This document shows, one piece after another, positions 1 through 64,000 of a stretch of DNA of 64,000 nucleotides. Within the stretch, counting starts at the first letter, position 1; each line of letters opens with the position of its first letter. The position numbers and the translations under genes were made by a program. The notes beneath the pieces are model-generated. The model had not been told where the DNA came from, made no database searches, and saw nothing but the letters and a program-made list of their open reading frames with translations. Source of the DNA: Antedon mediterranea (taxonomy: Eukaryota; Echinodermata; Crinoidea; Comatulida; Antedonidae); assembly GCF_964355755.1 (NCBI RefSeq), contig NC_092670.1:28631795-28695794 (forward strand), in the 5' to 3' direction.

Positions 1-1421
1 AAACAATTCACTGATTATTCTACTATGTATTTACAGTTTAAATTCTCTAAACTGTTACTGAATAATCAACTGTCTTTTGACTAAACAATTCACTGATTAT
101 TCTACTATGTATTTGCAGTTTAAATTCTATAAACTGTTACTGAATAATAAACGGTCTTTTGACTAAACAATTCACTGATTATTCTACTATGTATTTACAG
201 TTTAAATTCTCTAAACTGTTACTGAATAATCAACTGTCTTTTGACTAGACAATTCACTGATTATTCTACTATGTATTTGCAGTTTAAATTATCTAAACTG
301 TTACTGACTAATCAACTACTTTTGACTAGACAATTCACTTATTATTCTACTATTTACACACAGTTTAAATTATCTAAACTGTTACTGACTAATCAACTAC
401 ATTTTGACTAAACAATTCACTGATTATTCTACTATGTATTTACAGTTTAAATTCTCTAAACTGTTACTGAATAATCAACTGTCTTTTGACTAGACAATTC
501 ACTGATTATTCTACTATGTATTTGCAGTTTAAATTATCTAAACTGTTACTGACTAATCAACTACATTTTGACTAGACAATTCACTGATTATTCTACTATG
601 TATTTGCAGTTTAAATTATCTAAACTGTTACTGAATAATCAACTGTCTTTTGACTAGACAATTCACTGATTATTCTATGTGTTTGCAGTTTAAATTCTCT
701 AAACTGTTACTGAATAATCAACTGTCTTTTGACTAAAAAATTCACTGATTATTCTACTATGTATTTGCAGTTTAAATTCTCTAAACTGTTACTGAATAAT
801 CAACTGTCTTTTGACTAAAAAATTCACTGATTATTCTACTATGTATTTGCAGTTTAAATTCTCTAAACTGTTACTGAATTATCAACTGTCTTTTGACTAA
901 AAAATTCACTGATTATTCTACTATGTATTTGCAGTTTAAATTCTCTAAACTGTTACTGAATAATCAACTGTATTTTGACTAGACAATTCATTGATTATTG
1001 TACTATTTACACACAGTTTAAATTATCTAAACTGTTACTGACTAATCAACTACTTTTGACTAGACAATTCACTGATTATTCTACTATGTATTTGCAGTTT
1101 AAATTATCTAAACTGTTACTGACTAATCAACTACTTTTGACTAGACAATTCACTTATTATTCTACTATGTATTTGCAGTTTAAATTCTCTAAACTGTTAC
1201 TGATTAATCAACTACATTTCGACTAGACAATTCACTGATTATTCTACTATGTATTTGCAGTTTAAATTATCTAAACTGTTACTGACTAATCAACTACATT
1301 TTGACTAGACAATTCACTGATTATTCTACTATGTATTTGCAGTTTAAATTATCTAAACTGTTACTGACTAATCAACTACATTTTGACTAGACAATTCACT
1401 GATTATTCTACTATGTATTTG
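1..1421. repeat. 82-bp tandem satellite (about 17 copies)
   Basis: Head-to-tail copies of a unit of about 79-82 bp that begins near AAACAATTCACTGATTATTC. The first two starts are at 1 and 83. Each unit holds the inverted pair (A/G)CAGTTTA ... TAAACTG(T/C) around a 7-bp loop, so every monomer can form a short hairpin. Copies differ by point changes (ACTAAACAA or ACTAGACAA; AATTCTC or AATTATC) and a few small indels. Two sub-types are interspersed, which suggests local gene conversion or block duplication. The array runs off the left edge and stops near 1421 inside the last exon of the minus-strand gene. Open frames through it are repeat artefacts. Confidence 0.97.
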
Positions 1422-1486
1422 CAAATCTTCATAGTTCTATAGAAAACTTGCAATGCTTTTAAATAATTTCTTGCTACTGCATGCCA
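1403..1486 (-). CDS. Terminal exon ending inside the satellite
   Basis: Acceptor TTTTTAATTTCAG is followed in phase 0 by WHAVARNYLKALQVFYRTMK and then ICKYIVE and a TAA stop at 1405-1403. The last eight or so codons and the stop lie in satellite sequence. Either the array expanded into the gene's 3' end or the original C-terminus was lost and replaced. No polyadenylation signal can be assigned because the repeat follows at once. Confidence 0.5.
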   Translation of the reverse strand, partial: WHAVARNYLKALQVFYRTMKICKYIVE

Positions 1487-4400
1487 CTGAAATTAAAAAC
1501 ATAAACCTACCTTTGGATGGATCCTCCTCATTTTGTCATATAACTGTTGAAATTCATAGTAATGGAGAACTGGATTTTTGTTATCGACTTCTCTTGCCTA
1601 CAAAAAAAAATAAAAATTGTATTTAATAATGTGATGGTGATTATTACAATTAAATAGATAATACATAAACATTAAACATACTGTTCTTTTTGGCACATGA
1701 CCCTCTTCTATTTGTCTGCCAAACAATTTAAATACAGCGTCCATAACGTCTTGGTTGTCGAATTTCGACTTTGGGCCATGTTTGCTTAGAGGATGGCTTA
1801 CAGACTAGTTATATTGAAAGTAGAAAAATAATAAAGTCAAATTAATAGGTGAAATAAGTTTTACAGAAAATGTACTTTAAGTATTTCAAATGAGAATTGT
1901 ATTGATGTTTTAGATAACAATAATAATGACAATAATACCAGGAGTAATTAAAGTGCTTGTAAGATTATCTGGTGGATGATGTTAATATGAAATTGTATGC
2001 CACATATGGATTTGATTATGGGTGATTAGCATAGATTAAATTAAAATAAAATAAACACATTCTATAAACTCAGTACTACACAAAACTAAAAATGCATGCA
2101 GTTATTTGGTGGTTGATGTTAAAATAAAAGTGTATGCCACATCAGGATTTCAACCCGAGACAAGAGTGTCGATGCTCTACCAGCTGAGCTATGATAGCAT
2201 CCTATAAAAGAAATAGATTTTAGTGATTAGCATGGATTAACACATTCTATAAACCACTAAACAAACAAAAAACGTGCATGCAGTTATCTGGTGGATGATG
2301 TTAATATGAAAGTGTATGCCACATCAGGATTTGAACCCGAGACCTTCGACAAGAGTGCCGATGCTCTACCAGCTGAGCTATGATAGCATTCTATAAAAGA
2401 AATAGATTTTAGTGATTAGCATGGATTAACACATTCTATAAACTACTAAACAAATAAACATGCATGCAGTTATCTGGTGGATGATGTTAATATGAAAGTG
2501 TATGCCACATCAGGATTTGAATCTGAGTGATTAGCATAGATTAAATTAAAGTAAAATAAACACACAAACACATTCTATAAACTACTAAAAAAAAAAAAAA
2601 CATGCATGCAGTTATCTGGTGGATGATGTTAATATGAAAGTGTATGCCACATCAGGATTTGAACCTGAGACTTTCAACAAGAGTGCCGATGCTCTACCAG
2701 CTGAGCTATGATAGTATTCTATAAAAGAAATAGATTTTAGTGATTAGCATGGATTAACACATTCTATAAACCACTAAAACAAAATATTAAAAATTAAATA
2801 CACAGTTATTGAGTGGATGATGTATGACACATCAGGATTTGAACTAGATGTAAATGTTCAGAAATAGGGTTATTTATTTATTATAAAATTATGTGTGAAT
2901 ATTTTTGCCTTTAAAATAGTTTACTTTTCCCATTCTCCTAGTTTAATTTAATAAAATTAAAATTGCCAATCATCCAATGCCTGAAATAAAAGGTAACATA
3001 CTACATTTTTATATATCAATAGTAAAAGTAAAAGGATAGCCAGCCAGACAACCATAATAATATTGTGCAAGAATGCACCCAGATAGATTAAGGGTACTTG
3101 GAAATCAATTAACTACTACTGTACTTAGTTTAGTAAAAGGATTTTGATCATTTACATAGTGACCTTGTCCTGGTAAATACAGGTGAACCTTAGAACAATA
3201 TCATAATCAACATTTTACCTATACCTAATTACCTTTACTAACACAATGACTAAATAAGCTAGGATTAAGGTTAGTTTTAGTTATTTCTCCTAGTTTCTCC
3301 TAGTCTTTACCTAATAACATACAATATGATAAATCTTATGATTATCAATACATTTTATGGATAAAGAAATAATATAAAAAACATACCAACTATGCTTTTA
3401 ATTGTTTTCTCAGATTTTCTGAGATAATGGGATTGTTCGTCCGCCGAAACTAGATCACCTTAAAAGAAAATTAAAACATATTATTATTATTATTTCAATT
3501 TAAATAATATGACTTTCAAACATTTGATGAAAAGAAAAACTTTAATTCAGTAGATGTTACCTTCAATTTCTTCGTGCTTTTTGGCCTTCTCTTCAGAAAT
3601 GCGTTTTCTGAGAGCTTTGCTCAGGCCTTTGCATGCATCTTTGCACTTGTATATTTTGGCAAGCGAAACAGATTTAGATTCGTATATTGAAATGTAGTCC
3701 AATATTTTCACAAAGGAGCACAGGTAGTGTCTTAACGTGGAGCCAGCAAGCTTCAATTGTAAATGGCTAACAGCACTAAACAATTATTTTTAAAAAAATG
3801 AAAAGAAGAGTACAATACACAAAAATCAAATATTAAAATATGTAATATCTTCATTATAGTAATTAGGATCGAGTGATTCATGGTAACTTCACATGGTTTA
3901 AAATTCAATTCAAATTCAACTTAACATTTATTTCTTCCTTCAAGAAAATGAAGGTAGCAGGCAATAATACATTATACTCACAATCTATAGCTGACATTTA
4001 AGAAAACTTTTTATTTTAATGCTAAATGAAATTTAAATTGTTTGGCTTCTTCCTTTTTCTATTAATATAATTGTAATAAAAAAATGTTACGTCTTTAATA
4101 TCTTTGGAGAATATCCCTTCTCCCCTGCTTCACTCCAAATTCCCTCTATCTCCTTTATGACCTGTGCTGCATGCTTTGCCGGTATTTTTAAAGTTTCTAA
4201 CATGTAGGCCTTGAACCGGCTCATTGTTGTAGATGGCTCTATAGAAGTTAAAAAGACTTTAATGACATTAAAAATAAGTCCATTCTTGGAAAACAAAGTT
4301 CAGGATCCGAAAGTTGACCCATGACATAATTATTATTATATTACAATTGTTATTACAGTAATTTTATTTATTAGTGTCTGGGATTGGTTATCTAAATTAA

Positions 4401-7400
4401 TAGTAATTATTTGGGATAAAGAGAACTTTGTATTTGACCTAAATGTAGTAGTTAGTAGTAGAAATTAGGTAATTATAATTCTCCAGCATAGATAAAATGA
4501 ATTGTTTTTGTCAATAAAAGGTACACATTTATTTTTAAATTGAAACTATTAATTATCTATCAAAAAATGAAACTTTATAATAATTTTATAAATAAAAGGT
4601 TACCTGCAAATTTACAGACTTTTTGTTGTCTGAACTTAATATATTCAGGACTGCCAACCAAAAAAAAAATGTAAATGTATAACTTACCTATATAACTTTG
4701 ATTTGCATCACAATTAAGCTAAGAAATTAGCATGGATTAAGACATACAGCGAAAATTAAAGTATTTAAAAACAATTACAAAGTAAATAAAAAATAAACAT
4801 GCATGCAGTAATCTGGTGGATGATGTTAATATGACAGTGTATGCCACATCAGGATTCGAACCCGAGACCTTCGACAAGAGTGCCGATGCTCTACCAGCTG
4901 AGCTATGATAGCATTCTATAAAAGAAATAGATTTTAGTGATTAGCATAGATTAACACATTCTATAAACTACTAAACAAAAAAAACATGCATGCAGTTATC
5001 TGGTGGATGATGTTAATATGAAAGTGTATGCCACATCAGGATTTGAATCTGAGTGATTAGCATAGATTAAATTAAAATAAAACAAACATACAAACACATT
5101 CTATAAACTACTAAACAAATAAACATTCATGCAGTTATCTGGTGGATGATGTTAATATGAAAGTGTATGCCACATCAGGATTTGAATCTGAGTGATTAGC
5201 ATAGATTAAATTAAAATAAAACAAACACACAAACACATTCTATAAACTACTAAATAAATAAACATGCATGCAGTTATCTGGTGGATGATGTTAATATGAA
5301 AGTGTATGCCACATCAGGATTTGAATCTGAAAAATTAGCATAGATTAAATAAAATAAAAACAAACATACAAACACATTCTATAAACTACTAAACAAATAA
5401 ACATGCATGCAGTTATCTGGTGGATGATGTTAATATGAAAGTGTATGCCACATCCGAATTTGAATGTGGTGGATTTAAGCATAGATTAAAATAAAACAAA
5501 CACACATTCTATTAAATACTAACAAAATAATAAATAATTTTAAAGTGTACTGCATGTACACCTCAAAATTTGGACCTGAGACAGAGTGGTGATACTCTAC
5601 GAACTCTAAAAAATAGATTTTTGTAATTAACATACATATTTTAAAAAAAAATAAACAATAAACAAACAATTATAATAGTTGGAAATACATTACTACTCTA
5701 CACACTATTTCTTGGTCTGAAATAAAACAAAAAATTTAATTTAACATTTGATTGAACATATATCTGCTAAAGTTGAAAGAATTTTAACTTACAGGGAATT
5801 TATGCTTCCTTTGCAGATGCATGTCATACCTTGCCAGGTTTTTAGCCGAACATCCAGGCACACTGCAGGAATGTCTGGCCTTTTTTTTCCCCCTTTATCA
5901 TTAGTATCTAGAAAACTTTAAATGATACACTCATGATAACTAGATAAAACATACAAAACTGTTTATCATTTTTCAATAATCCAATCACAGTATTCAATTC
6001 ACCCAAAAATAGAAACCATTGAGAATGTTTGGTTTTCAATACATTACAAGTGCAGTTTTCGGTTTCCAGTATTGGTAGAGTTAACTAGTAAAATATTCTA
6101 TAAAAAAGAAACTGCAAACAAAACTAAGATAAATAAAAATATGTAATTTATTATATTTAGCTGAAGAAACTCCATGTTATACTTAACAATATGTTATTTA
6201 TAATTTAGCTGGTAACCACATGAAAAAAATTGTTCATAATGAATGAAGTACTCACCTTTTTCTAGCATCAGCAACCATGTTTTTAATTATTTCTCTATTT
6301 ATTATTTTGTGGGCCTTTTCCAGATGGCTGGCAAGGTACCTGCTTATGCGGCCACACAGAATGCATGTTAACAATTTTCTGTTCTGTAGGCAATAATAAA
6401 CCATGACTATTTTGAATGAATGCTTTAAGGTCTATTCATTATCAACAACCAATATCAAAATATAAAATTTTATATTATTTGTATTCAATAAAAAAAACTA
6501 TTTTAATGAAGTTAAATAATTTAAGACTTCAGTAACCACAGATGTAAACTACAACTATCTACGGTAATTAGATTTTTGATGCTAATCTACAGGGAAAATT
6601 TAATCTAGCTAAATTGATAATAAAAAAAAAAAGGAAACAAAGTTTAAGTTAATATTTTACTTCAAATTAAGTACAAAAGTATATTCAATATGCTACTTTC
6701 CCTTACAGCTTTCTTCTTTTCTATGTCCTTCCTAATAAAAACAAAATACAACACATAGGTATTAAAGGAAAAGTACTGATAAAGTAATATAATATTTCAT
6801 GTTAACTGTATATAACTACCGTATTTTTATTTTTACATTATTTAATAACATAGCATTTAGGGCCTAAGTGATCCATTGGCTGTTTATTTTAATTACAGTA
6901 TTAGTCAAAAAATATTATATTTACTTTTTTCCCTTCTTTTGAAAATCACTATACCTAAACAAATTAAAAAAATATTGTTATGGTTATAGTAATAACTAAA
7001 GTTAACACAAATAAGGATGCTCAATAGTATATGTTTTGCTACATAATAAGCTCAATCTAGAAAAATAATACTGGTAAATTTTAGAAAATGATAAACTATG
7101 TTCATTCTAGAATGTCTAAATACAAAACAGTTCATAACTTACATCTCAACTACCTCCTCTTCTTTTTCCTCGTCTTCTTTCTCGCTTTCTTCTTCTTCTT
7201 CTTCTTCCTCCTCCTCCATCTCCTCCTCCTCCTCCATGTTTTCCTCTTCCTCCATTTCTTCTTCCTCGTCTTCTTTCTCATTTTCTTCCTCCTCCATGTT
7301 TTCCTCTTCCTTATTTTCTTTCTTCTCAAATTCTCCATCCTCACTTCTATTAATAGTTCACAAAGTACACACAAATATTGTAGGTGTATTAAAATAAAAG

Positions 7401-8686
7401 TCGAAAAAAAAAACTATTTATAGACCTACTATGAAATAATATAGAAATTATATAAGCATGTATGTTTGCACAAATTAGAATAGATGTTTGGCTTTAGGTA
7501 AATAAACAACAGCATATATCCTATTCTTCGTTAACAAAATAATTTCAAGTATTTATTTTTTAACAAAAATAAGTTTGAATTGTATGGTGTGAATAATAAA
7601 GTATAAATAATTACGTCAAAATAAAACAAAATTGTAAATTTATGGCAAAAATGGTTTATCACAGATAACAAATCACCCGACTTAACTAACTGGTTAATTA
7701 TTGAACCGATTAATATTAAAATTTGCAAGGTAGGCTCAAATTAAACCCTAGCCATCAGCGCAAGATCAGTAATCTGGATGTCGTGGTTCATACAAACACA
7801 ACAGATTTATTCTCAAATTGGATACTTACACTTTGTCAGACATGTAGTCTTCTTTGCTACTAATAATAAAATTAAACAAATATTGTTAGTTAATTTTTAC
7901 TTTGAAAAACAAATACAGGCTCTAATTATTAACCTTATTTATTTCATTAAAGCAAATAATTAAAAAAATCATTTCAAACCCTTACTTTTTTATCATTATG
8001 AATAAAAATGAATAAAGGTTTGTTTATAACATGTCATTTTTCAAGAAGGCTGTACCAACGAAGATACAATATTGGAATTAAAAATAAAATACTTACCATC
8101 TAAATTTGTCATGGATGTAAAAATGGAGTAATTTATCAATAAATTTCTAACTATACTTACCAGTCTTCATGATTAAAAAAAATCGCTTTCAGTTAATTCA
8201 TCAGGTTGCTATAAAAAAATAATGTTATTATTATTGTATATTTGTTACAAATAATTAAACTAAAGTTATCCGTAACTATTATTACATAGTGCAGTATTAT
8301 TATTACTTTTCTAAGGCTTAACCTTACTTTTATATACTGTACTTGAAAAAGTTGAATTCCATGACTAAGATAAGCTCTAGATAAATGGATTATTACATTT
8401 GTGATTCAGCCAAGGAGCATTATCAGTACGGGACATGTCAGCTCATTTAGGAGATTAGATTAGTAATGACGTACATTTTATAAAAAGTCTGCTTTAGCGA
8501 TAACATTTTATAAACTTAAAATACCAACAACTGACGACAACCATTTGGTCCAGCATAAAATCTGGATGTTTCAGTATACAAAGCGAGTTGAATCGCTCCA
8601 CCAAACCTGGAATAAATCATCCTGGATTCAGGTAAATTTAGGTAAATGAATTGTTTACTTACGGGTGAATTACAAAAACGGTCCAT
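1403..8686 (-). CDS. Multi-exon gene (model): acidic, two zinc fingers, recombinase-like helical region
   Basis: I rebuilt this gene from exons on the minus strand whose GT-AG borders and codon phases agree. The order from the start is 8686-8663, 8621-8580, 8208-8161, 7859-7830, 7346-7143, 6954-6925, 6731-6707, 6383-6256, 5874-5793, (4650-4604 uncertain), 4284-4091, 3775-3561, 3458-3387, a gap, 1804-1682, 1597-1511 and 1486-1403. The product would be about 460 residues: a Glu-rich stretch (about 48-116), finger 1 (about 141-159), finger 2 (about 180-201), a helical part containing STLRHYLCSFVKILDYI (about 280-296), and a basic C-terminal part. Similar proteins of unknown function occur in fish and invertebrates. 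The similarity to tyrosine-recombinase core-binding domains is my inference. One exon has a frame-breaking extra T, and one exon of phase 1 to 0 is missing from the model. Confidence 0.7.
1511..1597 (-). CDS. Exon: C-terminal domain, second part
   Basis: Acceptor TTTTTTTGTAG and donor AAAG|GTAGGT bound 87 bases, 29 codons in phase 0 at both ends. The product includes NPVLHYYEFQQLYDKMRRIH, consistent with a continued helical domain. Confidence 0.7.
1682..1804 (-). CDS. Exon: C-terminal domain, first part
   Basis: Acceptor ATAACTAG and donor GTATGT bound 123 bases, 41 codons in phase 0. The product begins SVSHPLSKHGPKSKFDNQDV and continues MDAVFKLFGRQIEEGHVPKR. I recall the pattern of a short helical domain with I-x-x-G-x-V-P from C-terminal regions of related fish proteins, but a search is needed to confirm it. 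It joins the next exon in phase 0. Confidence 0.7.
2040..2860 (-). repeat. Tandem tRNA-derived SINE units, array 1
   Basis: Four to five consecutive units of about 160-180 bp share the order ACACATTCTATAAACTACTA, an A-rich piece, CATGCATGCAGTTATCTGG, GTGGATGATGTTAATATGAA and then a tRNA-like head read on the minus strand. Heads at 2135-2198, 2317-2387 and 2645-2715 keep the A box and B box. Those near 2505 and 2830 are cut within the T arm. The array lies in an intron of the minus-strand gene, in the sense orientation of its tRNA-like parts. Confidence 0.85.
2317..2387 (-). repeat. tRNA-like head of SINE unit
   Basis: On the minus strand the 71 bases start GCTATCATAGCTCAGCTGG, with GCTC/GAGC as D stem and GGTTCAAATCC as T loop. 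The anticodon arm (TCGGC-ACTCTT-GTCGA) has a six-base loop and the acceptor stem is imperfect, so this is a degenerate tRNA-derived pol III promoter. It is unlikely to be a working tRNA. Confidence 0.75.
2861..3386. other. Intron sequence, nothing recognised
   Basis: AT-rich sequence between the SINE array and the exon at 3387. A pyrimidine-rich acceptor (CTTTTATTTCAG, minus strand near 2990) is followed by a quick stop in the needed phase. The missing phase 1-to-0 exon may be here, but I could not pin it down. Confidence 0.4.
3387..3458 (-). CDS. Exon after the helical domain
   Basis: Acceptor TTCTTTTAAG and donor GTTG|GTATGT bound 72 bases reading DLVSADEQSHYLRKSEKTIK, starting with the two bases that complete a Gly codon from the exon before. 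It leaves one base, so the next exon should begin with two. The next exon I can see (1804) begins in phase 0, so at least one exon of phase 1 to 0 lies unseen in 1805-3386 or has been lost. Confidence 0.7.
3561..3775 (-). CDS. Exon: core-binding-like helical domain
   Basis: Acceptor ATTGTTTAG and donor GAAG|GTAACA bound 215 bases. The exon reads AVSHLQLKLAGSTLRHYLCS then FVKILDYISIYESKSVSLAK, followed by KCKDACKGLSKALRKRISEE. The pattern S-T-L-R-x-Y-L-x-S-x-x-x-x-L-D-Y-I resembles the SAM-like N-terminal domain of tyrosine recombinases and Crypton-related proteins. That is inference by eye; no catalytic domain (R..H-x-x-R..Y) follows in the visible exons. Phase 2 in and phase 1 out both match neighbours. 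Confidence 0.75.
4091..4284 (-). CDS. Exon 10/11: helical domain, first part
   Basis: Acceptor CTTTGTTTTCCAAG and donor GAC|GTAACA bound 194 bases in phase 0 to 2. The product starts NGLIFNVIKVFLTS and continues with helix-rich sequence including MSRFKAYMLETLKIPAKH and a WSEAGEKGYSP turn. The TTG-initiated longer frame is not needed, because a stop lies just upstream of the acceptor. The next exon supplies the missing base of the Thr codon. Confidence 0.75.
4604..4650 (-). CDS. Possible exon, phase does not fit
   Basis: An excellent acceptor (about ten Ts, then GGTTGGCAG) and donor (GCAG|GTAACC) bound 47 bases. Two frames are open (PEYIKFRQQKVCKFAG or LNILSSDNKKSVNLQ). The second ends in phase 0 as the next exon needs, but it would require a preceding phase-1 donor, whereas exon 9 ends in phase 0. 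Either a small exon between is missing, or this one is alternative or decayed. Confidence 0.3.
4720..5660 (-). repeat. Tandem tRNA-derived SINE units, array 2
   Basis: Six units of the same family as 2040-2860. Only the first (head at 4842-4912) keeps a full tRNA-like part. The next four end at the same point, TTTGAATCTGAG, and pass straight into TGATTAGCATAGATTAAA. The last (near 5560) is diverged. The identical truncation shows that these units multiplied as tandem copies of an already deleted monomer rather than by separate insertions. Confidence 0.85.
4842..4912 (-). repeat. Best-preserved tRNA-like SINE head
   Basis: On the minus strand it has an A box TAGCTCAGCTGGTAGAGC and a perfect B box GGTTCGAATCC, with T stem TCGGG/CCTGA closed. 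The anticodon loop is one base short and the acceptor pairs only partly, so a functional tRNA is unlikely. The parent may be a Lys or Glu tRNA, which is uncertain. Confidence 0.75.
5793..5874 (-). CDS. Exon 9: zinc finger 2
   Basis: This exon encodes a second finger, CSVPGC ... HLQRKH: C-x4-C, ten residues, then H-x4-H, ending KFP before a strong donor (CCT|GTAAGT) in phase 0. The acceptor is uncertain because the upstream bases are purine-rich. GGCCAG|A gives the right phase with exon 8, and an AAAG about 18 bases further upstream would too. The finger itself is convincing. Confidence 0.7.
6256..6383 (-). CDS. Exon 8: zinc finger 1
   Basis: Acceptor ATTGCCTACAG and donor GTGAGT flank 128 bases in phase 0. 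The exon encodes a short C2H2-like finger, CILCGRISRYLASHLEKAH: C-x2-C, then HL and a final H four residues later. A basic helix (INREIIKNMVADARK) follows. The C-to-H spacing is shorter than in the classic 12-residue finger. The R-x-L-x-x-H-L pattern is seen in invertebrate and fish proteins of unknown function. DNA or RNA binding is inferred. Confidence 0.8.
6707..6731 (-). CDS. Exon 7 of the zinc-finger gene
   Basis: A 25-base micro-exon between TTTTATTAG and GTAAGGGAAA reads KDIEKKKA and ends in phase 0, which matches the next exon. Such tiny exons are easily missed by gene finders. Confidence 0.65.
6925..6954 (-). CDS. Exon 6 of the zinc-finger gene
   Basis: A 30-base micro-exon between TTTGTTTAG and GTAAATATAA reads YSDFQKKGK. 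It needs two bases at its start (AT+G gives Met) and leaves two at its end (AA+G gives Lys), so the phases fit on both sides. It begins the basic stretch before finger 1. Confidence 0.65.
7143..7346 (-). CDS. Exon 5: Glu-rich acidic domain
   Basis: Acceptor TATTAATAG and donor GTAAGTTATG bound 204 bases. These encode an extremely acidic, low-complexity stretch of about 67 residues, mostly Glu in runs such as MEEEEEMEEEEEEEEEE with some Asp, Lys, Asn and Met, ending VVE plus a split Met codon. The start phase matches exon 4 and the end phase (AT) completes to ATG with exon 6. The purine-rich GAG/GAA tract is prone to slippage, so length polymorphism is likely. Opposite-strand frames rich in Ser, Phe or Leu are shadows. 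Confidence 0.7.
7830..7859 (-). CDS. Exon 4 of the zinc-finger gene
   Basis: A 30-base exon lies between TTATTATTAG and GTAAGTATCC. It reads SKEDYMSDK, starts needing two bases and ends with two left over. Both phases match its neighbours. The acidic composition continues into the next exon. Confidence 0.6.
8161..8208 (-). pseudogene. Exon 3, frame broken at an 8-T run
   Basis: A strong acceptor (pyrimidine-rich, ending TATAG) and donor (GTAAGT) bound 48 bases. The exon reads QPDELTESDFF and then meets TAA directly after eight Ts. With seven Ts it would read on as NHED and end in phase 2, exactly the phase the next exon (7859-7830) needs. So either the genome has a one-base frameshift or the assembly has a homopolymer error. 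Confidence 0.55.
8580..8621 (-). CDS. Exon 2 candidate of the zinc-finger gene
   Basis: An acceptor (TGAATCCAG) precedes 42 bases reading DDLFQVWWSDSTRF in phase 0. The donor GTATAC is weak. Without splicing, the frame meets TGA a few bases later. The exon joins exons 1 and 3 in phase. An alternative acceptor (TTATTCCAG) lies 15 bases downstream in the same frame. Confidence 0.4.
8663..8686 (-). CDS. Exon 1 (start codon) of the zinc-finger gene
   Basis: ATG at 8686-8684 opens MDRFCNSP and is followed by a consensus donor GTAAGT at 8662-8657, ending in phase 0. The same exon lies in the duplicated block at 22173-22150. The start is chosen because it is the first ATG before a strong donor and the later exons join in frame. 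No expression evidence is available. Confidence 0.5.
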
Positions 8687-8805
8687 TTTGAAATAATCTG
8701 TGGAACAAATGATACATTTTTTGAAGAAAAAAAAAGCACTGAAGCCAGGGGTAGCATATACTTGCTAATGAGAAGGGCCTACTGTGGTCCAACTTTTAAT
8801 ACCCT

Positions 8806-9296
8806 CTCCTTTATGCTAGGCCTAGGGGCCTACTCTAACCTAGCTAGTGTGGTATGATTGATAGGCCTAGCTAGAGACTAGGCCTATACATGACATAGGC
8901 CTACACCTAACCTCCTATCTAGGCTACAGACAGATTCAGCCAACTAGGCTAGGCCTAAACTATTATTAACCTAGCCTAGGCCTAGCTAGGTAGACCAGGC
9001 TAGTAGGCCCTATAGCCTGGCCCAAGGAGGTAGGTTTAGTTCCTACCCTATCTAGGCCTATAATAATACTTTAATACGCAGGCCTAGGCCAAGCTAGGTA
9101 GGCTATGCCTCCTAGGCTAGGCCTAGCTAAGCTAGCTAGGACCTAGCCTAGCTAGGAGGGCTTATTAATTATTGTTAGGCCTCTAGCTAGCTAGCTAGGC
9201 CTAGCCTAGCTAGGCCTAGCCCTCTAGGGCCTAGGCTAGTAGGCCTAAGCCTAACTAGGGGCCTCTAGGCTAGGCCTAGGCCTAGGCTAGGCCACA
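8806..9296. repeat. TAGGCCTA / CTAGCTAG palindrome-rich tract
   Basis: About 490 bp built mostly of overlapping TAGGCCTAG, CTAGCTAG and AGCCTAGG words, nearly every one self-complementary. The tract lies directly upstream of the proposed start of the minus-strand gene and recurs in copy B (22310-22715). Such words are, from memory, frequent in echinoderm genomic sequence. It could fold into many alternative hairpins. Confidence 0.9.
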
Positions 9297-9705
9297 ATCA
9301 TTTTATGCCATGGTGGTATTTTTTTATTTTGGCCATTTAAAACAAAAAATCTCTGTACTTTAGTACAGGGATTAAGGCACTTGGTTATGCAATAAAAATG
9401 TATGTTAGGATAATAAAATGTAATAAAAGTACCTAGCCTATAGCCTTACCTTTCTACAAACAGTCTGTTTTAACGATCAGATCAATACAGATGAATTTAA
9501 AAATTTAAAAAAACACCGCGTCCGGATGGGTTTATTTATAAAATTAGTGAAAGAGGCTGAATGCCAGTGATTACCTAACTGCTGAAAATTCTTCAATCGA
9601 CGCGAGTGCATCTGAAATCAGCATAATTGCACCCAAAAAACAGGTTGCATCGCGATATGCTGATCGGCCGCCGCTGATTAGCATTGAAAAGTTGCATTGT
9701 GCGCT

Positions 9706-12700
9706 CCCTCTCTCTCGCTGATCTATCTCTGTCTCGCTGATCTATCTCTCTGTCTCACTGATTTATCTCTCTGTCTCGCTGATCTATATCTCTGTCTCGC
9801 TGATATATCTATCTCTCGCTGATCTATCTCTCTGTCTCGCTGATCTATCTCTGTCTCGCTGATCTATCTCTCTGTCTCGCTGATTTATGTCTCTGTCTCT
9901 CTGATCTATCTCTCTCTCTCGCTGATCTATCTCTCTCTCGCTGATCTATCTCTCTCTCGCTGATCTATCTCTCTCTCGCTGATCTATATCTCTCTCGCTG
10001 ATCTATCTCTCTCTCGCTGATCTATCTCTCTCTCGCTGATCTATCTCTCTCTCGCTGATCTATCTCTCTCGCTGAACTATCTCTCTCTCGTTGATCTATC
10101 TCTCTCTCGCTGATCTATCTCTCTCTCGCTGATCTATCTCTCTCTCGCTGATCTATCTCTCTCTCTCGCTGATCTATCTCTGTCTCGCTGATCTATCTCT
10201 GTCTCGCTGATCTATCTCTGTCTCGCTGATCTATCTCTGTCTCGCTGATCTATCTCTCTGTCTCGAAGATCTATCTCTGTCTCGCTGATCTATCTCTCTC
10301 TCGCTGATCTATCTCTCTCTCGCTGATCTATCTCTCTGTCTCGCTGATCTATCTCTGTCTCGCTGCTCTATCTCTCTGTCTCACTGATTTATCTCTCTGT
10401 CTCGCTGATCTATATCTCTGTCTCGCTGATATATCTATCTCTCGCTGATCTATCTCTCTGTCTCGCTGATCTATCTCTGTCTCGCTGATCTATCTCTCTG
10501 TCTCGCTGATTTATGTCTCTGTCTCGCTGATCTATCTCTCTCTCTCGCTGATCTATCTCTCTCTCGCTGATCTACCTCTCTCTCGCTGATCTATTTCTCT
10601 CTCGCTGATCTATCTCTGTCTCGATGATCTATCTCTCTCTCTCGCAGATCTATCTCTGTCTCGCTGATCTATCTCTCTCTCGCTGATCTATCTCTCTCTC
10701 GCTGATTTATCTCTGTCTCGCTGATCTATCTCTCTCTCGCTGATCTATCTCTCTCTCGATGATCTATCTCTCTCGCTGATCTATCTCTCTCTCGCTGATC
10801 TATCTCTCTCTTGCTGATCTATCTCTCTCTCTCGCTGATCTATCTCTCTCTCTCGCTGATCTATCTTTCTCTCGATGACCTATCTCTCTCTCGCTGATTT
10901 ATCTCTCTCTCGCTGATGTATCTCTTTCTCGCTGATCTATCTCTCTCTCGCTGATCTATCTCTCTCTATCGCTGATCAATCTCTCTCTCGCTGATCTATC
11001 TCTCTCTCGTTGATCTCTCTCTCTCGTTGATCTATCTCTCTCTCTCGCTGATCTATCTCTCTCTCTCGCTGATCTATCTCTCTCTCGCTGATCTATCTCT
11101 CTCTCGCTGATCTATCTCTGTCTCGCTGATCAATCTCTGGCTCACTGATCTATCTCTGTCTCGCTGATCTATCTCTGTCTCGCTGATCTATCTCTCTCTC
11201 GCTGATCTATCTCTGTCTGGCTGATCTATCTCTCTCTCCCTGATCTCTCTCTCTCTCTCTCGCTGATCTATCTCTCTCGCTGATCTATCTCTCTGTCTCG
11301 CTGATCTATCTCTGTCTCGCTGATCTATCTCTCTGTCTCGCTGATCTATCTCTCTGTCTCGCTGATCTATCTCTATGTCTCGCTGATCTATCTCTCTGTA
11401 TCGCTGATCTATCTCTCTCTCTCGCTGATCTATCTCTCTCTCGCTGATCTATCTCTCTCTCTCGCTGATCTATCTCTCTCTCTCGCTGATCGATCTCTCT
11501 CTCGCTGATCTATCTCTCTCTCGCTGATCTATCTCTCTCTGGCTGATCTATCTATCTCTCTGTCGCTGATCTATCTCTGTCTCGCTGATCTATCTCTCTC
11601 TCGCAGATCTATCTCTGTCTCGCTGATCTATCTCTCTGTCTCGCTGATCTATCTCTGTCTCGCTGATCTATCTCTCTGTCTCGCTGATCTATCTCTGCCT
11701 CGCTGATCTATCTCTGTCTCGCTGATCTATCTCTCTCTCTCTCTCGCTGATCTATCTCTGTCTCGCTGATCTATCCCTCTGTCTCACTGATCTATCTCTG
11801 TCTCGCTGATCTATCTCTCTGTCTCGCTGATCTATCTCTCTCTCGCTGATCTATCTCTCTCTCGCTGATCTATCTCTCTCTCGCTGATCTATCTATCTCT
11901 CGCTGATCTATCTCTCTCTCTCTCTCTCTCGCTGATCTATCTCTCTCTCGCTGATCTATCTCTCTCTCGCTGATCAATCTTTGTCTCGCTGATCTATCTC
12001 TCTCTCGCAGTTCTATCTCTGGCTCGCTGATCTATCTCTGTCTCGCTGATCTATCTCTGTCTCGCTGATTTATCTCTGTCTCGCTGATCTATCTCTGTCT
12101 CGCTGATCTATCTCTGTCTCGCTGATCTATCTCTCTCCCTGATCTATCTCTCTCTCGCTGATCTATCTCTCTCTCTGATCTATCTCTCTGTCGCTGATCT
12201 ATCTCTCTCTCGCTGATCTTTCTCTTTCTCGCTGATCTGTCTCTCTCTCGCTGATCTTTCTCTCTCTCGCTGATCTATCTTTCTCTCGCTGATCTGTCTC
12301 TGTCTCGCTGATCTGTCTCTGTTTCGCTGATCTATCTCTGTCTCGCTGATCTGTATCTGTCTCGCTGATCTGTCTCTTTCTCGCTGATCTATCTCTCTCT
12401 CGCTGATTTATCTCTCTCTCGCTGATCTATCTCTCTCTGGCTGATCTATCTCTCTCTCTCGCTGATCTATCTCATTCTCGCTGATCTATCTCTGTCTCGC
12501 TGATCTATCTCTCTCTCGCTGATCTATCTCTCTCTCGATGATCTATCTCTCTCGCTGATCTATCTCTCTCTCGCTGATCTATCTCTCTCTCGCTGATCTA
12601 TCTCTCTCTCTCGCTGATCAATCTCTCTCTCGCTGATCTATCTCTCTCTCGTTGATATCTCTCTCTCGTTGATCTATCTCTCTCTCTCGCTGATCTATCT

Positions 12701-15700
12701 CTCTCTCTCGCTGATCTATCTCTCTCTCGCTGATCTATCTCTCTCTCGCTGATCTATCTCTGTCTCGCTGATCAATCTCTGTCTCACTGATCTATCTCTG
12801 TCTCGCTGATCTATCTCTGTCTCGCTGATCTATCTCTCTCTCGCTGATCTATCTCTGTCTGGCTGATCTATCTCTCTCTCCCTGATCTCTCTCTCTCTCT
12901 CGCTGATCTATCTCTCTCGCTGATCTATCTCTCTGTCTCGCTGATCTATCTCTGTCTCGCTGATCTATATCTCTGTCTCGCTGATCTATCTCTCTGTCTC
13001 GCTGATCTATCTCTATGTCTCGCTGATCTATCTCTCTGTATCGCTGATCTATCTCTCTCTCTCGCTGATCTATCTTTCTCTCGCTGATCTATCTCTCTAT
13101 CGCTGATCTATCTCTCTCTCGCTGATCTATCTCTCTCTCTAGCTGATCAATCTCTCTCTCGCTGATCTATCTCTCTATCGCTGATCTCTCTCTCTCTCTC
13201 TGATCTATCTCTCTCTCTCTCTCTCTCTCTGATCTATCTCTCTCTCGCTGATCTATCTCTCTCTCGCTGATCTATCTCTCTCTCGCTGATCTATCTCTCT
13301 CTCGCTGATCTATCTCTCTCTCGCTGATCTATCTCTCTCTCGCTGATCTATCTCTCTCTCGCTGATCTATCTCTCTCGCTGAACTATCTCTCTCTCGTTG
13401 ATCTATCTCTCTCTCGCTGATCTATCTCTCTCTCGCTGATCTATCTCTCTCTCGCTGATCTATCTCTCTCTCTCGCTGATCTATCTCTGTCTCGCTGATC
13501 TATCTCTGTCTCGCTGATCTATCTCTGTCTCGCTGATCTATCTCTGTCTCGCTGATCTATCTCTCTGTCTCGAAGATCTATCTCTGTCTCGCTGATCTAT
13601 CTCTCTCTCGCTGATCTATCTCTCTCTCGCTGATCTATCTCTCTGTCTCGCTGATCTATCTCTGTCTCGCTGCTCTATCTCTCTGTCTCACTGATTTATC
13701 TCTCTGTCTCGCTGATCTATATCTCTGTCTCGCTGATATATCTATCTCTCGCTGATCTATCTCTCTGTCTCGCTGATCTATCTCTGTCTCGCTGATCTAT
13801 CTCTCTGTCTCGCTGATTTATGTCTCTGTCTCGCTGATCTATCTCTCTCTCTCGCTGATCTATCTCTCTCTCGCTGATCTACCTCTCTCTCGCTGATCTA
13901 TTTCTCTCTCGCTGATCTATCTCTGTCTCGATGATCTATCTCTCTCTCTCGCAGATCTATCTCTGTCTCGCTGATCTATCTCTCTCTCGCTGATCTATCT
14001 CTCTCTCGCTGATTTATCTCTGTCTCGCTGATCTATCTCTCTCTCGCTGATCTATCTCTCTCTCGATGATCTATCTCTCTCGCTGATCTATCTCTCTCTC
14101 GCTGATCTATCTCTCTCTCGCTGATCTATCTCTCTCTCTCGCTGATCTATCTCTCTCTCGCTGATCTATCTTTCTCTCGATGACCTATCTCTCTCTCGCT
14201 GATTTATCTCTCTCTCGCTGATGTATCTCTTTCTCGCTGATCTATCTCTCTCTCGCTGATCTATCTCTCTCTATCGCTGATCAATCTCTCTCTCGCTGAT
14301 CTATCTCTCTCTCGTTGATCTCTCTCTCTCGTTGATCTATCTCTCTCTCTCGCTGATCTATCTCTCTCTCTCGCTGATCTATCTCTCTCTCGCTGATCTA
14401 TCTCTCTCTCGCTGATCTATCTCTGTCTCGCTGATCAATCTCTGGCTCACTGATCTATCTCTGTCTCGCTGATCTATCTCTGTCTCGCTGATCTATCTCT
14501 CTCTCGCTGATCTATCTCTGTCTGGCTGATCTATCTCTCTCTCCCTGATCTCTCTCTCTCTCTCTCGCTGATCTATCTCTCTCGCTGATCTATCTCTCTG
14601 TCTCGCTGATCTATCTCTGTCTCGCTGATCTATCTCTCTGTCTCGCTGATCTATCTCTCTGTCTCGCTGATCTATCTCTATGTCTCGCTGATCTATCTCT
14701 CTGTATCGCTGATCTATCTCTCTCTCTCGCTGATCTATCTCTCTCTCGCTGATCTATCTCTCTCTCTCGCTGATCTATCTCTCTCTCTCGCTGATCGATC
14801 TCTCTCTCGCTGATCTATCTCTCTCTCGCTGATCTATCTCTCTCTGGCTGATCTATCTATCTCTCTGTCGCTGATCTATCTCTGTCTCGCTGATCTATCT
14901 CTCTCTCGCAGATCTATCTCTGTCTCGCTGATCTATCTCTCTGTCTCGCTGATCTATCTCTGTCTCGCTGATCTATCTCTCTGTCTCGCTGATCTATCTC
15001 TGCCTCGCTGATCTATCTCTGTCTCGCTGATCTATCTCTCTCTCTCTCTCGCTGATCTATCTCTGTCTCGCTGATCTATCTCTCTGTCTCACTGATTTAT
15101 CTCTCTGTCTCGCTGATCTATATCTCTGTCTCGCTGATATATCTATCTCTCGCTGATCTATCTCTCTGTCTCGCTGATCTATCTCTGTCTCGCTGATCTA
15201 TCTCTCTGTCTCGCTGATTTATGTCTCTGTCTCTCTGATCTATCTCTCTCTCTCGCTGATCTATCTCTCTCTCGCTGATCTATCTCTCTCTCGCTGATCT
15301 ATCTCTCTCTCGCTGATCTATATCTCTCTCGCTGATCTATCTCTCTCTCGCTGATCTATCTCTCTCTCGCTGATCTATCTCTCTCTCGCTGATCTATCTC
15401 TCTCGCTGAACTATCTCTCTCTCGTTGATCTATCTCTCTCTCGCTGATCTATCTCTCTCTCGCTGATCTATCTCTCTCTCGCTGATCTATCTCTCTCTCT
15501 CGCTGATCTATCTCTGTCTCGCTGATCTATCTCTGTCTCGCTGATCTATCTCTGTCTCGCTGATCTATCTCTGTCTCGCTGATCTATCTCTCTGTCTCGA
15601 AGATCTATCTCTGTCTCGCTGATCTATCTCTCTCTCGCTGATCTATCTCTCTCTCGCTGATCTATCTCTCTGTCTCGCTGATCTATCTCTGTCTCGCTGC

Positions 15701-18700
15701 TCTATCTCTCTGTCTCACTGATTTATCTCTCTGTCTCGCTGATCTATATCTCTGTCTCGCTGATATATCTATCTCTCGCTGATCTATCTCTCTGTCTCGC
15801 TGATCTATCTCTGTCTCGCTGATCTATCTCTCTGTCTCGCTGATTTATGTCTCTGTCTCGCTGATCTATCTCTCTCTCTCGCTGATCTATCTCTCTCTCG
15901 CTGATCTACCTCTCTCTCGCTGATCTATTTCTCTCTCGCTGATCTATCTCTGTCTCGATGATCTATCTCTCTCTCTCGCAGATCTATCTCTGTCTCGCTG
16001 ATCTATCTCTCTCTCGCTGATCTATCTCTCTCTCGCTGATTTATCTCTGTCTCGCTGATCTATCTCTCTCTCGCTGATCTATCTCTCTCTCGATGATCTA
16101 TCTCTCTCGCTGATCTATCTCTCTCTCGCTGATCTATCTCTCTCTTGCTGATCTATCTCTCTCTCTCGCTGATCTATCTCTCTCTCTCGCTGATCTATCT
16201 TTCTCTCGATGACCTATCTCTCTCTCGCTGATTTATCTCTCTCTCGCTGATGTATCTCTTTCTCGCTGATCTATCTCTCTCTCGCTGATCTATCTCTCTC
16301 TATCGCTGATCAATCTCTCTCTCGCTGATCTATCTCTCTCTCGTTGATCTCTCTCTCTCGTTGATCTATCTCTCTCTCTCGCTGATCTATCTCTCTCTCT
16401 CGCTGATCTATCTCTCTCTCGCTGATCTATCTCTCTCTCGCTGATCTATCTCTGTCTCGCTGATCAATCTCTGGCTCACTGATCTATCTCTGTCTCGCTG
16501 ATCTATCTCTGTCTCGCTGATCTATCTCTCTCTCGCTGATCTATCTCTGTCTGGCTGATCTATCTCTCTCTCCCTGATCTCTCTCTCTCTCTCTCGCTGA
16601 TCTATCTCTCTCGCTGATCTATCTCTCTGTCTCGCTGATCTATCTCTGTCTCGCTGATCTATCTCTCTGTCTCGCTGATCTATCTCTCTGTCTCGCTGAT
16701 CTATCTCTATGTCTCGCTGATCTATCTCTCTGTATCGCTGATCTATCTCTCTCTCTCGCTGATCTATCTCTCTCTCGCTGATCTATCTCTCTCTCTCGCT
16801 GATCTATCTCTCTCTCTCGCTGATCGATCTCTCTCTCGCTGATCTATCTCTCTCTCGCTGATCTATCTCTCTCTGGCTGATCTATCTATCTCTCTGTCGC
16901 TGATCTATCTCTGTCTCGCTGATCTATCTCTCTCTCGCAGATCTATCTCTGTCTCGCTGATCTATCTCTCTGTCTCGCTGATCTATCTCTGTCTCGCTGA
17001 TCTATCTCTCTGTCTCGCTGATCTATCTCTGCCTCGCTGATCTATCTCTGTCTCGCTGATCTATCTCTCTCTCTCTCTCGCTGATCTATCTCTGTCTCGC
17101 TGATCTATCCCTCTGTCTCACTGATCTATCTCTGTCTCGCTGATCTATCTCTCTGTCTCGCTGATCTATCTCTCTCTCGCTGATCTATCTCTCTCTCGCT
17201 GATCTATCTCTCTCTCGCTGATCTATCTATCTCTCGCTGATCTATCTCTCTCTCTCTCTCTCTCGCTGATCTATCTCTCTCTCGCTGATCTATCTCTCTC
17301 TCGCTGATCAATCTTTGTCTCGCTGATCTATCTCTCTCTCGCAGTTCTATCTCTGGCTCGCTGATCTATCTCTGTCTCGCTGATCTATCTCTGTCTCGCT
17401 GATTTATCTCTGTCTCGCTGATCTATCTCTGTCTCGCTGATCTATCTCTGTCTCGCTGATCTATCTCTCTCCCTGATCTATCTCTCTCTCGCTGATCTAT
17501 CTCTCTCTCTGATCTATCTCTCTGTCGCTGATCTATCTCTCTCTCGCTGATCTTTCTCTTTCTCGCTGATCTGTCTCTCTCTCGCTGATCTTTCTCTCTC
17601 TCGCTGATCTATCTTTCTCTCGCTGATCTGTCTCTGTCTCGCTGATCTGTCTCTGTTTCGCTGATCTATCTCTGTCTCGCTGATCTGTATCTGTCTCGCT
17701 GATCTGTCTCTTTCTCGCTGATCTATCTCTCTCTCGCTGATTTATCTCTCTCTCGCTGATCTATCTCTCTCTGGCTGATCTATCTCTCTCTCTCGCTGAT
17801 CTATCTCATTCTCGCTGATCTATCTCTGTCTCGCTGATCTATCTCTCTCTCGCTGATCTATCTCTCTCTCGATGATCTATCTCTCTCGCTGATCTATCTC
17901 TCTCTCGCTGATCTATCTCTCTCTCGCTGATCTATCTCTCTCTCTCGCTGATCAATCTCTCTCTCGCTGATCTATCTCTCTCTCGTTGATATCTCTCTCT
18001 CGTTGATCTATCTCTCTCTCTCGCTGATCTATCTCTCTCTCTCGCTGATCTATCTCACTCTCGCTGATCTATCTCTCTCTCGCTGATCAATCTCTCTCTC
18101 GCTGATCTATCTCTCTCTCGTTGATGTCTCTCTCTCGTTGATCTATCTCTCTCTCTCGCTGATCTATCTCTCTCTCTCGCTGATCTATCTCACTCTCGCT
18201 GATCTATCTCTCTCTCGCTGATCTATCTCTGTCTCGCTGATCAATCTCTGTCTCACTGATCTATCTCTGTCTCGCTGATCTATCTCTGTCTCGCTGATCT
18301 ATCTCTCTCTCGCTGATCTATCTCTGTCTGGCTGATCTATCTCTCTCTCCCTGATCTCTCTTTCTCTCTCTCGCTGATCTATCTCTCTCGCTGATCTATC
18401 TCTCTGTCTCGCTGATCTATCTCTGTCTCGCTGATCTATCTCTCTGTCTCGCTGATCTATCTCTCTGTCTCAATGATCTATCTCTATGTCTCACTGATCT
18501 ATCTCTCTGTATCGCTGATCTATCTCTCTCTCTCTCGCTGATCTATCTCTCTCTCGCTGATCTATCTCTCTCTCTCGCTGATCTATCTCTCTCTCTCGCT
18601 GATCTATCTCTCTCTCGCTGATCTATCTCTCTCTCGCTGATCTATCTCTCTCTGGCTGATCTATCTATCTCTCTGTCGCTGATCTATCTCTGTCTCGCTG

Positions 18701-21700
18701 ATCTATCTCTCTCTCGCAGATCTATCTCTGTCTCGCTGATCTATCTCTCTGTCTCGCTGATCTATCTCTGTCTCGCTGATCTATCTCTCTGTCTCGCTGA
18801 TCTATCTCTGCCTCGCTGATCTATCTCTGTCTCGCTGATCTATCTCTCTCTCTCTATCTCTCTCGCTGATCTATCTCTGTCTCGCTGATCTATCCCTCTG
18901 TCTCACTGATCTATCTCTGTCTCGCTGATCTATCTCTCTGTCTCGCTGATCTATCTCTCTCTCGCTGATCTATCTCTCTCTGGCTGATCTATCTCTCTCT
19001 CTCTCGCTGATCTATCTCTCTCTCGCTGATCTATCTCTCTCGCTGATCTATCTCTCTCTCGCTGATCTATCTTTCTCTCGCTGATCTATCTCTCTCTCGC
19101 TGATCTATCTCTCTCTCTCGCTGATCTATCTCTCTCTCGCTGATCTATCTTTCTCTCGCTGACCTATCTCTCTCTCGCTGATCTATCTCTCTCTCGCTGA
19201 TCTATCTTTCTCTCGCTGACCTATCTCTCTCTCGCTGATCTATCTCTCTCTCGCTGATGTATCTCTCTGTCTCGCTGATCTATCTCTCTGTCTCGCTGAT
19301 CTATCTCTATGTCTCGCTGATCTATCTCTCTGTCTCGCTGATCTATCTCTGTCTCGCTGATCTATCTCTCTGTCTCGCTGATCTATCTCTCTGTCTCGCT
19401 GATCTATCTATCTCTCGCTGATCTATCTCTCTCTCTCGCTGATCTATCTATCTCTCGCTGATCTATCTCTCTCTCTCTCTCGCTGATCTATCTCTCTCTC
19501 GCTGATCTATCTCTCTCTCGCTGATCAATCTTTGTCTCGCTGATCTATCTCTCTCTCGCAGATCTATCTCTGGCTCGCTGATCTATCTCTGTCTCGCTGA
19601 TCTATCTCTGTCTCGCTGATTTATCTCTGTCTCGCTGATCTATCTCTGTCTCGCTGATCTATCTCTGTCTCGCTGATCTATCTCTCTCCCTGATCTATCT
19701 CTCTCTCGCTGATCTATCTCTCTCTCTCTGATCTATCTCTCTGTCGCTGATCTATCTCTCTCTCGCTGATCTTTCTCTTTCTCGCTGATCTGTCTCTCTC
19801 TCGCTGATCTTTCTCTCTCTCGCTGATCTATCTTTCTCTCGCTGATCTGTCTCTGTCTCGCTGATCTGTCTCTGTTTCGCTGATCTATCTCTGTCTCGCT
19901 GATCTGTATCTGTCTCGCTGATCTGTCTCTTTCTCGCTGATCTATCTCTCTCTCGCTGATTTATCTCTCTCTCGCTGATCTATCTCTCTCTGGCTGATCT
20001 ATCTCTCTCTCTCGCTGATCTATCTCTCTCTCGATGATCTATCTCTCTCGCTGATCTATCTCTCTCTCGCTGATCTATCTCTCTCTCGCTGATCTATCTC
20101 TCTCTCGATGATCTATCTCTCTCGCTGATCTATCTCTCTCTCTCGCTGATCTATCTTTTTCTCGCTGACCTATCTCTCTCTCGCTGATCTCTCTCTCTCT
20201 CGCTGATGTATCTCTCTCTCGCTGATCTATCTCTCTCTCGCATATCTATCTCTCTCTCTCGCTGATCAATCTCTCTCTCGCTGATCTATCTCTCTCTCTC
20301 TCTCTCGTTGATCTGTCTCCCTCTCGTTGATCTATCTCTCTCTCTCGCTGATCTATCTCTCTCTCTCGCTGATCTATCTCTCTCTCGCTGATCTATCTCT
20401 CTCTCTCGCTGATCTATCTCTCTCTCTCGCTGATCTATCTCTGTCTCACTGATCTATCTCTGTCTCGCTGATCTATCTCTGTCTCGCTGATCTATCTCTC
20501 TCTCGGTGATCTATCTCTGTCTGGCTGATCTATCTCTCTCTCCCTGATCTCTCTCTCTCTCTCGCTGATCTATCTCTCTCGCTGATCTATCTCTCTGTTT
20601 CGCTGATATATCTCTGTCTCGCTGATCTGTCTCTCTGTCTCGCTGATCTATCTCTCTGTCTCGCTGATCTATCTCTATGTCTCGCTGATCTATCTCTCTG
20701 TATCGCTGATCTATCTCTCTGTCTCGCTGATCTATCTCTCTGTCTCGCTGATCTATCTATCTCTCGCTGATCTATCTCTCTCTCGTTGATCTATCTCTCT
20801 CTCGCTGATATATCTCTCTCTCGCTGATCTATCTTTCTCTCGCTGATCTATCTGTCTCTCTCGCTGATCTATCTCTCTCTCTCTCTCGCTGATCTGTCTT
20901 TCTCTCGCTGGTCTGTCTCTCTCTCGCTGATCTGTCTCTCCGTCCCTGATCTGTGTCTCTCTCGCTGATCTGTCTCTCCCTCGCTGACCTGTCTCTCCCT
21001 CGCTGATCTGTCTTTCTCTCGCTGGTCTGTCTCTCTCTCGCTGATCTGTCTCTCCCTCGCTGATCTGTGTCTCTCTCGCTGATCTGTCTCTCCCTCGCTG
21101 ACCTGTCTCTCCCTCGCTGATCTGTCTCTGTCTCGCTGATCTGTGTCTCTCTCGCTGATTTGTCTCTCCCTCGCTGATCTGTCTCTCCCTCGCTGATCCG
21201 TCTCTGTCTCGCTGATCTTTCTCTCTTTCGCTGATCTGTCTCTGTCTCGCTGATCTGTCTCTCTCTCGCTGATCTGTCTCTGTCTCGCTGATCTGTCTCT
21301 CTCTTGCTGACTGTCTCTCTCTCGCTGATATTTCTCTCTCTCGCTGATCTGTCTCTCTCTCGCTGATCTGTCTCTCTCTCGCTGATCTATCTCTTTCTCG
21401 CTGATCTGTCTCTGTCTCGCTGATCTGTCTCTCTCTCTCGCTGATCTGTCTCTCTCTAGCTGATCTGTATCTTTCTCGCTGATCTGTTTCTTTCTCGCTG
21501 ATCTGTCTCTCTCTCTTGCTGATCTGTCTCTCCCTCGCTGATCTGTGTCTCTCTCGCTGATCTGTCTCTCCCTCGCTGACCTGTCTCTCCCTCGCTGATC
21601 TGTCTCTGTCTCGCTGATCTGTGTCTGTCTCGCTGATCTGTCTCTCCCTCGCTGACCTGTCTCTCCCTCGCTGATCTGTCTCTGTCTCGCTGATCTGTGT

Positions 21701-21736
21701 CTCTCTCGCTGATCTGTCTCTCCCTCGCTGATCTAT
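9706..21736. repeat. 12-kb satellite, 17-bp unit CTCTCTCGCTGATCTAT
   Basis: An uninterrupted array of a 17-bp unit and its 15-, 19- and 21-bp variants, which differ mainly in the number of CT steps and CTCTGT for CTCTCT. Rare variants mark long-range duplications: TCTCGAAGATCTATC occurs near 10262, 13570 and 15597, and CTCTGCCTCGCTGATC near 11694, 14999, 17029 and 18806. Blocks of about 3.3, 2.0 and 1.8 kb were therefore copied within the array. Toward the right end CTGATCTGT replaces CTGATCTAT. No genes. Confidence 0.98.
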
Positions 21737-22066
21737 TAATTAAACTAAAGTTATCCGTAACTATTATTACATAGTGCAGATATTATTATTACTTTTCTAA
21801 GGCTTAACCTTACTTTTATATACTGTACTTGAAAAAGTTGAATTCCATAACTAAGATAAGCTCTAGATAAATGGATTATTACATTTGTGATTCAGCCAAG
21901 GAGCATTATCAGTACGGGACATGTCAGCTCATTTAGGAGAAAAGATTAGTAATGACGTACATTTTATAAAAAAGTCTACTTTAGCGATAACATTTTAAAA
22001 ACTTAAAATACCAACAACTGACAACAACCATTTGGTCCAGCATAAAATCTGGATGTTTCAGCATAC

Positions 22067-22173
22067 AAAGCCAGTTGAATCGCTCCACCAAACCTGGAAT
22101 AAATCATCCTGGATTCAGGTAAATTTAGGTAAATTAATTGTTTACTTACGGGTGAATTACAAAAACGGTCCAT
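22067..22173 (-). pseudogene. Orphan copy of exons 1 and 2 of the zinc-finger gene
   Basis: ATG at 22173 opens MDRFCNSP with donor GTAAGT after 22150. The exon 2 equivalent is 22108-22067. Downstream on the minus strand lies only satellite for 12 kb before copy A, so this start and its upstream region could at best drive a transcript across the satellite. The unspliced 84-residue frame here is probably a by-product. Confidence 0.5.
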
Positions 22174-22309
22174 TTTGAAATAATCTGTGGAACAAATGAT
22201 TAGACCTAGCATTACATTTTTTGAAGAAAATAAAAGCACTGAAGCCAGGGGTAGCATATACTTACTAACGAGAAGGGCCTACTGTGGTCCAACTTTTAAT
22301 AACCCTCTC

Positions 22310-22715
22310 CTTTATGCTAGGTAGGCCCAGGGGCCTACTCTAACCTAGCTAGCTAGTGTGGTATGATTGATAGGCCTAGCTAGACTAGGCCTATACATGA
22401 CATAGGCCTACACCTAACCTCCTATCTAGGCTACAGACAGATTCAGCCAACTAGGCTAGGCCTAAACTATTATTAACCTAGCCTAGGCTAGGCCTAGGTA
22501 AACCAGGCTAGTAGGCCCTATAGCCTGGTCCTAGCTAGGAGGTAGGTTTAGTTCCTACCCTATAGTAATACTTTAATATGCAGGCCTAGCTAGGTAGGCT
22601 ATGCCTCCTAGGCTAGGCCTAGCTAAGCTAGCTAGGACCTAGCCTAGCTAGGAGGGCTTATTAACTATTGTTAGGCCTCTAGCTAGCTAGCTAGGCCTAC
22701 CTAGCCTAGGCCTAG
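22310..22715. repeat. TAGGCCTA tract, copy B
   Basis: Same palindrome-rich composition as 8806-9296 but shorter. Several GGCCTAGG blocks are missing, consistent with slippage or gene conversion after duplication. Confidence 0.88.
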
Positions 22716-23135
22716 CATTTTATGGTGGTATTTTTTTATTTTGGCCATTTAAAACAAAAAATCTCTGTACTTTAGTACAGGGATTTTAAAAGAAGGCACT
22801 TGGTTATGCAATAAAAAATTATGTTAGGATAATAAAAGGTAATAAAAGTACCTATAGCCTTACCTTTCTACAAACAGTCTGTTTTTAACGATCAGGTCAA
22901 TACAGATGAATTAAAAAATTTAAAAAACACCGCGTCCGCGTATAAATAAACGGATGGGTTTATTTATAAAATTAGTGAAAGAGGCTGAATGAAAGTGATT
23001 ACCTAACTGCTGAAAATTCTTCAGTCGTCGCGAGTGCATCTGAAATCAGCATAATTGCACCCAAAAAACAGGTGGCATCGCGATATGCTGATCGGCCGCC
23101 GCTGATTAGCATTGAAAAGTTGCATTATGCGCTCA

Positions 23136-23576
23136 CTCTCGCTGATCTATCTCTCTCTCGCTGATCTATCTCTCTCTCGCTGATCTATCGCTCTCTCGCT
23201 GATCTATCTCTCTCTCGCTGATCAATCTCTCTCTCGCTGATCTATCTCTCTATCGCTGATCAATCTCTCTCTCGCTGATCTATTTCTCTCTCGCTGATCT
23301 ATCTCTCTCTCGATGATCTATCTCTCTCTCGCTGATCTATCTCTCTCGCTGATCTATCTCTCTCTCGCTGATCTATCTCTTTCTCGCTGATCTATCTCTC
23401 TCTCGCTGATCTATCTCTCTCGCTGATCTATCTCTCTCTCGCTGATCTATCTCTCTCTCGCTGATCTATCTCTCTCTCTCGCTGATCTATCTCTCTCTCG
23501 CTGATCTATCTCTCTCTCGCTGATCTATCTCTCTCTCTCGCTGATCTATCTCTCTCTCGCTGATCTATCTCTCTCT
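23136..23576. repeat. 17-bp satellite between copy B and the LINE
   Basis: About 25 units of CTCTCTCGCTGATCTAT. The array is broken at 23577 by the 5' end of the plus-strand LINE and resumes after its 3' tail at 29681. Confidence 0.97.
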
Positions 23577-23976
23577 AGGAACAATGAAGCGCAACCAGTA
23601 CGCTACTTGAAAGATATCTCTTAATTGTTGTTATTATTTGACAATATTTGGACTTTTATTTGGTGTTGAACTCATAGTGATAAACAAGGAACTCATATAA
23701 AAGGAAAGTACACTTTTTATTACAGAACCCATTGCTAGATCCAAGTGATTTAGACCTTCAACGCCTAGGCCCACGGATTGGAAAAAAAAGTTGTACCATA
23801 CGATCTATACAGGGTTAGTTTGGCCCTTTTCATTGCTGGGACCTCAAACGATCGTACCGCGTCTTTTCTGCCTTCTAATCGGCCAATCAGTGCAAGGCGT
23901 CGTTGTGCTAGGCAACAGTACTTTCTATTGTCTTCTTTTGTCCATTGAAATTGTACAAATACAACTGCATAGCGAG

Positions 23977-24414
23977 ATGGCTAATGCAACAATGCAACAC
24001 ATAGAAATGGCTGACAAACTAATTAAATCTAAGAAAACTAAAAAGAAAAAGTTTATTCTGTTGCTGTCGGGAAACTACCAGGTATATATTTATCCTGGCT
24101 GGAATGCCAAGCAAACACTGATGGCTATCACGGAGCTTTATTCCAATAATTTTTTAGTGTTGAAAAAGCCGAAAAATGGGGTGTGCAATGACTTAGAATG
24201 TACTGATGCAACTAAAGTCAATGATGCGGAACTACCTTTAGTAAATACAGCCATTGAAAGTAACAAAATAGATACTGAATGTAATGATACATTACATGAC
24301 CTGGTAACCACTGATGTAAATGACCTCCAAAACATCCATTCCGCTTGCACTCAATCACATTTTGATCACTCATTAGCTTCTCCAAATCTATCTGATTTGT
24401 TAAAAGAAAACTGA
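23977..24414 (+). CDS. LINE copy 1: small first ORF
   Basis: ATG at 23977 opens MANATMQHIEMADKLIKSKK, then a Lys cluster, a hydrophobic stretch and PGWNAKQTLMAITELYSNNF, and the frame ends LLKEN and TGA after about 145 residues. A longer frame from 23791 uses leader sequence and is less likely. In copy 2 the ORF ends with FEL and a stop, and a separate ATG (MSENENR) opens the esterase ORF. Copy 1 has lost about 18 bases there, which removes both the original stop and the next start. No known domain is recognised; an RNA-binding role is a guess from the charge. Confidence 0.6.
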   Translation: MANATMQHIEMADKLIKSKKTKKKKFILLLSGNYQVYIYPGWNAKQTLMAITELYSNNFLVLKKPKNGVCNDLECTDATKVNDAELPLVNTAIESNKIDTECNDTLHDLVTTDVNDLQNIHSACTQSHFDHSLASPNLSDLLKEN

Positions 24415-25579
24415 AAATGAGAATAGATTCCTGAAAGATAAATTACTAGCTAAAAACAATGATTGTGCTATTTTGTTTGAAGCTGTAAAAGATATTCAAC
24501 GTGAGCTTAATGAATTTAAAAAAGAGGTTAAATCCCTACAAGAAAATAGAAAATTCAAACAGAATATAAATATTAAATTCGAAGCTCTTAAGTCCGATGT
24601 AACACATTTGCAGCATACTTTACAACTGTTGTAGCAAAAAGATAAGGAAGTGACAAAACTATACGATCTACTTATCTCAGCTCATAAAAATGCTGCTAAA
24701 GCCAAAGATGAAGCATACGATGCGAAAATAACCCAAGTTGCTATTGACACATCTGACTTTATTACTGTGAAGGGGCATAGTGTTACTCAACATAAAACCT
24801 GTCCCCAACTTGGTCTATACATCTGACCTCATTGGACCTCCCGAAACAAAATCGGTCTAATGTAGAACCAAATTGTTACAGTAAAGTTATCGATGATTCT
24901 CGGACTTATTCTGAGCAGCTAATTGACACTCTATATAACGCATTGGACACGACTAGCCCTACTAATGATGTAACGAAGAGTAATGGAAAAGTTGATTCTT
25001 ATCAACTACAGCTTCATAAATACCGTAATAAACATAAAGCACTAAGCGAAACAAAAAAAATTGCTGATAAAACTGCTAGTACTCAAGATTACACAATTCC
25101 AGCTGACGTTCTGATTATTGGCGATTCAATGATTAAACATATTCGTCCCAAACGATTAAGTAATTCTGCTGAAAAAAAGGTGGTATGCCACACTATGCGT
25201 GGTGCAAAAATAGAAGACCTCGCGCATTGTGCCAAGCGTATTGCAGTAAAACATGGTGTTGAAAGAGTGATTGTTCATGTGGGAACTAACAATAGAAATG
25301 ACAGTTCAGACACTTTGACCTAAAAACCGACATATCTGTGTGAAACCTTGAAGCCAATAAAGTGCACAGTTTCCTCCATCATACACCGACGCAACCAGAC
25401 AGTCTCGAAATGTGATGATGTAGAGAAAGAAAATCACCATATGAAACTCATATGCAAAGAGAATGGCTGGGGATTTATTGATAATACAAATATTCCATTC
25501 ATGAAACTATCTTCTGATGGAGTTCATCTTAGCCCACGAGGAACAAGTACTCTGGCGAAGAACATTATTGATCACATAA

Positions 25580-26297
25580 TGTAATATAATGTTGCGTTGT
25601 TGAGGTACTAATGAAGACTCTGACTCGCTTGACTGTCGTAACACATATATTGTTTATTCAGTATAATACTTCAGTACAATATACAACTATAAGTATAGAT
25701 AAGGAACGGAGGGTCAATGATTGATGCTGTCGGTGAGGTGTGAAGTGTGTAGGTCTGCTTCTGAAGAAGTGGCTGTGAGGTGTAGATGTTCTTCTGAAAA
25801 GTGGCTGTGAGGTGTAGATGTTCTTCTGAAGAAGTGGCTGTGAGGTGTAGATGTTCTTCTGAAGAAGTGGCTGTGAGGTGTAGATGTTCTTCTGAAGAAG
25901 TGGCTGTGAGGTGTGTCTGGGCCCTTCTGAAACTTGGGAGTATATTGGCTCAGTTCATTTGCATATGTCACTACGTAATCTGTGAGGGTAACGATTGGTC
26001 CTAAGTTGATCCAGGGGTGTTTAAGTGGGAGTGATTAACGGTATAATAAGGTATTTCTGTGATGGATGACACTGTCAAATCTGTACTTAAATAGTGTCAA
26101 TCACTCCTGGTTTAACGATGGGAAAAGTCACAAAATTAAGCTAAGTGTTTTCTTTAGGGATTCTATTATAAACTAAATGGTCATTAAAACATCTGGACAA
26201 ACTCTCCTCTGGACTTTCTGGGTCAAGTTTGTGAACTTATTTGAATTCTGATACAAAGGTCGATTTCTTAAATATAAAAGTATATCGTTATATTACA
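25580..26297. mobile_element. 718-bp insertion with 10-bp TIR and ATAA duplication
   Basis: The insert begins TGTAATATAA and ends TTATATTACA, a perfect 10-bp inverted repeat, and is flanked by ATAA on both sides (25576-25579 and 26298-26301). The second LINE copy has a single ATAA at this site, which proves insertion and fixes the ends. TG...CA termini with a 4-bp duplication fit a solo LTR; a MITE is the alternative. No protein is encoded. Confidence 0.88.
25760..25920. repeat. 30-bp minisatellite inside the insertion
   Basis: About five copies of a 30-bp unit (GTGGCTGTGAGGTGTAGATG plus TTCTTCTGAA) lie in the 718-bp element. Because 30 is a multiple of three they give repetitive open frames on both strands. 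These are not genes. Confidence 0.93.
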
Positions 26298-26377
26298 ATA
26301 AGTAGTGAGTCGGCGATGAGTCCACCTCCGTCATTTTATCTGCTCTCAAATCAGTACCAACCACTTCGTCAGAGAGA

Positions 26378-29348
26378 ATGCGTCAATCATCAACAAGGGA
26401 CTATAAAAATAGATGCAAGAAAAGAAAGAAAAGAGTGGTTCAAGTACCTGGAACTTGTACGAGAGCTGCTAAATCCACGAAAACCTACTGTACCTACAAA
26501 AATTTAATTCAAATTCTGCAAATTCGTCACTTATATTTTGTTTGCTAAATGCTCGTTCATTGCGTAACAAAAGTGATGAATTCACAGACTTTGTTGTTAG
26601 TAATGACATTGATATCGTGTCGGTGTCTGAAACATGGCTTCGACCTGATGACAACCTCTCCATTGGAAACATAACTCCACTTGGATATTGTTTCAAACAT
26701 GTTCCTAGATTGGATAAAATCGGTGGAGGGGTTGGAATTTTATTTAAATCTAGTCTAAGTGTTAATATGAAAAATGATGTAAATGTTTATTCTTCATTTG
26801 AATCAATACATTTACAGTTTACATTAAGTTCAAAAACAATTTATATTGTATGCATCTATAGACCACCGAGTTTGTCTGTCACCGACTTTCTTAATAAATT
26901 TGAAAATATGATTTTTGATTATCTCATTATTCCATCAGAAATTGTGGTGATTTTAATATCCACATTGATGAAAATGAGAATATCGCTGCAAATAAATGTA
27001 ATCGTCTATTGCAGTCTTTCAATCTTATACAGCATGTAAATGTACCTACGCATGATGGTGGTCATTGTCTTGATCTCATTATTACTAGAGATGTTTCTCT
27101 GATCTCGGGGATCACTGCAAAACCGGGTATCTCTGATCATTTTTCTATACTTTGTAGTCTCGATTTCAAGAAACCACCTCTTCCTAAATCTAAAATTTAA
27201 ATCCGAAATATAAACAGTATTGATACAACAATATTTTCAAATGACATACAAGCTCGGTTGTCTGATATACATGATGTTACTTTGCAAGAAAATATTGAAA
27301 GATACTGCTCTTTAAGAGAAGTTATGGATAAACACGCACCTTTAAAAACAAAATGTATCAAACTAAATTCTTCAAAACCGTGGTATACTGATGAAATTAG
27401 ATCTGCGAGAAAACTCCGTCGCGTATTTGAGAGAAAATGGATGAAATCAAAAAATACCTTAGATAGACAGAAATATTGTCATCAGTGGTGTATTGTTAAT
27501 ATGCTTGTTGAAAGTTCTAAGAAACAATATTATTCTGATCTGGTCGAAGATTGCTCAGGTGATCAGAAGAAGCTGTTTGAAGTTGTAAACAATCTTTTAC
27601 ACTGTTCTAAATCGTCGGTGCTTCCATTTTCTCACTCAGATGAGTTGCTTGCAGAAAGAATTTCCGTATTTTTTAAAAATAAAATTGTTAATATTCGTAA
27701 ACTTCTTGTTAAAGATAGTGCTGGAAGTTTGTCTCATTACTTTAATAACGACGTATGCTGTGAAAATTATAATTGTCCCTCCCTTTGTAAATTTGAACCT
27801 GCAAGTGAAAAAGAAATTTCTGAAATTGTCAAAAACTCGCCTGCTAAATCTTGCAGTCTTGATCCAGTTCCTACTCTGTTAATTAAGAGAAATGCTGTTG
27901 TTTTTGTTCCACTAATTACACGTGTCGTTAATCTGTCTTGGAAAACTGGGGTTTTGCCAAATATTTGTAAAATCTCGCACATACGTCCTCAATTAAAGAA
28001 ATCGGATGTTGATCCTGAAAAGCTATCCAATTACAGACCAGTATCAAATCTGTGTTTTCTTGGAAAAGTAATTGAAAAAGTGGTATCTAAACGTATACTA
28101 TCACATGTAAAGGATAATTCTTTACTTGACCCGTTTCAATCAGCGTATAAAGTACATCACAGTACTGAAACTGCACTGCTGCGCGTTAGCAATGATATAC
28201 TTCGTGCGATGGATGTTGGAAAAGTAACTGCTTTAATTTTACTTGATTTGAGTGCTGCGTTTGATACGGTAGATCATAGTATTCTGACTGAGAGGTTGCA
28301 TGCTTCTATTGGGTTTGAGGGATGTGCACTAAGATGGTGTCAATCATACTTGGAGGACAGACCTCAACCCATTTGTATTAGAGAGGTAATCTCTCAACCT
28401 ACCACTTTAAATTACTCTGTTCCGCAAGGATCTGTGTTAGGTGCACAATTGTTTACAATTGATGTATATCCTATTCGTGATATCATTAAGAAATATAATC
28501 TTAGCTATCATGTTTACGCTGATGACACTCAGATATATATATATATATCGTTTAAACCTAACATGACACAGAGTGAATTATCAATTGATTTGCTTGAAAA
28601 TGTATCTCTGAAATTCGTTTCTGGATGGCCAAAGACTTTTTGAAACTTAATGATGATAAGACTGAGTTCATTCTATTTGGTTCGCAACAACAATTAGAGA
28701 TAATTCCACCTAGGAGGGTTTCCATTGGTAACTTTTGTACTAAAAATACTACACAAGTTAGAAATCTTGGTGTAATTCTGGATTCTAATATGACAATGAC
28801 GGCTCATATTTCTAAAATTACGTCTGTATCGTTATATCATTTCAGAAATATTCGAGGCATCAGAAAATACTTAAATCTTGCAGCTGCTGAGCAACTTGTA
28901 CATGCATTTGTTAGTTCGCGTCTCGATGTTTAACTCCTTGTTATATTGTCTCCCACAAAAACAACTCTACAGGCTTCAGCTGATTCAAAATACAGCGGCA
29001 CGAGTTGTTAAAAAACTACCAAGATATGCACACATATCAAATACCTTGTAAACTTTGCATTGGCTTCCTGTTAGGTACCGCATTGTTTTTAAATTATTAC
29101 TCTGTGTTTTTAAGTCTATTAATGGCATGGCTCCTGAATATATTTCTGACATGCTTAGGTTGTATGTTCCCAGACGGAATCTGCGTTCTAGTGAAACGCT
29201 GCTTCTACATCAACCTAAGTCTCACCACTCATGGGGAGACAGAGCTTTCACCGTTACTGCTCCTCGTCTATGGAATGCTCTACCGAGCTCTATCAGATTT
29301 TCTGTTGATACTTTTAAAAAAATTATTAAAAACACATTTATTCATTAA
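26378..29348 (+). pseudogene. LINE copy 1: endonuclease-reverse transcriptase ORF2, frameshifted
   Basis: The APE-type endonuclease shows LNARSLRNK, SETWLRPDD, GGVGILF, CGDFNIHIDENEN and the SDHFSI block. The reverse transcriptase shows YRPVSNL, FQSAY, LDLSAAFDTVDH, SVPQGSVLG and the YADDTQIYI catalytic box. The C-terminus has PRLWNALPSSIR and ends with TAA at 29346-29348. Frameshifts occur in the endonuclease (near 26480 and 26930), after the catalytic box (near 28620) and near 28930. A stop (TAA) is present at 27198. The order and motifs place it in the CR1/L2 part of the Jockey superfamily. Confidence 0.9.
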
Positions 29349-29680
29349 GGCATATGGAAATCATGAGGTTTCTTAAAGTTCTGGAATTTTATAGTATACT
29401 TTTTCCTGACCAGCATTATCTTTGGGGTGCCTTTGTCTTGGTTGTTGTCTCTGAGCACCCGGTCGTCTGTGGCAAGGCAAATGTGTATCCTGTTCCTTTG
29501 TTTGGTCACCTAGGTAGGGGTCCGGGACCCCGACAGAATGAGAACGGATGGGGACCCTCCAAAGAAATTGCATTTTATTTGTCAGGCATTTGTATGATTT
29601 TTTTTTTTTTTTTTTTTAATCCGCCTTGAGCACTCTTGAGAGGTATGTGCGCTATAAAAATCCTGTTATTATTATTATTA
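29349..29680 (+). other. LINE copy 1: 3' UTR and (TTA)n tail
   Basis: The 3' end carries GGTCCGGGACCC, a T run, then CCGCCTTGAGCACTCTTGAG and GCGCTATAAAAATCCTG before (TTA)n. Short tandem tails instead of poly(A) are typical of CR1/L2 elements. The GTCCGGGAC site here is the sequence into which the 7.5-kb transposon jumped in copy 2. Confidence 0.88.
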
Positions 29681-30396
29681 TCTCTCACTGATCTATCGCT
29701 CTCTCGCTGATCTATCTCTCTCTCGCTGATCTATCTCTCTCTCTCGCTGATCTATCTCTCTCTCGCTGATCTATCTCTCTCGCTGATCTATCTCTCTCTC
29801 GCTGATCTATCTCTCTCTCGCTGATCTATCTCTCTCTCTCGCTGATCTATCTCTCTCTCGCTGATCTATCTGTCTCTCGCTGATCTATATCTCTCGCTGA
29901 TCTATCTCTCTCGCTGATCTATCTCTCTCTCGCTGATCTATCTCTCTCGCTGATCTATCTCTCTCTCGCTGATCTACCTCTCTCTCGCTGATCTATCTCT
30001 CTCGCTGATCTATCTCTCTCTCGCTGATCTATCTGTCACTCGCTGATCTATCTCTCTCTCGCTGATCTATATCTCTCTCGCTGATCTATCTCTCTCTCGC
30101 TGATCTATCTCTCTCTCGCTGATCTATCTCTCTCTCGCTGATCTATCTCTCTCTCGCTGATCTATCTCTTTCTCGCTGATCTATCTCTCTCTCGCTGATC
30201 TATCTCTCTCTCGCTGATCTATCTCTCTCTCGCTGATCTATCTCTCTCTCGCTGATCTTTCTCTCTCTCGCTGATCTATATCTCTCTCGCTGATCTATAT
30301 CTCTGTATCTCTGATCTATCTCTCTCTCTCGCTGATCTATCTCTCTCTCTCGCTGATCTATCTCTCTCTCTCGCTGATCTATCTCTCTCTCTCTCG

Positions 30397-30460
<64 letters not shown>

Positions 30461-33400
30461 GCTGATCTATCTCTCTCGCTGATCTATCTCTCTCTCTCGC
30501 TGATCTATCTCTCTCTCTCTCGCTGATCTATCTCTCTCTCGCTGATCTATCTCTCTCTCGCTGATCTATCTCTCTCACTGATCTATATCTCTCTCGCTGT
30601 TCTATCTCTCTCTCGCTGATCTATCTCTCTCTCGCTGATCTATCTCTCTCTCGCTGATCTATCTCTCTCTCGCTGATCTATCTCTTTCTCGCTGATCTAT
30701 CTCTCTCTCGCTGATCTATCTCTCTCTCACTTATCTATCTCTCTCTCGCTGATCTATCTCTGTCTCGCTGATCTATCTCTGTCTCGCTGATCTATCTCTG
30801 TCTCGCTGATCTATCTCTGTCTCGCTGATCTATCTCTCTGTCTCGCAGATCTATCTCTGTCTCGCTGATCTATCTCTCTCTCGCTGATCTATCTCTCTCT
30901 CTCGCTGATCTGTCTCTCTCTCGCTGATCTTTCTCTCTCTCGCTGATCTATCTCTCTCTCTCGCTGATCTGTCTCTGTCTCGCTGATCTGTCTCTGTTTC
31001 GCTGATCTATCTCTCTCTCGCTGATCTGTCTTTCTCTCGCTGGTCTGTCTCTCTCTCGCTGATCTATCTCTCTCTCCCTGATCTATCTCTCTGTCGCTGA
31101 TCTATCTCTCTCTCGCTGATCTTTCTCTCTCTCGCTGATCTGTCTCTCTCTCGCTGATCTTTCTCTCTCTCGATGATCTATCTCTCTCTCGCTGATCTGT
31201 CTCTGTCCCGCTGATCTGTATCTGTCTCGCTGATCTGTCTCTTTCTCGCTGATCTGTCTCTCTCTCGCTGATCTGTCTCTCTCTCGCTGATCTGTCTCTC
31301 TTTCGCTGATCTGTCTTTCTCTCGCTGGTCTGTCTCTCTCTCTCGTTGATCTGTCTCTCTCTCGCAGATCTGTCTCTCCCTCGCTGATCTGTCTCTCTCT
31401 CGCTGATATATATCTCTCTCGCTGATCTATCTCTCTCTCGCTGATCTATCTGTCTCTCTCGCTGATCTTTCTCTCTCTCTCTCTCTCGCTGATCTATCTC
31501 TCTCTCGCTGATCTATCTCTCTCTCGCTGATCAATCTCTGTCTCGCTGATCTATCTCACTCTCGCAGATCTATCTCTGTCTCGCTGATCTATCTCTGTCT
31601 CGCTGATCTATCTCTGTCTCGCTGATCTATCTCTGTCTCGCTGATCTACTATCTCTGTCTCGCTGATCTATCTCTGTCTCGCTGATCTATCTCTCTCTCC
31701 CTGATCTATCTCTCTGTCGCTGATCTATCTCTGTCTCGCTGATCTATCTCTCTCTCGCAGATCTATCTATGTCTCGCTGATCTATCTCTGTCTCACTGAT
31801 CTATCTCTGTCTCGCTGATCTATCTCTGTCTCGCTGATCTATCTCTGTCTCGCTGATCTATCTCTCTCTCCCTGATCTTTCTCTCTCTCGCTGATCTATC
31901 TCTGTCTCGCTGATCTATCTCTCTGTCTCACTGATCTATCTCTGTCTCGCTGATCTATCTCTCTGTCTCGCTGATCTATCTCTATGTCTCGCTGATCTAT
32001 CTCTCTGTCTCGCTGATCTATCTCTGTCTCGCTGATCTATCTCTCTGTCTCACTGATCTATCTCTCTGTCTCGCTGATCTATCTCTCTGTCTCGCTGATC
32101 TATCTATCTCTCGCTGATCTATCTCTCTCTCTCGTTTATCTATCTCTCTCTCGCTGATCTATCTCTCTCGCTGATCTATCTGTTTCTCTCGCTGATCTAT
32201 CTCTCTCTCGCTGATCTATCTCTCTCTCGCTGATCTATCTCTCTCTCTCGCTGATCAATCTCTGTCTCGCTGATCTATCTCTCTCTCTCTCGCTGATCTA
32301 TCTCTCTGTCTCGCTGATCTATCTATCTCTCGCTGATCTATCTCTCTCTCGCTGATCTATCTCTCTCTCGCTGATCTATCTCTCTCTCTCGCTGATCTAT
32401 CTCTTTCTCGCTGATCTATCTCTCTCTCGCTGATCTATCTCTCTCTCGCTGATCTATCTCTCTCTCGCTGATCTATCTCTGTCTCGCTGATCTATCTCTG
32501 TCTCGCTGATCTATCTCTGTCTCGCTGATCTATCTCTGTCTCGCTGATCTATCTCTCTGTCTCGCAGATCTATCTCTGTCTCGCTGATCTATCTCTCTCT
32601 CGCTGATCTATCTCTCTCTCTCGCTGATCTGTCTCTCTCTCGCTGATCTTTCTCTCTCTCGCTGATCTATCTCTCTCTCTCGCTGATCTGTCTCTGTCTC
32701 GCTGATCTGTCTCTGTTTCGCTGATCTATCTCTCTCTCGCTGATCTGTCTTTCTCTCGCTGGTCTGTCTCTCTCTCGCTGATCTATCTCTCTCTCCCTGA
32801 TCTATCTCTCTGTCGCTGATCTATCTCTCTCTCGCTGATCTTTCTCTCTCTCGCTGATCTGTCTCTCTCTCGCTGATCTTTCTCTCTCTCGATGATCTAT
32901 CTCTCTCTCGCTGATCTATCTCTGTCTCGCTGATCTGTATCTGTCTCGCTGATCTGTCTCTTTCTCGCTGATCTGTCTCTCTCTCGCTGATCTGTCTCTC
33001 TCTCGCTGATCTGTCTCTCTTTCGCTGATCTGTCTTTCTCTCGCTGGTCTGTCTCTCTCTCTCGTTGATCTGTCTCTCTCTCGCAGATCTGTCTCTCCCT
33101 CGCTGATCTGTCTCTCTCTCGCTGATATATATCTCTCTCGCTGATCTATCTCTCTCTCGCTGATCTATCTGTCTCTCTCGCTGATCTTTCTCTCTCTCTC
33201 TCTCGCTGATCTATCTCTCTCTCGCTGATCTATCTCTCTCTCGCTGATCAATCTCTGTCTCGCTGATCTATCTCTCTCTCGCAGATCTATCTCTGTCTCG
33301 CTGATCTATCTCTGTCTCGCTGATCTATCTCTGTCTCGCTGATCTATCTCTGTCTCGCTGATCTACTATCTCTGTCTCGCTGATCTATCTCTGTCTCGCT

Positions 33401-34847
33401 GATCTATCTCTCTCTCCCTGATCTATCTCTCTGTCGCTGATCTATCTCTGTCTCGCTGATCTATCTCTCTCTCGCAGATCTATCTCTGTCTCGCTGATCT
33501 ATCTCTGTCTCACTGATCTATCTCTGTCTCGCTGATCTATCTCTGTCTCGCTGATCTATCTCTGTCTCGCTGATCTATCTCTCTCTCCCTGATCTATCTC
33601 TCTCTCGCTGATCTATCTCTGTCTCGCTGATCTATCTCTCTGTCTCACTGATCTATCTCTGTCTCGCTGATCTATCTCTCTGTCTCGCTGATCTATCTCT
33701 ATGTCTCGCTGATCTATCTCTCTGTCTCGCTGATCTATCTCTGTCTCGCTGATCTATCTCTCTGTCTCACTGATCTATCTCTCTGTCTCGCTGATCTATC
33801 TCTCTGTCTCGCTGATCTATCTATCTCTCGCTGATCTATCTCTCTCTCTCGTTTATCTATCTCTCTCTCGCTGATCTATCTCTCTCGCTGATCTATCTGT
33901 TTCTCTCGCTGATCTATCTCTCTCTCTCGCTGATCTATCTCTCTCTCGCTGATCTATCTCTTTCTCGCTGATCAATCTCTGTCTCGCTGATCTATCTCTC
34001 TGTCTCGCTGATCTATCTCTCTGTCTCGCTGATCTATCTATCTCTCGCTGATCTATCTCTGTCTCGCTGTACTATCTCTGTCTCGCTGATCTATCTCTGT
34101 CTCACTGATCTATCTCTGTCTCGCTGATCTATCTCTCTCTCCCTGATCTATCTCTCTCTCGCTGATCTATCTCTCTCTCCCTGATCTATCTCTCTGTCGC
34201 TGATCTATCTCTCTCTCGCTGATCTTTCTCTCTCTCGCTGATCTGTCTCTCTCTCGCTGATCTTTCTCTCTCTCGCTGATCTATCTCTCTCTCGCTGATC
34301 TGTCTCTGTCTCGCTGATCTTTCTCTGTTTCGCAGATCTATCTCTGTCTCGCTGATCTGTATCTGTCTCGCTGATCTGTCTCTTTCTCGCTGATCTGTCT
34401 CTCTCTCGCTGATCTGTCTCTCTCTCGCTGATCTGTCTCTCTCTCGCTGATCTGTCTATCTCTCGCTGGTCTGTCTCTCTCTCGCTGATCTCTCTCTTTC
34501 TCGCTGATCTATCTCTCTCGCTGATCTATCTCTCTCTCACAGATCTATCTCTCTCTCGCTGATCTGTCTCTCTCTCTCGCTGATCTATCTCTCTCTCGCT
34601 GATCTATCTCTCTCTCACTGATCTATCTCTCTCTCGCTGATCTATCTCTCTCTCGCTGATCTATCTCTCTCTTGCTGATCTATCTCTCTCTCGCTGATCT
34701 ATCTCTCTTTCGCTGATCTATCTTTCTCTCTCTCGCTGATCTATCTCTCTCTCGCTGATCTATCTCTCTCTCGCTGATCTATCTCTCTCTCTCTGGCTGA
34801 TCTATCTCTCTCTCTCTCGTTGATCTATCTCTCTGTCGCTGATCTAT
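29681..34847. repeat. 17-bp satellite, second large array
   Basis: Same unit as 9706-21736. A block of about 1.72 kb is duplicated: GATCTACTATCTCTGTC occurs near 31645 and 33362, and the TCTCGCAGATC block near 30841 and 32561. The array ends where the 3' tail of the minus-strand LINE begins. No genes. Confidence 0.98.
30399..30457. repeat. (TA)n microsatellite in the satellite
   Basis: An uninterrupted run of about 29 TA steps inside otherwise CT-rich satellite, with normal units on both sides. It probably arose by slippage from a TATCTAT variant. Confidence 0.97.
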
Positions 34848-35009
34848 AATAATAATAATAATAACAGGATTTTTATAGCGCACATACCACTCAAGAGTGC
34901 TCAAGGCGCATTAAAAAAAAATAAAAACAAATCATACAAATGCCTGACAAATAAAATGCAATTTCTTTGGAGGGTCCCCATCCGTTCTCGTTCTGTCGCG
35001 GTCCCGGAC
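34848..35009 (-). mobile_element. LINE copy 2: 3' terminal fragment
   Basis: On the minus strand this reads from GTCCGGGAC through TTGAGCACTCTTGAG and GCGCTATAAAAATCCTG to (TTA)n, matching 29517-29680. It is separated from the LINE body by the 7.5-kb element. Confidence 0.93.
35001..35009. repeat. 9-bp target-site duplication, left
   Basis: GTCCCGGAC here and at 42557-42565 flanks the 7.5-kb transposon. LINE copy 1 has this site once (as GGTCCGGGACCC). The duplication could be called 7-9 bp because the termini share bases with the flanks. Confidence 0.85.
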
Positions 35010-35860
35010 GCGATTTTTTTTTTCGTACATAAGTTGGGGACCCCCTCATGAAACGTCACAAAATAAACATGAATAATTCATCAGTTAAATTTTCTTGTTC
35101 CATGTGCACCCAAGCGTATAGCAACAAGAAGTGACAGTTTACACAAGTGTGGTACGATTCTAGGCCTATCTCCGCTGTGGTTGCCGCGTGCGATTTCATA
35201 ATACTAATAGAATAGCGGCGTTTTGTGTGGATTGTCGAAATAATCAGCCTTTAGTTTGGTGTTTTTAATATAATTTATTACTAAAGAATTACGTGTTAAA
35301 ATTATAGTTTCTATTGATACTATTAGCCTAATTACTAGTCTCTAAACCCATGTCTATTCTAGTAGTAGCTGTGTTGGTGTGTGTGACGTGTGTGTTAGTT
35401 AGGTATGACACAGTCCGAGTAATAGGCCTAAGTCAGCAAAATTAAACAATAAACATTACACAAAAATACATTTTTTATTCTCGTGGGTCTAATCCCATCT
35501 CATGTGTTCATATACGTGCATTTTTAAAGTTTCTTTGAGTACATGCATATTGTTTGATAATAAAATAGCAGAATAAAAAAATTACAGTACACACATTATA
35601 CACATTCTTTATTCTTGTGGGTCTAAGCTTTCTTTGGGCTATGTCCAATTACTACTTAGTTTAATGTCTTGTCTAGCTGTCGATTAGCCTCCACACATTT
35701 GCATAGTAGTGGACTAGGCCTTACGGTGAAGATGAAAACATTTTTTCTTGTTCCTCATTAAGCATAATAAGTGAACTCTCTTGATTCATATACATAAAAA
35801 TAAATTAATCACGTATTAAAAAGTTCCACGAAAATTTTCCTGACATTTTAAAGAAATCTT
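35010..35860 (+). repeat. Left long terminal inverted repeat
   Basis: The first 140 bases match 42556-42417 inverted almost perfectly. Pairing resumes at TACGATTCTAGGCCTA (near 35152), at AGGCCTTACGGTGAAG (near 35717) through GTTCCTCATTAAGCATAATA, and at AAAAAGTTCCAC (near 35820), each with a partner in 38375-38617. About 450 bases (35190-35710) have no partner. Confidence 0.75.
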
Positions 35861-35983
35861 GATTTTAAAAGTATAAAAGAATATATTTTCGCAGTTGCCA
35901 TTTTGTATCACATGACATCAGTTAAACCAATCATACGCGACGTTTAGGCAGCAGACGTCAAAATCACACGATGTAAACACGAA

Positions 35984-36269
35984 ATGGCGTCCGACGAGGA
36001 AGGATCTTCTCGCTCAGACAAAGTAAAGTTGAAATGTTTTTTACAAATTTACAAGCATTCAAATGAAATTATCAGTCCAATTACTGAGATTCGATGGAAT
36101 AAAGTGTTGCTCTGTTCAAAGAGTTGGATAAAATTAGATGGAGACGGCAAGGAAATCGCCATACATTTGACGGAGCTTCTTGTTTGACGATGTCGTACAC
36201 GAGCATCCAGGCTTAGGTTTTCATGCTACCTGTTACAGGCGATATACTGATACATCTCGACTAAAAAAG
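35984..36269 (+). pseudogene. Exon 1 of the cargo gene
   Basis: ATG at 35984 follows CACACGATGTAAACACGAA. The frame runs 67 codons to TGA at 36185-36187. In the +1 frame the sequence continues as DDVVHEHPGLGFHATCYRRY to LKK and donor AAG|GTAATA. A one-base change at CTTGTTTGAC would join them. Confidence 0.65.
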
Positions 36270-36719
36270 GTAATATTTGGTTTCGATTATTATCAGAATA
36301 CTCTAAGAGTTAATAATATAGTTAAATGATACAGTATATAGGGTGCTACTGATCTATATATCTATAGATAGGCCTAGATCTATATTGTGCCCTTATTTAG
36401 AGTTTCTGTGCTTGGTTGTTGATTGGGCTTTCTACTACTGTAGTACCAGTACTACTACGTAGGCCTAGGCCCTAGGCCATATTATTTTATACAGTATATA
36501 TTATTCAGTAGGCTACACAATTAATTTTAGTTAAATACCAATATAGGCTCTATATTCTGGAAAGTGAGTAAAACGTAACTTTCTAAAACTCTTGTTGGTT
36601 TTTTGAATTTACATTTTTAATTTTTTTTTTATTTGCTTCAGTCTAAATGTTGAATTTTTAAACACAAAAATCTATAAAAAAATAAAATATATTTTAATAA
36701 TATTTATTATTATTTACAG

Positions 36720-36890
36720 GGAATTGGAAAGTGTTTTTTTAACATATAAGCAAAGCTATAAGGTATTTTGCAGAGATGTAATTGATAAACGGTTACAGTA
36801 TGGACAGGAGATACCAAGACTCGCAAAACTCCAAAAGCTTTTCATGAAATCAATTGAAAAAACAGAAAATGTTTACTTGTCAACTATAAG
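36720..36890 (+). pseudogene. Exon 2 of the cargo gene
   Basis: Acceptor TTATTTACAG and donor ATAAG|GTAGGC bound 171 bases. The open frame reads ELESVFLTYKQSYKVFCRDV then IDKRLQYGQEIPRLAKLQKL. This needs two bases from exon 1, which ends in phase 0. Removing one T from the seven-T run restores the join through GIGKCFLTYK. Confidence 0.65.
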
Positions 36891-37018
36891 GTAGGCTGTC
36901 GATCCCTTCTTAAAAACGATGAAATAATTGTAATATTTTTGAGATCCAGTTACTGTAATAATTTCTTCATTGTATCTGTGTTACAATTAATTATAATCAA
37001 TTAATGTGTTATTTATAG

Positions 37019-37106
37019 ATCAGACGTGTTGAAGAAGAAGCTCAGGATGGATTATCCTAACCTAATTTTTCATTCACCCACAAGTTGCTTAGTGTGTTTA
37101 TATTAA
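37019..37106 (+). pseudogene. Exon 3 of the cargo gene
   Basis: After acceptor ATTTATAG the exon completes an Arg codon and reads SDVLKKKLRMDYPNLIFHSP followed by TSCLVCLY and TAA. The expected continuation RNESVLVYF is in exon 4, so the true exon should end near FHSP. The only GT there (ACAA|GTTGCT) is weak and one base out of phase. Confidence 0.55.
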
Positions 37107-37192
37107 ATGATTATTTCACCAGGGATAATTTAAAAAAAAATCTTTTTGTGGATTGGTCAAACTAAATATTTTGTTTATTTTTTCTTAATTAG

Positions 37193-37389
37193 AAATGAAT
37201 CAGTTCTGGTGTACTTTAGCAATGTATCCCCTGGATTTGTGGCTGATCCATTTTTGTCATCAGGAAAAAGTACAACGGAGACAGATGAATCATCAGAGTA
37301 TGACATACATATTCCAACTACTTCTACAACACACGAAATCTCCACTGATGGTGACAATAGAGACAAACTAAGGACTCTATATTTTGCAG
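37193..37389 (+). CDS. Exon 4 of the cargo gene
   Basis: Acceptor TTTCTTAATTAG and donor GCAG|GTACGG bound 197 bases reading NESVLVYFSNVSPGFVADPF and a Ser/Thr/Asp-rich linker (SSEYDIHIPTTSTTHEISTD), ending in phase 1. It fits exon 5, which begins with the two bases that make Gly. Confidence 0.65.
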
Positions 37390-37633
37390 GTACGGTTAAA
37401 ATACAATAACTTGTATATATTGGTTTATTTTTAAATAACAACAATAAATGTTATTGCATAATTAAGGAAATGCTGTGGATCAAAGAGGTGAAAGCTGTAT
37501 GCACTCAAAAAACAAAACTGTTATGATAGTAAGTGGTGTCGATCATAAATGCTGTACACAATACAGTATATGCTTTATATAAATTTATTATTACTATGTT
37601 TCATTCATCGAATGCTATAAAATATACTTGCAG

Positions 37634-38046
37634 GTACGATAGTAAATAATGCCATCAAATCAAACAAAGGTATGCAGAGTGAATGGCCTCCAAGAGCAGC
37701 AGACATTAATGATGTTGACATATCTGAAATTGTGCCATATGAGTTGTTTAATCTAATCGCAAAGTGTGTTGGTGCTGCAGAAGATACTATACAAACCTCA
37801 TTTTCAGATGTTACTGAAGAAACTCGAACGAAAATTTTATCGATATATGCCAGGAAATCCTGTACCTTGAAAAATATTAAACATGAGAATAAATACAATT
37901 ACATTGAAACAAAACAAATATTTGATGTTTGTATTTTATTTAATAATTTAAATTTACTATTGCATTGGTGTTTATTACTAGGAATATGTGTTCTATATGT
38001 TTCACAGTTAAATCATATCAGTCACTATGTACATCCTACGGTATAA
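37634..38046 (+). CDS. Exon 5 of the cargo gene, C-terminus replaced
   Basis: Acceptor ATATACTTGCAG leads into GTIVNNAIKSNKGMQSEWPP, RAADINDVDISEIVPYELFN and LIAKCVGAAEDTIQ, then RTKILSIYARKSCTL. The remaining hydrophobic tail to TAA at 38046 is probably read-through, since family members continue with a different conserved block. Confidence 0.65.
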
Positions 38047-38374
38047 ACTTAGCATTATTGCTGCTGTATTTCCTGTCGGGAGAAACCATTATACGAACAG
38101 TTGAAGCCATTTGTAATTATAAATGTTTTAATGTCGGGGGATAATTATTAACTCTAAATTTCAATTTTAGAGTTAATATAAATTTGTATTCACCAAATTT
38201 ATTTAAAAAAATAAAGAATAAATCTATTTTGATAATAAATAACTTGCCTATATATTTCTTATAAACCGTGATAATAATAGTACAGTCTAGTTATAGTGCG
38301 CCACCAGTTGTTTCAGCCTCGCTATTTCGTAAGAAATCGTTGGAATATTTACCAACTTTAACGGTAATTCTCTA
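38047..38374. other. 3' flank of the cargo gene
   Basis: AT-rich. It holds a perfect 9-bp inverted repeat, AACTCTAAA/TTTAGAGTT around six bases (38149-38173), and several AATAAA words (for example near 38209) that could serve polyadenylation. No coding signal. Confidence 0.5.
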
Positions 38375-38739
38375 CCAAACGCCAGGTATTTTTTTGTGGA
38401 ACTTTTACTTTTTGTACTATTAGTATTTATTTAGAACAGTATATGTGGTAAAAAAGTATTATGCTTGATGAGGAACGGGATTGCTTTTCCAGGCATCATT
38501 TCAGCTTCGCCGTAAGGCCTAGACGTGTGTGTGAAAAAGAGTGTGCGAAGGCGAGGCAATTACGTGAATTGACCTAGAATCCTAGGCCTATTGTAGAAAG
38601 AATCGTATCGCAGTTTAGTCCAGTCCCTAAGGGGAAATGATGTTACCATAGTGGATACAAGTGTGCCCTTTGGCATGTTGATAGAACATGATATGGAGAT
38701 ACCAAAACAAAGTTACTGGAAATCTGATTTGACCTCTGT

Positions 38740-39190
38740 GACCTCTGACCTCAATTTTTATATTTCTATCTTAAACAGCCATATCTCCGCAACGGGTTTG
38801 ACAATTGAAATGATATTGGTGTCAAATAGATCAGAGGGTACATATTTATATTCGCTCTAATAGAACTTTTTTCAAAAAAACGACCGGAAATGTAATTTCT
38901 CAATGTTTTGACCTTTGACCTCGGCTTACTATATCTCAATAACTACTGGTCAAAATTTCTTGAAATTTGTTTCAAATTGTTAAGAGCATACATATTTATA
39001 TATACTCTAATTAAACATGTTCTTCCAAATCCACAGGAAATGTCATTTACTGACCTTTGACCTTTAATGTTTAAATATGTCTGTATCTCTGTAACCAAAT
39101 GTCATAAAAAGTTCAACTTGTTGTCAAAATGTTCAAAATGTAAACATTTATATTAGCTCTAATAGAAGATGTTATCATATTTTTACTGGA
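38740..39190. repeat. Sub-terminal repeats with TGACCTTTGACCT motifs, left
   Basis: Three diverged units of about 150 bp, each with TGACC(T)nTGACC, a TATCTC(C/A) step and (C/T)TCTAAT(A/T)(G/A)AAC. The partner set at 41815-42330 is inverted. The paired AGGTCA-type half sites one base apart resemble DR1 nuclear-receptor elements, by sequence only. Confidence 0.8.
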
Positions 39191-39717
39191 AATGCCAGTT
39201 TGAGGTATGACCAGGATATACTGTTAAGCGTGCGTGTTTCATACTTATAATAATATACCTAAAATATAGATTTAATGGACCAGAACTACATTCAATATCC
39301 TATTTAGCCTTTTACAATTTTCTTAAAACTTAATGTTTAATTTAATTTCAATATATAATTCCATCGCATGGTAGGCCTACACCGTAAGAGCAACACTTAA
39401 TATCAACAAAAAATTTGATAAACTTAAAAGTTAAATAACATTTTAAAAAAAGAAAGAAAATCAGGATCTTAAAGAAAGAAAAGAAGAATTAACCAATACG
39501 ATTTGATACTCATAAAACATATGACCTAATTATCAATTAATTGCTTGAAGTATGCTGAAAAAATAAAATGTTTGAAACAGTGAGGAAAAAGCGAAGAAAA
39601 GAAAAACATATGTTTAAAATATTAGAAATCTGAAAAGGATCAAAGACAAATTAATTACAAAGTTGATTTCTTTTCAAGAACATACTGTAGTGGAATATAA
39701 AAGGAAAACAAACCAGT

Positions 39718-40020
39718 GAGCAGTCAAAATTACCATCTTGGCTTGATGAGGCAATAACACATCCAGCTCATAACACTATACAACAAAATCTTTGAAACCA
39801 GAAGAAATTAAGAGAAGCAATAATAATTATACTTTAATCCACAAAAACATGACAAAACTGACATCAACCATTACCGACCAAACGAACATTATAACATGTA
39901 CACAAAAATTTACAAAAGTAATCAAAAACCAAAATCAGAGACCGACTAGAAGTAAATAAACCAATATATAAGGCTTTATACAGTAGGACCATCTTATACA
40001 GTTTGTCAATCAACTAAAAT
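39718..40020 (+). pseudogene. RTE-like reverse transcriptase remnant, part 1
   Basis: Degenerate reading recalls the RT region ITLYNKI ... KTDINHYRP, where RTE elements have KGDxxDxxNYRPI, followed by MYTKIYKS. Several stops and indels are present. The remnant is interrupted at 40021 by a MITE and continues after 40854. Assignment is by motif order only. Confidence 0.5.
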
Positions 40021-40854
40021 AACAAGGCCAACAGCCATTAAGTCGCGTGCTACAATGCATAGTGATACCGGACCGACAGACAGACCGACAGACCGACAGA
40101 CAGACCGACAGACCGACAGACAGAGAGAGAGACCGACCGACCGACATAGTGAACTATACTGACCGAAATTACTGAACATGTTTAAAAATATTGAAATGTT
40201 TAAAAACATTTATTTTTTTTAAATTTACACGTGCGTAGCCTGTCACTTTCGACGTGCTCGTATAACGTAATTTCGAGTTGAAAAGTAAGTCAAGAAAACA
40301 GAAATCGGGAAAAAAAAAAGCGCAATAACATTTAACGCGCAGTGCGCGCGCAAAAATATGCGCACTCATGGCAATTTTGTAAACGCTTAAAATTGCCTGA
40401 AATGTACTCTTATTTCATCGAAAATAAATTTTGAAAATGTTAAGCGCGCGTACGCATGCGTTACATGCGCTACGCACGTAATTGTATTGCCATATGATGA
40501 TTTATGCCCTGAAATTTATGAGTACCAAATTTTATTTAATTGTGATTCATGGTTGTGAAGATATGATTACAAACGTGATTTCGTTAAATCGTGCGTAGAC
40601 CGCGTAATTTTTTATAGCGCACCGTGAAAACATAACCACATTGATTCCTGGCCATAAGGAATATACTGTGAAAAATTGACCTAGCTAGATTAAACTGATA
40701 TCAAGATAAGGTCAGAAAGCGATAAAACGCATAGTGATACCGGACCGACAGACAGACAGACAGACAGACCGACAGACAGACCGACAGACAGACAGACAGA
40801 CAGACCGACCGACCGACATAGTGAACTATAGAGTCGCTTCCACGCGACTAAAAA
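40021..40854 (-). mobile_element. MITE with (GGTC)n direct terminal repeats
   Basis: On the minus strand it starts TTTTAGTCGCGTGGAAGCGA and ends CACGCGACTTAATGGCTGTT. Both ends carry a direct repeat of about 100 bp (ATAGTTCACTATGTCGGTCGG ... CCGGTATCACTATGC) around a CpG-rich core with GCGCGCGTAC-type words. It splits the RTE remnant. Relatives are at 59098-59826, 61597-61930 and 63893-64000. Confidence 0.85.
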
Positions 40855-41090
40855 GGAAATGAATATCACCAAATCTTTGATTTAGAGATTATTAGAGAAA
40901 GAGAAAGCATTTGACTCAATAAAACAGGCATTACCATATATTAGAGGGAAATATTATACCTCAACAAATATTGATTACGATCGTTCAAAGAGAAGTTAAG
41001 AAAGATTAGTAAGACAAGGCAACACTTAAGATCTTCACTGCATTTGAAGAGGTGTTTAATCAAAGAGCTAATCTAAAAAATAGAGTAAAT
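40855..41090 (+). pseudogene. RTE-like reverse transcriptase remnant, part 2
   Basis: It reads as a decayed EKAFDSI box (near 40900) and, near 41012, VRQGNT..., recalling the RTE pattern VRQGDTISPKLFTAxLEEVF. The two parts flank the MITE, so they were one fragment. Confidence 0.5.
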
Positions 41091-41489
41091 ATCACTTTAA
41101 AGACAAAATAAACAGTTAATTTAACCAAAATCACATTGACTTCCAGCCTATTTTTTGCTTTGAATTACAGTTTTTTTGGGTATGCACTATATCATGTTTT
41201 TTCAATCCAATTTTTGGTGAAACTATTATGTGTGACATTAAAATTGCATATTCAACAAAAATATTTGTCAAAATTACTTTTGTCAGGGGGAAAATAAGTA
41301 TATCTTTAATAGCATGTGATATTATTAGCAAATATTTCAAACGTAGTTTTAAAACTTTCCCATTACAAACAATTGCCATAATTCTGATAACATTACAATA
41401 CACCCATCCTCTGGGACTTATTTTCAAATGTAGCTAAAAACTTTCCAGTACAATTCCGGCCATTTTGATGTGTATAGATGCATGCAGTA
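41091..41489. other. Unassigned interior of the nested element
   Basis: AT-rich sequence open on both strands for 70-98 codons but with no recognisable motif. I treat these frames as chance. Confidence 0.4.
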
Positions 41490-41765
41490 GCATTGGAAAA
41501 GCGAGAGAGGGGGAGGTGGTTGGGGTGATGGAGAGACACATATTTTTTACATGTTTGTCTACACTATAAACTAGTTTAACAAAAAAGGTGTGATGTGCCC
41601 AAATATGGTAGTGATATGTCATTCATCGTGTCCATATATGGGCACATCACATTTTTTTGTCGCATAAAAATGTTATAGTGTAGACAGAGTTTAAGATTTG
41701 TGTAACATGTAACAAAAATATGTGTCTCTCCATCCACCCCAACCCCCTCTCTCGATCTCTTTTTA
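41490..41765. repeat. Fold-back element, arms about 120 bp
   Basis: GAGAGACACATATTTTTTAC, TGTCTACACTATAA and TGTGATGTGCCCAAATATGG on the left are matched inverted on the right by CCATATATGGGCACATCACA, TTATAGTGTAGACA and AAATATGTGTCTCTCCATC. The loop is only about 25 bases, so this is a near-complete hairpin typical of a fold-back MITE. Confidence 0.88.
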
Positions 41766-41814
41766 TAGATTATTAATTGCTAAATATATGCAAAACGATG
41801 GGTCATAGCTCAAA

Positions 41815-42416
41815 ATGACATTTCCAATTGAATTCTGACAAAATATTTTGTTAGAGCAAATATAAATGTGTATATTCTAAACAATTTGACACCAAACTGA
41901 ACTTTTTAGGACAAATAGTTACCGAGATATTGACATATTCAAACATTAGAGGTCAAGGGTCAAAAAAGCTTAATTTATGGTAATTTTTTGAAAAAAGTTT
42001 CTATTAGACTAAATATTAGATTTATTTTCTTAACATTTTGAGCCCATTCTCAAATCTCTGAGATTGCGTGTTATTGAGATATTAGGCAATCAAGGTCAAA
42101 GGTCAAACTGAAAAATAAAGCCTTTGCGGCCATTTTTGTACAATTTTTTTCATTATAGCGAATATAAATATATATCTTCCAAGCATTTTGAAAAAAAAAT
42201 AAATGTAAAATGTCCATGCGTTGTCAAGATATGGCGATTTTTAGTTATATAATAGAAAAATATAAAAATTGAGGTCAGAGGTCACAGAGGTCAAATCAGA
42301 TTTCCAGTAACTTTGTTTTGGCATCTCCACACTATACTCTACCAAACTGCTATACTGAAAAATTTGTATCCAGTCTGGTAACATCCCACCCCTTTTTCTC
42401 CCCTTAGGGACTGGAC
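41815..42416. repeat. Right TIR and sub-terminal repeats of the nested element
   Basis: Inverted counterpart of 38618-39190. It keeps GGTCAAAGGTCA-like pairs near 42095 and GGTCAGAGGTCACAGAGGTCA near 42272, and ends CCCCTTAGGGACTGGAC. Confidence 0.8.
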
Positions 42417-42556
42417 TAGTTGTGTAAATCACTTCTTGTTGCTATACGCTTGGGTGCACACGGAACAACAAATTTAACTTAACTGATGAATTATTCATGT
42501 TTATTTTGTGACGTTTCATGAGGGGTCCCCAACTTATGTACGAAAAAAAAAATCGC
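42417..42556 (-). repeat. Right long terminal inverted repeat, outer part
   Basis: Inverted match to 35010-35150, ending AAATCGC before the right 9-bp target duplication (42557-42565). The inner part of this repeat was pushed to 38375-38617 by the nested element. Confidence 0.88.
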
Positions 42557-42708
42557 GTCCCGGACCCCTACCTAGGTGACCAAACAAAGGAACAGGATAC
42601 ACATTTGCCTTGCCACAGACGACCGGGTGCTCAGAGACAACAACCAAGACAGAGGCACCCCAAAGATAATGCTGGTCAGGAAAAAGTATGCTATAAAATT
42701 CTAGAACT

Positions 42709-45673
42709 TTAAGAAACCTCGTGATTTCCATATGCCTTAATGAATAAATGTGTTTTTAATAATTTTTTAAAAGTATCAAGAGTTTTGCAAAATCTTATAG
42801 AGCTCGGTAGAGCATTCCATAGACGAGGAGCAGTAACGGTGAAATCTCTGTCTCCCCATGAGTGGTGAGACTTAGGTTGATGTAGAAGCAGCGTATCACT
42901 AGAACGCAGATTCCGTCTGGGAACATACAGCCTAAGCATGTCAGAAATATATTCAGGAGCCATGCCATTAATAGACTTAAAAACAATGCGGTACCTAACA
43001 GGAAGCCAATGCAAAGTTTCCAAGGTATTTGATATGTGTGCATAGTTTTTTAACAACTCGTGCCGCTGTATTTTGAATCAGCTGAAGCCTGTGGAGTTGT
43101 TTTTGTGGGAGACCAAATAACAAGGAGTTACACATATCGAGACGCGAACTAACAAATGCATGTACAAGTTGCTCAGCAGCTGCACGATTTAAGTATTTTC
43201 TGATGCCTCGAATATTTCTTAAATGATATGACGATGCAGACGTAATTTTAGAAATATGAGCCGTCATTGTCATATTAGAATCCAGAATTACAAGATTTCT
43301 AACTTGTGTAGTATTTTTAGTACAAAAGTTACCAATGGAAACCCTCCTAGATGGAATTTTCTCTAATTGTTGTTGAGAACCAAATAGAATGTACTCAGTC
43401 TTATAATCATTAAATTTCAAAACGTTTTTGGCCATCCAGACACGAATTTCAGAGATACATTTTTCAAGCAAATCAATTGATAATTCACTCTGTGTCATGT
43501 TAGGTTTAAACGATATATATATATGAGTGTCATCAGCGTAAACATGATAGCTAAGATTATATTTCTTAATGATATCACGAATAGGATATACATAAATTGT
43601 AAACAATTGTGGACCTAACACAGATCCTTGCGGAACAGAGTAATTTAAAGTGGTAGGTTGAGAGATTACCTCTCTAATACAAATGTGTTGAGGTCTGTCC
43701 TCCAACTATGATTGACACCATCTTAGTGCACATCCCTCAACACCAATAGAAGCATGCAACCTCTCAGTCAGAATACTATGATCTACCGTATCAAACGCAG
43801 CACTCAAATCAAGTAAAATTAAAGCAGTTACTTTTCCAACATCCATCGCATGAAGTATATCATTGCTAACGCGCAGCAGTGCAGTTTCAGTACTGTGATG
43901 TACTTTATACGCTGATTGAAACGGGTCAAGTAAAGAATTATCCTTTACATGTGATAGTATACGTTTAGATACCACTTTTTCCATTACTTTTCCAAGAAAA
44001 CACAGATTTGATACTGGTCTGTAATTGGATAGCTTTTCAGGATCAAGACCCGATTTCTTTAATTGAGGACGTATGTGCGAGATTTTACAAATATCTGGGA
44101 AAACCCCAGTTTCCAAAGACAGATTAACGACACGTGTAATTAGTGGAACAAAAACAACAGCATTTCTCTTAATTAACAGAGTAGGAACTGGATCAAAACT
44201 GCAAGATTTAGCAGGCGAGTTTTTGACAATTTCAAAAATTTCTTTTTCACTTGCAGGTTCAAATTTACAAAGGGAGGGACAATTATAATTTTCACAGCAT
44301 ACGTCGTTATTAAAGTAATGAGACAAACTTCCAGCACTATCTTTAACAAGAAGTTTACGAATATTAACAATTTTATTTTTTTTAAATACGTAAAATCTTT
44401 CTGCAAGCAATTCATCTGAGTGAGAAAATGGAAGCACAGACGATTTAGAACAGTGTAAAAGATTGTTTACAACTTTAAACAGCTTCTTCTGATCACCTGA
44501 GCAATCTTCGACCAGATCAGAATAATATTGTTTCTTAGCACTTTCAACAAGCATATTAACAATACACCACTGATGACAATATTTCTGTCTATCTAATGTA
44601 TTTTCTGATTTCATCCATTTTCTCTCAAATACGCGACGGAGTATTCTCGCAGATCTAATTTCATCATTATACCACGGTTTTGAAGAATTTAGTTTGATAC
44701 ATTTTGTTTTTAAAGGTGCGTGTTGATCCATAACTTCTCTTAAAGAGCAGTATCTTTCAATATTTTCTTGCAAAGTACCATCATGCATATCAGACAACCG
44801 AGCTTGTATGTCATTTGAAAATATTGTTGTATCAATACTGTTTATATTTCGGATTTTAATTTTAGATTTAGGAAGAGGTGGTTTCTTGAAGTCGAGACTA
44901 CAAAGTATAGAAAAATTATCAGAGATACCCGGTTTTACAGTGATCCCCGAGATCAGAGAAACATCTCTAGTAATAATGAGATCATGACAATGACCACCAT
45001 CATGCGTAGGTTCATTTACATGCTGTATAAAATTGAAAGACTGCAATAGACGATTAAATTTATTTGCAGCGATATTCTCATTTTCATCAATGTGGATATT
45101 AAAATCACCACAAAAAAATTACTTCTGATGGAATAATGAGATAATCAAAAATCATATTTTCAAATTCATTAAGAAAGTCGGTGAACTCGGTGGTCTATAG
45201 ATGCATACAATATAAATTGTTTTTGAACTTAATGTAAACTGTAAATGTATTGATTCAAATGAAGAATAAACATTTACATCATTTTTCATATTAACACTTA
45301 GACTAGATTTAAATAAAATTCCAACCCCTCCACCAATTTTATCCAATCTAGGAACATGTTTGAAACAATATCCAAGTGGAGTTATGTTTCCAATGGAGAG
45401 GTTGTCATCAGGTCGAATCCATGTTTCAGACACAGACACGATATCAATGTCATTACTAACAACAAAGTCTGTGAATTCATCACTTTTGTTACGCAATGAA
45501 CGAGCATTTAGCAAACAAAATATAAATGACGAATTTGCAGAATTTGAATTTAATTTTTGTATGTAGGTTTTCGTGGATTTATCAGCTGTCGTACAAGTTC
45601 CAGGTACTTGAACCACTCTTTTCTTTCTTTTCTTGCATCGATTTTTATAGTCCCTTGTTGATGATTGACGCAT
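42709..45673 (-). pseudogene. LINE copy 2: endonuclease-reverse transcriptase ORF2
   Basis: ATG at 45673 overlaps the end of ORF1 by about 124 bases in another frame. The endonuclease has LNARSLRNK, SETWIRPDD, GGVGILF and the SDNFSI block; RT has YRPVSNL, AAFDTVDH, SVPQGSVLG and YADDTHIYI. Breaks are a frameshift near 45170 (after YRPPS), a Tyr-to-TAG change near 43706 (CATAC in copy 1) and small indels near 43290 and 43020. Otherwise it agrees closely with copy 1, so both copies can be used to infer the ancestral reading without large gaps. Confidence 0.9.
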
Positions 45674-46778
45674 TCTCTCTGACGAATTGATTGGTACTGA
45701 TTTGAGAGGAGAAAAAATGACGGAGGTGGACTCATCGCCGACTCACTACTTATGTGATCAATAATGTTCTTCGCCAGAGTACTTGTTCCTCGTGGGCTAA
45801 GATGAACTCCATCAGAAGATAGTTTCATGAATGGAATATTTGTATTATCAATAAATCCCCAGCCATTCTCTTTGCATATGAGTTTCATATGGTGATTTGC
45901 TCTCTCTACATCATCATCGCATTTCGAGACTGTCTGGTTGCGTCGGTGTATGATGGAGGAAACTGTGCACTTTATAGGCTTCAAGGTTTCACACAGCGAT
46001 GTCGTTTTTGAGGTCAAAGTGTCTGAACTGTCATTTCTATTGTTAGTTCCCACATGAACAATCACTCTTTCAACACCATGTTTTACTGCAAGACGCTTGG
46101 CACAATGCGCGAGGTCTTCTATTTTTGCACCACGCATAGTGTGGCATATCACCTTTTTTTCAGTAGAATTACTTAATCGTTTGGGACGAAGATGTTTAAT
46201 CATTGAATCGCCAATAATCAGAACGTCAGCTGGAATTGTGTAATCTTGAGTACTAGCAGTTTTATCAGCAATTTTTTGTGTGTCGCTTAGTGCTTTATGT
46301 TTATTACGGTATTTATGTAGCTTTAGTTGATAAGAATCAACTTTTCCAGTACTCTTCGTTACATTATCAGTAGGGCTAGTCGTGTCCAATGCGTTATATA
46401 GAGTGTCAATTAGCTGCTCAGAATAAGTCCGAGAATCATCGATAACTTTACTGTCACAATTTGGTTCTACATAAGACCGATTTTGTTTCGGGAGGTCCAA
46501 TGAGGTCAGATGTATAGACTGTTCTTGAGGAGAGGAACATCTATCGTGCAGACCAAGTTGGGGACAGGTTTTATGTTGAGTAACACTATGCCCCTTCACA
46601 GTAATAAAGTCAGATGTGTCAATAGCAACTTGGGTTATTTTTGCATCGTATGCTTCATCTTTGGCTTTAGCAGTATCTTTATGAGCTGAGATAAGTATAT
46701 CGTGTAGTTTTGTCACTTCCTTATCTTTTTGCTGCAACAGTTGTAAAGTATGCTGCAAATGTGTTACATCGGACTTAA
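45550..46778 (-). CDS. LINE copy 2: SGNH-esterase ORF1, main part
   Basis: This is open for more than 400 codons. Coiled-coil LKSDVTHLQHTLQLLQQKDK is followed by a Ser/Thr-rich linker, the esterase blocks IIGDSMIKH, VHVGTNNRND and DGVHLSPRG, and a tail SESAMSPPPSF to NPRKPTYKN. The N-terminal 60 or so codons lie beyond the TTAA transposon (50865-50681), so the intact ORF began MSENENRVLKDK. The ATG at 46785 belongs to transposon sequence. The esterase is thought to act on lipids or acetyl groups in CR1-type elements; the exact role is unknown. Confidence 0.9.
46775..46778. repeat. TTAA target duplication, left
   Basis: TTAA at 46775-46778 and 50677-50680 flanks the 3.9-kb element. LINE copy 1 has a single GCTCTTAAGTCC at the site. 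Confidence 0.85.
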
Positions 46779-47039
46779 GAGCCATTGTCTGTAAGAATCA
46801 AAGAAATATCAAAAAGAGTGGCAGACTAAAAAAAAATGGATTTCTTTCAAATTTTGCACATGGCTATATACGTGTTGAGAGAAATCAAATATGAAGTATT
46901 TTTTATTTCACACGTATATTTCCATGGCAACGGCCAAATTTGTGTTTTTGACAAATTTTGTCCTTTTTTAAGGTTTTTTAAAATGGATATTGGTACTACT
47001 TTGATGAACGATATTTTTGTGTTGTACATTTAATTATAA

Positions 47040-47745
47040 AAAATAATTAGTGTATGCATAATAACAATGCATTGTGTACCTGTTTCAAATTTTTTTATTT
47101 TTTTTTTATTTCATACCTTGGGAGATACCATTTATTTAAAAAGGGGTGTTTTTCACTTTTTTTAAATTGTTCAATGCAACTAAACTTTACTTCACCATAA
47201 CGCCCAAAGTGGTGTATTTTTTTAGCTAATTTATTACAAATAGGTAGTTCTAATGTTTAATAATTGATTTCTAAAATAAAATACTGGGGTAAATTTAAAA
47301 TCTACAAGCAGTGTTGCGAGAAACATAGGCATTTTTATAAAAAAAAAAACATGGTATATTAGTAAAAACATTTTATTTTCTTTGATTATTTGATTTGAAA
47401 CTCATTGGTCAGAAAATTCTTAATGTTTTATATAGTTCTAGTTGTGTTGTGAGAAAAAAAATTAATTTTTAATTATAGATTCTGTAATTCCCAGTTTTAA
47501 TGTCATTTTATAGGTTATATCCTCTGGAAATTTGAATAAATTATCAGATCGTTGTGAATTTTAATCTTTGCAACAGATTACTCCTCTCTTATTTTGAAGC
47601 TCCTCTTTCATTTGTTTACTTCTTTTATTTGCTAACCTAAGCAGATCCCACATGCCCATCCACCACCACTTTCGACTACCACCCCCCCCCCCCCCCCGAC
47701 TATAACCACAAAAAGATAAACTGCAACACTTTGGTCGATCATCCA
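47040..47745. other. Inner left part of the TTAA element
   Basis: AT-rich continuation of the long left TIR to about 47330, then unique sequence with a 16-C run near 47685. No coding signal. Confidence 0.6.
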
Positions 47746-48179
47746 CTATAGAGTGTCAAATGCATGCATTCAAGCACCACTCACACTGCCGCTACTATCG
47801 CCCCAATGAATAGACGGATTCAAACTCCTCCATCCCATCCCCTCCCCCTTTCTCCAAGCCCCCACCCACCCCAAGTTAAAAATTGCAATGCAAAAGATAG
47901 GACATAAAGTTAAGTTTTAGACCCTCGCCTTCAACCCCCTACCTATTTAAAAGTCCTGGATCCACCACTTTCCCCGCCCCAAAATAGAACCAATCAAAAG
48001 TCAATGATATACTCAGGTATGTTAATGCTACATAACAAATATTGAAGCCCTGATTTGAAATTTCATTTCATTTAAGGTCAGCATGTAAAATATCACACTT
48101 TATTATTAAATATTGGTTTTAAATTCTATATTTTTTTTACTGTAATGGTTGGATTCAGTATTAATTATTAATTAATAAT

Positions 48180-49860
48180 TATCTGATAATTATTTAATTT
48201 CCCTTAGTTATGCATAGCAGTTACTATGGTAACTAAAAATGAGATATTCTTTAGATTTTGCATATTTATCTCATACAAATTTAAATTTGTAGATTATTAG
48301 CAGGCATGCCTTATTTGCATTTTCAAATTACCGTTTCACAAGGTCATATTCGTAAGCACTTTCTTCTGTGATTATTTTTAGTCATGAAAACCCCATATTT
48401 TATTTGCAGCGGCCTCCCTTAACGGACGCACTTTGAAAAGCCTGTTTGTTCTTCCTATCTAATTAGTGCATTTGGTGCTTACCGTAAGCAGCTGCGGGCA
48501 CCTTTTTATACTAAAAATGAGATTTTTTGTAAGCGGCCAATCGAAAAATGCGATACTTATTGCATGGACCTATGAATTAGAGGGGCATGTTTATTGTATT
48601 TCTTTATATATTAGCTTTATTTTGAAGAGGTTTTAAAAACATTACTGTGAAGAGATGAGAAAACTACACAGATTTTGACCGACCATTTTTCATATGATAA
48701 AAGTTTTTAAAATTTGTCTGAAAATGCTAAAAAATACTAAACCACCTGATTATAAATAATAATAGGCCTACAATTAGCTGGAAAATTGAGAGACTCGTTT
48801 CGTTAAGAATATCGTATATAGCCATAATAAGTGATTTTGGCCCTTTATCGGCAGAACCTCCCGTAAGGGGTCACCGCCCGTAAGCGGCCACTTTTCCAGG
48901 TCCCGAGTGTAGCCACTTACGGGAGGTTCAACTGTATTTAAAAAAACAATTATCCTTAGTTATGCATAGAAACAGGTTCTAAGATAACATAAATAATACA
49001 TTTTGACATAACTTGACCCAACAAATGACCCTTTCACAAGGTCAGACATTTTCTGGGATTCAGTAGATAAGTAAATTTGGGAAAAGGTAGTAAAGCTATG
49101 TAATTAATTGTTTGTAGTCATGAAACCCCATATTAAAAATATTGTACTTATTTACGTATAGAAACAGTTGCTACAATACACTATAGGTAAAATGTTGATG
49201 TCATTTGACCTCAATATGTAAACAATTTTTTTTTTCATGAAACTCCATATTTAATTTTTTTTTTTTAATATCATTTGCTACGTAAACAGGTTTAAGATAA
49301 AACTAAAGGTCATTTTTTTTACCTTTATTCAGATTCGTCAAGACTTTCTTTCTGAGATTATTAGGATTCAGTATTTAAAGTAAATTTGGCAAAAAGTAGA
49401 AATGTAAAACTATATGTAGAAAAAATGTTTTTTATTTATGAAAAACCCCTTATTTTTTTTTAAATTTTCGCATAGAAACAGTTACTATGGTAAAATGTTG
49501 ACCTCAAAATGAATGAATTTACAAGGTCAAGTTTGTCATTAATGGAATGCAGTAGAATTAAAATTGAGAAAAATTACAAATGCAATCAATTCTTTATATT
49601 TATAAAAACGCCATTTCTTATGTTAAAAAAAAAATTACTTTCCTTAGTTACACATAGAAATGGTTGCTAAGGTAACACTATAGGTAAAATATGAACATTG
49701 TTGAGAATTGTTATGAACTATCTTGTAAATTTTGGTCAAACATTAATATTTGTAGTAAAGTGGGGACCTGTCCTGTTTTGCATTCTGACCCCTTTTGACC
49801 TCAAATGACCTATTTACAAGGTCAGATTTTTTGGGAGGTCTTTCTGTATCTCTTTACACA
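48180..49860. repeat. Internal sub-repeats of the TTAA element
   Basis: Six or so diverged units of about 200 bp share CCTTAGTTA(C/T)GCATAGAAAC, GGTAACACTATAGGTAAAAT, TTTGACCT...AATGACC, ACAAGGTCAGA, ATTCAGTAGATAAGTAAATT and CATGAAACCCCATATT. Tandem internal repeats without ORFs are typical of large non-autonomous elements. Confidence 0.75.
48405..48942. mobile_element. Mariner/pogo-like MITE inside the TTAA element
   Basis: The right end reads, inverted, ACAGTTGAACCTCCCGTAAG with a second GCGGCCACTT block. The left end near 48405 has GCGGCCTCCCTTAACGGACG. The CAGTTGAACC(T) terminus next to TA resembles Tc1/mariner-pogo type ends. The copy in 58560-58815 keeps only the right half. Confidence 0.5.
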
Positions 49861-50676
49861 AAATAGATTTAAAAATTTATAAAAACCATTGACGCAATTA
49901 TTTCCAAGTTTAACATTATTTTCCATCAACTACATATTTCAATGCAAAATACTGTTTTTCTGGCAATTAATTGAAATAAACCTGGCAACACATTCTCCTA
50001 TTTTATCTAAACTATTCGTATGACTCTAGTAGCATTATGACAAGCCACATATACATTTTATTATTGGATTAGCCATATTTAAATTGTGTTTCATGTGTTT
50101 TGTTTGTTGATATTTTCTTATATTTTTTGTATTTTTCGTATTTTCCTGGCAACACAAAACCTATGTACGAAATTTACCCCAGTATTTTTTTCGTGATTAT
50201 TGTTGACAAACCTATTGACTATCAAATTGAAAAACCTCATTGATTTAAAAACACCACTTTGGAAGTTATAGGTACGTTTATGAGGTATACTTTTATAAAA
50301 AAAATATTTTTTAAAAACACCCCTTTTTAAAATAATGGTATCAACCAAACTCCATTTTGTAATTAATTTTTTTCTACATTAAATGGAACTCAATACATGT
50401 TGTTTACACTGCTATAAACAAAAACTGTATACTGTAAGTATTTTTGGTTAAAATAAGTATACAAGTTTGTACTTTTTCACTATAGAAAATCTGTGAAAAA
50501 TGGCAAAAACATCAAAATTTGGATAATTGACCGTTGTCATGGCAACGGAAGCTAAAAATTAAAATGAATGTTGTAGATATGCTTTTTATTGAAATGTCTA
50601 TTCATGGTAAAAATTTGAGAGAAATCCATTTTTTTACATCTGCCACCAAATCTTTGATTTTTACAGACAATGGCTC

Positions 50677-51483
50677 TTAAGAGCTTCGAATTTAATATTT
50701 ATATTCTGTTTGAATTTTCTATTTTCTTCCTTGTAGGGATTTAACCTCTTTTTTAAATTCTTTAAGCTCACGTCGAATATCTTTTACATCTTCAAACAAA
50801 ATAGCACAATCATTGTTTTTAGCTAGTAATTTATCTTTCAGGACTCTATTCTCATTTTCAGACATTTTAATTTAAAGTTCGAAGTTTTCTTTTAGCAAAT
50901 CAGATAGATACATTCAGTATCTATTTTGTTACTTTCAATAGCTGTATTTACTTCAGCATCATTGACTTTAGTTGCATCAGTACATTCTAAGTCATTGCAC
51001 ACATTCGCTGAGATATTTTTCGGCTTTTTCAACACTAAAAAATGATTGGAATAAAGCTCCGTGATAGCCATCAGTGTTTGATTGGCATTCCAGCCAGGAT
51101 AATTATATACCTGGTTATTTCCCGACAGCAACAGCATAAACCTTTTTCTTCTTAGTTTTCTAAGATTTAATTAGTTTTTCAGCCATTTCTATGTGTTGCA
51201 TTGTTGCATTAGACATCTCGCTATGCAGTGGTATTTGTACGATTTCAATGGACAAAAGAAGACAATAGAAAGTACTGTTGCCTAGCACAACGACGCCTCG
51301 CACTGATTGGCCGATTAGAAGGCAGAAAAGACGCGGTACGATCGTTTGAGGTCCCAGCAATGAAAAGGGCCAAACTAACCCTGTATAGATCGTATGGTAC
51401 AACTTTTTTTCCTATCCGTCGGCTTAGGCGTTGAAGTAAGAGATATCTTTCAAGTAGCGTACTGGTTGCGCTTCATTGTTCCT
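50677..51483 (-). mobile_element. LINE copy 2: 5' leader, first ORF and start of ORF1
   Basis: On the minus strand it has AGGAACAATGAAGCGCAACC, the leader, ATG at 51216 opening MSNATMQHIEMAEKLIKS (then a stop, and a frameshifted continuation LLLSGNNQVYNYPGWNANQT), ending FEL and TAA at 50872. ATG at 50865 then opens MSENENRVLKDKLLAKNN, the start of the esterase ORF. The clear stop and new ATG seven bases apart show that the family has three ORFs. Confidence 0.82.
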
Positions 51484-51735
51484 AGATTGCATTAACCAAA
51501 TTTCTTCGATTTATCTCTCTCTCGCTGATCTATCTCTCTCTCGCTGATCTATCTCTCTCTCGCTGATCTATCTCTCTCTGGCTGATCTATCTCTCTCTCG
51601 CTGATCTATCTCTCTCTCGCTGATCTGTGTCTCTCTCGCTGATCTGTCTCTCTCTCGCTGATCTGTCTCTCTCTCGCTGATCTGTCTCTCTCTGGCTTAT
51701 CTGTCTCTCTCTCGCTGATCTGTCTCTCTCTCGCT

Positions 51736-51773
<38 letters not shown>

Positions 51774-52124
51774 ATCCGTCTCTCTTTCGCTGATCTGTCT
51801 ATCTCTCGCTGATCTGTCTCTCTCTCGCTGATCTGTCTCTCTCGCTGATCTGTCTCTCTCTCGATGATCTGTCTTTCTCTCGCTGATCTGTCTCTCTCTC
51901 GCTGATCTGTCTCTCTCTCTCGCTGATCTGTCTCTCTCTCTCTCTCGCTGATCTGTCTCTCTCTCGCTGATCTGTCTCTCTCTCGCTGATCTGTCTCTCT
52001 CTCTCGCTGATCTGTCTCTCCCTCGCTGATCTGTCTCTCTCTCTCTCTCGCTGATCTGTCTCTCTCTCGCTGATCTGTGTCTCTCTCGCTGATCTGTGTC
52101 TCTCTCGCTAATCTGTGTCTCTCT
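51484..52124. repeat. 17-bp satellite, mostly CTGATCTGT variant
   Basis: About 36 units, first CTGATCTAT and then CTGATCTGT. A long Arg/Glu/Ser-rich frame on the minus strand is purely repeat-derived. The array passes directly into the 88-bp satellite. Confidence 0.97.
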
Positions 52125-53833
52125 GGTCTAAAACGTCCCCAAACGCGATTTGAAGCTATTCTAAGCACTTTGGTGTTTTTATGTTAACAAGTTTTTTCGA
52201 AAATCACAAAATGGTTTAAAACGTCTCGAAATGCGATTTGAAGCTATTCTAAGCACTTTGGTGTGTTTATGTTAACAAGTTTTTTCGAAAATCACAAAAT
52301 GGTCTAAAACGTCCCCAAATGCGATTTGAAGCTATTCTGTGCACTTTGCAGTTTTGTGTGAAAATTTTTTGTCGAAATGCTCAAAATGATCAAAAACGTT
52401 TTTAAATACGATATTAAGCTATTTTGTGCTCTTTGATGTTTTTGTGTGAAAAGTTTTATCGAAATGCTCAAAATGGTCTAAAACGGTTTCTAATGTGATT
52501 TTAAGCACTTTGATGTTTTTATGTTAACAAGTTTTTTCGAAAATCACAAAATGGTCTAAAACGTATCAAAATGAGATTTGAAGCTATTCTAAGCACTTTG
52601 GTGTTTTTATGTTAACAAGTTTTTTCGAAAATCACAAAATGGTCTAAAATGTCTCCAAATGCGATTTGAAGCTATTTTAATTAAGCACTTTGGTGTTTTT
52701 GTGTAATCAAGTTTTTTCGAAAATCACAAAATTGTCTAAAACGTCTCCAAATGCGATTTGAAGCTATTCTTAGCACTTTCGTGTTTTTATGTTAACAAGT
52801 TTTTTTGAAAATCACAAAATGGTCTAAAACGTCTCCAAATGCGATTTTAAGCTATTCTAAACACTTTGGTGTTTTTATGTTAACAAGTTTTTGCGAAAAT
52901 CAAAAAATGGTCTAAAACGTCTCCAAATGCGATTTGATGCTATTCTAAATACTTTGGTGTTTTTATGTTAACAATTTTTTTCGAAAATCACAAAATGGTC
53001 TAAAACGTCTCCAAATGCGATTTGAAGCTATTTTAAGCACTTTGGTATTTTTGTGTAACCAAGTTTTTTCGACAATCACAAAATGGTCTAAAACGTCTCC
53101 AAATGCGATTTGAAGCTATTCTAAGCACTTTGGTGTTTTTATGTTAACAAGTTTTTTCAAAAATCACAAAATGGTCTAAAACGTCTCCAAATGCGATTTG
53201 AAGCTATTCTGTACACTTTGATGTTTTTATGTTAACAACTTTTTTAGAAAATCACAAAATGGTCTAAAACGTCTCCAAATGCGATTTGATGCTATTCTAA
53301 ATACTTTGGTGTTTTTATGTTAACAAGTTTTTTCGAAAATCACAAAATGGTCTAAAACGTCTCCAAATGCGATTTGAAGCTATTTTAAGCACTTTGGTAT
53401 TTTTGTGTAACCAAGTTTTTTCGACAATCACAAAATGGTCTAAAACGTCTCCAAATGCGATTTGAAGCTATTCTAAGCACTTTGGTGTTTTTATGTTAAC
53501 AAGTTTTTTCAAAAATCACAAAATGGTCTAAAACGTCTCCAAATGCGATTTGAAGCTATTCTGTACACTTTGATGTTTTTATGTTAACAACTTTTTTAGA
53601 AAATCACAAAATGGTCTAAAACGTCTCCAAATGCGATTTGATGCTATTCTAAATACTTTGGTGTTTTTATGTTAACAAGTTTTTTCGAAAATCACAAAAT
53701 GGTCTAAAACGTCTCCAAATGCGATTTGAAGCTATTTTAAGCACTTTGGTATTTTTGTGTAACCAAGTTTTTTCGACAATCACAAAAGGGTCTAAAATGT
53801 CTCAAAATGCGATTTGAAGCTATTCTAAGCACT
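52125..53833. repeat. 88-bp satellite with 352-bp higher-order repeat
   Basis: About 19 units of roughly 88 bp: GGTCTAAAACGTCTCCAAAT, GCGATTTGAAGCTATTCT, AAGCACTTTGGTGTTTTTAT, GTTAACAAGTTTTTTCGAAA, ATCACAAAAT. From about 52930 four-unit blocks repeat exactly every 352 bp. The diagnostic GATTTGATGC is at 52931, 53283 and 53635, and AACTTTTTTAGA at 53237 and 53589. The array sits between the 17-bp satellite and its inverted form. Confidence 0.96.
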
Positions 53834-54888
<1,055 letters not shown>

Positions 54889-54972
54889 GAGATGGAGAGA
54901 TGGAGAGATGGAGAGATGGAGAGATGGAGAGATGGAGAGATGGAGAGATGGAGAGATGGAGAGATGGAGAGC
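54889..54972. repeat. 8-bp minisatellite GATGGAGA
   Basis: About ten copies of GATGGAGA close the GA-rich block. The sequence then changes abruptly to unique DNA at GCTAACGCC. Confidence 0.95.
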
Positions 54973-55527
54973 TAACGCCATAATTGTCAGTCAAGTGGTC
55001 TTTTGTCTGTTTACTTAGTCCAGTGATTATTTAGCCAAGTTTGATACAGTATATATTTTATATACTTTTTTTCAGTGGTTCCTAATATTATGTTAATGGA
55101 AAGTAACTGGTACAGGATAAATATATATTAGTAGTTTTATTACAAAAATGAATGTTGTTGTTCTTATAACTACAATGTTCATAACATAGCACAATATTGG
55201 CCTTCAATCCCCTTCAATATGACAGATAATTACATTATTTGACCTATATATTCCGTCTGAAGAGAAATCATATATTTTGTATGTGTGTATTGCAATGTAC
55301 ATCTCATGAGTTTTAATTTGATACCAAACTTGGTATGTATATACGAAATTTAAGTTTTCTCCTAATTACGTAATACTAAAAAAAGGGCGTGGTCCAAATG
55401 ACGTCCTTAAATTGTTCCGATTTTTGGGCACCCCTTCTTGGATTGTTAGATATACCCTAAAGAAGGTTTGTGCCAAATTTGGTGCTTTTGTCACAAAGTG
55501 CACAAAAAAAGTGCTAAGTTACCCTGC
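54973..55527. other. Unique sequence between GA blocks
   Basis: AT-rich and without convincing ORFs or splice-bounded exons. It contains AAGGGCGTGGTCCAAATGAC (near 55383), GC-richer than its surroundings and possibly part of an unrecognised repeat. Confidence 0.4.
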
Positions 55528-55685
55528 TAATAGAGAGAGATTGAGATAGAGAGAGAGAGAAATAGATCAGCGAGAGAGAGATCAGCGAAAGAGATCAGCG
55601 AGAGAGAAAAAGCGAGAGAGAGATCAGCGAAAGATATAAGCCGAGGAGAGAGAGAGAAGCGAGAGAGAGATCAGCGAAAGAGGGG
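55528..55685. repeat. GA-rich inverted 17-bp satellite remnant
   Basis: Units of GAGAGAGATCAGCGA with indels, the same family as 53834-54888. Confidence 0.92.
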
Positions 55686-55689
55686 CTTT

Positions 55690-56236
55690 CTATATCTTAT
55701 CTTGTTGCAAATTTTCATTTACGCGACGTTTCTACCGACAAATAGAACAGAAGAATTGCCCTTACGTCTCTTGCGAAAGTTGACTTCAATTCAACTTTCG
55801 TAATAGACGTACGAAACGTAACGCAAGGGCGTTCAAAAGCGTAATATCAAAAATCCCGGTTTCCTGTGAAATCGGAAGACAACGTCGTAACGCAACAATT
55901 GGTAGGTCATCGGTTTCTTGTAAAATCGTTTGTCGTTACCATTTTTCTTACGTTGCGTCGATTTTATAAATTTTCGATCGTAATCGGTTTCCTGTAAAAA
56001 TCCGCATTTCTTAGGACAAATCGACGTAGTCGCAACAAAAGTGATGTTCTTACGTCGACAGGAAACCAGCCTTCATCGGTTTCCGGTAAAATCGTTTGTC
56101 GTTACCATTTTTCTTACGTTGCGTCAATTTTATAAATTTTCGATCGTAATCGGTTTCCTGTAAAATCCACATTTATTACGACAAATCGACGTAGTCGCAA
56201 CAAAAGTGATGTTCTTACGTCGACAGGAAACCAGGC
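55690..56236. mobile_element. Short element with 166-bp internal duplication and CAGGAAACC ends
   Basis: It contains CGAAAGTTGA...TCAACTTTCG (near 55775) within a wider inverted pair GCCCTTACG/CGCAAGGGC. Two copies of a 166-bp unit (starts at 55911 and 56077) carry CGGTTTCCTGTAAAAT, TTTTCGATCGTAATCGG and CGACAGGAAACCAG. GGTTTCCTG and its inverse CAGGAAACC bound the repeats, suggesting a MITE-like element. It abuts the LINE at 56241, but I cannot see a target duplication. Confidence 0.6.
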
Positions 56237-56240
56237 TTTA

Positions 56241-58085
56241 CTCATTCAGGGCCGCATCGTATGATGTATAGTTCTCATAGCCTATTATTATACACCTACA
56301 AGCCCTTTTCTGGACGCGTTCAATCAGGTTGGATTGTGCGTGGGCTATACCAAAATGCCAAACTGGGGGGGGGGGGCGTATTCTAAAACGGGTATGATGT
56401 AGACCTTAAATACAATGGAAAGCTCCTTCTTATTGAAACCACTTAGCTTGAGAAGTCTCAACATGAATAGTTTTTGGTTCCCCTTCTTAACTATTTCATT
56501 TGTATTGCTCTCCCATCTAAGATCATTATCAATCACGACACCTAGTAATTTGACTTTATCAGCAAGTGGTAACACAGTACCATTAATTGTGAAATTCCGG
56601 TCTGGAAGTAAGCGGCGGCCAAAGAAAACTTGGAATATTTGGCATTTAGCGGGATTTAGTTTCAATTTGTTATCGGACGCCCATTGGGAGAGTATATTGA
56701 TGGAATTTTGAATTATACTATTCTCCAATGGCTTAATTTTTCCCACTAAGGTAAGATCGTCAACATACTTCCAGACCGGAATTCCAGCTTCATTTGACCC
56801 ATCAAGAGCGTTATTAATAACGACCAGGAATATAAAAACAGCAAGTAGGGTTCCTTGGGGAACACCCCCAGTAAGGATGACCCACTGCGAATATACGTCT
56901 TTGTATTTGACTCTTTGGCGTCTTTCAATCAAAAAGTCAATTATCCACTTCAACAAGGAGGCAGGGATATTGAGATCTAATAATTTAGACACTGTTATAG
57001 TGTGATCGACCAGGTCAAACGCCTAAAGTCGGTAAGTACTAGAGTGCAAATATTACTTGCCACATCAGTATTGGAAGCAAGAAAATGGTGGATGTCTATT
57101 AGGCAGTGGGTTGTGGAGACGCCATTTTGGTTTCCATATTGCCTAATGTCTAGTTTTGGTTTGATGGCGTCAATTACTAATTACTAGTTACTTTGCGTTC
57201 AGCTATTTTAGACAGGGTGGGGGTAAGAGAAATGGGCCTTAACATTTCTAGCGAAGGAGGGTACGTTTTCGGTAACATTGCTCTGGAAGTGGCGTTTCTT
57301 ACATACTTTAATTTCCTGGATAGTTTTGTTTCCTTAATGGTTCATTACCATTGCTAAGTTTTTTAATAGTATTGTTCATCCATGGCTTATCATTGGGATG
57401 AACATTAACATTTTTGGTTGGGAAGATCCTTTCAACAGCACTATTGACTAGTTCATAAAAAAGGTCTGCTTTGGATTGGACATTGGGGGTGCCTAATACA
57501 GTGTCCCAAGAAACACTTTGAATCCATCGACCAAAAGCATTAATCTCGGACTGGGGCATTGGTCTACAAGATCTGTTGATTAAGCTATTGTCGGATTTAC
57601 ACGTTTTTGGGGACATTATGATTACGTTATGGTCACTATGTCCTATTTTGGATTTGATAAAACGGATATCATACATGTCATTAACGTTAGTAATGATCAC
57701 ATCAAGTATGCTATTTCCTCTAGTGGGGGACTTAACCACCTGTTTTAACTGATTGCCACATATATAATAGAAGGGAATTAAACTTCAGTTTGTACAGGTC
57801 GCCACAGATAAGTAGTATACATGCCTGTGGTTTTGCTGTTCTAATAAAGTCCACGCCACTATGTAGATGGGTCAACATAGTTCCACCCAGTGTTGACTCT
57901 TTACCTGATAGGTAGGTAGGCATTTGCAACAACTAGGTACGCATGGTAGTCTGTGGTGTTTTATCAGCAACCAGTGAACTTCCAGAAGCTCAGGAACAGA
58001 AAGGTTTGTGGTGAACGCGAAATAACCGCCTACATTAAAACGCTCTGGTGGTGTGTCGTTCCGGATCCATGATTCAGTAACAAAA
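56241..58085 (-). pseudogene. Second CR1-like LINE family, truncated at both ends
   Basis: Different from the satellite LINE. From 58085 down: a partial endonuclease (FVTESWIRND; later LDVIITN and IGHSDHNVII), then RT with DIRQYGNQNGVST, AFDLVDHTIT, GGVPQGTLLAV and the catalytic box KYVDDLTLV, then LLGVVIDNDLRW and RVQKRACRCIIIGYENYTSY and a stop at 56241. A 12-G run near 56365 and small indels shift the frame. The 5' end begins mid-endonuclease, as expected of a 5'-truncated insertion. The 3' end lacks a UTR and tail, which the neighbouring element has removed. Confidence 0.87.
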
Positions 58086-60515
58086 CAGATCATCCACTAT
58101 AGAGTGTCAAATTCATGCAGACAAGTACCACCCACACTGTCGCTACCATTGCCCCAACCAATAGACGGATTCAAACTCCTCCATCCATTAAAAAATGCAA
58201 TGCAAAAGATAGGACATAAAGTTAAGTTTTTAGACCCTCGCCTCCAACCTCTAACTATTTCAAACTCTTGGATCCACCACTTTCCCCTCCCCAAAACTGA
58301 AAAAATCAAAAGTCAATGAGATACTCAGGCGTATGTTAATGCTACATAACAAATATTGAAGCCCTGATATGAAATTTAATTTCATTTAAGGTCAGCATGT
58401 AAAATATCGCACAATACTAAATATTGGTTTTAAATTCTATATTTTGTTTACTGTGATGGTTGGATTCAGTAGTAATTATTAATTAATAATTATCTGATAA
58501 TTATTTAATTTCCCTTAGTTGTGCATAGCAACAAATACTATGGTAACTAATATTGAGATATTATTTAAATTTTGACCGACCATTTTTCATATGATAAAAG
58601 CTTTTAAAATTTGTCTGAAAATGCTAAAAAAATACTAAACCACCTGATTATAAATGATAATACAATTAGCTGGAAAATTGAGAGGCGCGTTGCGTTAAGA
58701 ATATCGTGCATAGCCATAATACGTGATTTTGGCCCTTAATCGGCAGAATCTCCCATAAGCGGCCACTTTTCCACGTTCCGAGGGTGGCCACTTACCAACT
58801 CATATCAACTGTATTTAACAAAAAACAATGATCTTTAGTTACGCATAGAAACACATTCTAAGATAAAATAAATAATACATTTTGACATAATTTGACCCAA
58901 CAAATGACCCTTTTACAAGATCAGACATTTTCAGGGATTCAGTAGATAAGTAAATTTGGGAAAATGTAATCAATTTTTTGTAGTCATGAAACCCCGTATT
59001 AAAAGTATTGTACTTAGCTACGTATAGAAACAATACACTATAGGTAAAAAATTACAAATGCAACCAATTCTTTGTATTTATGAAAACGCAATTTTTTTTC
59101 GTTTTTAGTCGCGTGGAAGCGACTCTATAGTTCACTATGTCGGTCGGTCGGTCGGTCTGTCGGTCTGTCGGTCTGTCGGTCTGTCGGTCTGTCTGTCGGT
59201 CCGGTATCACTATGCGTTTTATCGCTTTCTGACCTTATCTTGATATCAGTTTAATCTAGCTAAGTCAATTTTTCACAGTATATTCCTTATGGCCAGGAAT
59301 CGATGTGGTTATGTTTTCACGGTGCGCAATAAAAAATTACGCGGTCTACGCACGATTTAACGAAATCACGTTTGTAATCATATCTTCACAACCATGAATC
59401 ACAATTAAATAAAATTTGGTACTCATAAATTTCAGGGTATAAATCATCATATTGCAATACAATTACGTGCGTAGTGCATGTAACGCATGCGTACGCACGT
59501 TTAAAATTTTCAAAATTTATTTTCGATGAAATAAGAGTACGTTTCAGGCAATTTTAAGCGTTTACAAAATTGCCATGAGTGCGCAGATTTTTGCGTTAAA
59601 TGTTAATGCGCACTCTTTTTGCCCGATTTCTGTTTTCTTGACTTACTTTTCAACTCGAAATTACGTTATACGAGCACGTCAAAAGTGACAAGCTACGCAC
59701 GTGTAAATTAAAAAAACATAACTGTTTTTAAACATTTCAACATTTTTAAACATGTTCAGTAATTTCGGTCAGTTGGTAGGTTGGTCGGTCGGTCGGTAAA
59801 CACTAAGCACGCGACTGCAGCCATCTATATGGCCTTGTTTTTAAATTACTTTCCTTAGTTACACATAGAAATGGTTGCTAAGGTAACACTATAGGTAAAA
59901 ATGAAAATTGTTGAGAATTCTTATGAACTATCTTGTAAATTTTGATAAAACATTAATAGTTGTAGTAAAGTGGGGGCCTGTACCTGTTTTTAATTCTGAC
60001 CCCTTTTGACCTCAAATGACCTATTTAATAGGTTAGATTTTTTTTTATGTCTTTCTGTATCTTTTTACACAAAATAGATGAAAAAATTTATAAAAACCTC
60101 GACGTAATTATTTCAAAGTTTAACATTATTTTCCATCAACTAAATATTTCAATGCAAAATACTGTTTTTCTGGCAATTAATTGAAATAAACCTGGCAACA
60201 CATTCTCCTATTTTATCTAAACTATGCGTATGACTCTAGTAGCATTATGACAAGCCACATATACATTTTATTATTGGATTAGCCATATTTAAATTTTGTT
60301 TCATGTGTTTTATTTGTTAATATTTTGTTTGTATTTTTTTGTATTTTCCGTATTTTCCTGGCAACACAAAACCTATGTACAAAATTTACTCCAGTTTTTT
60401 TTTCGTGATTATTGTTGAAAAATCTACTGACTATCAAATTACAAAACCTCGTTGATATAAAAACACCACTTTGGAAGTTATGGTATACTTTTATAAAAAA
60501 AAAAAATTTTTAAAT
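58086..60515. mobile_element. Second copy of the TTAA element, truncated at both ends
   Basis: ATCCACTATAGAGTGTCAAA at 58092 starts a collinear match to 47740-50310, minus about 400 bp (48260-48670) and the 49150-49550 region, and plus a MITE at 59098-59826. The match stops near 60515 before the outer TIR, where an L1-type LINE begins. The copies differ by roughly one base in ten by eye. Confidence 0.87.
59098..59826 (+). mobile_element. (GGTC)n MITE, second copy
   Basis: It starts TTTTTAGTCGCGTGGAAGCG and ends CACGCGACTGCAGCCATC. The first terminal repeat (59118-59215, with (GGTC/TGTC)n) is intact; the second (59765-59810) is shortened. The core matches 40159-40729 inverted. The host sequence resumes as AAATTACTTTCCTTAGTTAC, as in the uninterrupted copy at 49636. 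Confidence 0.85.
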
Positions 60516-61596
60516 ACCAAAACCTATCCTTTCTTTATCTAAAGTCACTTTTCTTTTAAACTGTTATGATATCAATTACTTTGCATTCCACGAACATGTG
60601 TATTAAAGTTTGTTCTTTTTCTAAACAAAATTCACAAATTGGTGATTCAACAATATTGATATCTTATGTAGAAAAGAGTTAGTATGTATATATTGAAAGT
60701 GTTTAAGTTTCGTATTGATTGTGTATTTATGCAAAGTTGTGAATTTCATCATTTTCCCATCTGGACTCGATTCTATCTGGCACTGTTGCATATTTTTTAA
60801 CGAAATGGGAGTGTTTGCAGCTTCTTTTTGTTTTCATCAAATTATTTATTTTAGAATTTTCGATTATTAAATTTGATGGGTTTTTATCAGTATTCTCAAA
60901 TATTATTTGCTTCCAGTGCCTTGGAATCGAGTGTACAATTTGATGGTAAAATAAAAAATTTGGTTAAAATTGAATCGTTCTTCGAATTCTTCTAAGTTAG
61001 GAATTCGGTTTCTATGAATTCCTTGATTTCAAAACAAGAGTTATTCCATAAGGATTGTGATAAGATTTCTTTAACAGAGCTCGGTTCTTTGAAACTATAC
61101 TCGCTCCAAGCTAATAGAACGTCCTTATTAAAACAATTGAACTGTTTAAGCATCGCGGAAGATTTTGAAAAGTTACTATAAAAAATAAAGTCGTTTCCTA
61201 ATTTATGTAGGTCGCTTTGAAAAAAAAGTTTCCATTTACCATCGTTTTTTCCTAGATATCTTTTAACCCAACATGCTTTTAGAGCTTGACAGTAACTTTG
61301 AACATGTGGCATCTTCAACCCTGCCTTTTCTAATTCGTTGGTCATGATTTTCCTCTTTATCTTATCAGGTTTTCCGTTCCATAAAAAATTAAACATCTTA
61401 CTTTGTATATTATTGAAGAAGTGATGGGTCCGGTAAGTTTGAAAAGTGAAAAGTTAAAATAGGCAGAACCAGTGTTTTTATTATAGTAATTTTTCCAAAT
61501 AAGGTTAGGGATCTTTTTCTCCACATATTTAGTATTTTATCGATATCTTTAGATTTTTGTGGACAATTTAAATCAAATATATTATCTAAATTACTT
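60516..61596 (-). pseudogene. L1/Tx1-like LINE, 3' part
   Basis: The minus-strand reading gives ILNMWRKRSLTLFGKITIIK then FNFLWNGKPDKIKRKIMTNE, AGLKMPHVQSYCQALKACWV and KRYLGKNDGKWKLFF. This is the typical L1/Tx1 C-terminal order (W..R.LTL.GK, then F.W.GK, then GGL..P). The best frame is 61396-60992. A frameshift separates it from the upstream LTLFGK part, and stops follow toward 60520. The other half lies at 63285-63892. Confidence 0.82.
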
Positions 61597-61930
61597 TAAA
61601 ACAGCCATTAAGTCGCGTGCTACAATGCATAAAAGGCATAATTTTGACGAATTTTTGAACTTTTTCATCAAAAACGTGCGCAAATTATCCAATTCGACGT
61701 GCTCATATGACGTAATTTTAAGTCGAAATTGTTTAAAAGTTGGTAAAATTATTATAAAAGGCTGCAAAAACATAAATCACGCAAAAAAAGTATGTATTTA
61801 ACGCTACGAGCGTACCGCACGCGTAAAAATTTGCGCGCGTATGGGAATTTTTGACATGCTCAAAATGACAAGAAACGCGTAGAAAGTTGATTAAAAAATA
61901 ATTTTGCGCATTTTAAAATTTTAAATACTA
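61597..61930 (-). mobile_element. Diverged (GGTC)n-MITE relative lacking the GGTC block
   Basis: It begins AAACAGCCATTAAGTCGCGT and GCTACAATGCAT exactly like the end of 40021-40854, then has the CpG-rich core (TTTGCGCGCGTATGGGAATT, AACGTGCGCAA) but no (GGTC)n. It interrupts the L1-like reading at 61596. Confidence 0.65.
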
Positions 61931-61952
61931 TTTTGATAGATTTAATATACGT

Positions 61953-62166
61953 TTATACAAATGTATTGATTTGCGATGAATGGAACATTCCAATCTCTGT
62001 TCCACAAGTGTCTATTCCCTCAGGCGTCGTAAAGGCAAGTACTGTATACTCATAACAGAAATTCGATCCATTTATTTTTTCAATCTGTTCTGCAGAGGTT
62101 GGATATAAATTTTTTTTAAACGGATAAAGAGCTACCGTTTTCACTCGCCGTATATTATGTATAAAT
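61953..62166 (-). CDS. Unidentified ORF or exon
   Basis: A 63- to 70-codon minus-strand frame without an ATG reads VKTVALYPFKKNLYPTSAEQ, then EKINGSNFCYEYTVLAFTTP and EGIDTCGTEIGMFHSSQINT. The composition is protein-like and not repeat-derived, and a possible acceptor (AATAATAAAG) precedes it. I do not recognise it. It may be an exon of a captured or host gene, or chance. Confidence 0.3.
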
Positions 62167-62604
62167 CTTTATTATTGCAGTTAAACCACCCACATCATCA
62201 CCCTTACCTCACTGGCATGAGTAGCGTTGTAAAACCAGTAGAGGATAGGCCTACGGTACATCACATGCCCTAAACGCAGAACAACTTTGGTGGGTAGGGT
62301 AGGAACCAACTTAAGTATGAATTGGCTCTAAGAAACAATTGAAAACCATTAGGCCTACTAATTAAGTTGAGTTAGATAATTTAATATTTATTGACGATTA
62401 AATCGAATTTATGATTTTCCCCGAATAGAGGTGGTTTTCACAAATTGTTTTACATTATATAAACATATACACGTCGTAGTGATGTATCGTTACATGTAGG
62501 GCCTACTGTACTATTTCAATCGACTAGGACGGTGATAGTTTCAACAAAGTATTACATCGCAATGTTTTACTGTGTTTAGTGGTATATTATTTGTAAACAT
62601 GAAA
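62167..62604. other. Unassigned sequence
   Basis: No ORF or repeat recognised. A few TAGGCCTA words occur (near 62246, 62352 and 62500). Confidence 0.4.
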
Positions 62605-63015
62605 ACAATAATAATAATAATAATAACTGGTACTTGATATAGCGCATTATGCTGAAAGCCTCAATGCGCTTTACAAAGACAGAAAAATTTAGAAATTTAC
62701 AAATTAAAAAGTGGGTTTTGAGGAGAGATTTGAAGACACTGGTGGAAGTAGCCTGACGGATTTCAATAGGCAACGCTTTCCATGGAGAAACGGATGCCGA
62801 AGAAAATGAACGATTTCCATAAAACTTAGTGGAAGGATGAAATATATGGGCAAGAAGAGACTCAGATCTAGATCTCAGAGACCGCTTAGGAACATAAGGT
62901 TGAATAAGTTCAATTAATATTTCGTTACTAAATGGATAAAGAATAATATTTAAAAATTGTTCCTCTTTGCACCCATCCTCTTCCCCATCCCTCAACCCTA
63001 ATGTCACATACAAAA
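62605..63015 (-). pseudogene. CR1/L2-like LINE 3' fragment, third family
   Basis: The minus-strand frame contains YVPKRSLRSRSESLLAHIFH, TKFYGNRSFSSASVSPWKAL and PIEIRQATSTSVFKSLLKTH, the usual C-terminus of L2/CR1 RT ORFs. It is followed by GCGCTATATCAAGTACCAG and (TTA)n at 62607-62628. Only about 400 bp remain, a typical 5'-truncated insertion. Confidence 0.85.
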
Positions 63016-63239
63016 CACAAATTAAGTTTGTTTAAATTTGACTTAAACAATTGGTTTCTCTTTCGGAAGTAATTCCCATGGTGCTAATTTTAGTTGAGTA
63101 CATAAATCACAGTGTCTATTTATTCGTTCCTGTAGGCTGTAAACGACATGTATTATTGTCCTGCGGTACGTACATTTGAAATCGCCAGTTTTTTAACGCT
63201 GAAATTATTATGTATTCGAGAACCATCTGTGGGCACGAC

Positions 63240-63276
63240 CTAGATGGTACGCGAACGAAGCGAGCGTACCATCTAG
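63240..63276. repeat. Perfect 13-bp hairpin, probable element end
   Basis: CTAGATGGTACGC and GCGTACCATCTAG flank an 11-base loop (GAACGAAGCGA). It lies where the L1-like reading resumes, so it is probably the terminus of the DNA inserted between 61597 and 63284. Confidence 0.8.
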
Positions 63277-63284
63277 TTTTTCAT

Positions 63285-63892
63285 AATTTATCTTAAGCCC
63301 TGAGGAGGATAAAGTCTAAAGTGGGCTTGATTGAATTGGAATCGTTTATATAGAATACTGTGTCGTCAGCAAATTGACTTATTTTAATGTTTACGTTATT
63401 ATAGGATATACCTTCTATTTTTTCTGTTTGATGGACTGCATTGCCTAGGATTTCCGCCCATAGAATAAACAGGTGATAGAGGGCATCCTTGTCGTAAACC
63501 ACGACTAAGACTAAAAAATTCAGAAGAAAATCCGTTATTAATAACACCACTAAAAATATCATTATAGAGAAGTTTTATCCAATTTATACAATTATTTTCA
63601 AATCCAAATTGTTCTAGTGCATAGTAAACAAAGTCCCATATTATTTTATCGAATGCTTTTTCAAAATCTACGAAAAAGGGTATATTCGTCGGAAGATTAT
63701 TTCTTTGTGCCTGTTCAATAATGTCAAAGAGCAGTTTTATATTCTCGCCAATGTATCGTCCCTTAAGGAATCCAGTTTTATCAGGGCTAATCACAGATGG
63801 TAATACTCCTTTTCGTCGTGTCGCAATGGTCTTGGAAATGATCTTATAATCGACGTTCAGTAATGAGATGGGACGCCAGTTTTTAGTCGCGT
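63285..63892 (-). pseudogene. L1/Tx1-like LINE, reverse transcriptase part
   Basis: The minus strand shows ISPDKTGFLKGRYIGENIKL, VDFEKAFDKIIWDFVYYALE, RGLRQGCPLSP and then, one frame over, FILWAEILGNAVHQTEKIEG and the catalytic box ISQFADDTVFYIND. The single frameshift is near 63470. With 60516-61596 it forms one element with about 90 codons missing between. The upstream part is cut at 63893 by a MITE. Confidence 0.87.
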
Positions 63893-64000
63893 GGACGCGA
63901 CTCTATAGTTCACTATGTCGGTCGGTCGGTCTGTCGGTCTGTCGGTCTGTCTGTCGGTCCGGTATCACTATGCGTTTTATCACGCGACTTATGGCTGTTG
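63893..64000 (+). mobile_element. (GGTC)n MITE, short single-repeat form
   Basis: TTTAGTCGCGTGGACGCGAC leads through (GGTC/TGTC)n and CCGGTATCACTATGCG straight into CACGCGACTTATGGCTGTTG, the far end of the longer copies. This form has one terminal repeat and no core. The window ends at its border. Confidence 0.85.

Follow-up and report, generated by a model that had tools for sequence, protein, structure and literature searches.

A nest of three transposons in Antedon mediterranea places a WPP-type gene, most likely a transposase gene, in a TAG-ended element

Results

A nest of three transposons

We conclude, with near certainty, that the 7.5-kb unit at 35001-42565 of the window (the whole stretch of 64,000 nucleotides of Antedon mediterranea contig NC_092670.1 that was analysed) is a nest of three transposons, in which two elements, B and C, have each inserted into a third, A. 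We also consider it very probable that this nest is to be read together with two further points, namely that the WPP-type protein encoded within it represents the transposase of the family to which B belongs and that the longer relatives of that protein fit Academ (AcademX). The features of the nest are as follows.

35001-35009, no strand: left target duplication of A, GTCCCGGAC (from the sequence)
35010-35714, + strand: left part of A, with the TIR, GCGATTTTTTTTTTCGTACATAAG..., of about 140 bp, then internal sequence (from comparison with other A copies)
35715-38521, + strand: B, 2807 bp, ends TAGGCCTTACGG...CCGTAAGGCCTA (from its own ends and target duplication)
35984-36272, + strand: first WPP coding piece (first L054 coding piece as tblastn query, E 3e-12)
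36725-36894, + strand: second WPP coding piece, present in the window copy
37014-37079, + strand: third WPP coding piece (a weak match, E 0.005)
37195-37391, + strand: fourth WPP coding piece
37630-37873, + strand: fifth WPP piece, MQSEWPPRAADINDV...
38522-38615, + strand: middle part of A, which starts with the right GAC of B and ends with the left GTT of C
38616-42418, + strand: C, 3803 bp, without a recognisable gene, ends TAGTCCAGTCCC...GGGACTGGACTA (from empty sites and many copies)
42419-42556, + strand: right part of A and its right TIR, the first three bases being the right GTT of C
42557-42565, no strand: right target duplication of A (from the sequence)

The host element A

The original prediction that inverted ends and a 9-bp duplication enclose 35010-42556 was borne out: the ends at 35010 and 42556 are inverted relative to one another (92% identity over 151 aligned columns) and the 9-bp duplication of GTCCCGGAC at 35001-35009 and 42557-42565 is exact. 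The TIRs had been put at 380-850 bp, whereas in the window copy they are only about 140 bp long; in L011, a 1.2-kb copy, they reach about 390 bp. The 21-base tip of A has 1005 exact matches in the genome and its reversed pattern has none, so these tips are beyond chance. Among the first 100 tips listed of the 1005 there are 37 facing pairs, with a median length of 929 bp, and the window copy without B and C is 931 bp. The 9-bp duplications, which are centred on CCNGG, are exact in 15 A copies that represent 14 events, as the window copy and L009 share one insertion; this count leaves out the one-ended or imperfect-duplication copies L004, L006, L012, L016 and L019, and also L011, in which a T run differs, though its 9-bp duplication was seen. 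A is a nonautonomous element of a many-copied family with 9-bp duplications, and we saw no transposase-like frame by eye in its long copies L002+L051, L003+L052 and L068.

B and C have ends, target duplications and empty sites of their own

In other A copies, the equivalent of 35010-35707 is joined to that of 38522-38615 and then to that of 42418-42556, and the left stretch of A in the window continues elsewhere (e.g., L002, L008) straight into the sequence from 38522 onward. B, whose terminal form is TAGGCC...GGCCTA, has duplicated 3 bp of its target, GAC, which flank it at 35712-35714 and 38522-38524, and the A copy L002 has its empty site, AGTGGAC/GTGTG. C has the terminal form TAGTCC...GGACTA and lies between two copies of GTT, its 3-bp target duplication (38613-38615 and 42419-42421), with an empty site, GCAGTT/GTGTA, in five A loci (L005, L007, L008, L009 and L010); over 184 bp there is no difference among 32 of the 40 copies of C that were scored, counting that of the window. 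In the order of events that we propose, A (931 bp, nonautonomous, with long TIRs) inserted first and produced the 9-bp duplication, and B and C, both with TAG...CTA ends, inserted later inside A, each with a 3-bp duplication.

Both ends could be defined in nine B copies, eight of which have matching 3-bp flanks, L027 being the one that does not. Four B copies in four places, L022-L025, show no difference from one another over 3483 bp. Internal A sequence adjoins one other B locus, L044.

Did the WPP gene belong to A, either as its own protein or as a captured gene, as had been proposed? That the gene lies between TIRs flanked by a 9-bp duplication is what speaks for a single long-TIR transposon encoding its own WPP protein, yet B, in which the gene resides, is present in none of the 15 other complete A copies (12 of one set, together with L002+L051, L003+L052 and L068), and an A tip was found in none of the 29 other B loci (L022-L050) within the 1.5 kb examined beyond the match. 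These 29 loci correspond to 27 places, since L047/L048 and L043/L050 are pairs, and one of the places is that of L053. The part of the original prediction that posited a TIR-flanked family with 9-bp duplications stands, with 1005 tips and 15 copies, and the part that made the WPP gene its cargo does not. With B having its own ends as well as an empty site, we regard the own-protein explanation as having almost no chance of being correct; it is ruled out by the empty sites and by the copies of B that have other sequence on either side.

Capture of a host gene by A, in the manner of Pack-MULEs, has in its favour that nonautonomous elements with long TIRs and 9-bp duplications resemble MULEs and that MULE-domain matches do exist in the genome (36, with all 97 candidates scored). 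The three such matches on C1 are all more than 10 kb away from any A tip, judged against the 100 of the 1005 tips listed. Against capture, the unit that holds the gene is bounded by transposon ends and a 3-bp duplication and recurs in identical form at several sites, and its relatives are multi-copy and within transposons rather than a single-copy host gene. The probability that we attach to capture is negligible, and for the window copy it is ruled out by the boundaries of B. The WPP gene is neither A's own gene nor one captured from the host, but belongs to a nested element, B, that has TIRs, a 3-bp duplication and an empty site of its own.

The WPP gene in the window is a broken remnant

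The five exon-like WPP pieces that had been noted were recovered by tblastn, with matches at 35984-36160, 36183-36272, 36745-36885, 37014-37079 and 37630-37845, in addition to an open piece near 37195-37391. Their placement differs from the one first given, in which the gene started just inside the left TIR and ended just before the right one: the pieces begin about 1 kb inside A and end about 4.5 kb short of the right TIR. Pfam searches with single window pieces gave no match, nor did a protein search of phage records. The frame of the first piece is broken relative to copy L024, and the window copy of B is without about 0.63 kb, at 37869-37873, that other B copies have.

B is a deletion derivative that has kept the N-terminal coding pieces and both ends and has lost the transposase core, which none of the fully read B copies has. 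The frame of the WPP gene in L024 stops shortly past the fifth piece; the core residues that come next, GRRQTPKSLALGLTVRV, are in another frame and are followed by a stop. The sole B relative that we found with core pieces is L053, which has about 3.8 kb of extra sequence, encoding them, at the point where the core is lost in L024; its frames are broken and its left end was absent from 4 kb of additional sequence. None of the copies of B that we found is intact and autonomous. The WPP protein most likely represents the transposase of B, now broken in the window copy, and B would, most likely, be mobilised in trans by full-length relatives.

Longer relatives and their protein domains

Longer WPP-type proteins reside in elements of 6.9-7.7 kb with TAG...CTA ends and 3-bp duplications. 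Two of these, L054 and L056 (7742 bp, ends TAGGCCATCGGG), are 99.97% identical over 7747 aligned bases, are located on two contigs and have the duplications ACA and CCA. L055, in which the reading is interrupted, has ends TAGGCCATCAGC and a TTG duplication, the context of L062 has ends TAGGCTATGGGGCA and a TAG duplication, and L061, which lies within an A copy, has ends TAGTCTGGGAG and an AAA duplication; no matching 3-bp flanks were found for L060. The tally of 3-bp duplications covers the B copies, L054, L056, L055, the L062 context, L061 and L060.

DUF6589 was detected above the cut-off in L054 (E 1e-6) and gave no match in L055, L062 or L063; we found no mention of this domain in the literature searched. 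Among the six proteins D174, D177, D339 and D578 (L054 numbering) are invariant, and a putative RNase H-like DDE/D domain of the family of B would carry out cutting and pasting. The six relatives also share a region in which eight invariant acidic residues occur in FEN-like order in all six segments, a pattern that is weak by score. A profile of this region had five matches in the PDB at E values up to 10, all of them to exonuclease 1; the lowest E was 0.0085, but no single stretch did better than an E of about 1. Its pairwise profile comparison with human FEN1 gave an E of 0.072 and a probability of 0.8%. When the six segments were scanned against Pfam up to E 10, no XPG family was returned; the five families that were returned each matched a single segment, the best (E 0.0027) being an unrelated restriction-enzyme domain. 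The L054 protein alone had no match to solved structures, and the whole six-protein alignment had eight up to E 10, five to ABCA1 (best E 0.45) and three to exonuclease 1 (E 0.71-0.74). The order of the acidic residues suggests that these transposases probably carry a FEN/XPG-like nuclease region, and XPG is the nuclease type of Academ elements.

Discussion

What might be the consequence of spreading elements that retain only the N-terminal part of a transposase gene? In P elements the KP product acts as a repressor and, by analogy, a truncated WPP protein could be made from B-type derivatives and repress the full transposase. Recently amplified derivatives, such as L024, do keep open N-terminal coding pieces. 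However, a comparison of L024 with L034, each of which represents one of the derivative subfamilies, gave about 6 nonsynonymous differences in about 685 sites and about 2 synonymous differences in about 188 sites, which is no sign of constraint, and the first piece of the window copy is broken. We therefore think repression very unlikely. A broader proposal, which we put forward as a long shot, is that all WPP proteins belong to a single group of transposases, whose hallmarks are a FEN-type flap nuclease and elements with TAG...CTA ends and 3-bp duplications, and that its spreading core-deleted derivatives may encode a restraining N-terminal DNA-binding fragment.

What appeared to be a new type of transposon is removed by our analysis. 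In its place, WPP proteins, which have so far been without an assigned function, would gain an identity, at least in the genome of A. mediterranea, as transposases of TAG-ended elements with 3-bp duplications, and any gene catalogue that lists them among the host genes of unknown function would in fact be tallying transposons. Activity is directly testable because near-identical long copies, L054 and L056, exist on two contigs.

How do these elements compare with known systems? A resembles MULEs and Pack-MULEs in its 9-bp duplication, its long TIRs and its many nonautonomous copies, but it differs from them in that the A copies read yielded no transposase and in that its duplications are centred on CCNGG; unlike in a Pack-MULE, the apparently captured gene is a later insertion. 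AcademX elements have TSDs of 3 or 4 bp and AcademH elements TSDs of 9 or 10 bp, with a nuclease and a helicase encoded by the two (PMC10045372). A shares the duplication length of AcademH as given there, but differs from that lineage, which has a helicase-encoding transposase, in that no coding capacity was seen in A. For the longer relatives of B, the name Academ is given because of the duplication length and the nuclease pattern, the latter weak by score, and these relatives appear to fit AcademX by description. That basis leaves some room for a TAG-ended superfamily with 3-bp duplications other than Academ; we consider this unlikely, as both the duplication length and the nuclease pattern agree with the sole description that we found (PMC10045372). 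The B of the window differs from AcademX in that it is core-deleted, so that any movement of it would have to be in trans, whereas its family shares with AcademX the 3-bp duplications and a large protein with a putative nuclease-like region, here in elements of 6.9-7.7 kb.

A nest of three elements

The interval from 35010 to 42556 (window coordinates) consists of three nested elements, each belonging to a general kind already known.

35010 to 42556: element A, the outer element; inverted ends at both limits, perfect 9-bp duplication GTCCCGGAC
35715 to 38521: element B, inside A; start TAGGCCTTACGG, terminus CCGTAAGGCCTA, GAC duplicated; WPP-type coding pieces at 35984-37873
38616 to 42418: element C, inside A; ends TAGTCC...GGACTA, GTT duplicated

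The original prediction had envisaged a possible single transposon with long TIRs, a 9-bp duplication and a split gene of the WPP type as sole cargo. Its ends and duplication held, but not its TIR length, as the inverted match in the window copy covers about 140 bp (92% over 151 aligned columns). Nor does the gene start just inside the left TIR and stop just before the right one, its coding pieces really lying about 1 kb from A's left end and about 4.5 kb short of its right end.

Across the genome (354 Mb, 18 contigs), the exact 21-base tip of A occurs 1005 times (513 + 492) and the reversed pattern not at all; among the first 100 of these tips there were 37 facing pairs less than 20 kb apart, spanning a median of 929 bp. 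The window copy is 931 bp long once B, C and their 3-bp duplications are subtracted, and other A copies run from window 35010-35707 to 38522-38615 and then 42418-42556. None of the 15 other complete A copies (12 with both ends, plus the loci L002 with L051, L003 with L052, and L068) contains the sequence of window 35720-38520, which argues against the WPP gene being cargo of this TIR family.

When the duplications of 15 A copies, representing 14 events and including that of the window (35001-35009 and 42557-42565), were tallied, position 4 was C and positions 6 and 7 were G in all 15, and position 3 was C in 11. They are centred on CCNGG, a strict target for an element with a 9-bp duplication. 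The flanks of A (34846-35000 and 42566-43306) are themselves repeats, with a diverged copy at locus L009 on another contig. There the identical A insertion and duplication occur in the diverged flank copy with neither B nor C, so that A is older than both.

The nest directly adjoins one array of a 19-bp satellite (CTCTCTCTCGCTGATCTAT), which forms large arrays at 9708-21736, 23132-23576, 29681-34847, 51514-52124 and about 53835-54964 and has a marked strand asymmetry (GC skew about -0.46 in the longest array).

The WPP unit as a separate transposon

A genome search with 35760-38520 gave at least 86 matches (the best 40 of 67 candidates scored). Copies with an end in view stop at or a few bases from 35715 and 38521, their flanks vary, and eight of the nine with both ends have matching 3-bp flanks, L027 being the exception; the A copy at L002 retains the intact unoccupied site. 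The tip of A was found in none of the 29 other B loci, each reaching 1.5 kb past the match, and at one locus, L044, internal A sequence adjoins B's right end, so this copy too lies within an A element. The WPP unit is a transposon of its own, separate from A. Four B copies (L022-L025) are identical across 3483 bp at four sites with differing duplications, and they match the window copy at 99.25%, which points to recent movement of B. A further copy (L043/L050, contig C1:28468604-28472642, about 195 kb from the window) is, judging its flanks by eye, apparently inserted in an 88-bp satellite unit matching window 52124-53833.

B is a deletion derivative. In L024, a full-size B copy, the WPP frame stops shortly past the fifth piece, the core residues that come next (GRRQTPKSLALGLTVRV) lie in a different frame followed by a stop, and an acidic stretch comes after. 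The related locus L053 matches L024 at 86-94% identity over the stretches of DNA that align; at L024's junction it carries about 3.8 kb extra, which codes for core pieces in broken frames. The window copy lacks about 0.63 kb at 37869-37873, and L034, from a second derivative subfamily (L033-L046), has two more N-terminal coding pieces than the window type.

The empty site of C is visible in five other A loci. With 184 bases of its left end as query, 32 of 40 scored copies (the best 40 of 169 candidates, window included) were 100% identical and the other eight 99% identical. Its inverted arms of about 600 bp are 72% identical and contain internal direct repeats; no WPP-type match was found in it, and its open frames are short. 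C represents a very recent burst of an element that, by WPP match and open-frame reading, has no recognisable gene. Neither B nor C yielded a transposase core. Part of C, 0.7 kb long (40131-40859, including GACA-type repeats), recurs inverted at 59097-59794 with 91% identity.

Longer relatives and their domains

When the fifth WPP piece served as a protein query, scoring of all 71 candidates left 40 matches: 27 were the window and B relatives, one was L053 and 12 were more distant. Searching with the protein of one longer relative, L054, gave at least 45 matches (the best 37 of 1186 candidates scored); several of them contain open frames that run to 1247-1555 aa. Ends were read in L054, L055, L056, L060, L061 and the L062 context. 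L054 and L056 are a 7742-bp element on two contigs (99.97% identity, 7747 aligned bases), with ends TAGGCCATCGGG and duplications ACA and CCA. L055, a 1147-aa frame with a later interruption in reading, has ends TAGGCCATCAGC and duplication TTG; in the L062 context the 14-base ends TAGGCTATGGGGCA are perfect and the duplication is TAG; L061 has ends TAGTCTGGGAG and duplication AAA. The 3-bp flanks of L060, a near relative of L061, do not match. From the paired ends and duplications, WPP-type proteins lie repeatedly in TAG...CTA elements with 3-bp duplications. L061 is within an A copy: when its two flanks are put together by eye, they read as A sequence, including sequence near window 35640. 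Several TAG-ended elements lie inside A copies, among them B twice (window, and L044 on contig C1), C and the L061 lineage (contig C11).

In Pfam, DUF6589 cleared its cut-off in a single protein, L054 (E 1e-6); it fell short of it in L060, L064 and one L053 piece, and was not found in L055, L062 or L063. TCR/CXC cleared its cut-off in the C-terminal piece of L055 and fell short in L054 and L064. D174, D177, D339 and D578 (L054 numbering) are invariant in an alignment of six proteins and suggest a putative RNase H-like catalytic domain. Around L054 807-1060, eight acidic positions are invariant across the six proteins, their order being D, D, E-E-x-D, D-x-D, D; in five proteins a K-G-K-like motif comes next. 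The catalytic carboxylates of human FEN1 occur in the same order. A PDB search with the profile of this region (E up to 10) matched five sequences, all exonuclease 1, the best (E 0.0085) at the K-G-K-like motif, where a pairwise FEN1 comparison also aligned (E 0.072, probability 0.8%). A Pfam scan of the six nuclease-region segments, with E up to 10, gave five families, each matching a single segment, with Cap4 nuclease at E 0.0081 and poxvirus G5 at E 0.025 among them, and no XPG family. The pattern supports a putative nuclease region in the longer proteins, an assignment that these scores leave weak.

Proposed history and comparison with Academ

What, then, is the WPP protein? The original prediction offered A's own protein or a captured gene; instead, in this genome it clearly behaves like a protein belonging to a transposon group of its own, most likely the transposase. 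A inserted first, and B and C entered it afterwards. We infer that full-length proteins of the B/C kind would recognise TAG-type ends in trans and excise the elements, which would then be joined to a target whose two strands are cut 3 bp apart.

Excerpts of PMC10799480 and PMC12730594 hold nothing pertinent to the WPP protein. An excerpt of PMC10294476 describes Academ transposons as well represented among bivalves and as long (mean 5565 bp in its curated library), and one of PMC10045372 gives duplications of 3 or 4 bp for AcademX and 9 or 10 for AcademH, tying these lengths to the encoded helicase and nuclease. A resembles MULE or AcademH in duplication length only. B and its relatives, compared with AcademX by description only, agree with it in duplication length and, less firmly, in the nuclease pattern.
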